Origin: Rhizopus arrhizus
Lineage: Eukaryota; Mucoromycota; Mucoromycetes; Mucorales; Rhizopodaceae
Direction of reading: 5' to 3'
Assembly: GCA_024220505.1 (NCBI GenBank)
Contig: JAKZZE010000008.1
Location: 868,001 to 932,000 of the forward strand
DNA length: 64,000 bases
Shown here: positions 1 to 64,000 of the stretch, in pieces
How the letters are laid out: every line of letters starts with the position of its first letter
Numbering within the stretch: position 1 is the first letter of the stretch
Translations under genes and position numbers: made by a program
Notes under the pieces: model-generated
Seen by the model: the letters and a program-made list of their open reading frames with translations, nothing else
Databases searched by the model: none
What the model was told of the DNA's origin: nothing

Positions 1-1047
1 CATGTTTACGTTCACTCTCAATCAACTTGTCGCGCTGTTCGGGGGTCGAGTAAAAGAAACCAGAGTTGATTTCGGATTTTTCGTACTCGAGACTGACATT
101 CAACGTGAGCACAAAGGCGTCCTTGATCTTCTTGGGCATATCAGGGTGACGAGCACCGTGGTCGAGGACGAGACCACGGATTAATCTGGATTCTGTTTCT
201 GTACGATGCTGCATCTTCATGATTTCAACCATGTGCAAATCGATTGGTTCACCTTCACGACGAATAGCCAAAACAGCATCGACCACGGCCTCTGTTAAAG
301 TGTCGGCAAGAGCACGGTGGACCTTGGTACGAAGAGAGGTACGAGCAACTGACACGAGTAATTCACGGTCAATCTCGCCTTGGTTCACTTTGAATTGTTC
401 CAAAAACTATGAAAAAGGAAATGTCAAACTATGCTCATCTCTTTTTTTTCTCTCTCTTCTTTACGTTGAGTGCTTCCTTCTTGGCAAGATCATATCCTTC
501 TGTAATCACACGAGGATGAAGTCCTTCGGAGATGTAACGTTCTGCTTGTTTGAGAAGCTCACCGACCTTCAAGACGATAGAGGTCGTGCCATCACCTGTA
601 ATTTCATCTTGTGCTGTAGCAGCTTTAGCAATCATGGCAGCAGTAGGATGTTGGATTTGCTACCAATAGAATATAAATACAGGTTTGCTGTATAAAATAG
701 TGTGCTCATTTACCATTTCATTCAACAAAACTTTTCCATCTTTTGTAAGTTTAACAGCACCAGCACCATCAACTAACCTTTAAAAAAGATGGTTAAAATA
801 TTAATCATCTATTTTTCGACAAAATGCTTTGTTTTTGCTTACATCTTGATGGTTCCTCTAGGACCCAAGTTGGATCTCAACACTTCTTGTAAACCGATCG
901 CAGCAGTAATATTAAGTTGAAGTGCTTGACCGCGTCTTGCGACATCCGAGTTTGGATTGATGACTTTCAGAGCAGCAGAAGACCTTTTTTTTTATAAAAG
1001 TAATTAGTATTCAAGAAGTGAGAAAGTATAACTTTATAAGTTTACAT
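1..1047 (-). CDS. cct6: T-complex protein 1 subunit zeta (CCT6), 5' part
   Basis: Subunit of the cytosolic TRiC/CCT chaperonin, which folds actin, tubulin and other proteins in an ATP-driven double ring. Five exons read on the minus strand: 1047-1046, 983-843, 777-714, 659-465 and 406 to beyond position 1. The translation starts [19 protein letters not shown], continues through [10 protein letters not shown] and [12 protein letters not shown], and carries the ATP-binding GDGTT motif ([11 protein letters not shown]) and the zeta-type stretch [20 protein letters not shown]. This order and wording match eukaryotic CCT6. The start codon itself is split: AT lies in exon 1 and G is the first base of exon 2, after a 62-nt intron with a GTAAAC donor. 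The C-terminal half lies outside the window. Identity is very secure; the first tiny exon is inferred from the splice signals. Confidence 0.95.
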
Positions 1048-1737
1048 TGTTTTTAATATAAAAAAGAAAAAAGATTAAAAAAGCTAAAGAAAAAGGAGAT
1101 CTTGCCATTGCCTACTAAAAAAATTTCAAACGAAGGGCTCTCAAAATGTGAATAAGCGGAGTTGACGAATTGTCAAAAGCAGAAAGAAAAAACATGTAAT
1201 CAAGGTAAGTCATTCTGATATCGGGCTACCATTAGGTCTTGTAGTAGCATTTTATAAATGACATGTTATGCAAGGAGATTATCATTATGTATGACGATGC
1301 GTATAATAAAGTCTATCTGAATAAAGCCAGTTTTTTATTTTACCGGCTTAAGACCATTCAAACTGGACCAAGTAACTTTCATATGCTGATTAGCCCAAGA
1401 TACTTTTGCAGAACATTTATAGTCTACTTCAAATTCATAGAAAAAGAAAAAAAAAAAGCTCTTTTTTTTCCCGTCTTCACTGTACTTTTCGTAACAAAGT
1501 TCACAGTGAGAAGGACGGAGGACGAAATCAGCGTGGAATAAAAGTCCCGTTGAATATAAGCAACTAGCAATCATGTTCATCACAAACGAATTGTAGATAT
1601 TTATCTTTGGCAAGGTTTAAATTTAAGGTATTAGTTCTTTATTACTATTATTATAAGAAAAAAAGACATCGCAAGTCCACAATCATGTTCTTTTTTCTAC
1701 TGTTGGCGCCGTTTATCTGGAGCTTTTGGTTAGATGA
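1048..1737. other. Intergenic region upstream of cct6
   Basis: About 690 bases between the cct6 start and the 3' end of the next minus-strand gene. It should hold the cct6 promoter. It is AT-rich with short A and T runs. The short open frames here have no recognisable protein features, and I see no RNA gene or repeat. Confidence 0.5.
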
Positions 1738-2599
1738 CTACTTTGGTAAGTCAGCGTCAAGGTATGGTTTGCCGTTGATGGGATCGGTAAGACTGAGGCC
1801 TAAATGGACTGGTTGAACCATTGACTTACGATGTGTCTTCTTTTTTGTGAATGGACTCTGTAAAGCCTTGGGTTCCATTGTGTTTGTACTAGTCCCTACC
1901 AGGGCTTGAGTAGATGCAGCATTATCAAGGGCAAGAGGAGTTACTTGCTATATTAGTATTTATAAGACATAAAGTTGATGTAATTGTTAAGGATGCCTTA
2001 CTTTTCCATAAAATCCACAAATGGCAACTTTGGCTTGTGAGCAAATAGGGTCCTGTATTTCATAAAATTGTATCTTTTTCTTACTATTATGGGAAAATTA
2101 ATCATCCTATTCCTCCCTGATTTTTTCACCTACATCCCAACGTGAATGCATCCAATACCACCATCTATAAGAACCAATTAAATACACAATATATACACAC
2201 AAATAATCTACTATTTACTTTTGTTCTTGTTTTTCGACCCTGAATGATTCTATAAGAAAAGATTTGTAAGTGTTCGAATCCTTACCCATCTTTATATCCT
2301 ACCAAAAGATAAGTCTGTCCAGATTCCAAAAACCCAATCCATGTTAACTGACGTATTTTTTTATTGGCAATTGGCAGATGATATGGGACGTCCATTTTGT
2401 TTGTAGAGTATGTCACCAAGTCTGCCCCGCAGCTAGAGTTACAAGCTTCCTGTGGGCTCTGTTTAGGTGACTGAACCTTGGCCAAAGCAAAATTATACTC
2501 GCTACTATTTGAAATACCTAAGCATGTCTTTGACTGTTGGATACAAAGCACTTGATGGCTTAACAGAATGAAGATAGAGAGCGTTAAAAGCTTGGTCAT
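1738..2599 (-). CDS. Predicted secreted/ER-targeted protein of unknown family (217 aa)
   Basis: I do not recognise the family. A consistent five-exon model is 2599-2286, 2239-2219, 2164-2134, 2079-2002 and 1947-1738, with conventional donors (GTAAGG, GTAAAT, GTAGGT, GTAAGG) and frames that close exactly. The protein begins MTKLLTLSIFILLSHQVLC, a clear signal peptide, followed by a Cys-containing region (TCLG, ACNSSCGAD). A tryptophan-rich patch spread over exons 2-4 reads WWYWMHSRWD. The model then ends with a polar tail finishing GKPYLDADLPK. Two very short exons (21 and 31 nt) would be missed by simple ORF calling. It could be a secreted enzyme fragment or a wall/effector protein; the sequence does not decide. 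The exon model is inference, the signal peptide is seen directly. Confidence 0.6.
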
Positions 2600-4082
2600 A
2601 AGAAGAAGAAAGAGGATGTTACTAGTAAAGTATGAAATTTTGAATTCATTTAAATAGAAATAAGCCTTAATTACCCATCCCTCATGTCATATTTTTGGAA
2701 CACTTGTTCCTAAATTTGAACATTGATTTAAACACTTTTGATTGTTTAATTCTAATAGAAAGTTCCTTGCATATTACTACAAAAAATGACAAGAGGATAT
2801 TGATTTTTTTATTGTAAAATTTTAATTTAGATGTACCAGAGGGCCAACACACCTCTCCTTCTTTTCTTATCCCCACCCCCTTCCCTCTCTCTCTATCTAG
2901 CCCTCTAGCTTCATCTGCTTCTTTGATCGCCTCATCACTTTCTCTAATAAAACGTACGAGTGAATGAAATAAGAAGGATAAAAACGACTTATTACGCTGC
3001 TAAACGAACATATTGAAATATTATGCCCGCTCATGTCAACCATCAATTCTGTCCGAGGCAGGAGGGCAAAGTTACCTGGATAGGCTTGTGTGGTAGGACT
3101 AGACAAGTGATCATCAATCTTAGCAACCCTAGGCAAAAAGCAAATGATGACTGAGCACAAAGAGAGGGGATCGAAAGGATACCTTTTCAGTTGTTTAAAA
3201 TATCTTTGGGTGACCATCAGGTCTGACTTGGCATGTTCTGCTCTCAAGATCTCGGATGGAGATCCTCTTTTTGCACAGCGGGTAAGTAGAGCGATGGCTG
3301 TTGCCTGCATTTATGGATACCCAATTTTTAATATTGTGGTTGCTATCAGCTACTTTTTTATAGACATGCTCTGCTTACCATGATTTGTGGTATAAATGCC
3401 CCACATAAAACAGCAGTAGATACATCAGAATCAAATTTAGAAATACAAATAGTGCAAATAAAAGTAACAAGAATAAACTGGAGAAAATGATTTATAAAAA
3501 CAAGTCAAAGAGGGAAAAGAAAAAAAAAAGACAAGTCAATGAATCATGTATTTATCAGTCCTGACTGGATTCGAAACAAACGGGTGATTAAGATGGCTTT
3601 AAAATCGGAAGATTATAAAATAACCAGTATTTGGAAATGTTCTTAGCCCTTCTGCTACTCTTTGTTGTTTATTGTAAAAATGATCATTCAGAAAAAGGAC
3701 AAATAACAACATAAGACCCATTTTCTAATTGAAATAATTAACAAGTGTACTTGGCATGAATAAAGTACTTTATTCGGTTATATATGAACTGATTTCAATA
3801 TTGGCCATTGATCTAACCACCATTATTTTAAAAAATAAACCTATGTCATGTCAAGCAACTAAAAGAACGAGTTTTTATGTCTGACATTCAAAGAGATGAG
3901 CTTTCTAAAATAATCCGAACCGGACCTGTGACTGTACGGATGTCTATGAAAGGGGAGGGGGAGGGAACAATGAGTGGTGTGTGAAAGAGAAAGGGAAAGT
4001 GCCAGAGCTGATGATAACAGATTCAGGACGAGACATCAATTAATCTTTCTCTTTTTCCTCTACCTTATTTAGTGTAGTTAAC
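2600..4082. other. Divergent intergenic region between the secreted-protein gene and rpl3
   Basis: About 1.5 kb. A plus-strand open segment at 3144-3281 ends in a good donor (GTAAGTAGAG), and a downstream open stretch follows a TTTTTTATAG acceptor near 3360, so a tiny spliced gene is possible but unsupported by any recognisable domain. A polypyrimidine-rich stretch at about 4045-4065 directly precedes the rpl3 start, as is common at ribosomal protein promoters. Nothing else seen. Confidence 0.35.
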
Positions 4083-5406
4083 ATGGTAAATAAGACATCC
4101 ATCCATTCATAAGCTTCAAGATAACTAACATTAAATTCTTTCATAGTCTCACAGGTTAGTTTTAATACATCCAATTGTTGAATGAGCACATGCAGTTGAA
4201 AAGAAGCATGGGCATGTAGAGATCAGACATTAACCTCATTATTTGCTGTATAGAAAGTACGAGGCTCCCCGTCACGGTCACTTGGGTTTCGGCCCCCGTA
4301 AGAGAACTAGATCTCACCGCGGTCGTGTCAAGGCTTACCCTAAGGATGATGCCAAGAAGCCCGTCCACTTGACTGCCTTCATGGGTTACAAGGCCGGTAT
4401 GACCCACATTGTCCGTGATCTTGAACGTCCTGGTTCCAAGATGCACAAGAAGGAAATCGTCGAAGCCGTCACTGTCATCGAAGCTCCCGCTATGGTGATT
4501 GTCGGTGTTGTCGGTTACGTCGAAACCCCTCGTGGTCTTCGTTCTTTGACCACTGTCTGGGCCGAACACCTTTCTGAAGAAGCCAAGCGTCGCTTCTACA
4601 AGAACTGGTACCGTTCTAAGAAGAAGGCCTTCACCAAGTATGCTCAAAAGTATGCTGAAGGTGCCAAGGATGTCACTCGTGAATTGGAACGTATCAAAAA
4701 GTACTGTTCCGTCGTCCGTGTCATTGCTCACACTCAAATCTCCAAGGCCAAGCTCCACCAACGCAAGGCTCACATTATGGAAATCCAATTGAACGGTGGT
4801 TCTGTTGAGCAAAAGGTCGACTTTGCCCGTGAACACTTTGAAAAGGAAGTCACTGTTGGCTCCATCTTTGAACAAGATGAAATGATTGACATCATTGCCA
4901 CCACCAAGGGTCACGGTTTCGAAGGTGTCACTCATCGTTGGGGTACCAAGAAGTTGCCTCGTAAGACTCACCGTGGTCTTCGTAAGGTTGCTTGTATCGG
5001 TGCCTGGCATCCTTCTCGTGTCATGTACTCTGTTGCTCGTGCCGGTCAACGTGGTTACCACCGCCGTACTGAAATCAACAAGAAGATTTACCGTATTGCT
5101 ACCGGTGCCGATGCCAAGTCTGGTACTACTGAATATGACTTGACCGAAAAGCAAATCACTCCCATGGGTGGTTTCCCTCACTATGGTGAAGTCAATGAAG
5201 ACTTTGTTATGATCAAGGGTTGTTGTGCCGGTGCCAAGAAGCGTGTTATCACTCTCCGTAAGTCCTTGACTGTTCACACCAAGCGTTCTGCTCTCGAAAA
5301 GGTCACCCTCAAGTTCATCGATACTTCCTCCAAGTTTGGTCACGGTCGTTTCCAAACTCCTGCCGAAAAGCACCAATTCATGGGTACTCTCAAGAAGGAT
5401 CTTTAA
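4083..5406 (+). CDS. rpl3: 60S ribosomal protein L3 (uL3)
   Basis: Large-subunit ribosomal protein uL3, which reaches towards the peptidyl-transferase centre. The main exon (4254-5406) encodes [21 protein letters not shown] and the family landmarks [37 protein letters not shown], ending MGTLKKDL. The N-terminus needs two upstream pieces: ATG alone at 4083-4085, then an 8-nt micro-exon TCTCACAG at 4147-4154, giving M-S-H-R-KYE across introns of 61 and 99 nt (donors GTAAAT and GTTAGT, a CTAAC branch-like site in intron 1). The spliced product is 387 residues, the same length as yeast L3. Codon use is strongly biased to highly expressed fungal codons. The long antisense ORF over this gene is a shadow. 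Confidence 0.97.
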
Positions 5407-6431
5407 ATTGCTTTCTGTTTCATAAAATAAAGTATAAAAGTCTTTTTCAAGTACCTGTTTTGAATGGGTTGAATTCACATCAACTTGTGTGTTCTTTTTT
5501 TTTTTTTTTTTTTTTTGTTTTTTTGCCAAAAGCCGAGTGCTTTTGGTGTCATTTTGTAAAAATTCAATGTATTATGTGGGAATTTCTTACGATTTTGAGT
5601 TGATATGTTGTCTTCAAATTGTAAATGTTACAAAGAACCATCATAACACGATAGGCTCACTTTGTCCAAGTGGTGCAGTGAGAATGTGCGGTCCTAGAGA
5701 TTTATCGACATCCACCGAGACTTTAAAACTTTGAGGTTGGATAAAAGTCTCTGACTTCACAATCAGTAACGACACGTTTTTTTATATCACCTACTTACTT
5801 TCCTAAAGCTTGAAACTATTTGGGCTCTCATGATGTCCTTGTAGGTCTCTAGAGTGTGTTAGTTGAATTGAAGCATAAAAAAAAAACGATACAGCAAGTT
5901 TGGTTTGTTTTTTATTGATCGTTGTAGTCTAATCTCTTTGCTGTGAATCATTTCATAATGACTCGTGTTCATAGAGAATGATCTTATTTTTGAAAGACAA
6001 GGTATCAAGATTTGCATTCTTTCTTAAAATACATGTTAAAAACGTGTTTTATTTCATTTCTATTTTACTCTTTAAATGCCCATAGATCTTCACAGTAGAT
6101 TGATAACCTTCTGTGGTCTAAAACTACTAGGCACCCTTTTTAAGGTTGATATAATGAGGCCTGTCTAATAAAAAAAAAGATTATTCTGAACAATTTTTAA
6201 TTCTTATATTTTATCTCTTTCCTACATTGAACCATATGCGTGAGATTTGTGTGGAACAGGAACCAACCGATGATCTCCTTAACAATCACACATCCGTCAC
6301 AGCCATCTTGTTCCGACCTGTTTCCTTTCTTGAATCTCTTAAAGAGACCATGAAATACACAGCATTGAAGCACACAATTAAAAAATACGAGTGAAACAAG
6401 TCAAACGACTAAAGTGGTTGGTGTCTAGACA
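5407..6431. other. Intergenic region after rpl3
   Basis: AT-rich spacer of about 1 kb with the rpl3 3' UTR, a T run at about 5496-5516 and short A runs. I see no credible coding segment or structured RNA. Confidence 0.4.
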
Positions 6432-7252
6432 TTGCTTTCAATTATACAACACAGACATCTTTCGTCATCTCATATGATCCTACATGGGTCAATAAAAGTA
6501 CGACAGCGTGTTGATCGGAACAATAAAGATCAAACCTCTCGGCTGCTGTCGATCGTCAAGCGACGCAGCTTGGAACAGATGGGTCCAATCGGAATCCTAG
6601 GCTTGGTAAGTAAGTAAAAAGTCTTGGGTGGTTGAAGGATGACTGGAATACTTCTTGCTGAGCAGAAAGTTGATAATGTTGCTGATGTAGGGTAGATGGG
6701 ATCATGCAGGAGGGGTCGTCTGGAAGATAGAAAAGGAGGGAAATGGCGAGTCATCTTGTACGATTGCTGGTAGAGGACTAGACCAAGGAAGGAGAGGGAA
6801 GAGTGAGAGGAACGGTTGAACTCTGAATGCGTATTCACCTTATGGCAACGGTCTGCAATGGCCCTCGCTTTCTTTTGATCCATGTCCCGATTCCTGGTCC
6901 TAGTAAGCTGTGTGACTTGAGCGGTGAATCTGTGAGGATCTCGACTTTATATCGGAGTTTGTTGAGCTCAGCAACAGTAGCTGTCAGGCTCAGCAGATCA
7001 TCTGACAAGAGAATTGACTTTGTGAAGGTAAACAAAGGCAGGAAGGGTTCAAAAGCCTTTGAATCACTGTATTTTATATGATTTATCCCATGAGATGCAA
7101 TGACTCTATCGTAGGTTAGGGTAAGTTTGGCTATGGCCGTGTCTTTGAACCCTGCAGGAGGACACACGGCGGATCATCTTGACTCTATGCAGAAATCAAA
7201 GTTTCTGCTAGCCTGCCAAAACTTGGATAAAACACTGACATGCGTTGTTTGA
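6432..7252 (+). other. Ambiguous coding-like region, possible spliced gene
   Basis: GC content is higher than in the flanks and open frames exist on both strands. On the plus strand, an ATG-started segment ends MGPIGILGL at a strong donor (GTAAGTAAG, near 6606). A second segment ends RIDFVK at a GTAAAC donor near 7027, and a third after a CGTAG acceptor near 7113 runs to a stop at 7252 (NPAGGHTADHLDSM). On the minus strand 6530-6883 and 6835-7167 are also open. No domain is recognisable and I could not join the plus-strand pieces in one frame. It may be a fast-evolving or decaying gene. Confidence 0.25.
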
Positions 7253-7591
7253 TTGAAAAAACCAACTAAATAACGTAATTTGGTGTTGATTTGTCTTTCA
7301 ATTTAGTAGAAATAAACCGTAGTTTGAACAAGAAGGTAAGCATCATTTCGACCTCTGCAAATCGATACTAGTGACACTGTACTTTTGAAATAGACTAAAA
7401 AAAAAAAAAAAAGTAATAGGATGAATGTATATTTTAATTAATTAAATAACTTTTTCAATAAAAATATTAATATGTTTCATGAATTGGCAACATTTTGCTA
7501 AGCACCACTGTCACTTTTTTTTTACAGCCCTTTTTTATTATTTTTTATTTTTCCTTTTTTTTCCCTTTTATTTTTCCTGCATAATTTTTCA

Positions 7592-8502
7592 ATGCAATTT
7601 TCAAATTTATTTGTATCCAAACATCGTAAACTAGACTTTTCAATTCAAATAACGATACATGACCTTGCCAATGTACCTCTTGTTAGTGGATTATATCATG
7701 TCAAGTGGAAATTAAAGAATGCTTCTCATGCAAGTGGTTCAACAATGAGGTTTTATAAATCACACTGCTTAAAGACAATTGACTTACTTTAACAGTTCGC
7801 CCATTCGAGATCATGTCATTGTTTGGAGTCACCCAATCAATTCATTAGCTCACTTGGTTATTGCAAAAGATAATATATTAGGACCTTGTGAATTCAAATT
7901 GCAAGTGTTTCAAGAAATAGGAGGAACAAAAGATATTGTGTTTATTGGAAGCTTAACAATCAACCTTTCTGAATATGCAAATACTGGACTTACGAGTAGA
8001 AGATATTTATTAGACGAATGTAAATTTAACTCGACAATCAAAGTAAAGCACAAGAAACAAGTTCTTTTTTATGTTACTCAAATTACCTTAGCTTTCTTTT
8101 CGATTAGATCAAATAACAGAGTCTGCTGTTCCATACAACATGTAATATAATAATAATTCAATGGATCTATTAACAATCCCATTCTACTAGTCCACCACTA
8201 AAAAAGCAACAAATGTTTACTGATATACCAACAATGATTATAAACGATAGACAACAATTGGATCCTACATCTTCTAGTAAGAATAAAATACAAATAGGAT
8301 AGGTGCTAATGATGAATGATAGACTCATCACAAGAAATAAAACGATCGCATTCATCCTCTGCTTTAGTAAGTTTATTGACGACAATGACTTGTATTAATC
8401 ATTGTATAGCCACAATACTGTAGACAAGTAACACCATTTCATAACACAGATGATCCTTCACCAACAGACCTCGTCGAACAATTGTTCAAGACCACACAAT
8501 AA
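7592..8502 (+). CDS. NT-C2 domain protein (EEIG1/EHBP1-type), 225 aa
   Basis: Six exons: 7592-7749, 7796-8042, 8092-8141, 8191-8276, 8323-8366 and 8410-8502, with introns of only 43-49 nt and exact frame closure. The N-terminal two thirds match the NT-C2 (EEIG1/EHBP1) domain: FVSKHRKLDFSIQITIHDL, GLYHVKWKLKNA, the central PIRDHVIVW strand, CEFKLQVFQE, IGSLTINLSEYA and RRYLLDECKFNSTIKLSF. The tail is short and polar, with a Ser-rich KRSHSSSAL segment and an ending DDPSPTDLVEQLF, a pattern I associate with fungal members. NT-C2 domains are thought to bind membranes or partner proteins at membranes; the specific role here is unknown. Domain call secure, exon ends inferred. Confidence 0.8.
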
Positions 8503-8583
8503 ATTGGTTTATTGGTAATACATGCTCAACAAAATGATTTCTATAGGAGTCAAGTCATTAAAAATACATCTTCTCCTTTTCAA

Positions 8584-8616
<33 letters not shown>

Positions 8617-9288
8617 CAAATGAAACAGTTTATATTTGAAAGAAAATGAATTATTTCGTTTTTATTATTAAATTCGTGAAAAGAAATTCATTGAGTAAAA
8701 TAGAAACAATGAAATAAAGAGACATTCTGAGACTTCAGAAATTTATTTATGCGTAGCACACATCCTATGAACTGGGCTATGATTTAACACGATCTATTTG
8801 ACTTTTTTAAACCCATCAAGAAAGTGTTTTTTTTTTTAAAATGGATTGAATGTGGTATGATGCAATGAATTATCAGCGTATTGGATTTTACTTTAATGCA
8901 CAATAAAAGTTTTATAATTAATCACGTTATAGAATACAGTTTATTGTCTCAGATTATGACACGCCTACTCTATTCATGTCTATAATCTCTTTTAGCCAAT
9001 CAAAAATCAATTCTCTTGCCTTCAAACAGATCTCGTCGTACGTTCTTATTAAAGACAATATTCATACTCATTACCCACAACATAACATTTTTCCTTTTAT
9101 GGCTTATTGCATGTTATGTCTCTGAAGAAACAATCAATGTCAGGCGCTTTTTCTTTTACCTCCATCGCTTGTTTCAAATCCAGCAGTGAGTGAAGCTTGG
9201 GGGGATGATGGAGTGTGATCAAGCTCAAGTGATTATGTCATGATGAAAAATCACCGGAGTTGGTAATTGTAACGAGGCACATTGTAGG

Positions 9289-9321
<33 letters not shown>

Positions 9322-9379
9322 TTTTAATTTTTTAAAACCTATTCTTTTACAACACCCACCACTCCCCTATTCTTATTTT
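8503..9379. other. Intergenic region upstream of the WNK-like kinase
   Basis: About 880 bases with a T tract at about 8587-8616 and another T tract just before the kinase start (about 9291-9320). A frame running from 9260 through that T tract into the kinase is open but begins in low-complexity sequence, so it was not used as the start. No other feature seen. Confidence 0.4.
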
Positions 9380-11383
9380 ATGATGGCATCGGAACAAGAA
9401 ACGGGCAACACAAAGAATAGTCTACATGTCAAATTCAGTCCAGATAATACAAATGAACCAATAGAATATTCAAATTATTATGCACCACTTCAAAACAACG
9501 AAGTCATACCAAACGACTATCCCACTCGTACTTCCTTTAGAATAGATAACCCATACAACATACATACACCCAACGAAATCATCGACCAGTCATCATCCCG
9601 CGATTCAGAGAAAGTAACCGAAGTCTCTCCCAACGAACGCTACGTACGCCTCAATACACTGCTGGGCAAAGGGGCCTACAAGGTGGTCTATAAGGCCATT
9701 GACCGTGATGAAGGTTACGAGGTTGCTTGGAATACAATGCAAGCCATGTCCAACCCAAATAATAAAGATCTTGAACATGAAATTCAAATTCTCAAATCAG
9801 TACGACATCCCAACATCATTTCATTTCACGATGCCTGGTACGGTGACAATGAATTTGTCTTTATCACCGAGCTCATGACCTCTGGCACACTACGAGAATA
9901 CATTCGAAAACTGGTCCCTTTACCCAATCTAAAGATCATTAAACGTTGGTCTCGTCAAATCTTGAAAGGCTTAGCCTATCTTCACGGCCACAATCCACCC
10001 ATCATTCACAGAGACATCAAATGTGACAATATCTTTATCAACGGAGCTCACGGTGAGGTCAAGATTGGAGATATGGGAACAGCCGAGATGAAGTTGGGTA
10101 AAAAGTATACACTGATTGGCACTCCGGAATTCATGGCGCCCGAGATGTATGAAGAACAAGGTTACAGCGAAAAAGTAGATATTTATGCCTTTGGCATGTG
10201 TCTGCTGGAGATGGCGACAGGCGAATACCCTTATGGTGAATGCAAAAACGCAGCACAGATTTACAAAAAAGTATCGGCGGTAAAGATTCAGTGAGGGCAT
10301 GATGGGACGATTGATTTGCTCATGTTTCTTTTAGGGAGTCAAACCGGGCTGTCTGGCCAAGGTGCAGAACCCAGAGGTGTTGAGCGTGATTGAGAGCTGT
10401 CTGAGTGAGGAAGACCAGAGGATGTCTGCTCAAGAGATCCTGGAACATTCCTTTCTGGCGGTTGAACCGGACGTGGTCTTGCTCGCCGCTGACCCAGACA
10501 ATGTGCATCTGACCCTTCAGGTCGTCTTCAAGGGCATGGATAAGCTTTCTGTGAAATTTGATTTTAATGTGGAAACAGACACGGCAGAGGAAGTGGTCCG
10601 GGAGATGATTGAAGAGCAAGTCTTGCCAGAGAGATATCAGCAGCATATCACCAAAGAGATCAATCGGATCTTGCGAGACATCGATAAACCGTCTGAGTCA
10701 GAGCAAGTGGAACAGGTCAGGCGATCGGTCTGGCGAAGAGAGAGTGACATTCGCAATGAGCTGGACAGGACACGAGCAGAGTTGAGTCAGGCGAATGACA
10801 GGGTGCTAGAAGTAGAACAAAAGTGTGATAATTTTGAGGGTCGTGTGCGTGCGGCAGAGAACAAATATAGAGAAGCAGTGCGAACACTAAGAGAACTGGA
10901 AGAGATCAAGGTCCCTCTGGACAACGACAGTAAGCTGCCGACCGACAGCTTGGCCAGTCTGACGATCCAAAGCCCCGCCACCCCACAGGTTCTGGACGAG
11001 CGAGAACGAGAACGGCTGGTGAATCACATCTTGAACGGTAAACAAAAAAAAAAGCAGAGGAGGATGCCCATATTGATTTCTCAATTGTAGAGTATTCCGA
11101 TGATACAGACATCGGGGTCTTTGTCACAGACTGTGCTTTGGCATCCCACCGAGGAGCAGACAAGGCACAAGAGTGGGCAAAGAAATTACAAAATCAAGAC
11201 ATCATGACCGTTGGTGACTTGCGGGATTTACACGATGAAGACTGGGCCGGCATTGGTTTGACTGTGTTTGCTTTACGTGCTTTGAAAAATATGCTGAAAG
11301 GTAAAAAATTGGCTGCAAGCAGCCCATCAACACAACAAATTCCTGCATCTCCTCCACAAGTCATTCAATCTCCTCCATCATAA
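9380..11383 (+). CDS. WNK-type serine/threonine protein kinase (631 aa)
   Basis: Three exons: 9380-10279, 10335-11037 and 11091-11383. The kinase domain spans roughly residues 85-360. The glycine loop reads [13 protein letters not shown] and subdomain II reads EVAWNTM, with no VAIK lysine. The lysine instead sits inside the glycine loop, the hallmark of WNK (with no lysine) kinases. [11 protein letters not shown] and GDMGTAEM, then [11 protein letters not shown], complete the catalytic core. A downstream segment ([26 protein letters not shown]) matches the OSR1_C/PF2-like domain that follows WNK kinases. It is followed by a long coiled coil and a SAM-like C-terminus ([19 protein letters not shown]). 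WNKs act in osmotic and ion homeostasis signalling in animals; the fungal role is inferred only. The start is the ATG pair at 9380, after the T tract. Confidence 0.9.
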
Positions 11384-11522
11384 ATATTTTTTTTTTTTTT
11401 TTTACTATTTTTTTAATATATAATAAGACTTTTTTTTGTCTGGTTTAACATGTAGAAAAAAAGAATTTTTTTGTTATGAAAGGGGAGGAGTGAGTGTAAA
11501 GGGGGAATTCTATGCAATATGT

Positions 11523-13028
11523 TTAATCCATCATCATGATATCTTCTTCTTTATCCATCATCATGTCGTCTCTTGCTTCCGAATGAACGATTTCACGTCT
11601 TGCTTCAGGTGAAATACCAGGATGATACTTCTTTCGAAGGACTTCAAGTAACAAGTCCTTTTGTTCCGCCACCAGATCTTGTTTATATCTTTGAACAAAG
11701 ACCAGCAAGGATTGATGCCAGAGCACAGGCATTTCGCGTGGATCGTTTGTGAATCGAGCATAATGCATGACAAGAGCATCTACCACCTTGTAAGGTAAAG
11801 CATATTTCTTGTCAAGCAAGACACGAATAAAGAGTGAGTTCGGTCCGGTGTAATCCATCTCGGCCAAACGCAAGAGAGCGGCAGAGGAATGAAGGACAGG
11901 GATGGAGACCTTGGCAAGCACACTGCCGAGGATAGAAGCTTCCTTCAGTGTACAATTACCAGACTCACACAGGGGAAATAGAATGCCCTTAAAGAAGGCT
12001 GCCGGACGATAAAGTCCCTTCTTTAATGCCAGATAAAGATGATAACTCAACTTTTTGTTTTCAGCGACATCTTCACGTATACGGTCCAATAAGACGAGAT
12101 TTAAAAACCGTTGGACAGGCTTGACCTTCAGATTTGATACAAACATACGAGTGGCTTCATAGGTGGCATGGGGTGTCCATGTCTCGGGTTGGGTGATGTA
12201 CAAGATCTCTTCCCAGTTAGCTAAAGAAGGAATGATTTTGAAGGCCTTGGGTAATTTGCCAGACTTGTAACGACTCAACAATTGACCTACTCTATTATAA
12301 TCTTAATCCTTGTCCTTGACACATTCCTAGTTTCCCTTACTTTGTATACACCTCAACCACCTTTGGATTCATAGAAGGTGCCAATTGCTCTTCTTCCTCT
12401 ACCAACAAAACACAGTGAGTTTTTTTATCCCTCCTATTTAGGATATACACACGTACCAATCGCCGGCAACCCTTCGGCCGCATTCTTTTCATTGATCTTT
12501 TCCATAATGATGTCTGCCAATGACTTCTTTTCTCTAGGCGCACTAGGGAAAAATTTACTCAAGATATCAGCATCTGCTTCATCCACCTCAATCTCTTCAT
12601 ATTCTCCATCCCCTTCCATCTCATCCATCTCCTCTTCATCCTCGGGGAACCCTAAGCCAAACGTTTCCTTTGATTCTCTGTCAAGAAAAACAAGAGTGAG
12701 TAAAGAAAAAAAGAAAGACAGGACGCTTACTCTTCTTCTTTTCCCTCGCCGTCTATTTGTTCTTGTTGTTCTCTTGCGATTTTTAAAATTTTCTTGGATA
12801 GCTTGGAGTCCAAATAGGTCTAAGGCAAATGGTCAGTGCTCTCCTTTTTTAAGGGGAACTCTTGTCTTTTTTTTTTACCTGATCGGCTTCTTCGGATCGA
12901 TTGTTACGATCAATGAATTTTTGACGAGGTGCTTTCTTTGTGAACGCCTGCTCGGGAAGATCGGCAAGTTGGACATGAAGAGGATCATGGCGTTGAGAAC
13001 GATTGACTTTTACTTGTGATTTTCCCAT
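11523..13028 (-). CDS. enp1: Bystin, pre-40S ribosome assembly factor
   Basis: Nuclear/cytoplasmic factor needed for 18S rRNA processing and pre-40S export. Five minus-strand exons: 13028-12879, 12819-12731, 12677-12457, 12398-12341 and 12291-11523, giving 428 residues. The N-terminus ([17 protein letters not shown]) is basic, followed by an acidic stretch ([11 protein letters not shown]). The conserved bystin domain then reads [53 protein letters not shown] and [17 protein letters not shown]. The acceptor of the last exon was chosen because only it restores [12 protein letters not shown] in frame. The C-terminus is an unusual Met/Asp-rich tail ([15 protein letters not shown]). The gene is convergent with the WNK-like kinase, leaving about 140 bases between stop codons. 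Confidence 0.95.
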
Positions 13029-13102
13029 TTTGTAATATATAAAAAAAAAGAGAGGTGAGGGGAAAATTGGCTGTGAAATTGCCACTGGTTTTTGTTCTTG
13101 GA

Positions 13103-13139
13103 GTCACACCTTTTTTAGCAGCCACAAAAAAGGTGTGAC
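13103..13139. repeat. Perfect inverted repeat / hairpin near the enp1 start
   Basis: GTCACACCTTTTTT at 13103-13116 is exactly reverse-complemented at 13126-13139, with a 9-nt loop, giving a 14-bp perfect stem. It lies about 75-110 bases upstream of the enp1 ATG. It could be a paired binding site for a dimeric transcription factor or a 5' UTR hairpin. The palindrome is seen directly, its role is not known. Confidence 0.7.
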
Positions 13140-13873
13140 ATTGGCTCCTTCAGACATCAAGGCCGTTTTTCTTGTGTTCTTTTTTTTTTTTTCAAAGGAA
13201 ATGATCTAGCCTGTATTTTGAATCGATCCCATCCTATAAATTGTAGATTTCCCTTTAGATTATAGTTATAAATAAAATTTATTAGCCAGTCATATCAATC
13301 TTTTAGACTGCTGCAAATATAACTTTCTGTCTTTCTTGCTCTAACAGCAACTGTAACTGTAGACTGCATATGTCTACAAAAAAAAATAGTTTAAGGTACA
13401 GCTCTAAAATCATTATTGAACAATCAACATTCAAATCATTTTACACAAGAAATTCAGTTAAAGATATGTTTAATCCACAGTGATGTTGGTGTTGAAAGAC
13501 AAGGTTAAAAAAAAACTGATCTCGGCTTAGAGAACCATAAAGATAGCATGATATGCAAGGTGTGCACTCTGAGCATGCAAACGATTCAATCCTTATTCTC
13601 ATGATTTAAAAAAAACTACCAGAAAAGGCTACAGTTGTATGTCTTGGTCTATATTCGCCAACCTTTAACCTGACTGAAGAATACTGGAGCATCTTTTAGT
13701 ACAAACTGCCTCAAAAGTGAAATAATCCGATAGAATCACCAAGGTAATCTCTTGCAGTGCTTTTCTGGTAGTATCAATCATTTTCCACATATCTGTCAAC
13801 AAGTTTTGGAGTCGTCAAATAAAAATGAGAGAATGAATGTGTCTGATAGAATACAAAACTCCATCACTTTCGT

Positions 13874-13922
13874 CGGCCAATCAGAATGCCAAGCGGCCAA
13901 TCAGAATGCCAAGCGGCCAATC
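13874..13922 (+). promoter_or_regulatory. Three tandem CCAAT boxes, 20-bp period
   Basis: CGGCCAATC occurs at 13874, 13894 and 13914, the first two copies lying inside an exact 20-bp duplication (CGGCCAATCAGAATGCCAAG). CCAAT is the recognition site of the fungal HAP/NF-Y complex. The array ends about 70 bases before the ATG of the HYPK-like gene, an ideal promoter position. The two-helical-turn spacing puts all three sites on one DNA face. Confidence 0.65.
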
Positions 13923-13990
13923 ACCTGGGAAATCCTGTAAAAGCGCCCTAAAAAAAGAGAGACCATAAGCCTCTCTTTTTGATTAAGATA

Positions 13991-14481
13991 ATGGCAGAAC
14001 ACCATCACGACCACTCCAACTGTAACCACGATCACCATGACAATAGCGCCAAAAAGGCCTCTGAGGTTGTCAATGGTGAACTTACAGCTCGTCAAAAAGC
14101 TGCAGAAAAATTAAATAAGGTTCAAATTGGTTTTTCAGTAGAAAATTGCAAAACTAACGTCTTTACTAGGCTTTACTTGGTTTACATGAACTAGCCAATG
14201 AACACAAAAAGTCTTTACCGTAAGTTGAGCTGTTATAAACAAAAAAAAAAAAAAGGAAATAAAGAATTTAAATTATGAACAGTAAACCTGCTACTGGTGC
14301 AGTGAATAAAGCTGATGTGGATCTTTTGGTAATAAATGAACACGCAACGATTTCAAAGAGTACTAACCTTACTTGTAAATAGATAAAAGAGCTTCAATTA
14401 AGCAAGGCAGATGCCGAATCAGCTTTAAGAACTAACGGAGGCGATGTTATTGTCACCTTGAAGAAGCTGATTGAATGTTAA
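13991..14481 (+). CDS. HYPK-like protein with UBA-like domain (107 aa)
   Basis: Four exons: 13991-14119, 14170-14219, 14283-14328 and 14383-14481. The N-terminus is rich in His and Asp (MAEHHHDHSNCNHDHHDN). The C-terminal part, VDLLIKELQLSKADAESALR and GGDVIVTLKKLIE, matches the UBA-like fold of huntingtin-interacting protein K and NAC-alpha. HYPK binds the ribosome-associated N-terminal acetyltransferase NatA and acts on nascent chains. Family members usually lack such a His-rich start, which could bind metal. A NAC-alpha identity is less likely because no NAC domain is present. Confidence 0.75.
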
Positions 14482-14695
14482 CGTGTATTTTCAATTAAAT
14501 AGTAGAATAAAAGCAATATCTATCCTTTGACAACTCTATTGTTTTACAAGTATGCCTTTACTATTTATTTTTGATATGAAGAAAAAGGAAGACGTAAGAA
14601 AGTAATGTTTTGTTTGTTGACTTGACATTGGATTTCAGCCTTTTATTTATTTATATACAACAAGAGAGAGAGTACTTCTATACAAACAAGTTCTT

Positions 14696-16979
14696 TTAAC
14701 CCAAGATCGGTTTTATGATTCGTTCCAGCAATTGCAACATAAGCACTCGATTTAAAAGAGGATCTTGACATCGAGCCCAGATACGATCCATGGCTGTATT
14801 ACAGTTTTGGTCTCCAATCAACTGACGTACTGTATTAGGTATCACTCGATTCATCAATAGGATTCTCGCCATCCTCTTGCTTTCCTCTCTGTCCTTGTCC
14901 GATCGCTCCTTGGACCTCTTTTTCTTTTCTCCTACAGCCCACTGACCCTCTGGCCAGAGCTGCTGACCCAATTGGTTCAAGCGAAGCATGATTGCATCTG
15001 GAGAGAGATAGAGATTCAAGAGGTCATTATATTGTTCTGATATAAATTCTGTGTAGGAACGTCGAACGATTTCTCGCAAGATGTTCAATATGGATCTTCT
15101 CATCCAGGCCTTGTTGTTGGACGGTGTCAAGTTGAAGATTTCAATCACTAACGCATATGTGGTCTCGATCAAGAGTTCCACATCCATCGAACTAAGTGAT
15201 CTAGGCGCTGTTTCTGGTGACTTTACCGATAGCCCAGGCTCTTCATCTATACTGCTGCTGCCACTCGCGACTGAATGGGTATCGGGAGGTGAAGGACTGG
15301 TCAAGCTTGAGATCGAATCCTTTCTGGATCGCTGTTTGTCCTCTGCTAGATTCAGTTCCGTTAGTGTCCTTGAGGAGGATGAAGAACGCGAAAACAGGGA
15401 TCGTGATCTGGCAACAGGACTGATGCTATTACTTGTGCTAGTACTCTTGGATTCGGTCAAATGAGCAAATGCAGCTACTACTCGGTCTTTAAATTCTTCA
15501 GAAAATGAAACCACCTCTTCACTCATCATTTCCGATCGTCTCTCTTTTCTCAAGAAGGCTGAAACAACAGGGTCGATTCCAAGCTCTGGATCATGTACTA
15601 CTTTGATCAGGTAATTCTCTAGGTCACCGCTGATCGCATCACCTCGTTTTTTTGATTGTTTGAGCCAGGATCGTGTAGGATCCAAAGGAAGTCTTAGCTG
15701 TATCTTTACGGTGCGTTTTGTGTGGTTTGCAGCAAGTATGGTGTGAAAGCTCTCGAAATCTGTATAGCTTCGTGTGATTACATAGCCTCCACCTTCTGAA
15801 CCTGTGTTTTCCTCTACAGCAGGTCGTTCAATCTGTATAATATAAGATAACTGACTCTTATTGAGAGGCTGCTCCGGTGACTGCGATGGTGAGATATCCA
15901 TCACTGTAAATTGCGCAGACTCTGGTGAGAAGAACGTTTCCTCTTCCACAGTCTCATATCTTTCCTCAACTTTATCCTCGCCCGTCTGACCTTGGGTTTC
16001 CTCTACTATCCCCTCCAATGCAGCAGCCACAGTCTCCTGAACGACAGCCGAAGTTTCATCGTCAGAGAGAAGATCAATAATCGTACAATTCAAAAAATCA
16101 GGATCACTTAGGATATCCAATATGTTCCCCCATAGAAACGTGGCAAGTAATTCTTTAAGTAAACTCATCAGTAAGTCAGACTCCTTTTCTGAACCAACCA
16201 GGGCTCTTTTTAATAATGTTTGGCTGAGTCCACGAAGTTGCTGATGCTGTTCTTTTTTGGACAAAAGCTGCCCAAAGGGCGATTGAGGATTTCTTCTTAC
16301 ATAATCTTCTATAGAAACTTCAGACTCTTCAAAAGCTCTGCATTCTCTCTGTACACAATTCAGTTTTCACAAAAATCCTTCCTCCTTTTTTTTTCTAGCT
16401 TCTTACCATATGAATAATTAACGTATTAGCTACTCCATATAAGGTCGACATCACTATATCATTCTTATCCTGATTCATCAAGATCTTCTCTACTTGTACA
16501 CACACACCGTTTAATTTTTGTCTTGTAATCTTCTCAAACTGTGTATCCTTATAAACATTCAATTCCTTCCACCAATTTGAAATAAAATCACGCATGAAAT
16601 AATCCAGCAATTGATTGACTACAGTTTGAAGTGATCGATGATAGAGTTCGAGTTTTTCTGGTACGGAATTGAAACTGCTGTCCTACAGACGACATGAGTA
16701 AACAATAAATAAAGAAAAGAGACAAGATAGTACCACGGTTTCAACATAGCTTTTTTGATATTCTCTTATGACAATTCTACTCTCTGTATTACTAAAAAAG
16801 AGAGCTCCTAAAGCAAATCCTAATATAAGGCATACCAAAAAGTAATAACCATCAGTAACAAGTAATACGGAGTAAATGGCGAGAAATGTGTAAGTAAACA
16901 ATTGCATTATTTGCTGCAGGTCTTCTTGCTCGGCTACCCCTCTGCCTAAAGCAACTGCCTCAGATATAAGCTTGAGCAT
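14696..16979 (-). CDS. PXA-PX-nexin C membrane protein (Mdm1/SNX19-like), 724 aa
   Basis: Three minus-strand exons: 16979-16734, 16682-16407 and 16348-14696. The N-terminus has two hydrophobic segments (about residues 25-65: LFTYTFLAIYSVLLV and FLVCLILGFALGALFF), as in ER-anchored sorting nexins. A PXA domain follows (LDYFMRDFISNWW through LLKELLATFLWGNILDILSDP). A PX domain comes next, with the phosphoinositide-binding motif RSYTDFESFH and the proline stretch LPLDPTRSW. After a Ser-rich linker there is a C-terminal nexin domain (AWMRRSILNILREIVRRSY to the end). No RGS domain is visible between PXA and PX, which resembles SNX19/Mdm1 more than SNX13/14/25. Yeast Mdm1 tethers ER to vacuole and lipid droplets; the same role is inferred here. 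Confidence 0.88.
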
Positions 16980-19154
16980 ATGACTTATATGGGTGAGATT
17001 ACAAAAGAAAAAGAAAGCAAAAAGAAAAGGTGTTACTATGGAACAAAAGGATTACAATTAAGGTTTAACATTTTGTTCTTGCTTCAATAGATTTAAGCCC
17101 CGACGTTAAAATCTGAAAATCCACCTGCAGATCGAGACAAATGGTTGAACAATACATGGTACAACGTTTATTTTTTTTACTTACACTATTGAATATTTGA
17201 TGAAATAGATTGAATAAAGAGATAGACTGGCTTAAAAGCTAGCTTGGCTTAAAAGAAACGCTTCTCGTGACACCAAATAAACAAAACATTTTGTTTTGAT
17301 AAAAAAACATATACACAATAAAACAAATAAGAAGTAGATTAAAAAAAGCTAGTGTTGAGCTGAAAATAAGTTTTTCAAAAAATGATTAACTGTAACGATG
17401 GAGATGCAGTGTTGCTAGGGAGGATATGAGAGCTGATGTTTTGAAAATGGCTTACAGAATAAGTAATTGAACAAGACACAGCAATGAGCCAACAGGCACA
17501 TTCAAAAGGAGGCCGAGTTTGATCCATAGCTTGGGTTTACAAGAAAGGGAACACAATCCCCTGCCCCTAACAGCCGATCCATTACGCATTGTCGCCCCTG
17601 CTTTAACCAAAGAGCGAGGGTCACATGCACTGTTTTTGCTTTAAAACAAGTCAAGGTGAACAAGGTAAAAGCAATACTTAAAGTTTCTCTTGTATTATTA
17701 ATCATGTTCGTGTTATCCATCGATTCGGAGCACTCGTCATTCAGCACACCTCTTCACTTTAAAGGTTTTTATGCATTTGCATTGTCTGAGTTTCAGATTG
17801 TGTGACAACCAAATGGGAATGAAGAAACAGACAGACTAAAAAGATCGACATCAATTCAATTATCGGTTTTGCAATGAAATTTTTGTGTGTTATTAAACAT
17901 AGGCTAATTTTGTATTGTACTTGTCTTGTTTAAGAGATACAGTGATAAAGCAGAACTCATTCATGAAATGCTTTCAAAGAGATTCTCTTTTAGGTTTCAA
18001 TGAGTTTTTGCATTGTTTTCCAAACAAAGTACAAAGACAGAATTCCCCAATTGAGTATCTTCAAGTACATTTCAATTCAGTAAGTTTGATATTGACAAGC
18101 AATAGAATGTTTTATACTCCTTGAAGAAACATCTTAAAAAGTCTAGACTGTTTAATTTAAAATCCAGATTCTTTTTTTTTATATTCTTTCAAATGAAAAA
18201 GAACATAATTGTGTGTGAGCTTTTAGTTACACTTGATCTATTCTCCTGAATCGCAACTTTCAATTACAGTCAAAAGAGAGAAAAGATAACAGAATACACT
18301 AAATTACATGTTCTTTCAACCAGGGCATATATGTTATCTATTAACCATATCAAGCACAAAACGAATTGACTGGCACTGTTTCAACACAGTATCTTCAAAT
18401 CAATGCATAAAGAAACTTTTTTTTCGCATTGTTTGTATTTTATAAATATTTTGAAGTAGATTTACATATTTCTTTTATTAAAAATACTTTTTTTAAAAGA
18501 GTATAATGTATCGTTTCAAACAGGGCTCTTAGAAATTCCTTTCTTTTTTTTTCATATTATCTTTCCAGGTTCAAGGAACCAACAATGAAAAAAAGAGTCA
18601 AAAAATGCCTGGATTTCTTTTAAATACGAAACAAAAAAAAACCCCAAGGGTTATTATCAATTGCCATTAGGTCACTTGTAGAAAATAATATACTGACAAG
18701 GGTTGTAAACATCAAGAGAACAAGACAAAAGAAAATGAACAGTTGGTAGCATCAATTGCCGTTCAGAAAAAAAACTCAGACTAGCTAAACGAATGTTTAA
18801 ATATGATATCATTGTTCACTATTGTAATGAAAATCATCATTGTCATTATGATTCTTCCTTTTTATTCTACGTGAACCATTTGTTAGTAAAGTAGTAGTAT
18901 TGCTCTCACTAATTGTACTATATAAAGAATAATAAAGTTAAATACACGCATGGAACTTGTCCAATTTTTATAAGAGAAAAAAAAGAATAAAAAATTTTGC
19001 CCTGGACATGCTTTGAGAGTTTGCATTTTAAGTTAGGTTTCAGTTCAAGAAATAAAAATCCATCAAATCACTGAGAAAATACAAGTTCATTTTTTTCGCT
19101 TTCTTTTCTTTTTCCTTTTTTTTTTTCTTTTTTAGTTATTTATCAATTCAAAAC
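16980..19154. other. Long AT-rich intergenic region
   Basis: About 2.2 kb between the divergently transcribed sorting nexin and C2H2 genes. Short open segments near 17050-17150 and 17502-17747 (minus) and 17915-18124 (plus) have no recognisable features. The large size is typical of promoters of regulatory genes such as the C2H2 factor. A pyrimidine-rich tract at about 19090-19135 lies just before its ATG. Confidence 0.4.
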
Positions 19155-20247
19155 ATGCCGCCTAAAAGAAGAAGCTCTGGTCAAAGATCTACTCCTAAAC
19201 AATTTCGTTGTACCGGGTATGGTGATTGTAATATGGTTTTTACAAGAAGCGAACATTTAGCAAGACATGAAAGAAAGCATACAGGAGAGGTAAAAAGTCT
19301 TTTATATACCTTTATGGCAAACAACTCAATTATGAAAATATATACAGAAACCTTACAAGTGTATTGTTGAAGGCTGTGATCGCATGTTTAGCCGATTTGA
19401 CAATATGATGCAGCATACACAAACTCATGACAAGGAAAAAAGAAAATCGGTTGCATCAATGGAGACAGTAAAGGATCATACAAAGCCCAAGAAAGCCCGT
19501 GCGATCATGACAGACGATTCAGTAACAGAATCTCCGACTCAATTACATGAAGAGCGATTCCCGTGGGCTCAACAAACAGATCTGTATTCTGTGCCTCCAT
19601 TAGAATACAACTCGATGGTATACAACCGTACACTGCCCCCACCTCACCGAAGATCTTCTATTTCTACACCCATTCGTTCGGGTGGATATCGTTCATCTTA
19701 TCCTTATTCATTGCCCCCTTCTCCTGTCAAGACTCATTTTAATCACAACAACCCACATTTCCCTCAACCTCCTCCTACAAGTGATTATTATTATCACCGA
19801 AAACCATACAATGTACCTAGAAACCGTTCATCATGGCCTGCCAAAAGGGAAGACTATGAACTTTTTGAACAAACTCGTCGATCCTCCATCTCCACTACTT
19901 CCAGTGACTCTGGTCATACCAATTCACCACCTAGTTTCCATCAAGATTTCAACGTGAAGCGACGCATCTCGATTGATGCCTTGCAGACACCCATAGAAAA
20001 GTTGCGAACGATTCAGTTGGACGAAAAGCCGGTGGAACAAGATGCTGTTGATATCACACAAGATGAATATGAAGCGCTGGAAGCCTTCAGTCAATTCCGC
20101 TCCTCGCCTGTTGTTGGTGCTTTACCTGTCGCTTCATCTCCACTACACAGTCCAAATCTGTCTTCTCAGGTATGTGCTATTCGGCAACGAGTACCAACAT
20201 CAAAAGAATCATTCCTGAGACCTGAATCTCATAATTATCTTGGTTAA
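19155..20247 (+). CDS. C2H2 zinc-finger transcription factor (344 aa)
   Basis: Two exons, 19155-19289 and 19348-20247, joined at the classic linker HTGE|KPYKC. Two adjacent C2H2 fingers sit at the N-terminus (about residues 15-75): [24 protein letters not shown] and [23 protein letters not shown]. Their RSEHLARH and RFDNMMQH recognition helices are typical of fungal stress and carbon-source regulators of the Msn2/Usv1/Rgm1 type. The rest is a low-complexity Pro/Ser/Tyr region with several RRSSIS or RRISID motifs that look like basophilic kinase (PKA-type) sites. A possible donor (CAG|GTATGT) near 20169 means an alternative C-terminus cannot be excluded. Confidence 0.88.
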
Positions 20248-21462
20248 TTTAACATTTTTGTTGTTTCTTGTATCATATTTTTTTTTCCTTTTGTATTTAA
20301 AAATCCTTTACTTATTAAAAAATCATTCATTTTTTTTTTTTTTTTTTTTTTTTTTTTGCAACAATAGTATTTTGCTCATTGTTTTCATTAAACTAGACTC
20401 AACAGGCACAGATAATTCAATAGTTTGTGTCCAAACGATGTAGTAATCAGGTTCAATTATCATTTTCAAGCCAATTGACGTAATAATAGTATGTGATGTT
20501 GACGTCAAGTTGTCTTTTATTACCTATTAGCCCATCATGATGTACTTAAAGAATCATAACATAAAGGACTCCCAATTTATCAGTAGTATTTATGTTTCAT
20601 TTACAGAAAGAACAATATGTGTACAGAGTAGCAAAGTGATTTTATAATGTAGACATGCTGTATAAAAAAAGTGTTTTATACACCATTTGTGTGTGTGAAC
20701 AGCAAAAGATCACATTAGTCTCTGTTGTACCATTGGGTGCAACAATATGGATTATGTAAACCTCGTTAAACTTGGGTTTTTTCTCAACAATAAAAACATA
20801 AAAAGGTTCTCTAGATCAATCCACCTCAACGAAAACACTTTGTTTGGTATGTCATGTCGTTCAAAGTGATGCACTTTTCTGATCATTACTATTTATAAAA
20901 GAAAGGGCTGATTGTATTTTCCTGCGAAAAGCAAAAGAGCTCTACACAACTTTTTTGCTTTAAAACAATTTGAATGCACAGCTCTAATAGCTTATATACA
21001 ACTGTACGATCAATTTATTTTTGTAAACAGTATGATGTTATCTAATATAATCCTTTTATCTTATATATTGAAAAATATATGATTATACTTCTTTGTTGAG
21101 CAAAAAAACATATAGCCCTTTATCACATTTGATTTTCAAAAAATTAGTTGCTATTTCTAAAAAGACAGATTTGACAATCGTATTGTTTTTCTTCAATAAA
21201 GATACTGACACTTCTTTTTAAATGCTTATCAATATAAAGTCAATTTTTGTATTTGTTTATCATTGTCTATATTTGAACAGAATCGCTGCTGAGTCGTGCT
21301 ATTTTCTTTTTCTTTTTTTATCTGGGTTTTCACTTCTGTATCCTTTCTATTAACTTATCCTTTTACAATACTTTACGTAGAAAGGATCTTTAAAAGAAGT
21401 TGGTCAAATGTTTATGAAATGTAGGTGTAGTGTTTAAAAAACCACTGAATATCTTGATCAAA
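20248..21462. other. Intergenic, AT-rich
   Basis: About 1.2 kb with the C2H2 gene 3' UTR and a T tract at about 20330-20357. No convincing coding or RNA feature seen. Confidence 0.4.
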
Positions 21463-21850
21463 CCCTTAGAGTTCTTCTGAATCAACAATAATATATTCGT
21501 CAGTACCATTAATCAAATGTTTAGTATGAACGAGCGTCGATTTAGATTTTGATTCCTTCTTCAATTTTTGTAGCACATTTTTACATAGTCGTTTGCCGCT
21601 TTCTACTCAACCCCTACTTATTTGTCAAGGGTAGTAGCTCTCATTTACTGTCACGCCTTTTCATGTCTGAGAAATACACTAACGAATGATAAACTGCACT
21701 CTCTTATTTTGTAAGAGGCTTGCCCGTCTACAGTAAGACTACCATCTTTAAAAGTCCTAAATTGGATTCTACAACTTCCATTATTCTATATCTCTTGAAA
21801 AATCAGTACCATATTCATTGTTACCAATAGGCTCGTGTTGTAATTATTGT
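21463..21850 (-). other. Possible small gene or gene fragment with short exons
   Basis: Three minus-strand segments read as protein although none has an ATG-started frame longer than 60 codons. Near 21850 one reads EPIGNNEYGTDFSRDIE. Near 21780-21680 another reads FRTFKDGSLTVDGQASYKI and runs into a GTTAGT donor. After an acceptor near 21605 a 45-residue stretch, SGKRLCKNVLQKLKKESKSK through LINGTDEYIIVDSEEL, ends at a stop near 21470. The family is unknown. It may be the 3' end of a decayed transposon or a small real gene. Confidence 0.35.
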
Positions 21851-21974
21851 AAAGCAAGTGCAAAAACAAGATAAAGCATATAAATGAAAAGTAATTTAAA
21901 ACTACGAAAAAATAGAAAAATACAGTATGATATATGATTTTTCAGGAACGCAATTTGTTATTTCTTTTTTACGA

Positions 21975-23106
21975 ATGATAGAAGCACCAATACTGACTTC
22001 TGTGGGAAGCTTAATCATAGACGATATTTATTATGAAGACGGTAGAAAAGTATACAATATACTTGGTGGTGCTGGCATTTTTGCAATTTACGGTAAAAAA
22101 ATTTGCATTCCTTAGAGTTAATCATTCATCATTCTGAAGGCATGAGATTGTGGCAACCTTCACCAAATTCTCAAAAAATAGGTTACATTGTACAAAAAGG
22201 TTTTGATTACCCAGAAGAATTAGATAATCAGCTAAATCGCTTGGATATCACCTTGATTTCAAAACATCACCCTGACAAACACACTACACATGGGATTAAT
22301 CGATTCGGCGCAAATGATCACCGTGACTTTGAATATAAGCACCCAATTATTCGAACAACTGCAGATGATTACCCCGATAGCTGGATAAATTCGATGCGTG
22401 TGGTTCATATTATATCTTCTCCAGAGAGAGCGATAGAAGTGATTGACGAATGGAAGAAAAGGAGTTCTGAAAGTCAAGCTCAGTTTCTTTGGGAGCCCTT
22501 ACCATGGGCGTGCATACCAGAGGTAGTAAAGCACAAAAAAGTGGACAAGAAATATATATATAAGAAAAAAAAAATTAACATGAATTGACCCATTAGAATT
22601 TTGATCAAATATGTGAGGCATCTCGGAAAATAGATATTATTACACCAAATCATGAAGAGATAGCTGACATGCTTGGATACCAATTTGATAAATTTCTCCT
22701 GGAAAATAACAATGATTTTAAGCTAACAGTTGAATATTGCAGTCAAGAGTTATTTGATAAAATCAAAAAACCGTCCATTATCCTAGTTGTACGCGCAAGT
22801 AAATATGGTGCTCTTGTAAAAACCAAGGATAGAATGGAGTGGACACCAGCTTATTGGGATTGGAAGAAAGATCAAGAGCATGTGGTAGATGTTACAGGCG
22901 CAGGAAACGCCTTTTGTGGAGGTTATGCAGCTGGCTGGGTTCAGACAGAGCAGGATCCAATTCAATCCGCCTTGTACGGAGCTGTATCAGCTAGTTTTGT
23001 TGTGGAGCAAATAGGTGTACCAAATTTATCCGAGTATGAGCAGTGGAATCAAGGTCCAAATCCAGTAGATAGGTTATGTTTGTTAAAGGATAGATGTAAG
23101 AAATAA
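21975..23106 (+). CDS. PfkB-family protein, Mak32-like (336 aa)
   Basis: Three exons: 21975-22092, 22140-22522 and 22597-23106. The start TSVGSLIIDDIYYEDGRKVYNILGGAGIFAIYG shows the PfkB/ribokinase N-terminal substrate-binding GG motif. The C-terminal signature reads DVTGAGNAFCGGY. In active PfkB kinases this position is GAGD, with Asp as the catalytic base; here it is Asn. The same region is also altered in the yeast Mak32 subfamily, named for a role in maintaining the killer toxin dsRNA. The LGGAGIFAIYG-MRLWQ context also fits Mak32. Sugar-kinase activity is therefore doubtful. An upstream in-frame ATG at 21927 would add 16 residues but precedes the conserved region. Confidence 0.82.
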
Positions 23107-24231
23107 AAAGAGCTGATACTATCAGAATTGTAATATTTGTCTACCATATTTCAATGTACCAATATTATGTTTAAATGTGAGAAGCAAAGACAACAAGCAT
23201 GCATCAAGTAATTTTATTTACAGTTGAAAGTACCAGAAAAAAAAATAACACCAAGCATTAAACTGAACTCCAAAAGTCAAAAGATTAAAAATTGTAATGC
23301 CCTGTAGGGACATTAATGAGCCATTAAACCAAGTAACAAGTGAGGTTGGAAGAATACTTGTTCAGATTAGGACAGTTTTTGATAAAAATTGCTTTTACAA
23401 GCATACATACTTGGTTTTCATACACTTAATACAAGCCATCTATTGCATAAATACCTTTTTTTTTCAGTTCTTTTAAATATACAAAAAGCTTTATTAAACT
23501 ACAAAGCTCAAGCAGGCTATCAATATGATCTTTGTCTAAATGTGTTTGTTCCTGTTACAAACAATATCTAAATATCAGTCTATGGGCTGATGCTTAGAAG
23601 ATATCAGTTTCTGAAAAGTCATCAACAGAACGAATAATGTAAGACATTATTATTTTCTAAAGTATTTTTACACTGGCTTAAATGTAATACATTTGGAATT
23701 TTACTCCATATAAAAATTATCCTTTGATAAATTCGGCTCACATAATGAAAAGACTAATGATTTTATCATCAATACACAATACTGCTCATACGTTTAAACA
23801 AGATATTTTATTCAAAGGCTTAAATGAGCACTCAGTGTTGCAAGACACCATAATTTCCCAAGCCAGATCAAATGAGATGTAAAAGAATCTAAAGTACTGT
23901 TAAATATACTTGCATCACTTTTAATCCTTACACTCTTCAAGGCTTTAACAAACATCAAAATCTTCCATAAAAATAACGGAATTAAATATGAAGTGACGTA
24001 TTATCGTTTTTTGATGCCCGCTCCTCCCCTGGTTGTTTGAACTGGCACAATGGAAGACCTTCAGTAAGCTCAAACAAAAAAAAATACAAGCTCAGAGGAG
24101 GGGAAGGAAAAAAAATTAAAGAAAAAAAAAATAGCAGATTTGTTTTTGCTTACCCATTAATTGTAAGAGAAAATCTATATTCTTTTCTGTTTAAGTGAAT
24201 ATTTATTTATCTTTGCTTAGAATTAAGTAAC
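23107..24231. other. Intergenic region upstream of atp4
   Basis: About 1.1 kb of AT-rich sequence. It should hold the atp4 promoter. Short open frames lack features; nothing else seen. Confidence 0.4.
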
Positions 24232-25186
24232 ATGGCTCTTCGTTTGATTTCCAAGAAAGCAGCTTCCGGTATAGTCAAATATAACAACACAATTTTTACA
24301 AGCAATTAACAGCTTTTATGGTTTAGCTGCCATTGCTGCCCGTCCTTCTTTAATGAACGCCTCCCGTCAATCTTTGGGTGCTTCTGTGTAAGTTTTCGAG
24401 CTGATTGTTTTAATAAATCTAATTATTCCCTTATAGTGTTCGTCACTACACAACTCAAAAAGAAGGTGATTTTTATTCTTGAAAAAATAACCAAGAAAAA
24501 ACTAAAAAAGAATATACGATAGTTGAACCCAAGGAGAAGGCCAACAGCATCATCAATAGTCTTCCCGGCAACTCACTTGTTTCCAAGACCGGCTTTGTTA
24601 CTTTGAGCACTGGTCTTGCCACTTTCTTGATTTCCAAGGAAATCTATGTTCTCAACGAAGAAACTTTAGTCTTAGTTGCCTCTGCTGGTCTTCTCGGTGT
24701 TCTTCTCAAGTACCTCAGAGAACCTTTCTCCAACATGGCCGATGAACACGTTGCAGTAAGTGAATCATGAAAAGAGAGAAAGTATACAGAAAACTAAACG
24801 CTTGCAATGAAACATAGCGTATCAAGAATGTTTTAACCAAGGCTCGTGAAGATCACAAGGCTGCTGTTCAAGAGCGTATTGATGAAGCTGGACAAATGAA
24901 GGATTTAGTTGATGTTACTAAGGCTCTTTTTGAGCTTTCTCGTGAAACTGCCAAATTAGAAGCTGAAGCTTTTACTTTGAAGCAACAAGTTGCTGTTGCT
25001 GCCGAAGCCAAATCTACTTTGGATTCTTGGGTTCGCCACGAAACCAGCCTTCGTGAACGTGAACAAAAGCAATTGGCTGCTTATTTGATTGAAAAGATCA
25101 ATAAGGACTTGCAAGATCCCAAGATCCAACAACAAATTCTCGACCAAGCCATCTTGGATGTTCAAAGAATTGCTAAGACCAACTAA
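24232..25186 (+). CDS. atp4: Mitochondrial ATP synthase subunit b
   Basis: Peripheral stalk subunit of the mitochondrial F1Fo ATP synthase. Five exons: 24232-24268, 24327-24387, 24437-24465, 24523-24755 and 24818-25186, giving 242 residues. The start MALRLISKKAAS with further Arg and Ser residues, up to RHYTT, is a mitochondrial presequence. Two hydrophobic segments follow (GLATFLISKEIYVL and VLVASAGLLGVLLKYL), and then the long charged helical stalk (KAREDHKAAVQERIDEAGQM to the end). Length and order match fungal Atp4. The first three exons are 37, 61 and 29 nt and lie wholly within the presequence-coding part. Confidence 0.93.
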
Positions 25187-25336
25187 GAATAAAAAGATAA
25201 AAAAGAAACTTTAAGCTTTTGTATATCATTCAAATTGCTATCAAATAAAAATGATACTTTTTTGTTCAAAATGCTACATACAAAATTTAATTTTTTATTG
25301 GTACGCAATGATTTTTTTTTTTTCTTTGGTTAAATT

Positions 25337-26473
25337 ATGTCTTTAAATGATCAATTAAAAAACTTTAAAAAATCACAAAATGCGAGTACAGAGATTTCAG
25401 TGAAGAGAGCTGGACAGGCCACAGCTCCTACAAACGATCTGAAGAGAACATTTGGATCTATTTCTAATAATACAAAAGCTTCTTTTGATGGAGCAAAAAG
25501 AAAGAAGAAATCAACTGGTAAAAAAGTCTTCATGATATACAAAAATTATTTTCTATAAACAACAATATGCATTAGTTTATTCACAACCTGCTAATACGGG
25601 TACTGGTCAACATGCTATGAGTCAATTATATACTGTTATACAGTTTTTAAAAGTAGAAGAAAAAAGCATACAAGTGATTGGATGCATGACTGAGAATACT
25701 TTACTCTTTTTATAGGATAGCAATCATCCTCAATCTGTTGTTAGCATTGCCTCTAGAACAAAGGTTGATATATCAAAAAATCCTGCTTTATGGGAAAAGC
25801 TTGTGAATAATGAAAAAATTGAATATGATTCTGTAAACAACATGTTTTCGTACAAACCAACTTATCAAATCAAATCAAAGGAGGATTTATTGAGTTTGCT
25901 TATCTCCAAAAGAAAAGAAGGAGGAATGGATTATAAGGATTTGAAGGACTCATATTCAAAGCTAAGTAGTGCGGTAGAAGAGCTTGCAGGAGAAGGTGTT
26001 ATTTTGGTTGTTAGAAATAAGGATGGAAATCCTCGAGTACTCTTTTATAATGACGCACAATATAATACGCCCATTGATGCCGGTAAGAGAGAAGCTTTAG
26101 TACAGCCTTTTTTTTTAATATTTATCCTTTAATAGACTTCAAAAAGATGTGGTCAGAAATATCAATTCCAGATGAAACAGATTTACCAAAGGCACTGGAA
26201 GAAGGTATGAATGATATATTTGATATTAAAAGAGATAGTCTTACTCATTTCTTCCGCTATAGCTGGTTTGAAAACAATGGAAGTATTTGAAAAGAAGATC
26301 ACAGCAGAAGTAAATGCTTTTTATTATAGAATTGGAATGTTTATGTATTTAAAAATTGATTTTAGGTTAAGCCCAAAAGATCAAAGACCAGACACAAGAG
26401 AATCAAAATTACAAACACTCACTTGTCACACATTGACTTATCGAAGGATTATGTGCCAAATGCGAAAAAATAA
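25337..26473 (+). CDS. tfa2: Transcription initiation factor IIE subunit beta
   Basis: RNA polymerase II general factor that with TFIIE-alpha recruits TFIIH. Six exons: 25337-25517, 25576-25652, 25716-26082, 26136-26204, 26263-26309 and 26366-26473, giving 282 residues. A basic Ser-rich N-terminus precedes the first winged helix (MSQLYTVIQFLK, KNPALWEKLVNNEKIEY, FSYKPTYQIKSKEDLLSLL). The second winged helix follows (GGMDYKDLKDSYSKLSSAVE, GVILVVRNKDGNPRVLFYND). The Lys/Arg-rich tail KPKRSKTRHKRIKITNTHL is typical of TFIIE-beta. It starts about 150 bases after the atp4 stop on the same strand. Confidence 0.9.
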
Positions 26474-26587
26474 TAAATATTTCCCTTCGCTTAATAGCAT
26501 ATACTTGATGTTTTGAACTAAAATCGAGAGCGTGGAGCCTGATTTATTATATAAATATCACTGCTCGTATACTATTCATACGCTCCT

Positions 26588-26589
26588 CC

Positions 26590-26645
<56 letters not shown>
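26588..26645. repeat. C10-T48 homopolymer tract
   Basis: Ten C followed by 48 T in one strand, close to the outer end of the left palindrome arm. Length is probably polymorphic or approximate in the assembly. Confidence 0.8.
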
Positions 26646-26650
<5 letters not shown>

Positions 26651-27297
26651 ATATACAATTAAATATGCTTCCACTTAATTACTTTACAATAGCCAGAAGA
26701 GTGCTTTATAACATCAACAATTGCCAGCTCTTTGGAATACAAAAAAAATTAACAAAACAAAATAAAAATACGTAAAACGCGTAAAATAAATGATATGTCT
26801 TACATATTATGTCACTTTTAATTTGTTTCAAGAAACGCCTGAATCAAATACAATGATACCATTCGTTTGATATTTAGAATTAAAGCAAGTAAATGCTCCT
26901 ATTTACCCTTTGTACCTTTTGTAGTACACATCTTCCTTTAGGCATGAACGTACCAATATGTTTCTTTGATATACTTTCTAATATATATCATTTCTGATTG
27001 GTTATAGCAAGTCAATAGGTACAGACAATCGTTTCTAAATAAATATACTTTCCAGTTGTGACAAAAAAGTCAAGATGACTTGAATAGTTGAATAGAAAAG
27101 AAATAAGACTGTTTGATACATTAAAGAGTGTGGGTTTTTATTTTTATAAAGACATGATATTAAATGTTACACTTCAAGGTATTAATTAACTTGAAAGCGA
27201 ATTAAGCTGCTAAGATTAAGAATCTAAGATTACAATATTAGTACCAGGTTTTATAAACGTCAATATCAATAGTATTACCTGAAGGTTAAAGAGAAAA

Positions 27298-28710
27298 CTA
27301 GTGGTTATCATTGCCTACTTTGTTGTGGTCTACGTTGACATCAGTATTGGCATGATTAAGGACACTGATAACATTATCGTCGGCTTCAGGGATAACAATA
27401 ATACCTCTCTTGCGGAGGTTTACTTTGTTTCCATTGAGTGCTTTGTTGTGGTCTACGTTGACATCAGTCTTGGCATGATTAAGGACACTGATAAGATTAC
27501 CGTCGGCTTCAGGATCAACAACAAAATCTCTCTTGCGAAGGTTTACTTTGTTTCCATTGCCTACTTTGTTGTGGTCTACGTTGACATCAGTCTTGGCATG
27601 ATTAAGAACACTGGCAGTATTGCCATCGACTTCAGGGATAGCAATAATACCTCTCTTGCGAAGGTTTACTTTGTTTCCATTGAGTGCTTTGTTATGATCT
27701 ATGTTGACATCAGTCTTGGCATGATTAAGGACACTGGCAGTATTGTCATCGACTTCAGGGATAACAATAAAATCTCTCTTGCGGAGGTCTAAGGTGTTTC
27801 CATTGCCTACTTTGTTGTGGTCTACGTTGACATCAGTCTTGGCATGATTAAGGACACTGGCAACATTATCGTCGACTTCAGGAGCAACAACAAAATCTCT
27901 CTTGCGGAGTTCTAAGGTGTTTCCATTGCCTACTTTGTTGTGGTCTACGTTGACATCAGTCTTGGCATGATTAAGAACACTGGCAGTATTGCCATCGACT
28001 TCAGGGATAGCAATAATACCTCTCTTGCGAAGGTTTACTTTGTTTCCATTGAGTGCTTTGTTATGATCTATGTTGACATCAGTCTTGGCATGATTAAGGA
28101 CACTGGCAGTATTGTCATCGACTTCAGGGATAACAATAAAATCTCTCTTGCGGAGGTCTAAGGTGTTTCCATTGCCTACTTTGTTGTGGTCTACGTTGAC
28201 ATCAGTCTTGGCATGATTAAGGACACTGGCAACATTATCGTCGACTTCAGGAGCAACAACAAAATCTCTCTTGCGGAGTTCTAAGGTGTTTCCATTGCCT
28301 ACTTTGTTGTGGTCTACGTTGACATCAGTCTTGGCATGATTAAGAACACTGGCAGTATTGCCATCGACTTCAGGGATAGCAATAATACCTCTCTTGCGAA
28401 GGTTTACTTTGTTTCCATTGAGTGCTTTGTTATGATCTATGTTGACATCAGTCTTGGCATGATTAAGGACACTGGCAGTATTGCCATCGACTTCAGGGAT
28501 AGCAATAATACCTCTCTTGCGAAGGTCTACTTTGTTTCCATTGAGTGCTTTGTTGTGGTCTACGTTGACATCAGTCTTGGCATGATTAAGAACACTGACA
28601 AGATTGCCATCAACTTCAGGAGCAACAATATCTCGCTGAATGACAGCAGCAGAAGTATTGCCAAAGAGACAAACCAAGGCCAAAGTTGCTAAGAGAGTAA
28701 GAGATCGCAT
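27298..28710 (-). CDS. Secreted kexin-processed repeat protein, 11 units (470 aa)
   Basis: A single-exon gene. The product starts with a signal peptide (MRSLTLLATLALVCLFGNTS-A). The rest is eleven tandem units of 41 residues with the core SVLNHAKTDVNVDHNK and, except after the last unit, an LRKR boundary. KR after a hydrophobic/charged context is the consensus cut site of the Golgi protease kexin (Kex2), so the precursor should yield about ten similar secreted peptides plus a C-terminal one (NDNH end). Unit starts alternate between GIIAIPEVDGN, DFVVAPEVDDN and DFIVIPEVDDN. Units 3-5 and 6-8 are identical, so a 369-bp block was duplicated. This fits fungal Kex2-processed repeat proteins, which include pheromone precursors, wall-active repellents and signalling peptides. 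The actual activity is unknown. Confidence 0.85.
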   Translation of the reverse strand: MRSLTLLATLALVCLFGNTSAAVIQRDIVAPEVDGNLVSVLNHAKTDVNVDHNKALNGNKVDLRKRGIIAIPEVDGNTASVLNHAKTDVNIDHNKALNGNKVNLRKRGIIAIPEVDGNTASVLNHAKTDVNVDHNKVGNGNTLELRKRDFVVAPEVDDNVASVLNHAKTDVNVDHNKVGNGNTLDLRKRDFIVIPEVDDNTASVLNHAKTDVNIDHNKALNGNKVNLRKRGIIAIPEVDGNTASVLNHAKTDVNVDHNKVGNGNTLELRKRDFVVAPEVDDNVASVLNHAKTDVNVDHNKVGNGNTLDLRKRDFIVIPEVDDNTASVLNHAKTDVNIDHNKALNGNKVNLRKRGIIAIPEVDGNTASVLNHAKTDVNVDHNKVGNGNKVNLRKRDFVVDPEADGNLISVLNHAKTDVNVDHNKALNGNKVNLRKRGIIVIPEADDNVISVLNHANTDVNVDHNKVGNDNH

Positions 28711-28770
28711 GTTGAGTAAAATATATTTTGATTTAATATTTTTTTTTCTTTCAAAGAGAAAAACCAGGCC

Positions 28771-28780
28771 CCTTTTTATA
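28771..28780 (-). promoter_or_regulatory. TATA box of the left repeat-protein gene
   Basis: TATAAAAAGG on the minus strand, about 60 bases upstream of the ATG, mirrored in the right copy. It is followed by an A-rich leader. Confidence 0.6.
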
Positions 28781-29255
28781 TCTTTTTTTTTATATGAAGC
28801 ATGAGCGCCTATCACTATTATTATTATTATTATTAATAATAATACTTCTTCTTTTTTTTTTTTTTTTCGTCTTGCAGTAAAGCATTTCAAAATGATGAAC
28901 ATATTGCATAAAAACGTTCTAAAACAACAAGGGAAGAGCATGCTTTCTTTGTTTCAAAAGTAAAGCACGTCCAAGTTAGGAAGGTACATGCTTTAGGATA
29001 GCTTTCATTTTGTGAGTTTGTTTGAAGACATATTGAAAACTATTTCATATAAGAATCTAATGAAAGCATGGAATCAATCTCAATGGCTTACCCTTAAATC
29101 ACTTGTACCACAATGCATTTTGCGATTATTATTATTTTCATTTCCATGAACCTTTATTCTATGTTCTTCTCCTTTCATATATCAAGTCCTATCATCTCTT
29201 TTAACATGTTTTATATCTTATATAAATCAATTCGTAGTAATAAATAATTGGCGTT

Positions 29256-29289
<34 letters not shown>

Positions 29290-30166
29290 CCTTCGGTGAA
29301 CGATGCACTACATACTGCGAATGTGTACCATATGTTACCACCAAACAAAACAAAGGCTTTTTCTCTCTCTCTCTCTCTTTGACGTTTTTGTAACTCTTTT
29401 GCATGTTAAATCTCTTATAAAAAGAAAGAAAAAACTTGCTTTGGTATTTACTTGTTGATTTATTAATTATTAGTACAATACAGTTCTTATAGGTGTAAAT
29501 CTGATCCCTTTTTTTTATTTATTTATTTTTATCTTTCTTTTTAGCATTGGTTTTGAATCCTTTGACCATATTTTGATGAAGATCGACAAACAATTTACAG
29601 CAAATATCTTAATAATAGTAACCACAACAAAACAAAGTTTTTTTTCGACAAGTGTAACACAAGCGTATTCAAAACAATTCCATGTATTTGTATAAAGATT
29701 TTACTGCAGGCAGTATATTAAAAAAAAAAGAAAAAAAAAAAAGCCAATTGTTTTACAGTCTCTCCCACATATTTCTTTTTTGGTACCAAAGACCTTTCTT
29801 TTACACTTGCAACCCTGCACATACCCTTCATTTACATCTCTGGTCAGTCAGTCATTTCTGTGTGTGTGTGTGTGTGTTTTTTTTATGAGCTCTATAGGAT
29901 GGACTCCAACAGAATAAGATAATGACAGTTATTCAAATGTTTTGTTGGGATATTGTAGACTTCTTTTTTTTTTTCCACCCGGAATATTGAAAGAGCTAAA
30001 CTAGACCATGCCCATCCTTTGTGAAAGCTTAAAAATCAGAGAAATACAATCAACATAAACGTGCATATCTGTCTCGACTAATGACACAATTGGATGCAGC
30101 TCTTGTGAAAGACCAATAGGATATTACACCTTTTTAATGAAACTTTATGACAACAGTGATGAAAGA

Positions 30167-30202
<36 letters not shown>

Positions 30203-30982
30203 GATCAACATTATAATGGCTCCATTACAATTGATGAATAAAATGAATAAAGGTGATTAAGCATGGTATTTTGTCTTTGAAAATTACATGTAAATGAATA
30301 AATATAAGCACAATGTCATTAAGATCTAATACTGAGTCTGAATGAGAAAGAATACTCATACCTATGCCTTTTTACAGTTTTATTGAACCTTCCATTTCTT
30401 CAGGTATATTAACCTGTCCCATCGGCATAGATAAGTACGTAATAATGAGCTGTTGTTGGATAATTCGCGTTAAATATACAGCCTTGTTCTGATTTCAGAA
30501 TGTACCGTATGGGTCCTGAATCATGCTCAAATGAGCACACAAATCATTTCATGACAAAACCATCAGGTTAGAAATAGTGTCCTTTTGTTTTAGGCCTCGT
30601 CTTTTCAAGTCATTATCTTTAATAAAGTCTTTTCATGTTGTCTTTGCTTGAATTGTAAGCAACACTGTACTATTTGCATAGGAAATTCATGTAATTCTTG
30701 ATGGACGCGACTTTATGATAGAAGAACACTGGTCTCTTTTTATTTTATTTTATTTTGGAGATGGTGTGTCAATAACACGCACTGTATTTAGCAAGCTTAA
30801 TAATAGTAAAACAAGCAACAGCTATATTGCACACATTAAACGTTAATAGTGATTTTTACATGATTATAGAAAACTCTTTATTATTATTATTATAGTTATT
30901 ATTATATCTATTACTGTTATTCTATAACGCAAGGTTCTTTGATATCAGCTATATCCGTCAAAGGGTCGTTTTCTTATATTTT

Positions 30983-30986
<4 letters not shown>

Positions 30987-31052
<66 letters not shown>
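30987..31052. repeat. T66 homopolymer near the inner edge of the left arm
   Basis: A run of 66 T. The mirrored run in the right arm (34844-34897) is 54 A. Differences of this kind point to replication slippage or assembly uncertainty after the arms were duplicated. Confidence 0.8.
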
Positions 31053-31054
<2 letters not shown>

Positions 31055-31317
31055 TCTTTTTTATACGAAGCTAGTCAGGCTTAATAAATGAAACAAAGAA
31101 AATGTGGAAAAGTTGCTTTTGTATAAGTAAAGTAAGCATGAATGATTGCTTCCTGGATGTGTATTTGTGTTGATTTATTTGTCAAAGAGTTTGGTTTTCT
31201 CTATCGTACCTCTTTACAATGCTGACTGAGTTTAAATCGCAACATTTATGCCTAAAAAAGTATTATCGTAACCCTATCTCTCTTTTATTTTTGTCATATT
31301 TATTTTTCTGAACGGCC

Positions 31318-32987
31318 ATGTCCTTAAACATTGGCGACTTAGTTTGTGAAGGAAAGTTCAGAATAAAATGCATTTTAGGAGCAGGTGGTTATGGAAAAGT
31401 ATATAAAGGTGAAATCAAAAAAAGCGAATGAAAAAAGCATCCTTATTCATATTTCCTTTTTTTACTTACACAGCTGAAAGTACGACCGAAAAGAGAGAAG
31501 TCGCCATAAAAATAGCAGGCATACAACAAGAAAGCCATTTAATAAAAGAAGCAAATGCCTATGAGGCCATGAAATCAGCCTTTGGTTATCCTAGAGTTGA
31601 ATGTCATGGCTTTGAAAAAGGTTATTGTTACCTGGTAATGGAATTGCTTGATATTTCACTTGAAAAATATTTATCAAAATATAAATGCTTGTCCTTGAAA
31701 ACAGTACTCATGTTGGCAGATCAAATGGTAAAAAGAGAAGGAATCTTCAACGTGTAGGCGAAAAAGACAACATTAATTTTTCAAATAGCTTACTAGAATT
31801 GAGGCTCTTCATAGAAAAGGATATCTTCACCGCGACATTAAACCCGAAAATATGGCAATGGGATTAGGCAATAACAGTATATTTTTACACATTTATGATT
31901 TCGGCCTTGCCAAAATATTCAAACACAATAATGTACATATTAGTATAACTGAAATTGATCATTTAGTTGGCACATCAAGATACTCCAGTTTAAATGCACA
32001 CAAGGGAATTGGTATTAAAAAAGAAGGGAAAAAAAGATATGAATAGCTCAATTCTTTGAAACATATAGAGTTGTCACGAAGAGATGATTTAGAATCAATC
32101 GCATACAGCATTATTTATCTTGCAAAAGGCAAGTTACCATGGCAAGGACTTGGGATCCTGGATACGGATGAAAAGTGCCGTCAAGTGTACAAGTTGAAAA
32201 GACAAAGCCCTGATAAGATTTGTGGAGGGCTGCCTGCTATATTTGCCGCCTTTTTAAAATATTGTCGTGATCTAGCTTTCCATGACAAACCAGACTACTC
32301 TTATTGCCACAAATTATTTGCTGGTTTGCTTAAAGAAAAAGGATTAAAATTTGACTATATTTATGAATGGACGGTAATTAGATACTTCTCTCCTCGTGTA
32401 CATTGCGTTATGATAAATATCATTTACTTTTTGATATATATAGCCCTTTAACAACCCTATTAGATTGGCACGAAGAGAAAAAGAAAAGAAGGCAGAGAAA
32501 CAGAAAATTGAAGAACAAAAGAAAATGCTTTGTGGTATTCAAAAGAAGAAAAATAAGAGAAAAAACCGAAAGAGGCCCTGGAAACATGCAGTTCAATGGC
32601 GTAAGCCGGTTCAAGACCATCTTTTACCTCCTGACTTGCCTATTGAACAAAAGCGTGCTATCGTATTACAAGCCATGCAATCAAGCAACTTTAATAATGT
32701 TGCTTTTATGAACAGCACCAGCCAAAAGGTAAAGTGGTAATATTTTAGATAAACTATTTGTATTCAAAATCGAACAATAGCTCCCTCCTTCACCTGTAGT
32801 CAATTCATTGCTTCACCAACTTTCAATGGCCTATCCACCTTTGCCAGTATACCCACCTCATGCTCAAACACAATTAATCAATCATCACATGGCCTTGCTT
32901 CAGCAACAGCATTTGGCTTTTGTACAACTCCATCAACAACAACAACAACAACAACAGAAACAGTCCACGGGAGTTCAGGCTCAATAA
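31318..32987 (+). CDS. Casein kinase I-family protein kinase (454 aa)
   Basis: Six exons: 31318-31408, 31474-31727, 31789-32011, 32069-32373, 32444-32728 and 32781-32987. The kinase domain covers about residues 1-290. Key motifs are the glycine loop LGAGGYGKVYK, REVAIKIAG, YLHRDIKPENM and DFGLAKIF, with the CK1 signatures VGTSRYSSLNAHKGI and ELSRRDDLESIAY replacing the usual APE motif. The tail is divergent: a Lys/Arg-rich coiled stretch (about residues 295-335), a proline-rich part and a polyglutamine run near the end. CK1 enzymes act in growth, trafficking and transcriptional control. The gene is the only one in the single-copy spacer of the giant inverted repeat. Confidence 0.88.
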
Positions 32988-34769
32988 AACATGGCTTTAT
33001 TTAATTCTTTATAAGAAACACATCATATGATAAAGTGTGAAGATGAAAATAAATGAAATAGCACTAAATTATGAATCTTTTCAAATACTAAAGTTACAAT
33101 TGCTATTGTCAGAGCAGTGAATAGATAAAAATACTTTGTAGATAAGAAAAGTTGTGTAACATGAGTCCAATTTTCATACAATTTTTTTTTGCATGTTTAA
33201 ACTTTATTGAACAATAATTTTCGTACAATGCCCGTGCACCAGATTAATTACTAGATTAAATCTTCTATGTTACTATAGCATGAATGCACCAGCTCTTATG
33301 TATATCTATACTATAAAGTTAGGATATATGGTATTCATTAAAGAGAAAAGGTTTAAGATATGTCAAAAATTGTATAGCCGAGTTTTTACAAAAAAAAAAT
33401 ATCACTGTTTATAGGACATATATTCACCTTTTACCCTTTATAATAGCCCCGATTCTTATCAACATACCATCGATATAGTACTTGAGAATACCAGAAGAAT
33501 TATCGTTTCATTCCATAGCTTATCATTGCATATATACCCAATATATTGAGTAAATTAAAGCTAAACATGCTCTATTGAATCCAAGCTGAGAGTTTGCTTT
33601 AACCAACCGCTAATATTGCGAGCATTATTCTCTTATAGTCATTGCTTTGTCAATTTCAACTTGTGCTTAGATTGTTATCTCATTGAATGTAAGCTTGGGT
33701 TTGATCAGAACAGTAGTAATTTAACGTTTTTATTGTAGTACCAAGAAGACAAATCTTAAAATCACCCGTGTTTTTGTGAAACAATATGAGTTTGGTGCAA
33801 TGGTCGATTAAACGGTTTAATACGGCCGCCCTAAATATCCCTAACTCATTATAGATTAATAGAACAAGCATCGGATCTTAGAGTCGCTTCATGTAGCGAT
33901 ATATATCCCAGTTCTTATTTAATATTCCTGACTTTATCTCATATAATAGTATTCTCGGCATTTTTCTATTAATTGAACTAATCTCACCTCTTATGACAGT
34001 AAACAACCTGTGTTTTTTGTAACTAACTTAAATAAATAGCTTCTTTTAAGATAAAGAATACATTAATATATTCTAAGCCTATAATATCGCTGCACCACAA
34101 TCACGATTAAAATTATCAGATAAACTTTACTATGGACCGGAGTATCCTCTTTCTGTTTTTCCTGAAGATGAATACTAACATGGATAAGCAACAGCCGACA
34201 TATACGATCACTACACTGTGCTTGACAACTTCGGTATAAATGTGTTAAGAAGTGGGAAAGACAGAACTCATTACAAGTAAAAAAAAAAGCATTTACCATA
34301 ATACTCTCGTAATCGCAGATGAAGAACAAAAATTGCTTTGTAAAAATAATTTGAAATGAGTACACTTATCTCCTTCGAATATCATACTAGTCAAAAAGTC
34401 ATATTTACTTTTCGTTTGATTCTGTAAATTCAAATGAAAGATACTATTGCGACGAGCTAGTTAAGGAAAACAAAGCCTATAACTTCTGGAAATTTGATTA
34501 ATTTATACAGAGAGGACACAGAAATTGTAAGCAGCATGATAAATAATATGACTAATAATCATAGTGTCTAGTAAACCATAACAACACTAGAAGATAAGAC
34601 ACATGAGCTAACAATAAATAACATCAATAACATAAAGTATCAACAAAGAACGCTTCCAAATTGAAAAGTGTCAGACCACCAAAATAAGCAATATTTTTAG
34701 CCCATGTAATTGAAAATACTGATTGCCTTGTTGGCTACCAAGTTAACAAAGCTAAATATTTGACATTTT
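32988..34769. other. Spacer of the inverted repeat downstream of the CK1 gene
   Basis: About 1.8 kb of single-copy AT-rich DNA. Short open frames (for example the minus strand at 34063-34365) have no recognisable features. No RNA gene or transposon recognised. Confidence 0.4.
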
Positions 34770-34841
34770 TTATACAAAAGCAACTTTTCCACATTTTCTT
34801 TGTTTCATTTATTAAGCCTGACTAGCTTCGTATAAAAAAGA

Positions 34842-34901
<60 letters not shown>

Positions 34902-35681
34902 AAAATATAAGAAAACGACCCTTTGACGGATATAGCTGATATCAAAGAACCTTGCGTTATAGAATAACAGTAATAGATATAATAATAACTATAATAATAA
35001 TAATAAAGAGTTTTCTATAATCATGTAAAAATCACTATTAACGTTTAATGTGTGCAATATAGCTGTTGCTTGTTTTACTATTATTAAGCTTGCTAAATAC
35101 AGTGCGTGTTATTGACACACCATCTCCAAAATAAAATAAAATAAAAAGAGACCAGTGTTCTTCTATCATAAAGTCGCGTCCATCAAGAATTACATGAATT
35201 TCCTATGCAAATAGTACAGTGTTGCTTACAATTCAAGCAAAGACAACATGAAAAGACTTTATTAAAGATAATGACTTGAAAAGACGAGGCCTAAAACAAA
35301 AGGACACTATTTCTAACCTGATGGTTTTGTCATGAAATGATTTGTGTGCTCATTTGAGCATGATTCAGGACCCATACGGTACATTCTGAAATCAGAACAA
35401 GGCTGTATATTTAACGCGAATTATCCAACAACAGCTCATTATTACGTACTTATCTATGCCGATGGGACAGGTTAATATACCTGAAGAAATGGAAGGTTCA
35501 ATAAAACTGTAAAAAGGCATAGGTATGAGTATTCTTTCTCATTCAGACTCAGTATTAGATCTTAATGACATTGTGCTTATATTTATTCATTTACATGTAA
35601 TTTTCAAAGACAAAATACCATGCTTAATCACCTTTATTCATTTTATTCATCAATTGTAATGGAGCCATTATAATGTTGATC

Positions 35682-35712
<31 letters not shown>

Positions 35713-36590
35713 GCTTCTTTCATCACTGTTGTCATAAAGTTTCATTAAAAAGGTGTAATATCCTATTGGTCTTTCACAAGAGCTGCATCCAATTGTGTCA
35801 TTAGTCGAGACAGATATGCACGTTTATGTTGATTGTATTTCTCTGATTTTTAAGCTTTCACAAAGGATGGGCATGGTCTAGTTTAGCTCTTTCAATATTC
35901 CGGGTGGAAAAAAAAAAAGAAGTCTACAATATCCCAACAAAACATTTGAATAACTGTCATTATCTTATTCTGTTGGAGTCCATCCTATAGAGCTCATAAA
36001 AAAAACACACACACACACACACAGAAATGACTGACTGACCAGAGATGTAAATGAAGGGTATGTGCAGGGTTGCAAGTGTAAAAGAAAGGTCTTTGGTACC
36101 AAAAAAGAAATATGTGGGAGAGACTGTAAAACAATTGGCTTTTTTTTTTTTCTTTTTTTTTTAATATACTGCCTGCAGTAAAATCTTTATACAAATACAT
36201 GGAATTGTTTTGAATACGCTTGTGTTACACTTGTCGAAAAAAACTTTGTTTTGTTGTGGTTACTATTATTAAGATATTTGCTGTAAATTGTTTGTCGATC
36301 TTCATCAAAATATGGTCAAAGGATTCAAAACCAATGCTAAAAAGAAAGATAAAATAAATAAATAAAAAAAAGGGATCAGATTTACACCTATAAGAACTGT
36401 ATTGTACTAATAATTAATAAATCAACAAGTAAATACCAAAGCAAGTTTTTTCTTTCTTTTTATAAGAGATTTAACATGCAAAAGAGTTACAAAAACGTCA
36501 AAGAGAGAGAGAGAGAGAAAAAGCCTTTGTTTTGTTTGGTGGTAACATATGGTACACATTCGCAGTATGTAGTGCATCGTTCACCGAAGG

Positions 36591-36623
<33 letters not shown>

Positions 36624-37099
36624 AACGCCAATTATTTATTACTACGAATTGATTTATATAAGATATAAAACATGTTAAAAGAGATGATAGGACTTGATAT
36701 ATGAAAAGGAGAAGAACATAGAATAAAGGTTCATGGAAATGAAAATAATAATAATCGCAAAATGCATTGTGGTACAAGTGATTTAAGGGTAAGCCATTGA
36801 GATTGATTCCATGCTTTCATTAGATTTCTTATATGAAATAGTTTTCAATATGTCTTCAAACAAACTCACAAAATGAAAGCTATCCTAAAGCATGTACCTT
36901 CCTAACTTGGACGTGCTTTACTTTTGAAACAAAGAAAGCATGCTCTTCCCTTGTTGTTTTAGAACGTTTTTATGCAATATGTTCATCATTTTGAAATGCT
37001 TTACTGCAAGACGAAAAAAAAAAAAAAAGAAGAAGTATTATTATTAATAATAATAATAATAATAGTGATAGGCGCTCATGCTTCATATAAAAAAAAAGA

Positions 37100-37109
37100 T
37101 ATAAAAAGG
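37100..37109 (+). promoter_or_regulatory. TATA box of the right repeat-protein gene
   Basis: TATAAAAAGG 61 bases before the ATG at 37170. The surrounding promoter is the mirror image of the left gene promoter, so both genes should share regulation. Confidence 0.6.
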
Positions 37110-37169
37110 GGCCTGGTTTTTCTCTTTGAAAGAAAAAAAAATATTAAATCAAAATATATTTTACTCAAC

Positions 37170-38090
37170 ATGCGATCTCTTACTCTCTTAGCAACTTTGG
37201 CCTTGGTTTGTCTCTTTGGCAATACTTCTGCTGCTGTCATTCAGCGAGATATTGTTGCTCCTGAAGTTGATGGCAATCTTGTCAGTGTTCTTAATCATGC
37301 CAAGACTGATGTCAACGTAGACCACAACAAAGCACTCAATGGAAACAAAGTAGACCTTCGCAAGAGAAATATTATTGTTATCCCTGAAGTCGATGACAAT
37401 ACTGCCAGTGTCCTTAATCATGCCAAGACTGATGTCAACATAGATCATAACAAAGCACTCAATGGAAACAAAGTAAACCTTCGCAAGAGAGGTATTATTG
37501 CTATCCCTGAAGTCGATGGCAATACTGCCAGTGTTCTTAATCATGCCAAGACTGATGTCAACGTAGACCACAACAAAGTAGGCAATGGAAACACCTTAGA
37601 ACTCCGCAAGAGAGATTTTGTTGTTGCTCCTGAAGTCGACGATAATGTTGCCAGTGTCCTTAATCATGCCAAGACTGATGTCAACGTAGACCACAACAAA
37701 GCACTCAATGGAAACAAGGTAGAGCTCCGCAAGAGAGGCATCGTTGTTGCTCCTGAAGCCGACGGTAATGGTATCGGTGTTCTTAATCATGCCAAGACTG
37801 ATGTCAACGTAGACCACAACAAAGTAGGCAATGGAAACACCTTAAATCTTCGTAAGAGAGATCTTGTTGTTATCCCTAAAGTCGATGGCAATACTGCCAG
37901 TGTTCTCAAGGATGCTGATACCAAGGTTAACGTAAAGGATAACAAAGTAGGCAATGGAAATAAAGTAAACCTCCGCAAGAGAGGTATTGTTTTTATCCCT
38001 GTGGTCGATGGCAATACTGCCAATGTTCTCAAGGATGCCGATACCACTATTACTGTAAAGGATAACGAAATAGCCAATGATAATCACTAG
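37170..38090 (+). CDS. Secreted kexin-processed repeat protein, 7 units (306 aa)
   Basis: Sister of the left gene, in opposite orientation. The signal peptide and first unit appear identical to the left copy. There are seven 41-residue units with LRKR boundaries. Units 1-5 keep the SVLNHAKTDVNVDHNK-type core. Unit 5 has GIGVLNHAK, and units 6 and 7 are diverged (VLKDADTKVNVKDNK and VLKDADTTITVKDN), ending NDNH as in the left gene. The diverged units suggest either more ancestral repeats or a second peptide type. Like the left gene it should be secreted and cut by kexin into several peptides. Function unknown; a pheromone, wall-associated peptide or effector are all possible. Confidence 0.85.
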   Translation: MRSLTLLATLALVCLFGNTSAAVIQRDIVAPEVDGNLVSVLNHAKTDVNVDHNKALNGNKVDLRKRNIIVIPEVDDNTASVLNHAKTDVNIDHNKALNGNKVNLRKRGIIAIPEVDGNTASVLNHAKTDVNVDHNKVGNGNTLELRKRDFVVAPEVDDNVASVLNHAKTDVNVDHNKALNGNKVELRKRGIVVAPEADGNGIGVLNHAKTDVNVDHNKVGNGNTLNLRKRDLVVIPKVDGNTASVLKDADTKVNVKDNKVGNGNKVNLRKRGIVFIPVVDGNTANVLKDADTTITVKDNEIANDNH

Positions 38091-38729
38091 TTTTCTCTTT
38101 AACCTTCAGGTAATACTATTGATATTGACATTTATAAAACCTGGTACTAATATTGTAAGCTTAGATTCTTAATCTTAGCAGCTTAATTCGCTTTCAAGTT
38201 AATTAATACCTTGAAGTGTAACACTTAATATCATGTCTTTATAAAAATAAAAATCCAATCTCTTTAATGTATCAAACAGTTTTATTTCTTTTCTATTCAA
38301 CTATTCAAGTCATCTTGACTTTTTGTCACAACTAGAAAATATATTTATTTAAAAGCGATTGTCTGTACCTATTGACTTGCTATAACCAATCAGAAATGAT
38401 ATATATTAGAAAGTATATCAAAGAAACATATACTTGCTTTAATTCTAAATATCAAACGAATGGTATCATTGTAATTATTCAGGTCTCTTTTCAAAAATAT
38501 GGCTTAGACAATAGAAAACAAACAAGGATCAATCAGGGATTCAGACTGCCTGCGTACCTTTCTGATCCTTACTTTCTCTGCAACGGCATCCTTTTGACCC
38601 TGAGAAGGAATAGAGCCGAGAATTCAGATGCAGTCCTGTCAGGGTTTCTCCTGAAATGCAAGCATCACGCCATGCTGCCATTTGAAAGGATCAAGAGACT
38701 CCTTCCCAAGCAAGACAATAGCGGTGCCT

Positions 38730-38732
<3 letters not shown>

Positions 38733-38788
<56 letters not shown>
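38733..38788 (+). repeat. A56 homopolymer, possible retroelement tail
   Basis: A run of 56 A just outside the right palindrome arm, ending about 40 bases from the 3' end of the homeodomain gene. The preceding 250 bases are open on the plus strand (a frame ending LPKQDNSGA) and less AT-rich than the flanks, so this may be a short poly(A)-tailed retro-insertion; I cannot name it. Confidence 0.5.
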
Positions 38789-38789
<1 letters not shown>

Positions 38790-38830
38790 ATGTTAAAAAA
38801 GGGACGTGGTTGACAGGAAGGGATAGTTTA

Positions 38831-39895
38831 TTAAAAATTCAACAGGTTGTCTTCAAACGTCAGCAGCCAAGGAGGCTGATCCAAGCTGTTTGGCAAGACA
38901 TCCTTCAAGGTGCAGGGGATTGGATCGAACAAGATGGGTTCGGGTGTGAGAGAAGGCGAGAGGTCGGTGAGGAAATCATGCAGCAAGACGAGTTTGGTGG
39001 CCAGGGAAGGTACGAGAGTGATCCAGTGGAGAACGGCGGACTTGAGAAGGTGAGGATGGCCTTGAAGGATGTGAGTACAAGAGGCCGTGGCTTGCTTGTT
39101 TTCGGTAAAGTCCCCACATGGAATCCAATCAGGATCCGACAGGGATCGTTTCATGGCAAAGAAAGGCAGAGTACCTGCTCTCCTTTCGATCTCGAGCTGA
39201 CCCAGGTCGAGCTGGACTGGAGCGAATCGGATTTGTTGGATTTGGTCGTACGCGGTGTGGATTCTGAATTCGTTTGGACCGTCTTGGACCTGCCAGATGA
39301 GTTGATGACTGTCGCCAAAGCAAGAGAGATCATAGCGATGACTGGCATCGATAGGATGAATGAATCTTGCCCAGTGGCCGATACGAAGGGTACTTGCTGG
39401 AATAGAAATCAGTGGGTCTGCAGTCAAGAAGAAAGAGGCCCATCCTCTCTCTTCACCTTCTTTCCTCTCTGTGGTCATGTAAGCAAATGAACCCATGCCT
39501 TCAGACATGGCCCTCGGTTGTAATTCTCTCTGAGGAACCATCATGGGCCTTTCTGGTTTTGAAGAAGATCGAGCTCTTTTTGTGATGCATCTCACTGCTG
39601 GTTTAGTCACTGGCAGATCGATCCATCCTGTTCGCACGTTGGGTTCCAAGCCATCTGATTTACGAGCCTTTGCACGACGATTCTGAAACCAGATCTGAAC
39701 CGTTCGTTCACTCACATCCAATTCACTGGCTAATCGAGTGCGTATGGCAGAATCAGGTAAGGTGTTGGTCATGAAGGATTCTTGCAAGACGGCGACTTGG
39801 CTTGGTTTAAGATGTGTTCTTTTTCGAGTATTTGATTTGTTGTACATGTCTGTGTGAAAGATGTAAGGGGGGAGTATCGAATGACGTGCCAGCAC
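38831..39895 (-). CDS. Homeodomain transcription factor (354 aa)
   Basis: Intronless frame. The homeodomain lies at about residues 22-82: RKRTHLKPSQVAVLQESF, then LASELDVSERTVQIWFQNRR-AKARK. It carries the invariant WFQNRR recognition helix and lacks the three-residue extension of TALE types. The central and C-terminal part (DWIPCGDFTENKQATASCTH, SLATKLVLLHDFLTDLSP and the ending FEDNLLNF) resembles the extended C-terminal region of fungal Pho2/Hoy1-like homeodomain proteins; that link is from memory of the family. An internal ATG at 39847 (MYNKSNTRKRTH), directly before the homeodomain, may be the true start. Confidence 0.85.
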   Translation of the reverse strand: MLARHSILPPYIFHTDMYNKSNTRKRTHLKPSQVAVLQESFMTNTLPDSAIRTRLASELDVSERTVQIWFQNRRAKARKSDGLEPNVRTGWIDLPVTKPAVRCITKRARSSSKPERPMMVPQRELQPRAMSEGMGSFAYMTTERKEGEERGWASFFLTADPLISIPASTLRIGHWARFIHPIDASHRYDLSCFGDSHQLIWQVQDGPNEFRIHTAYDQIQQIRFAPVQLDLGQLEIERRAGTLPFFAMKRSLSDPDWIPCGDFTENKQATASCTHILQGHPHLLKSAVLHWITLVPSLATKLVLLHDFLTDLSPSLTPEPILFDPIPCTLKDVLPNSLDQPPWLLTFEDNLLNF

Positions 39896-41885
39896 GAAAG
39901 AGAAAGAATAAATGAAAAAAAAAAAAAGGTACTAGAGTTTTTATAATGAAATCAAAGGGGAGGAAAAGTGGGGGTTTAATCAGCGGATCAAGAAATACAA
40001 GGGGAAGAAGAAAGAAATCTTATTTTCCCTCTTTTCTCTTTTTCAATTTATATTTGACGCATGCATACATACGTTTCAGGAGAATTCACATATCCTACAG
40101 AAAACACCATTTGTGTCCAATCAATGGTAGTCGGAGATGGTTATTTATTTATTTTTTTCCATGCAAAAATAGGCTGCACCATTCACAAAGGATGTTATTG
40201 GATCAAGGTCATGCATGCATTGCTTTTTCCCTTGTACTATTTTCAGGGAAAAAAAGAAGAGAGAGTTGACTGATTTCTATCAAAATGGGATATCATTCTG
40301 TGTGCTCTATTTTAATTAAACCCTTTACTGCAATAAAATCATTCCCTGTCATGAGCACAAACAAATCATGTCTTGACTCCATAAGTCGTCATCCCAACCC
40401 TCCTTTTATCAACAGTGCACACATTAATGTCTGTGCAGCCACTGAATCGTTCTCCGCCCCCCTCTCTCTCTTTCTTCCCCTCAGTGTGTGTCTAAAAGAA
40501 ACATGGATCACTTTTCTTGTTACATCATTTTAGTCCCGATAGCGTTCTACACTATTATTCAATCTCAGAGCATCCCACTGAAAAATAAACATTGAGTTTA
40601 ATGAAAAAAAAAAGGGGGAAGGTGTTTATGGTTTATGTTGAATTGAAATCTATTGTGTGTTGTAGGATTATTCTTTACATCCCCTTTTTTTTTCATAAAT
40701 ATTTTATTATCAATCATCTAACAAGTCATCAGTTCAACTTTATTGGCTTGAATTTGTTTATCCAACTGAATTGAATGTGACATGAATATATTTTATTTAA
40801 TCACTGAATGATATATGCTTTAGAAAGAGAGTTGTTGACAATTCAATTCTCTACACACACACATAAGATGAAAATCATTCAATATTAAACCTATTCCACT
40901 TCTTTTATCTCTGATAACAATGGTTTGTCATGTCAAATGTCTTTTTTTTTACACTTGCTTTATCCTATTTGAACATATCAATTACACACTGTCTAATATC
41001 ATTTAAAAGGAGTAAACATCTTGTTTAAAAAAAAAGGTCGTGAATCAAATAGTTTTGATCCAAGGTCAAAAGAAACTGTTCTTTTAGAATCCCAATATCT
41101 TGTTGGTCTGAGATAAGCTGAGTCGACATCCGATCTTTATTCAATAGAATTCATGCTTGTGGTTTAGAAAAAAAAAAGATTATTCAACTCAACACACACT
41201 AGTATTGATTATAGAGTTTCAATTGATTGCTGATGGTTTTATAAAAGAAATAGAATCGTATTTGATTCGATCTAGTAAAAGTCACAATCATCTTATGACT
41301 GTTTTTTGTATTCTTTGATAAATAAAATTGCAGTGATTTGCATTTGAAAATCTACATGTTTTTTTTTGTAAATACTATATTTGGGCAGGTCCTGTGTCCC
41401 TGGACTGAGCTTATTTTGTGAAAAATGCCCTCTCAGTCTCACCGCTCTGGGATGTGATGACTTATTAATAACTACAATGAAATAAATTAAATTTTATTTA
41501 CTACAAAAAAAAATATTGTCTTTTCCTTTAGTTTTATATTATCTTCATGCGTACTTCCATTTATCCAGGCGCTGATGCTTTATACACAAACCAAAAAACT
41601 TGAAATATGAAGTTAGCAAGAAGAAACAAACAATATGAACGAAAGAAAGGTATCACAGCCTAAATACAACTTATCAAAATAACTAAAACTGTTAAAAAGG
41701 AGTAAAAAGAAAAGTGGATAGCCGCTTCTACTTTTAGAACTCAAATTGCGGTATGCGGTTTGTGTAACACTAGCGGTCACGCATCAGCCAGGAGCAAAGG
41801 TTGTTCAAACCACAACTTTACTTTAAACGAATTGATTTAAAGAAAGCTTGGGAACAATCATCAAAGATATGCCGTCTCTCTCCCT
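39896..41885. other. Intergenic, AT-rich
   Basis: About 2 kb upstream of the homeodomain gene. No coding region with recognisable features. A slightly GC-richer stretch at 41385-41460 has no clear fold or gene signature. CA repeats occur near 40855. Confidence 0.35.
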
Positions 41886-43560
41886 TTGAAATCCTTTTTA
41901 AACAAGGAAAATAAAGGTGGAATTGAAAAGTCGTTACTTAAGATCAAGCTCCTTTCTGGTTTTTTGGGTTATGTGGCGTTCAAAGCCCAAATTTTCGTCA
42001 ACTACTACATTTTAAAGTATTCACAAAAGACCTGTTCAGTGATATATTCCGAAAAAACTTCTGGTACTCTGTATGCAGAGCAGTTTACAAGACATCGTCC
42101 GTTGAGGACTTTCAAAAACAATCCTCAGAAATGCCTTCACTTGCTGATACATGGAATGAGTTGAGCAATATAGAAGGTGTAAACTTAACAGTGGCAAGAG
42201 ATGGTATAAGCAAATTACGATCAAGTAATATCGACAACATGTGAAACAATTGCAACATCGTACAATAATTACTATGTTGAAAACTTCCAAAATATCACTG
42301 CAAACTACTTTATATATAGGATCAGCACTGCTTTCCCTGTAAGTGCGAAAATAAAAGTCAAGTAATGCAAACCTTGTAGTCTATACATGTAGGTTGCGAA
42401 AGTATCCACAATCAAGTATCTTGTTTACCAGCATATATTAAATCAAGTGTTTTCTCTTCAGCTTAAAACAGTTGAAATTCCAGATGATATCCTTCCTTTT
42501 ACAAAACAAGATGACAAACGTAAAATCCAGGGTTTTATAGGCAATTTAAGTTTCCAGATAAGAAACCGTCTTCTGTTGTTTCCAGTGACAAAAGAAACAT
42601 TAAACAAAGCACCTTTTGGTATCATGCCGGCCTTAAGGCATATGCTTTCCAAATATGAAACTCTGATTGCCAACAACTCAAATCCTCAAACCCAAGAACC
42701 AGTACAGAAGCCACATGACAAATCAAATACGAAGACAAAGAAGCAAAAAGGAAAGAAGCAAACCGAAAAGAAGTTTATACCCTCTGAGTATTTAGCTTGT
42801 TTCCAAATCCGGGTTTACACTGGCGATTTATAAAGATTGACAGGCAAAACCCGCAAAGCATATTTCCTGGTGCAGCTCTTGAACAAGAGCACAATGAAAC
42901 ATCATACAGCTACACCTTACGATGCTTCTACAACTGCTTTGACTTTGGTAAATTGAAAGGTAAGCATACACTATTTGCAGACTAGACTTGAATTATAAAC
43001 TCCTTTTTACACAGTCTTCAAATGCTACAGAATTTACAACAAAAAATGTCTCTATACTGATGGCTATACGTGTAGAATATTATTCTGTAGAAAGGTGTTT
43101 CCGTCATTAGCGGAGCATAACGCCTCTCTAGAGCTTAATGATTTCACTGCCGAAAAAGTAGAGCAATACTTTCGGCCTTGTTCCATTGATCCTCGGAGGA
43201 TTGATGCCTTTGTCTCGTACCATGGAGGCAATGATATACTCCGCCTGTCTTCTTCTGAATATTATAACATACACGGAACCGTAACTCGGCAGAAATCAGA
43301 ACAAGGCCTCAAAAAACGATCTGGCCTTTAAACAATAGAGACGAATATACTTTTGCCAAAAACATCATCCATTGAACAATACGCGTCATACATCACTTAT
43401 ATGTTTGAGCATATGGACGTGTTATTTGGCTTTTACAATTTTGAAACTGCAAAGATAAAATGGCCAAACTATCTTGGATCTCAAAAGACTATTTAAGAGA
43501 GTGTGAATATTTTATTAAACGGTGGAAAAAAATATAACCAACACTCAAGTTTCAGCTAAA
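41886..43560 (+). pseudogene. Decayed Fanzor/TnpB-like transposon gene
   Basis: Coding fragments in order but in shifting frames. They are an N-terminal piece (AFKAQIFVNYYILKY, then in another frame FWYSVCRAVYK), a middle piece at 42447-42960 (FTKQDDKRKIQGFIGNL, then after a frameshift near 42800 FPNPGLHWRFIKIDRQN), and a RuvC-I-like piece at 43095-43500 (IDPRRIDAFVSYHGGND followed by LSSSEYYNIHG). Mucoralean Fanzor-like proteins, related to bacterial TnpB, carry DPG in this place, then an EYY segment and an FY..W.NY..SQ stretch; here LFGFYNFETAKIKWPNYLGS matches. Stops interrupt at 43329 and 43494, and the downstream RuvC-II/III parts are missing. The element is dead. The family assignment rests on remembered motifs. 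Confidence 0.5.
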
Positions 43561-43784
43561 CATTTCAACTCTTTTTTTTCATTTTCTATAATGCCTATTT
43601 GAATAAGTATGATTCTCATTGTTATGCTTTTATATTACACTTCGAGCCCGTTGATCCTTTTTTTTTTCTTTGCTTTCGTATTTTCCTCAATTAGTTAAAA
43701 TCACATATATCTTATAGCAAACGATAGAGAACCACTAATTTATTTTTTAGCTGAAACTTTAGATAACTTGGAACAATAGTGAAA

Positions 43785-45070
43785 CTATGATTTATAAAAA
43801 TCGTCATTAACTTTGGGCCATTTTACAGCCTTATCTGGGATTGTGTAGCATTGCTTCAGAAAATATTTGTCTTCAATTGTAGACTGAGAACCAAATTCCG
43901 AGCTGTCTTTCATTAATGTATTCTTCAACATGTCTGCTTCCTTTACGATCGCGTTCTATAAAAATTATGATTAGTGAATGAATTGATAATTGAATAAAGT
44001 TAAACATGCCTTGTAGCAGAACAGTTGCTCTGAACTGTTGCTAGAGAACCCTTTGGCTCTTTGACCATTGTACGGGTATTTAAGTGTTCGCCCAAATTGT
44101 GAGGGCATATAACAGCCTGGTGCTGCGAGCCTTACCTCAGAGAACACCGCTTTTAAGCCTAAGAGAGTTTTATTGATCGCTCAGAACTAAATACATTACC
44201 ACAGATCTGTGCAACAATGACCTTCTTTTTTTTTTTTTTTGCTTCTTCAAAGTCGAGATTACATTCTTCAACCAATTTGTTCAAAATTGCTTTTCCTTCC
44301 TTCAAGACTTTAACACCGTCTCTTTTAATCAAGCTTGGCTCGTTCCCATTCTTCTTGAACTCTATGTTAGAAATATCGTACATTTTCTTATTGAATTCAA
44401 GGCACAGGTGGAGATCTACTTTGAATGTGCCATTTTTCGTATCTCCCCTGTTTCGATAATAGTAAAATAAAACTAAAATCAGTAGACGAAGATGTTAACT
44501 AGAAGGTTTATACAAATGTCTTACCAGACCAGATCAATAATTGTATTTTCAAATAGAGTTTCAAAGATACGTGACCAAAGTTTTATGATAAGTGTCCACT
44601 CTGAAGAGCTGTTCCACTTTTCCAAAAAATTATCTTTGCGACTCAGCACTTTGTATCTATTATAAACAAGTAAGTAAAAAAGAAAAAATCCAAACAAACG
44701 ATAAGCATTCATATACTTACATTTAGGACATGATTGATACTTTTTTCTGGTTGTCTCCAGTCAAATCAAACGATTTTATAGTTAGAAACTTGTATTTTTG
44801 CTGGTCTGTCATCTAATAAATTATATAGGTTTTAATAAGTGAAAGTAACGAATTATATATATATTGATGTATTACGGTCTCAATGCTCCTGTACACTTCT
44901 ACCAGAATATCGTTGGGATTAGGTACCACTAGCTGAGCTACTTCAAATTGGCTTTTAAGGCCTTCTGTAGCTTCACTGTTTATATTTAATAATTCCTTGT
45001 ACTTTTTATCTTGCAGATCAACAACTGAGTTCAAACTAAGCCTAAAAAATATGTTAATAGGCATTGTCAT
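43785..45070 (-). CDS. Orphan Mucorales-type protein with WGDT motif
   Basis: I recognise the pattern (SEWTLIIKLWSRIFETLF..., then WGDT, a KVDLHL strand and later EGK) as a large family of unknown function in Mucorales, but cannot assign activity. Minus-strand exons can be followed: 45070-44877 or so (LVVPNPNDILVEVYRS), a short exon near 44810-44730 (KYKFLTIKSFDLTGDNQKK), about 44660-44523, 44456-44214, a segment near 44160-44010 (FGRTLKYPYNGQRAKGFSS), and 43955-43785 ending DDFYKS. The W of WGDT is split by an intron. The last intron (43956-44009) uses a GC donor (GCATGT). The D..E.K spacing recalls nuclease-like folds, but that is speculation. A lysine run coded by a long A tract is a possible frameshift site. 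Confidence 0.5.
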
Positions 45071-45127
45071 GTCTTTGGGTATCTGACATTTATTATAACA
45101 TACTTTGCATAGTATTTTTCTATACTA

Positions 45128-45498
45128 TTTACATTTTTGAAATTTTTGCCACAACACCTAAGACCAAACTTTCGTATCAAGTACATTACGCTGGCGTCTT
45201 GGTTGGCTATCTGGTGGTAAACCTAAAGAATGCATCTTCCATCCTTATCATAACTGGAGTCATCGACATACTTTTGACTGTCTACATGTTCATCATCGTC
45301 TGTACTTGCCTCACTCAATTAAAGATCCAATCTCTTTCCTTCTTAATTTGCTACCATTACATAAACCTCGTCCTACTGCTTTTCATAACTGGTTTACTCT
45401 ATGGCCAATCCTTTGTACGATTCTCCATGAACTGGATTATTATTTTCATGATGAATACCCTCCTCCTTCTGCTGATCCTGGTGTCAAGCTGTTGAATT
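45128..45498 (+). mobile_element. LINE reverse-transcriptase 3'-end fragment
   Basis: One frame reads RWRLGWLSGGKPKECIFHPY, then a C/H-rich segment (SHRHTFDCLHVHHRLYLP) and SIKDPISFLLNLLPLHKP, ending in LHELDYYFHDEYPPP. This resembles the C-terminal zinc-knuckle part of Mucoralean non-LTR retrotransposon polyproteins (remembered pattern). The reverse transcriptase and endonuclease domains are absent, so this is a 5'-truncated remnant. A hydrophobic reading in another frame (45064-45495) is more likely the shadow. Confidence 0.45.
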
Positions 45499-46539
45499 GA
45501 TTACCCAAGTAATAGTGTGAGTCTTTCTGGTACTTGATCTGGTTTGTATTAAATTTTTGTTTCTATTTACTTTTTCTTTCTTCCTCCTCATATTTCAAAT
45601 AATTTGCTCTTTTCTTTTTTCCTTTTCTTTCTCTTTTTTCCCTTCTTATCCCCTAAGAAGGTTTTTTATTTTCTTACATTCATAACTGGCTCTGGCAATA
45701 TTGCTACATGCTCATTGCCATAAAATTTTAAAAAAATACAAAAAATAATAAAACCCAGAATTTAATAGTAAATTACTTTTATTCTATTTTTAAAAAAGAG
45801 GTGCCGATCCATTTTAGTCTATCGAATTCTATATTCTGGACCATTTATCCAGTGAAATCAGGTTGTTTTTATCTTTCAACTTCATTTAATCGGACTTATT
45901 TTGCATGGGGAATGAAATCAATCGACACGCTTGAGAACAAAGGATGGTGTATGACAAGAAAGGACGACTCATTGTTCTTTTTCATTTTCCGTGCCAAGAG
46001 TTTTTATTAAACTTTTTTTAAAAAAAACACATGAGATAATAAGCCTATTTTAAAAACTAAAATAAGTGTCTTCAGAATGAATGGAGATAAAAAGAAAGAA
46101 TTCAAAACTAGGATGAATTTATTAGTTTAAAGCTGAGAACGGAGATCTTTCTTGTCCTACGTTCTATTATTATTAATGAGAAAAAAAAAACAATCTTTTT
46201 TTAAAAAAGAAAATGAAAAACAATCTTTGCAAGTAAACTTTAATAAAAAAGAGGGGAAGGGGAGTACAGGCAATTGACAGGCGATGACAAGTAAAGAAAA
46301 AGCCAAGGGAAGGAAAGAGAGGATTTCTTATTCCGGTTACCAAAATTTTTTTTTTTTGCTACCTTTTAAACTTTTTTTCTCCTTTTTTCTTTCTTTCTTT
46401 TTCATTCAAAAAAAGCCCATTCTTTTTTTTTTTTTTTTTTTTTTTTTTTCATTTTTCAGTTGTCCTCCCCCTTTTTAATTTTCTCCTTGAAAAATAAAGT
46501 TGATTATTTCATCCTTTACCACTCCTTTTGATAAAAAAG
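45499..46539. other. Intergenic region upstream of the chitin synthase
   Basis: About 1 kb with several T-rich tracts, notably about 46423-46449, shortly before the chitin synthase ATG. No coding or RNA feature seen. Confidence 0.4.
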
Positions 46540-48500
46540 ATGCCACCTGCAAGTCATGATCATGGTGGACAACCCCAAGCACAATACGGTTATCAACCAC
46601 CGGCCGATAACAATTATTATTATAACAACGGAGCTCAGCAAAACAATGTGTCCATCGGTCGTCGAGCGACCACCTTGGGTCGAGCACCCACCCGTCGTAT
46701 GGCACCCGGTGCAAACTCGATCGCCAACGCAAGTTCGAATATCCAAAGAGGCCGTACACTGATTCGTCCTGATCGATACCAAGAACCTCCTCCTCTCTTG
46801 ACGGGTAAACCGACCGGAGGTCAAAGCCTCTTTGATCCCTGGGTCTTGTTTTCTCGCATCGTGACCTTTTGGGCTTTGCCACCGATGCTGAGGGCGTTCA
46901 AGATGGGCGATGCAGGTATGCAGCAGGCTTGGCGAGAAAAGATCACTTTGTGTTTCATCATTGCTTGTATGGGTGGTTTTGTGGCTTTTATCACAATCGG
47001 TTTAAACGCCACACTCTGTCCTTCGGATCAATCGAACGATCAGCTGAATTATCTCACTTACAATGACACTTCGACCACAGGTAAGAACAGATTCCCCCCT
47101 TTTTTTTTTGCTTGAATGTGTGTGATAACCTATGAATATTAGCCAACATGCTGGGCATCTTGGGCTGGCAATTCAACATCTCCGCCTCTCATCCAACCAG
47201 CGCACTCGAATTTTATGAACTGGCCAAGATACCAGGAACAGACATCACGAATTATTTTACACATGGCCAGGATATACCCGACTGCACCAACACGGGCAAC
47301 GCTGCCGCCTCTGCCTTCACCGCCGTCACGTTCAATCCTTGTTCGGCCGGCACCTGTACCGCGGGTGGGCTGACGTCGACGAATTACAACACGCTCGGGA
47401 TCGTGAACAGTACGAAACAAGTGGGCTTTGATTGGAACCAGCTCGCGTCTGCGAATCTGACAAACTACTTTGTGATCGACGGGGTAGTGCTCAACATGGA
47501 TCCCTACATCCAATACTACCCGACCGCGCTGGCCAACGACGCCCTGGACAGCGTCATCCGTCAGATACTCAACAGCACCTGGGCCGAGGGAGGACGAGAC
47601 GGGACGAAGCTCTTGACCCGACAAGACGCATTCAAGGCGGCCGTGCACTGTCTCACGAAGAAATACCGAGCGGGCCACATTGACAAGAAGTCCACTGGCT
47701 GTTTTGTGTCCCAGATCATCCTGATCTGCTCCCTCGTCGTCGTCCTCGCCATCGTCCTCGCCCGGTTCTTTATGGCCCTCATCTTTTCCTGGTTTGTATC
47801 CCGCAAGCTGTCCAGAAGCCCCCCTCCGGCCCCGAGCAGTGCGATGGCGGCCAAGGACGAGACGATGGAGATGGCCACCATGCTCCAGCAGCGGATGGAT
47901 TCGGGCATCAGCAGCACCCTGACGGCCGCTGGGGCTGGCACGGGCAAGAAGGTGGAGGTCGGAAACGATCTCTATACGGTCCTGCTGATCACCTGCTACT
48001 CTGAAAACACCGAAGGCATCCGAGGCACGGTCGAATCGCTTTCCATGACAGACTATCCGGACGATCGCAAGCTGCTCTTCTTGATCGCGGATGGGATCAT
48101 CACCGGTCATGGCGAGACCCTGTCCACACCCGAGATGTGTCTGAGCCTGATCACCTTTGACGATGAATCCATGAAAAATCCTGAACCGATGGAATACATT
48201 GCCGTCGCCGTCGGTGCCAAACAGTTCAATTGCGCCAAGGTCTATGCTGGTCACTATGTCTGCAAGGGACACAAGGTGCCCATGATCCTCGTTGTCAAAT
48301 CGGGCAATCCGGATGAGCAAGGCAAACCGAAGCCGGGCAATCGTGGCAAGCGTGATTCACAGTTGATTTTGATGAACTTTTTCAGTCGAGTGACTTACAA
48401 TGATCGCATGACGCCTTTGGATTATGACTTGTTTCGAAAGATTCAGTACTTGATGGGTGTCACGCCAGATTATTTTGAATTGGTCTTGATGGTTTGTGTG

Positions 48501-48537
<37 letters not shown>

Positions 48538-49843
48538 AACGCGTGGTGGTTAGGTGGATGCGGACACAAAGGTATATCCGACATCGATGCGATTGCTGGT
48601 GAATTGTATGGTGAATGACAACTTGATCATGGGTTTGTGTGGTGAGACAAAGATTGCGAACAAGCGGGATTCTTGGGTGACAGCGATCCAAGTCTATGAA
48701 TACTTCATCTCGCACCATCTGGCCAAGGGCTTCGAAGCCATCTTTGGTGGTGTGACCTGTCTACCGGGCTGTTTCTGCATGTATCGTCTGAAGGCACGCA
48801 AGGGCGATGGGGATTGGGTACCGATCATTACCAAGCCTGAGATTGTTCAAGAATACTCTTCCAACACGATCGACACCCTCCACCAAAAGAATCTGCTGCT
48901 GCTCGGTGAAGATCGTTTCCTGACCACCCTCATGCTGCGTAATTTCCCTTTTCGAAAGATGGTGTTCACACCGCAAGCGATCTGTAAGACGATCGTGCCA
49001 GATGAATTCAAGGTCTTGCTTTCCCAACGTCGTCGGTGGATCAATTCGACGATTCACAACCTCTTTGAGCTCGTACTGGTGCGTAACTTGTGTGGTACGT
49101 TTTGCTTCTCGATGCAGTTTGTCGTCATGATGGATCTCGTCGGCACCTTGACTTTACCGGTCGCCATCGTCTTGACCGTCGTCTTGATCGCCAGCATGGC
49201 CTCGTCCAAGATCACCTCGGTTTCTACTGCCATCCCTCTCATCCTGCTCATCATCGTCCTCTTTTCACCTGCCTTTTTGATCTTGATCACGACTCGCAAG
49301 TGGGTCTATCTGATGTGGATGATTGTCTATCTGTTTGCTTTACCTGTCTGGAACTTTATCCTGCCTGTCTATGCCTTTTGGCATTTTGATGACTTCTCTT
49401 GGGGTGAGACGAGAAAGGTCGAGGGTGAGACCAAGGAGGATCACTCCAAGAAGGACGGTGTCTTTGATCCTTCCAAGGTGCCCTTGAAGCGGTGGGAGGA
49501 CTATGAACGAAAACGGGTCCGGGCAAACAAACGAAGAGAGAGAAAGGAAAGACAGATGCGGGAGATGATGGGCCCGACTCACTTGATGCATTCGACCGCA
49601 CCGCCCGAGGAAGACGAGTCCAGACGTGGACTGCTAACGGCCGAAGACGATGACATGTCCCAAATGTCCTATCATACCGACATGTCCAATAACCCTCCTC
49701 CTGCTCACTACTTTGATCCTTCCAAAGAAGCGCCTGCCAAGGCCGGTTCTGGCTATTATCCTACCTATCGACCTCAATCCATGGCTCCTCCAGCCGTCAC
49801 CAATCCACAACAACAGCCTCCTCCACCCTTGCCAAAACAATAA
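46540..49843 (+). CDS. Chitin synthase, class IV type (1059 aa)
   Basis: Plasma-membrane glycosyltransferase that polymerises UDP-GlcNAc into chitin (EC 2.4.1.16). Three exons: 46540-47080, 47143-48491 and 48554-49843. After a polar N-terminus come membrane segments ([19 protein letters not shown]; later [20 protein letters not shown]). The catalytic domain then has VLLITCYSE, the nucleotide-binding VDADTKV, the [11 protein letters not shown] motif and the chitin synthase signature [13 protein letters not shown]. Three to five membrane helices follow ([20 protein letters not shown] and onward). The tail is charged, then Pro-rich. There is no myosin motor, so it is Chs3/class IV-like rather than class V/VII. 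GC content is higher than in the surroundings, as expected for a highly expressed gene. Confidence 0.93.
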
Positions 49844-50382
49844 ACACAAAAGAAAGGAATCATGTATTATTATCATTGATTTTTTATTCATCTCCCCTCC
49901 TCCTTCCTTTTTTCTTTCTTGTTTTTTATATAGTCACTTTTTTACATATACAAATAAAAGAAAATAGCATTTATATATTTTTTCAAAAAAAAAAAAGACT
50001 GAATCCAATGAAATCATGCTTGATAACAACCCAAGGCGACAGAGAGAATGAGGACGCATCACGGTGGTCTATCGATCCTACATGATGAAACAAGCATCAC
50101 TGTGACATCTGCCCCTTTGCTGTACGAAGCAAATGAGCCTCTTTATCCAACTCCGTTTCAACCTGTTTCTTTCTACACATCAGACAGCCAGTGACGTGTT
50201 GGATTTCTCCTCTTTTCTATCGCTCGGGCACTCGTCGTGGGTTTCCATTCGAGTGCGACCCATAAGCCAAGAAATGGGTTTTGGAAAAGGACAGATTGTC
50301 TTAGGAGAGTCAAGTGGGTTTGGGTTGGTATGGTCGTCTAATGATTTGCAAGACGATAAAAGGAAATTAAAAGCCAAAAGGG

Positions 50383-50430
<48 letters not shown>

Positions 50431-50700
50431 TTTTTGACAAGTTCAAATGGAGATGCAAAGATGTAATAAACCAAGTCGATGATGTTGAGTCATAGTGTGG
50501 TTATTGACATGATTCTGGTTGGAAATAAAAGATGTGTACCAGGACAAGCAGTTTAGAATATTCATAGTGATCGTGTTGCCAAAAGAAGAAGAGAGCTCGA
50601 CGGTGCCGTGCTAGAGGGGTATGCTTGAAATGTAACAGCTCGTTCTTTATTGTGAAAGAGAGAGAAGCTATCGTCATTTTGAATGCAAAAGTAAATTTAA
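49844..50700. other. Intergenic region after the chitin synthase
   Basis: 3' UTR of the chitin synthase, then a GC-richer stretch at 50030-50380 and an A44 tract (50383-50426). The stretch before the A tract is open in one frame but shows no domain. From about 50680 the transposon-rich region begins. Confidence 0.4.
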
Positions 50701-51426
50701 AGACAAAATCTTTCTTGACAAGACTGACCAGCAGATCTTATAGATCAGTCTTGCTATAACAATAGCCTGGTAAAGTTCCGTGTTATGATACGGTTGGAGA
50801 TACAAGCGTTTTGATAAAGCTTTAAAAAAGAGTTGAAAGTATTTGATAATAGATTTGCTTGTCGCAAGTGACCGCCAGATCTTGTAGATCAGATTTGTTT
50901 TAAAGAAAGATAAATTCGATTTGAACAAGATCGATGACTTGATGGGACTTGACTTGTTTGAGTTATAAGGTAAAGATCAAACAGTTTCAATAAAAAAAAA
51001 ATGATACTTGAGATTTATTTGAATAAACAGATTTTTGTAAAGTAACATTAGGTTTGTCAATAGTAAATTGTGTAAAAATAAAAGGTGATGAAAATGAGAA
51101 AATGTTGTTTGGTTCGACAGCATCATTTCCCAAAACTTGAATACAATATTGTAACAAAAGATGTGACTTACATTATTTTTTATTTTTTCGAAAAATTTGC
51201 ACCAAGTCTCATTATTTGTTACAGTTTTGTAATAGAATGACAAAAAGAATAATAAGTCTTGAATTTAACTTTGATTCGCTTGTTGTAACTAAACACTAGA
51301 TCTTTTTAAAATATCAAGCTTATTTAAGAGTGTGATACCCAAAGATTCAGAGGTATACTTAATTTATTAGATATTTATAAAAGTAAAATCAAAGAAATAA
51401 AAAGGTTGTCCTTTATTCAAAAATAT

Positions 51427-51936
51427 TGTGAGATTGGAGTTTGTAAGATTTATATAGCATTAAATAGGTTTGTATCAGATAAGATCAAAGATTTAGGTAG
51501 GATTTGATTCCAAAAATAGTAATGATTTGAATATGAGTTGCTTGCGTTAAGTAAGCACCAGATCTTATTAAGTAGATAAAACAGTTTTGAGTAAAGTAAA
51601 AGTAAAAAGATAAAATAAAAAGGATTTACAATGAGGTGTATATACTTCAAGGGACTTCTTGTTCTTGATACTAAGTAAAATAAAAGAAAAACAAAAGAGA
51701 TTTACTTTGGATGATATTTATTAAAATAATCAAAAAGTAAAGTGGTGAAGTAAAAGTAAGTATATGACATATTGAAGTTATTTATATGTTTTTTGGTTTT
51801 TCTGATTATATGCTGTTTTTGGCTGATGTATTGATAAAAGCTTCATTTTGTATGTATTCATAGAGCTATATGAATTCACAGAGTTGTATGAACTGGCATG
51901 ATTGTATGAATTCAGGAAAGGCTCGTGACACCAACA
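51427..51936 (+). repeat. Well-preserved LTR-like unit A
   Basis: About 510 bases. Very similar to 55606-56203, including a stretch of more than 100 bases around 51610-51735 that matches 55830-55955 with few differences. Starts near TTGTGAGATT and ends CACCAACA. Confidence 0.6.
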
Positions 51937-52908
51937 TCTGAGTTTTCTACAGTCACTGTGCTATAGTGGCTTGACTTGACATTGGTGTTGTGGGATTATT
52001 AGGCTTTCGGGTTTAAGTAGGTTTGATATAAGTTATTGAGACAAAGTTTTAGTAATTGAATAAAGTATTGGGCAAAGTAGGATCCAAAAAGAATAGATAA
52101 TTCGAGTTATAAGTTCGCCTGTGTAGAGTGACCACCAGATCTTGTTAAGTAGATCAGACTGAATTGAATAAAAGTAAAATAAAAAGATGAAAGATAAAAG
52201 ATAAAATAAAAAAGAGATTACAATGAAGTATATGATTCAAGGGATTATTATTTCTTCCTATTTATAAAATAAAAGAAGTATTTTGTTTCAAAGGAGATTT
52301 ATTTGGATAAGATAACATAATAATAATAATGCTTGGTAAATTGTTGATATTTATATGCTTTTGGTTTTCTTGATTTTGTGATGTTTTTAGATTTTTGTGT
52401 TTTCCTTTGAATTATGAATTTTGTTGAGTTTTTCAATTTTATTGAGTTATCAAAAATATTGAGGATATGAACTTAGTCCAGGTTCGAACTTTCTTTGTCA
52501 AGTGCTACTGTTTGATTAAAAAAATTTCTATTTTCGTCATAATGTTATTCTTATTGGATGTCTTGTAAGTTTGAGTGTTAATTGAATAAAGCTTGCTTGT
52601 AAAGCTTGATTGTAAGGTTAAGATTGCTTTGTAATTTGCTGTTTTATATAAAATTTAAACGGATGCTTGTTAAGTAATAACCACCAAATCTTATATATAA
52701 AATCAATACGATGTTTCTTGATAACATAATATAAAAAGTAAAGTAAAATAAGAGATATGGAACTTTTTTTATGAGTAAGTTGGCCTGTTTTATTGAGTTA
52801 AGTATATAAAAATATAAAAGAACTTGACTAATTTATCCTCCTTTGACTGAATGATTGAGATACATATATGAATTTTTTTTTTTTGACTTTTTCCACTTTT
52901 GCTTGGTG

Positions 52909-53626
52909 AATTGTCTCTACCCTCTCACAAATGGACTCAATTTTGGAACTTTCCATTGTCTCATCATTGTCGAAATATCTGGTACAGGTTACTACATGGC
53001 AAAATCCCCTGCAGGACACTCTTGCACCGCATCATGCCGGTTGCGTTTACATCAGCTTGCTGTCCTGTGTGTCTTACGGAGGAAGATACGTTGGATCACT
53101 TTCTCCTTTTGTGTCCCTCTAAGCAGGCAGTGTGGCGACATACATGGTCTCAGCATCTCGGCGTACTTCACTTCGATCCGGCTTTTGTTCGACGAGCTCT
53201 GTTCTCTCTTGTGTTTCCCTCCGAAGATTCCTGCAAATCTCCTGTAGCCGCTTCAATTGTTATCGGGCATACTTTAGTTGCAATTTGGCGTGCTCATTGG
53301 GCTTTGGTTTTCGACAACAAGCCTTTCGTCCCCGAAACTATTATTCCTCAAGTGTCGAAGTTGCTTCTCACGTCGCATAAAGAAAGTCTTTACCTTTCGC
53401 GCTGCTCCCCTCTACCGGTGCCTCATTTTTTTCTTTGAAATCTTAATTAGTATGACTCATATCCTCATCACTTCGAACATTTCAAACATCTCAAAAAAAA
53501 AAAAAAAAACCACCACTTATACCCTTTCCCTAAAATTTAAAAATCCCAAAAACAATTTCTGTGACTCGATCCTTCGTCACTCATAATAAACTTGAGCGCA
53601 AGCTCTTCATAAAAAAAAAAAAAAAA
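52909..53626 (+). mobile_element. 5'-truncated LINE (zf-RVT end) with target-site duplication
   Basis: Encodes the C-terminal end of a non-LTR retrotransposon polyprotein: FPLSHHCRNIWYRLLHGKIP, then the zf-RVT zinc motif CPVCLTEEDTLDHFLLLCP and VWRHTWSQHLG. The body ends in an A17 tail at 53610-53626. ACTTTTGCTTGGTG occurs at 52895-52908 and again at 53627-53640, a perfect 14-bp target-site duplication. The insertion sits inside the LTR-like array. It lacks the reverse transcriptase core, so it is dead on arrival. Confidence 0.85.
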
Positions 53627-55605
53627 ACTTTTGCTTGGTGTAACCTCTTTACTCACTACTGTAATTTTTCTTCTTTTAATGGCTTGCAAGAATTAACAGT
53701 TTTGAAATAGAATAAAAATTGATAAAAATAAATAAAAATAATAGTTGGGTTAAGTATTGATATTAGATTCGCTTGTAAGTGACCACCAGATCTTGTTAAG
53801 TAGATCAAACTTGTTTGTAATAAGGTAACTTGATGAGAGTTTTTAATAATGTTTACAATGAAGATAATTGGCTTCAAGGGACTTGCCTTGCTTGTATTTT
53901 AAGCGTGTTATACCAAAAGATTCAGGGATAAAGATACTTGATTTATTGGATAAAATATATTTAAAATAAGTAAAGTTAAGGTATGTAAGTCAAGAGAAGT
54001 GTAGTAAAATAAAAATAAAAACCTGTCTATTTTATGGACAAAGGAAAATAAGATTTGATTTTTGAAGTAAGGTTCGATTTTTGAATTAAGATTTGACTTT
54101 TGAAATAAGCTTTGGTTTTTGAAATAAGCTCTGATTTTTGAAATAAGGTCCAAATATTGAATAAAGTTCAAAAATTTAAATAGATTCGGCATAGTGGTGT
54201 TACTTAGTAGGTATCTGTGATTTGAGTATAAGTTTGTAGGGTAGATTTGATGTATTTAGTTGTTGTTTGAGGTGTTTCGTAAGAGAAACTTGTTATTATT
54301 GATATAAAGTTTAAGCGAAAGCTTGATATAGGTAGTGACCACCAGATCTTGTTTGTTAAGATCGATGAAAAATGTATTGTAAAATAAAAAGGGGTTCAAA
54401 GAGCTCAATGAAGAGTCTGAATATAAGATATAAATGATTCTTTTATTGATGTTAATAAGAATAAGAATAAAAATAAAAAAAGGCTTGTTGGATATTTATA
54501 TAAAATTTGTTGCCTTGATATTGCTTGTTAGATTAATTTTTCCTTTAACCTAAAGTTTTCAGTCTAGCGACTCAAGTCATTTTGTTGACTCAAGTCGCTA
54601 AAACGACTTGCATCGGAAGGGACTTGTACGACCTGATTGTCATTTTTGTCACAGTGGATTTACAAGGCGCAGTCATCATTGGCACTAATATTGTAACTTG
54701 CTTCGTCACAGTGCTGTTATTTTAAACCTTGTAAGTTGGGTGTATGTTTTATATAGAAGTTTTTCTTGAAATTTTAAAGTAAGGTACTGTAGTGACCACC
54801 ACATCTTTTATGTAAGATCAAATATAAGTAAATAAAATGTAAAGATAAAAAAAATAAAGGGATCAGGAACTTTTTATGAGAAGATTGCCTGTTTATTGAA
54901 TAATATAAAAAGAATATACGAGTAGAACTGTACTGTCCTTTTTCTTTGACTAAATGGCTGTGATATCTATATGCAATATTTTTTTCTTCTTCTTTTTGAC
55001 TTCATTTTTTTGACTTTTTTTCTTTTTCTTGACTTTTTTTACTTTTTTGACCTTTCTCATTGTTTTGACTTTATTTTTTAGCTTCTTTGTTACAGTGTAA
55101 CTTGTTAGTACTTGGGATTTGGGTTGTATTAAAGTGATATAGATTTATTTTATTTGAAGTTAGAAGCCTTGAATGACTTGAGTTTAATTAACTTGACTGA
55201 ACGTTTAATAGTTCTTTTGACAGAGTAATTTGGCTTTAATTAGTGACCACCAGATTTTTATAGATCAATAAGGTTAAGAGTAAGATTATTTTATAAAAGA
55301 TAAAAAATAAAAGGGATCTTTCTTGATTCGTGATAGCTCTAGTATTAGATCAGAAAGAATAAGTAAAAATAAAAGAAAAGAAAAGGTAATTGTGACCCAA
55401 TAAGAAAAGATTGCTTTCTAAACGCAAGAAGATTTGATTTATTGAATGTGTTATTTTGTTTGAAAATATTCATCTTATTTATATAAAAATATTGGGCGCC
55501 TTTTGTCTCTTGTCATGAACTGGAAATTACAGTTCACGTTCTTCATCCAAACTGTCATTATACATGACTGTATCGGGAACTGAACCATCGTTCGTGCAAC
55601 AACAG

Positions 55606-56203
55606 TGCTGTGAGATTAGAGTTTGTAAGTTTATTATAGTGTTAAACAGATTTGATTTAAGAGAGTCTTGATATAAGATCAAAGGTTTAGGTAGGATTTG
55701 ATTCCAAAAAGAGTAATGATTTGAGTATGAGTTGCTTGCGTCAAGTAACCAACAGATCTTATTAAGTAGATAAAACAGTTTTGAGTAAAGTAAAAATAAA
55801 AAGGTAAAGTAAAGATAAAAGAAAATAAAAAGGATTTACAATGAGGTGTATATACTTCAAGGGACTTCTTGTTCTTGATACTAAGTAAAATAAAAGAAAA
55901 ACAAAAGAGATTTACTTTGGATGATATTTATTAAAATAATCAAAAAGCAAAGTAAATAAAGTAGAGTAAGTAGTTAAAGTAGGTGAAGTCAAAAAAAAAA
56001 AAAAAAAGAATAAGAAAATACATTCGGCTATTTATATTTTTTTGGTTTTTTCTGATTATATGTTGTTTTTGCTGATGGTTTGATAAAAGTTTAATTTTGT
56101 ATGAATTCATAGAGTTATATGAATTCACAGAGTTGTATTAATTCACGAAGCTGTATAAATTTGCATGGTTGTATGAATTTGGGCAAGGTTCGTGGCACCA
56201 ACA
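55606..56203 (+). repeat. Well-preserved LTR-like unit B
   Basis: About 600 bases, TGCTGTGAGATT to CACCAACA. Close relative of unit A (51427-51936) but with an extra A-rich segment around 55990-56010. Confidence 0.6.
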
Positions 56204-56529
56204 TGTGGAATGGGCGAGTTGTTTCTCTCGATTAATAAAATTAACAAATAAATCAAATAATCGATGAGTCTCTTGAGCCTCTTTATTGAGTAAGGACGAG
56301 AGAGAGAGCCCATTCAGTACAAACTACGTCTTAGAATATAACAATATGATTTAGGGTCCGAGGTAGTACGGTATAAATTGTGTCGGCTGTTTATCGTACA
56401 TAGCACGAGCTCTTTTTCCGCTTTCCATCACTTTCTATAAGTTTTTTCCTTTTTTGGCAAGCGACGCAAAGGCACTTTTATACATTATTCAAAACTACAT
56501 TCCTACATCACAACCACCGACAATTGTAA
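56204..56529 (+). other. Probable LINE 5' untranslated region
   Basis: Sequence between the LTR-like array and the LINE ORF1 start. No coding frame. It probably belongs to the 5' end of the LINE, but its left boundary cannot be fixed. Confidence 0.35.
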
Positions 56530-56553
56530 ATGCCACCATCAAGTGGCCCTTAC

Positions 56554-57134
56554 TGTTATGTTCTGGTAAAGTAATTTAAAGGTAGCGATAAAAACCAAAG
56601 AATACTTTTTGAGACTGAACTTTATTTAAGACAATCTTAATTGTTAAAAAAGAAATCATTACAAAGTCTACTATTTATATTCTTCTATCAGTTGGCGGGT
56701 AAATGAGTAGTTATAAGCGTAGATCCAATAATTGACATGTTTGATTGAAGAATGATCACTGAATCGATTATGAAAATTTTTAATTCGTTGTTTTTATAGA
56801 TCTTATTGTTCTTTAACTGATCTGGGAGAATTGTCCCGTCTTCATTGAGAGGAAAGATATATTTATATGAAATGCCTCCAGTCAGATCAAAGTTGACTAG
56901 GTACCTGATCCATTATTATTCATTTACAGAATTGATGAATAGTAAAGGTCATGACTTATTTATTGTTCATGTTTACTTTATAGAATGAATCTAATAGTGA
57001 TAGTTTTATATAAAAAGAAGAAGAATATATTTTATTTGATAAAGATTTAAATTATTATCTTTTATCAATTTTAATATACTTCTTTTAGTTGTGATTATTC
57101 AATGTCCGTTATGATCAGACGCTGTTCTACAACA
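56554..57134. mobile_element. LTR insertion 1 in LINE ORF1 (TSD CTTAC)
   Basis: 581 bases, starting TGTTATGTTC and ending TCTACAACA, flanked by CTTAC at 56549-56553 and 57135-57139. Contains GAGACTGAACTTTATTTAAG and a TATTTATAT-like segment, as do the other insertions. No coding capacity. Confidence 0.8.
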
Positions 57135-57399
57135 CTTACAAAGTACAGCAATCTGTTCTGACACAAGAACAACTTGCTGAAGTGGATTCACATTTAAAAT
57201 CTATCGCAAGCAGCTTCAATGTTTTGCATGCCATAACACAACTACTTTCCACCGACATAGATATTCATCTCGAGATCCCACTCAACCACAGTTTGTGTGT
57301 ACCTCCTGCAAGAAGTATACTCCTTCCCACACAATGTACCATATGCTCAAGGTCGCTGCTTCCGGAGCTCAACCCGAAGATATGGAACGCACACCTAAC

Positions 57400-57823
57400 T
57401 GTTTTGCCAAGTATTAAAATAAGAGACAAAAACTAAAAGAGACAATAGTTGTGAAACTAAAGATTATATATTGCTTTATTAATAAAAACATTTGAGGCTA
57501 TTTATACTTTTTGGATGTCTGGATCTTTACCGCTATTTCAATTGATCGGTTAAAAGAATAATGTGGGAAGGATGGGAAGATAAAGGAAAGATAGTAGATA
57601 ATCAATAGCCGCTGTCTTCTTGACGAATCAAGGGACAATGAAGTAGATAAATTATTGATCTAACGATAATTATCGAATAAGGTTGGATTGAACAGCCGTT
57701 GTTATAATCAGGTTCCGATATAGTCGTGGGAACGCCGACAGGGACAACAGGGCAAAGTGGGCTATTGCAAAGATCTCACGTTTATCCATGAATATTCACT
57801 TTACTAATTGTGTGGATACAACA
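57400..57823. mobile_element. Solo LTR insertion 2 in LINE ORF1 (TSD CTAAC)
   Basis: 424 bases, TGTTTTGCCAAG to GGATACAACA, flanked by CTAAC at 57395-57399 and 57824-57828. Shares GAGAC, TTTATT and GGCTATTTATACTTTT blocks with the other insertions. Confidence 0.85.
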
Positions 57824-58229
57824 CTAACAATCCTGCAACTACGTCAAATGATGACACACCCAGTTTAACTCAGACCAGTAGTACTGAAGACCCTCAAGCT
57901 GTCATCAATCATTTACAACAAATGGTGGAGAAGCTGACCTCCGAACTCTCTAAGGCTAATCTCGCCATTCAACACCTCCAGAGCCAGTTGGATTCTTTCA
58001 CCTCCCAGGGATCCCCTATAGCCAACTCACAGGAATTCCCTACCATTGCTGAATCTAACAATAACAACAATACTCATTTTCCCGATGCACCTTGGCATAA
58101 TCCAGCAAAAATCGACTCTATAAGCAATCCTTATTTCGTCAAAAAGATCTACGTCGTGCTCAACGTGAAGCCGCCGCTGCATGTTTCTTCCAACCACCTT
58201 TGCCCAATCAAGGCTTTAAGTACCTCTAT

Positions 58230-58644
58230 TGATTTATCCAAGAATAGAAAGGAACAAGAGAGGACGAGACTCGATAAAGAGATTATTTTATTTAATAAGA
58301 AAATGATACTCTATTTATACTTTTCATACACGGATAATATTTCATGTCATGGATTAATAATTAATGAGTATGATATAACTGATGACAAATAGATAATGGT
58401 TACGTGTTCTTCCATTGTTATCTTTGTCATCATAAGCATTTATCCATAGAATACTCGTATATGATTGACTGCGATTGACTGTGATTTAGTTCCTGGATTT
58501 AATATAATTTAACCGTGCAATTACGCAGCATCTTATCCTTAATGAAGATTATCCGAATTAACCTGTAGCCTATCTATTGGATATATTTTACATGTAGCTT
58601 ATTAATACTGTTTTCATATCGAGTTATGAATGATGGATACATCA
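58230..58644. mobile_element. Solo LTR insertion 3 in LINE ORF1 (TSD TCTAT)
   Basis: 415 bases, TGATTTATCC to GGATACATCA, flanked by TCTAT at 58225-58229 and 58645-58649. The end GGATACAnCA is shared with insertion 2, so they are the same family. Confidence 0.85.
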
Positions 58645-58937
58645 TCTATATTCCTACGAAAGCACGAATCCCTGTTGGCACCCTTCGCACGATGTTTCGT
58701 CGTATGGGCGTCAATAATGCCCGGCTACTTGATATTCATTACCTAGCACGTCATACTGCTGCTGTTCTTATTCATAACGACTTCGAATCCGAATTCGCCG
58801 ACCTCTTAACGAAACATCGAATTTCACACAACGAGAACTTTAATCCTAATAGCGGCTCAATCCTTGAGGATCATAACCTCAGAGATCTCTCTACTACTGA
58901 ACAAGATGAAATTGCTCGAAGACACCAAATTGCAAGA

Positions 58938-59759
58938 TGTGTTATCTTTGTGATATTTAGGGTTTATAATATAAAAAAGTACTAAGTCAATCAACAAATA
59001 TAAAAATAAGTGAGACTCAAAGTAGATTGTCCTTTATTCAAGTTAAAAATATGAGGGTATTTATACTTTTCTATCCACGGCTAAATAATAGTATTCACAG
59101 TATATGATTATTGATTATTAATCGATATTAGACGATGCGTTAATTATATGATTGGTATTGTTTAACATCTTTTATCAAGAAGTAATTATTAATCCTGATT
59201 CAGGAACTTGTTAGAATATTCTGGAGTGGATCGGGATATGATTTTATTTGACGTGGCATAATACAATGTCCGATATTCCTAATTTGGATGATCATTGTTC
59301 GTAGTAATTTACAGTATTACTTTATTATATGTGTAAATACCACAATCTTGTAAGAATAAAAAAGACTATAAAATTCAACGAGACTTAAAAAAGTTATATT
59401 TTTATTTAATATTATTGTATCTGGTATTTATATCCTTTTCATGAAGATTCAATTAAATCCTTTTCAAGATACTTTAATTAATTATAGCTGTAGATCTAGC
59501 ATGAATAAATTTTAGTATGAAGACCTGTTCCTGATTATGCAAGTGGACTGTTTATAATTATTTAAGTAGATCTATTTTTCATTTATGTCTCATTGCATCA
59601 GAAGCTATATTAAAACAACTTGTATTGAGTTAAAGGAGTGGAATTAGTTATGACCGAATAATAGAGAAAAGACTGTAATAAATCTTTGTAAAGCATTCAC
59701 TACTCTGATTTCTTATAAAGTGAATATGAATCATGTTTAAAGTATGTTGGGATACGACA
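58938..59759. mobile_element. Composite LTR insertion 4 in LINE ORF1 (TSD CAAGA)
   Basis: 822 bases flanked by CAAGA at 58933-58937 and 59760-59764, beginning TGTGTTATC and ending GGATACGACA. It consists of two LTR-like units in the same orientation (58938-59344 and 59349-59759) separated by only four bases. Each unit has its own GAGACT, TTTATT and TATTTATA blocks. Either an element with its interior deleted or one LTR inserted next to another. Confidence 0.7.
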
Positions 59760-60066
59760 CAAGACTTGAACGTGCTGTTCAACATATCCGTGCTCCTGTT
59801 ACGTACGCCGTTGCTCGATACTTCTATGATAAAAACTACACTAGGTGAAAAAATAGGGACAACCTACCCTAAAATAATTTTTAACTTTTTTTTTTTCTCC
59901 TCCACTCCGTGCGACATCCAAGCCATGCCTATAGAGCGTAACCTTAGGTAGTGAGTATTACGTTTCCCACATATAAAACTGATCAGGATAACATATGGCG
60001 AAAAAAAAAGAGGAAATAGTTGCAATAATTTTATAATCGTTATATTATAAAATGAGTAGTATTTAT

Positions 60067-60424
60067 TTAATAACGAGTAAATCTCCCTTTTGATTTGATT
60101 ACCGCTGCTATGCGATCAGGCATGCTGTCAATGTAACTTCTACAAACATCTTTATCTAGCTTGTTCCATTCAGAGTCCACTCGTTCCCATAGCTCGTCGA
60201 TGTTTCTGGCCTTTCGTTCATAAAGGCTTAACCTAAATTTCAGCAAGTGCCACAAATGCTCTATAGGATTCAGATCCGGACAGTTAGGTGGCCAATCGTT
60301 AATGTACTGGACCTTGTTTTGTTGGAGCCATGACATTGTCGATTTCGACTTGTGCTTTGGGTCGTTAACTTGTTGAAGGTAAATGGTGCGCTTGTTCATA
60401 CCGTAGTACTTCAGCGTTTTCATG
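60067..60424 (-). pseudogene. Tc1/mariner transposase C-terminal fragment
   Basis: Minus-strand frame reading YLQQVNDPKHKSKSTMSWLQ, then WPPNCPDLNPIEHLWHLLKF, ending SKGRFTRY. These are the second Asp (normally QHDND, here QQVND, so the Asp context is damaged) and the DLNPIE Glu region of Tc1 DDE transposases. The N-terminal half is missing because another mariner inserted at TA 60425-60426. The frame continues into that mariner end by chance. Confidence 0.8.
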
Positions 60425-60426
60425 TA

Positions 60427-61150
60427 CAGTAGGTCAAAAAATTGCTGCAAGGAATTGCAAAATACCGGTTTTACAGCTGGTTGTCTATGGATACTGCATG
60501 AAACTATCTCAAACATTGATTGTTTGTACCTCACTAGAAGGGGCATTTATTCGTCGATTATCTGATATGGGCAATAGTTATTGGTGGAATTTGATATTGT
60601 TAAAGGGAATATTATAAACATCCGGCATTTTTTACTTGTTTACATATGTTTGCAATGACGAATTTTAATACGACCCAACCGGTTGCTATCATAATTTTTC
60701 ACATTCTTGACATGATTAGAATGTTGCCAGTATATAAAAGCGCTTACAATTCCTTTATTCTAAATTTTAAATTTTCTTATCTAAATTACAGTAGGTCAAA
60801 AAATTGCTGCAAGGAATTGCAAAATACCGGTTTTACAGCTGGTTGTCTATGGATACTGCATGAAACTATCTCAAACATTGATTGTTTGTACCTCACTAGA
60901 AGGGGCATTTATTCGTCGATTATCTGATATGGGCAATAGTTATTGGTGGAATTTGATATTGTTAAAGGGAATATTATAAACATCCGGCATTTTTTACTTG
61001 TTTACATATGTTTGGAATAACAAATTTTAATACGACCCAACCGGTTGCTATCATAATTTTTCACATTCTTGACATGATTAGAATGTTGCCAGTATATAAA
61101 AGCGCTTACAATTCCTTTATTCTAAATTTTAAATTTTCTTATCTAAATTA
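60427..61150 (+). repeat. Tandemly duplicated mariner left end (2 x about 362 bp)
   Basis: 60427-60788 and 60789-61150 are near-identical direct repeats, each starting CAGTAGGTCAAAAAATTGCT after a TA. Each includes the terminal repeat and 5' region of the mariner. The first copy stops at TA and the second runs on into the transposase gene. This is what self-insertion of the element into a TA of another copy, followed by loss of the rest, would leave. Confidence 0.8.
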
Positions 61151-61179
61151 TTTCTCTTTTTTACCTTATTACCAATCGC

Positions 61180-62548
61180 ATGCCTAAACGACTGCCAGAA
61201 GAAAAAGTAAACGATCTCAAGCAAGCATTAACTGGATCCACATCAACGTACGATATTGCTAAGGAGATTGGAGTACATGAATCAACTGTTAGTAGATACT
61301 CTAGGCGGTTGTTTTCAAATAGGACAATAAACACAGGTGGTAGACCTACATTAGTCTCCAAAGTGACGAAGCGGCTAATCAAAAGAAAAGTCATTGAAGG
61401 GGTTCTAAAGACTGCCAAAGAGGTACACCGGGAGCTGGTTCAACTTGGCTATGCTATCTCATACCAGTCAGCAATTAACGTCCTGAAATCAATGGAGTTC
61501 CATTCTTCAATAAAAAAAAAGAAGCCGTTTCTGACAAAAGCTCATATGCAGCATCGATTAGAATGGGCCAAGAAGCACCAGGATTGGACAGTGGAAGAAT
61601 GGCGAAAAGTCGTCTTTTCTGATGAAACCAAGATCAACGTATGGGGCTCTGATGGTTGCAAGTACTATTGGAAAAGACCAAGTGATCCTCTTCAACCGCA
61701 TCATCTAGAGTTTACAGTCAAGCATGGAGGCGGCAAGTTGATGATGTGGGGCTGCATAACATCTGAAGGACCAGGATATGCTTGTCAAATTTACGGTGGG
61801 AACATGAACGCGGATGTTTATCAGCATATATTAGACACTACACTTCGTGATACTATGGAGTACTACAATTTCAACTGGTCTGAAGTGTTTTAAGTATTCA
61901 AAAATAAGATAAAGAACAATTAACGAGACCGAACAATAGTTCTAAAGTCGAATACTTTTATTAAAGAAAGATTTCAAGGCTATTTATATTAGTTGAGCAA
62001 GACCTGAGGTTAGATGACGAAAATAGTTACGACCGATATGATTTGACATGTATAAGAAAAATTTTATAGACTGATGTTAATAATCAACTGTTGAGATGAA
62101 AGTGAAACTTGGCTGTTTAGGGCAGTGATAATTATCAGGTTCTATTCTTATTCAAACTCATTTGTAAAGATTTAGTCCAGAAGGATAAGACTGTATCTTA
62201 TTGACATGTCAAAACATGACATGGTCCAACATTTACTTTCAGCATGATAATGATCCAAAGCACAAGGCAAAATCCACAATAGCCTGGTTAGATAATCATC
62301 AAGTGCGCTATATTAGCGATTGGCCAGCTCAGAGTCCGGACTTAAATCCAATAGAACATGTATGGCATCAACTGAAGTTAAAGCTCAGCTGTTACGAACG
62401 TAGAGCAAAGAATACGGATGAGCTTTGGGAACGAGTAGAAAAAGCATGGAATGAATTTGATAAAGAACTTTGCCAAAGGTACATCGATAGCATGCCGGCA
62501 AGAATTCAAGAGGTTATTAATAGAAAAGGAGGACCAACTAAATATTAA
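61180..62548 (+). pseudogene. Tc1-type DDE transposase, interrupted by a solo LTR
   Basis: The start MPKRLPEEKVNDLKQAL opens a helix-turn-helix region (YDIAKEIGVHESTVSRYSRR) with a second DNA-binding helix set (TAKEVHRELVQLGY). The DDE catalytic triad is complete across the interruption: VVFSDETKINVWG (first D), FQHDNDPKH (second D) and SPDLNPIEHVWH (E). Between D2 and E the spacing fits DD34E Tc1 elements. A solo LTR (61881-62221) interrupts the gene between the first and second D. No other disabling change was noticed in the visible coding parts. The ending RKGGPTKY is typical. Confidence 0.88.
61881..62221. mobile_element. Solo LTR inside the mariner transposase (TSD TGGTC)
   Basis: 341 bases, TGAAGTGTTTT to AAAACATGACA (imperfectly inverted ends), flanked by TGGTC at 61876-61880 and 62222-62226. 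Carries the same ACGAGACC, TTTATT and GGCTATTTATA blocks as the LTRs in the LINE ORF1, so one LTR family hit both elements. Confidence 0.85.
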
Positions 62549-62770
62549 TAAATAAACCCATTTCGTTCAAATTTTCGTTTTTTCAAATTTTCAAATTGCG
62601 CGCCTCATACTTCCTTCAATACGTATCCAATGGGGCTTAAACTCTTTCGGATTTTTCAAGACATGTAGGAAATCTACTATGTAGAAACAGAAGCAGTTTG
62701 TACCATTGTGACAGGATGTACGCTACAAAAACTGAGAAAAATGGATTCCTTGCAGCAATTTTTTGACCTA

Positions 62771-64000
62771 CAGTAGCGGACAAAACTGGTGCACAAAAAT
62801 TAAAATCAACATTGTATCTCCGCCATATGTCTGCGACTTTTGTGGCATATACCATCTGAAAGACAGTCCAAAATATACATTATGTTATGTAAACCGGAAC
62901 TGTGTCGGACATCCTTCAGGCATAAGGTCATTTTTAGTGATTTTTTGCATATTTCAATTTTCGCCAAAAATGTGGTGCTTGTCTAGCCTTCTTTCAATTT
63001 TCCCCATATCTCTCCCGTTTGCTTTCAGATTTCACCGCATATTAGTGAATTTTAGTAGCTCTTAAAAAATATATAAAACCGTAGTTATTTTGTACTTCCC
63101 ATTGAATCCCCCCTCTTGTTTTTACCCTATTCACTATAACAAAGTACTAGCCTTATATGTTTAAGAAAATAAGCAACTGTAAAAACGAAACTCTGAGATC
63201 TCGAATACACTTAGTTCGTACGACAACAGATATTTCTAGAATAACAAGAATCTCTAAATGGACAATCAACAGGAGAAAGAGGGAAGAAAGAAACTTAATG
63301 TCTTGTGATCATGAAGGTCTCCCGCTTTTAGTCTGAAAGTTACTAGCTCAATCACCAACCTAAAGCTTGGACAAGGTCCGTTACACACAGTTTCCGATGC
63401 TCAGCACATTTTGAGGACCTTAAGATACAGTATTAGCAAATTGTCAGTCTGAAGGCACTGTAGGAAGCTAGATTTTGAGTCTGGAAGTAAGGAATCGAAG
63501 AATTTCATCAGCTGTATTAGCCGGAAAAAGCGATGAATGTGGTATCACGACAAGCCATTGTATACAATAGAGGGCTGGAAGTCTGCTATCTTTAGCAATG
63601 AAACAAATATGAACATTATGGATGCAGATAGTATACACTAATATTGAAAGCAAGTCGAGCAACCTGAGCGATTTTTTCACAGTGATCAAACAATGAAGCA
63701 TGCTGGCTGCTCTGTTATGTTTTAAGGCTGTATTAGATATTGAGGACCGGAATATGCGTGTCAAGTATATGATGGTATAATGAACTCATAAATATACACA
63801 TATATTTCGCTTACTTCATACCACAAAAGCCTAGCGTATAGTGGTCTAAAACGTCGTAATCTCTCGTTTCAGTATGACAATGACACAAGGCACAAGTCGA
63901 CGCATGTCACAAACTCAATATTTGATAACAGCGCTTCTGTGCTACAAGTTTAGCCGCCACTAATCCCGGCCTAAGTCCGCTTAAGCATGCCAGGTGGCAA
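62771..64000 (+). mobile_element. Decayed second Tc1/mariner element, runs off the window
   Basis: Begins CAGTAGCGGACAAAACTGGT, a Tc1-like terminal repeat different from that of the neighbouring element. From about 63190 to the window end the plus strand carries a heavily mutated transposase. Around 63570-63600 it reads GWKSAIFSNETNMNIM (SDE has become SNE). Around 63690-63780 it reads KHAGCSVMF and GPEYACQVYDG. Near 63860 it reads FQYDND. Many stops and frameshifts; long inactive. Confidence 0.75.

Follow-up and report, generated by a model that had tools for sequence, protein, structure and literature searches.

Tandem arrays of 41-residue units behind a common leader: a family of predicted Kex2-processed repeat proteins in Rhizopus arrhizus

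Two repeat genes in an inverted duplication

The window, a stretch of 64,000 nucleotides from Rhizopus arrhizus, contains two genes on opposite strands, designated A and B, that are carried by the two arms of an inverted duplication. Each gene is an uninterrupted coding sequence in which a short leader is followed by an array of repeated units. The features are located at the following positions of the window.

26956..31126, left arm of the inverted duplication, carrying gene A
27298..28710, minus strand, gene A, 470 amino acids: leader of 26 amino acids and 11 units
27301..28632, minus strand, unit array of gene A: units of 40, nine times 41, and 35 amino acids, with LRKR at 10 of 10 internal boundaries
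28633..28710, minus strand, leader of gene A: signal-peptide-like as judged by eye, ending in NTSAA VIQR and followed by D
28767..28782, minus strand, TATA-like box of gene A, its 5' end lying 72 bases upstream of the start codon
34770..38431, right arm of the inverted duplication, carrying gene B
37098..37113, plus strand, TATA-like box of gene B, its 5' end lying 72 bases upstream of the start codon
37170..38090, plus strand, gene B, 306 amino acids: leader of 26 amino acids and 7 units
37170..37247, plus strand, leader of gene B, with the same protein sequence as the leader of gene A
37248..38087, plus strand, unit array of gene B: units of 40, five times 41, and 35 amino acids, with LRKR at 6 of 6 internal boundaries

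Gene A reads on the minus strand from the ATG at 28710 to the stop codon at 27300–27298, and gene B on the plus strand from the ATG at 37170 to the stop codon at 38088–38090. The leader, MRSLTLLATLALVCLFGNTSAA, resembles a signal peptide on inspection by eye. The first-pass annotation had described two genes composed of a signal peptide and arrays of 11 and 7 units, and this architecture is confirmed. The unit length of 41 residues that it gave applies exactly to 14 of the 18 units (nine in A, five in B); the first unit of each gene has 40 residues, and the last, which lacks LRKR and ends in NDNH, has 35. Likewise, LRKR had been placed ahead of each new unit, which holds for all 16 internal boundaries of the two genes, but the first unit is preceded by VIQR.

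The arrays have a period of 123 bases and were scored by TRF at 1852 (gene A) and 938 (gene B). Within gene A, the block of units A3–A5 recurs as A6–A8 with identical DNA. The parts of the two arms upstream of the genes are equal in 2398 of 2398 aligned columns, with 20 gap columns. A third copy, gene C, has 6 units, lies approximately 300 kb from genes A and B, and carries the same TATA-like box as gene A. The inverted duplication, gene C and the internal block repeat were absent from the first-pass annotation. Rfam and tRNA scans of the whole window returned nothing.

Unit boundaries and predicted processing

All 21 boundaries of genes A, B and C have an unaltered LRKR: none of its four columns varies in the protein, and three of the four vary silently at the codon level. 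The probability that four random columns all fall within the 11 invariant columns of the 41 is 0.0033. When pooled over all unit pairs, which are not independent, LRKR has a pN of 0 and a pS of 0.235, and omega amounts to 0.29 in the middle of the unit, 0.95 in the head and 1.62 in columns 30–37. Downstream of the leader, none of the 879 residues that lie outside LRKR is an arginine, and the three proteins contain no other KR, RR, KK or RK. Gene A has 10 KR dipeptides versus a mean of 1.64 and a maximum of 7 in 2000 shuffles, and gene B has 6 versus a mean of 1.14 and a maximum of 5 (2000 shuffles); gene C has 5 versus a mean of 0.87, a number that its shuffles also reached.

In all likelihood, the three genes code for Kex2-processed repeat proteins (KEPs). 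As defined in the survey of PMC7329392, KEPs comprise at least three tandem repeats, of at least 8 and none over 100 amino acids, between KR, KK, RK or RR, together with a signal peptide recognized by SignalP. The precursors described here share with the KEPs of that survey and of PMC6339444 a signal-peptide-like start and tandem repeats between KR sites, with 11, 7 and 6 units of 35–41 amino acids bounded by KR. With 41 residues, the units belong to the class of 25–50 amino acids, whereas the most abundant class in Dikarya is that of 9–24 amino acids, according to PMC6339444. A kexin in the same organism, also a criterion for KEPs, is represented by a kexin-like locus (C28:394k) with a subtilase domain and a P domain on neighbouring open frames; a P domain is present at three loci of the genome. 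Two features of the sites count against this assignment, namely the Q at P2 of the first site, VIQR, and the L at P4 of LRKR, which score 0 and only 0.09, respectively, in the yeast Kex2 matrix (PMC2515848).

From the sequences, we infer that the precursors are secreted, cut and trimmed. The signal peptide would lead the precursor into the secretory pathway, a late-Golgi kexin would cut after the KR of LRKR, and a Kex1-type carboxypeptidase would take off R, K and R; serine carboxypeptidase loci, assigned to class only, are present in the genome. The predicted outcome is 24 linear peptides of 35–38 residues, 19 of them distinct, that would leave the cell; they would have average masses of about 3.66–4.22 kDa and stop short of RKR, as in GIIAIP...TLEL. 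The earlier proposal of kexin-type boundaries and many copies of one peptide family per gene is supported by sequence, with boundaries constant at the protein level. The further suggestion of an undescribed secreted peptide system goes too far, since KEPs are a defined class and were found in 38 of the 39 Mucoromycota strains surveyed in PMC7329392. Only the sequence family of genes A, B and C looks new, the kind of gene being already known.

Properties and possible roles of the predicted peptides

Each predicted peptide begins with a hydrophobic head (e.g., GIIAIP or DFVVAP), continues into a conserved middle, VLNHAKTDVNVDHNK, and finishes in a polar tail rich in Asn; the core singled out in the first-pass annotation is surpassed in conservation only by LRKR. 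Polar positions are charge-swapped in units B6, B7 and C6, with the V/I/L, A, T and N positions kept. The six-residue heads have GRAVY values of 0.27 to 2.62 and the remainder of −0.37 to −0.97, and whole peptides are mildly hydrophilic (−0.11 to −0.38); most are acidic, net charges range from −5.1 to +0.8, and cysteines are absent from all units. An alternating pattern reaches significance in just one stretch of 8 residues, which was chosen afterwards (P 0.005), and the moment at 170 degrees of three 16-residue middles gave P values of 0.11, 0.28 and 0.30. There is no amphipathic helix signal at 100 degrees (P 0.30 to 0.79), and structure prediction for one unit on its own yields no structure (pLDDT 57, pTM 0.15).

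Most KEP peptides lack a known function, and KEP knock-outs of Coprinopsis cinerea had no detectable phenotype, as reported in PMC9769878. Our preferred, though tentative, reading is that the peptides may belong to the repellent type, acting at the wall or an interface as surface-associated molecules that self-assemble and would be produced in large amounts from the several copies of the gene. The reference is Rep1 of Ustilago maydis, whose tandem repeats of 34–55 amino acids are cut by Kex2 to amphipathic peptides of 35–53 amino acids that form surface-active amyloid-like fibrils, as described in PMC4617103. Compared with Rep1 by description, the predicted peptides combine a hydrophobic head and a polar remainder at a similar length of 35–38 residues, but they are net hydrophilic and the moment test is weak. 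Being mildly hydrophilic overall and mostly acidic, they are unlike a strongly water-repellent peptide. Rep1 also has a long non-repeat C-terminal product (Rep1-11, 228 amino acids; PMC4617103) that is missing here. Hum3 and Rsp1 of the same fungus are likewise arrays with putative Kex2 sites, with repeats of 31–36 and of 18 or 21 amino acids, respectively; in the description of PMC4617103, Hum3 ends in a hydrophobin domain, whereas genes A and B have no Pfam domain over the cut-off. A hydrophobin search of the genome gave 0 matches, as did the control genomes, and does not imply absence. Should the peptides be surface-active, they would be candidates for the molecules that moulds of this group employ where air and water meet.

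It is doubtful that the peptides are diffusible hormone or mating-type signals read by a receptor in the manner of alpha-type pheromones. The precursors have the architecture of alpha-factor precursors, a peptide array behind a signal peptide (PMC6339444), and the conserved middle is under constraint. By contrast, the 35–38 residues of the predicted peptides compare with 9–24 amino acids for alpha pheromones in the account of PMC6339444. Precursors of the alpha type in Ascomycota carry Ste13 spacers of the form X-A or X-P, a signature found directly after KR in 0 of 24 units. Nineteen distinct versions with charge-swapped middles look unlike one receptor ligand, and the sex pheromones of Mucoromycotina are described in the same source as apocarotenoids.

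An action on other organisms, either antimicrobial or host-directed, is unlikely. Rhizopus meets competitors and hosts, the units show fast turnover and copy-number change, and PMC9769878, on Coprinopsis, suggests that KEP peptides play a part in the biotic environment. The peptides described here, however, have no cysteines, no amphipathic helix signal and net charges of −5.1 to +0.8, unlike typical antimicrobial peptides, which are cationic, and nothing in the present analysis ties them to a host. Ustiloxin-type RiPP precursors are marked by a tyrosine in the core and by UstYa (DUF3328) genes in the vicinity; here, A, B and C have 0, 0 and 1 tyrosine, and a genome search for UstYa gave 0 matches; the search had no positive control, and no control genome matched.

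It is improbable that the precursor stays uncut as a whole beta-rich wall repeat protein in which LRKR forms a structural turn. AlphaFold2 modelled the whole precursor as a beta-rich chain with two long strands per unit (pTM 0.58), but with a mean pLDDT of 59 and a range of 59 to 32 across the five models. Of 94 PDB folds matched at E ≤ 10, none reached E ≤ 0.001 (best 0.21), and the predicted fold was set aside. Perfect repeats tend to be drawn as solenoids by structure prediction, and the confinement of arginine to LRKR, with KR at every boundary, fits cutting better. Finally, it is highly improbable that the array is satellite-like and without function, its reading frames being open only fortuitously: the varying unit number and exact block repeats recall minisatellites, but the three open frames (470, 306 and 265 codons) are in register with leader and stop in common, changes in LRKR are silent with none of them replacement, and the middle has the low omega given above.

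Relatives and other genes with the same leader

A search of a large protein database with gene B, restricted to proteins of about 168–535 amino acids, revealed no relative at E ≤ 0.001 among 7,994 candidates scored, and the three-gene alignment revealed none at E ≤ 0.1 among 7,996 in the same size range. This negative outcome says little about other Rhizopus, because genes A, B and C were themselves not returned and are apparently missing from the database or left unannotated in it. The database does contain an identical match to the neighbouring homeobox ORF, along with named proteins of Rhizopus delemar, R. microsporus, R. stolonifer and R. arrhizus. The first reading recognized no named family, and neither Pfam nor a sequence search of the PDB yielded one. 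The best Pfam match of A and B, MarB (E 0.0024, 18.2 bits versus a cut-off of 27), was judged to be chance, and the sole PDB sequence match (E 0.12) was rejected. Among viral contigs, none of 18 pattern matches is a relative. No paper contains three words of the core, and among the papers listed in further literature searches none describes the 41-residue family in its title or at the start of its abstract.

Three other genes of the genome share the leader and a similar TATA-like box but carry other mature parts, which makes six genes with a common signal peptide, basic site and TATA-like box. Besides the arrays of 41-residue units, the cargoes behind the common leader comprise a relative with one unit, a chain rich in Pro and Ala, and a peptide of 20 residues. 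The mature part of C40:827k resembles a single unit: its similarity to B7 and to A11 was reached in 0 of 2000 shuffles each, with shuffle fractions of 0.012 and 0.016 for B1 and C6. The mature parts of the two leader-sharing genes on C23 are unlike the units (shuffle fractions 0.13 to 0.88). For one of them, C23:244k, a match to New_glue (Pfam; 19.7 versus a cut-off of 31) was judged to be chance.

On balance, we favour a history in which a gene for a secreted peptide of one unit was amplified in tandem and gained the LRKR linker, giving rise to genes A, B and C. The KEP genes could also be one outcome of a secretory launch cassette, in which a conserved promoter box, a signal peptide and a basic site for cutting are joined, in this genome, to at least four different mature parts, although we propose this with reserve. 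Such a cassette is reminiscent of venom or skin peptide families. Conotoxin superfamilies are secretory peptides with a conserved leader and a divergent mature part; similarly, the six genes keep box, signal peptide and basic site while their mature parts differ, but they are only six, in one fungal genome, and three of them form one KEP family. If the cassette exists, an array caught beside its one-unit relative would represent the step by which a KEP is born. With three close arrays, a one-unit relative and two leader genes of other cargo in one genome, the origin of the array and the role of copy number become testable.

Paired arrays, a third copy and the movement of units

Two genes in the window, A and B, share a 26-residue leader, a start judged by eye to resemble a signal peptide and ending in VIQR, and the remainder of both proteins consists only of units of about 41 residues, numbered along each gene. 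Searches of the same genome, covering 50.26 Mb in 41 contigs, revealed a third copy, gene C, approximately 296 kb from gene B.

Gene A: 28710 (ATG) to 27300-27298 (stop), minus strand; 470 aa, 11 units (A1-A11)
Gene B: 37170-38090, plus strand; 306 aa, 7 units (B1-B7)
Gene C: C40:1201668-1202465, outside the window; 265 aa, 6 units (C1-C6)
Inverted duplication arms: 26956-31126 and 34770-38431; carry A and B, main match 96.9-97.3% identical
Kinase-like fragment: 31789-32043; spacer between the arms

The paired arrays described in the first-pass annotation are confirmed with minor corrections. The 11 and 7 units do follow the leader, but exactly 41 residues are found in 14 of the 18, the first unit of each gene having 40 and the last 35. 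The LRKR linker precedes each new unit at all internal boundaries (10/10 in A, 6/6 in B), whereas the first unit is preceded by VIQR; the last unit lacks LRKR and ends in a C-terminal NDNH. Tandem Repeats Finder reports 123-base arrays of 10.7 (A) and 6.4 (B) copies.

Upstream of A and B (28711-31126 and 34770-37169), all 2398 aligned columns are identical, with 20 gap columns, and downstream 330 of 341 columns agree, which suggests a recent, perhaps very recent, duplication or conversion between the inverted arms. The arrays themselves differ despite the identical upstream regions. Gene C shares 1180 of 1247 aligned upstream columns with B (106 gap columns). The 24 units of the three genes comprise 19 distinct ones in DNA and 19 as peptides; the DNA of A3-A4-A5 equals that of A6-A7-A8, B1 equals A1, and B3 equals A3. 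Read from these sequences, unit blocks move.

Constraint on the linker and predicted processing

The unit alignment contains 30 variable and 11 invariant protein columns out of 41. LRKR is invariant in protein at 21 of 21 boundaries in A, B and C, while three of its four codons vary (CTT/CTC, CGC/CGT, AGA/AGG), and the chance that four random columns all fall within the 11 invariant ones is P=0.0033. In a pooled comparison of non-independent unit pairs, LRKR displays a pN of 0 and a pS of 0.235, and omega amounts to 0.95, 0.29 and 1.62 for columns 1-14, 15-29 and 30-37, respectively. The diversity of columns 15-29, a stretch picked from the core proposed in the first-pass annotation, is below that of 15 random non-LRKR columns (P 0.004). 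Outside LRKR, arginine is absent from all 879 post-leader residues (404 in A, 256 in B, 219 in C), and the three proteins have no further KR, RR, KK or RK. The KR count exceeds that of all 2000 shuffles in A and in B; the five KR of gene C are equalled by some of 2000 shuffles.

The internal LRKR sites are plausible as predicted Kex2 sites, and VIQR is less plausible than these, because in PMC2515848 the Kex2 matrix rates LRKR as good at P3, P2 and P1 and poor at P4 (L 0.09), and gives no credit to the Q at P2 of VIQR. That paper reports a preference for acidic P1' residues. The residue following LRKR at the 21 boundaries is D in 10, G in 8 and N in 3. Kexin P domains are encoded at no fewer than three loci of the genome. 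At one of these, C28:394k, subtilase domain pieces and a P domain occupy adjoining open frames, followed by an apparent membrane span (by eye) and a tail. Serine carboxypeptidases, assigned at class level, give 25 matches, counting exon pieces.

Leader-sharing genes and a proposed origin of the arrays

The same genome offers an unusually informative set of relatives. Searches with gene C and with its relatives found three more small, secreted-looking genes that match in the first ~25 residues.

C23:244k (excerpt L010, 4070-4492): 141 aa; AVRR followed by a Pro/Ala-rich chain
C23:297.6k (excerpt L037, 1501-1635): 45 aa; VRR, then 20 residues
C40:827k (excerpt L035; C40:827046-827279): 78 aa; VIKR, then 52 residues

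The protein link to A, B and C has modest E-values (4.2e-4 for C23:244k with C as query; 0.0075 to 0.0086 with C40:827k as query). In a DNA alignment starting 140 bases upstream, the TATA-like box ATATAAAA is the same in B, C and the three leader-sharing genes, the box of A equals that of B, and the match of B, C and the three is near-continuous through the leader. A leader DNA pattern built from the six genes and allowing up to 3 mismatches matches only those six, each with 0 mismatches, and its reversed control has 0 matches. Because the three carry a dibasic site at the position of VIQR, a basic cut after the leader, itself predicted, is probably ancestral. Flanking peptides at L010 4665-5018 and L037 1099-1326 are alike by eye, which suggests that the genes at C23:244k and C23:297.6k arose from each other by segmental duplication.

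In gapped alignments, the mature part of C40:827k scores better against B7 and A11 than all 2000 shuffles each, and against B1 and C6 the shuffle fractions are 0.012 and 0.016; shuffle alignment detected no likeness to the units in the mature parts of the other two. C40:827k runs to NDNG and a short Cys-containing tail, comparable to the NDNH of the last units, and likewise lacks the linker. The simplest history would be a one-unit gene that gained the LRKR linker and was tandemly amplified; among the unit middles, the KDADT version found in B6, B7 and C6 may be the older one.

Predicted peptides, known classes and surroundings

With RKR removed, the predicted products have 35-38 residues, an average mass of 3.66-4.22 kDa and a pI of 4.2-8.3, with no Cys or Trp and a single Tyr, in C. 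GRAVY is 0.27 to 2.62 for the first six residues and -0.37 to -0.97 for the rest, and no unit contains an N-glycosylation sequon. An alternating pattern is significant solely in a stretch chosen afterwards. AlphaFold2 returned no structure for a single unit and a beta-rich model of low confidence for the precursor, which has no PDB match at E <= 0.001.

Among possible roles, that of Rep1-like peptides made in bulk for the surface or wall (PMC4617103) would agree best with the size, the head-and-tail build, the charge-swapping polar and constant apolar/Asn positions, and the repeated gene copies. That the peptides are hydrophilic overall counts against strong water repellency. A pheromone role would be less probable, since the peptides are too long, the fungal group of the host employs apocarotenoids (PMC6339444), and the Ste13 signature is absent from the units.

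By their repeats, A, B and C fall within the definition of Kex2-processed repeat proteins (KEPs) in PMC7329392, which counts 357 KEPs across 38 of 39 Mucoromycota strains. The earlier proposal of an undescribed secreted peptide system goes too far as worded: the architecture is of this known class, and only the sequence family is apparently new, as no relatives were found in Pfam, the PDB, a protein database that likewise returned none of the three genes, or a word search of papers.

The arms are flanked on the left by fragments of ATP synthase b and of TFIIE beta and on the right by a homeobox ORF with an R. delemar protein match at 88%, other Mucorales scoring lower. The CotH family, which is expanded in Mucorales, has 34 matches in the genome. 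Judged by this count and the single homeobox protein, the host would be a Rhizopus close to R. delemar. Within the window, a chitin synthase gene (PF03142) spans neighbouring open frames at 47136-49843, and at 9233-11090 a kinase is followed by an ORF matching a WNK/OSR1-type C-terminal domain, probably a single WNK-like kinase gene. Dispersed direct repeats (51479-51889 and 55673-56138) are ~90% alike, and a tandem pair of a 362-base sequence (60425-61150 and 61147-61893), 99% alike, adjoins an ORF that encodes a Tc3-type transposase domain.
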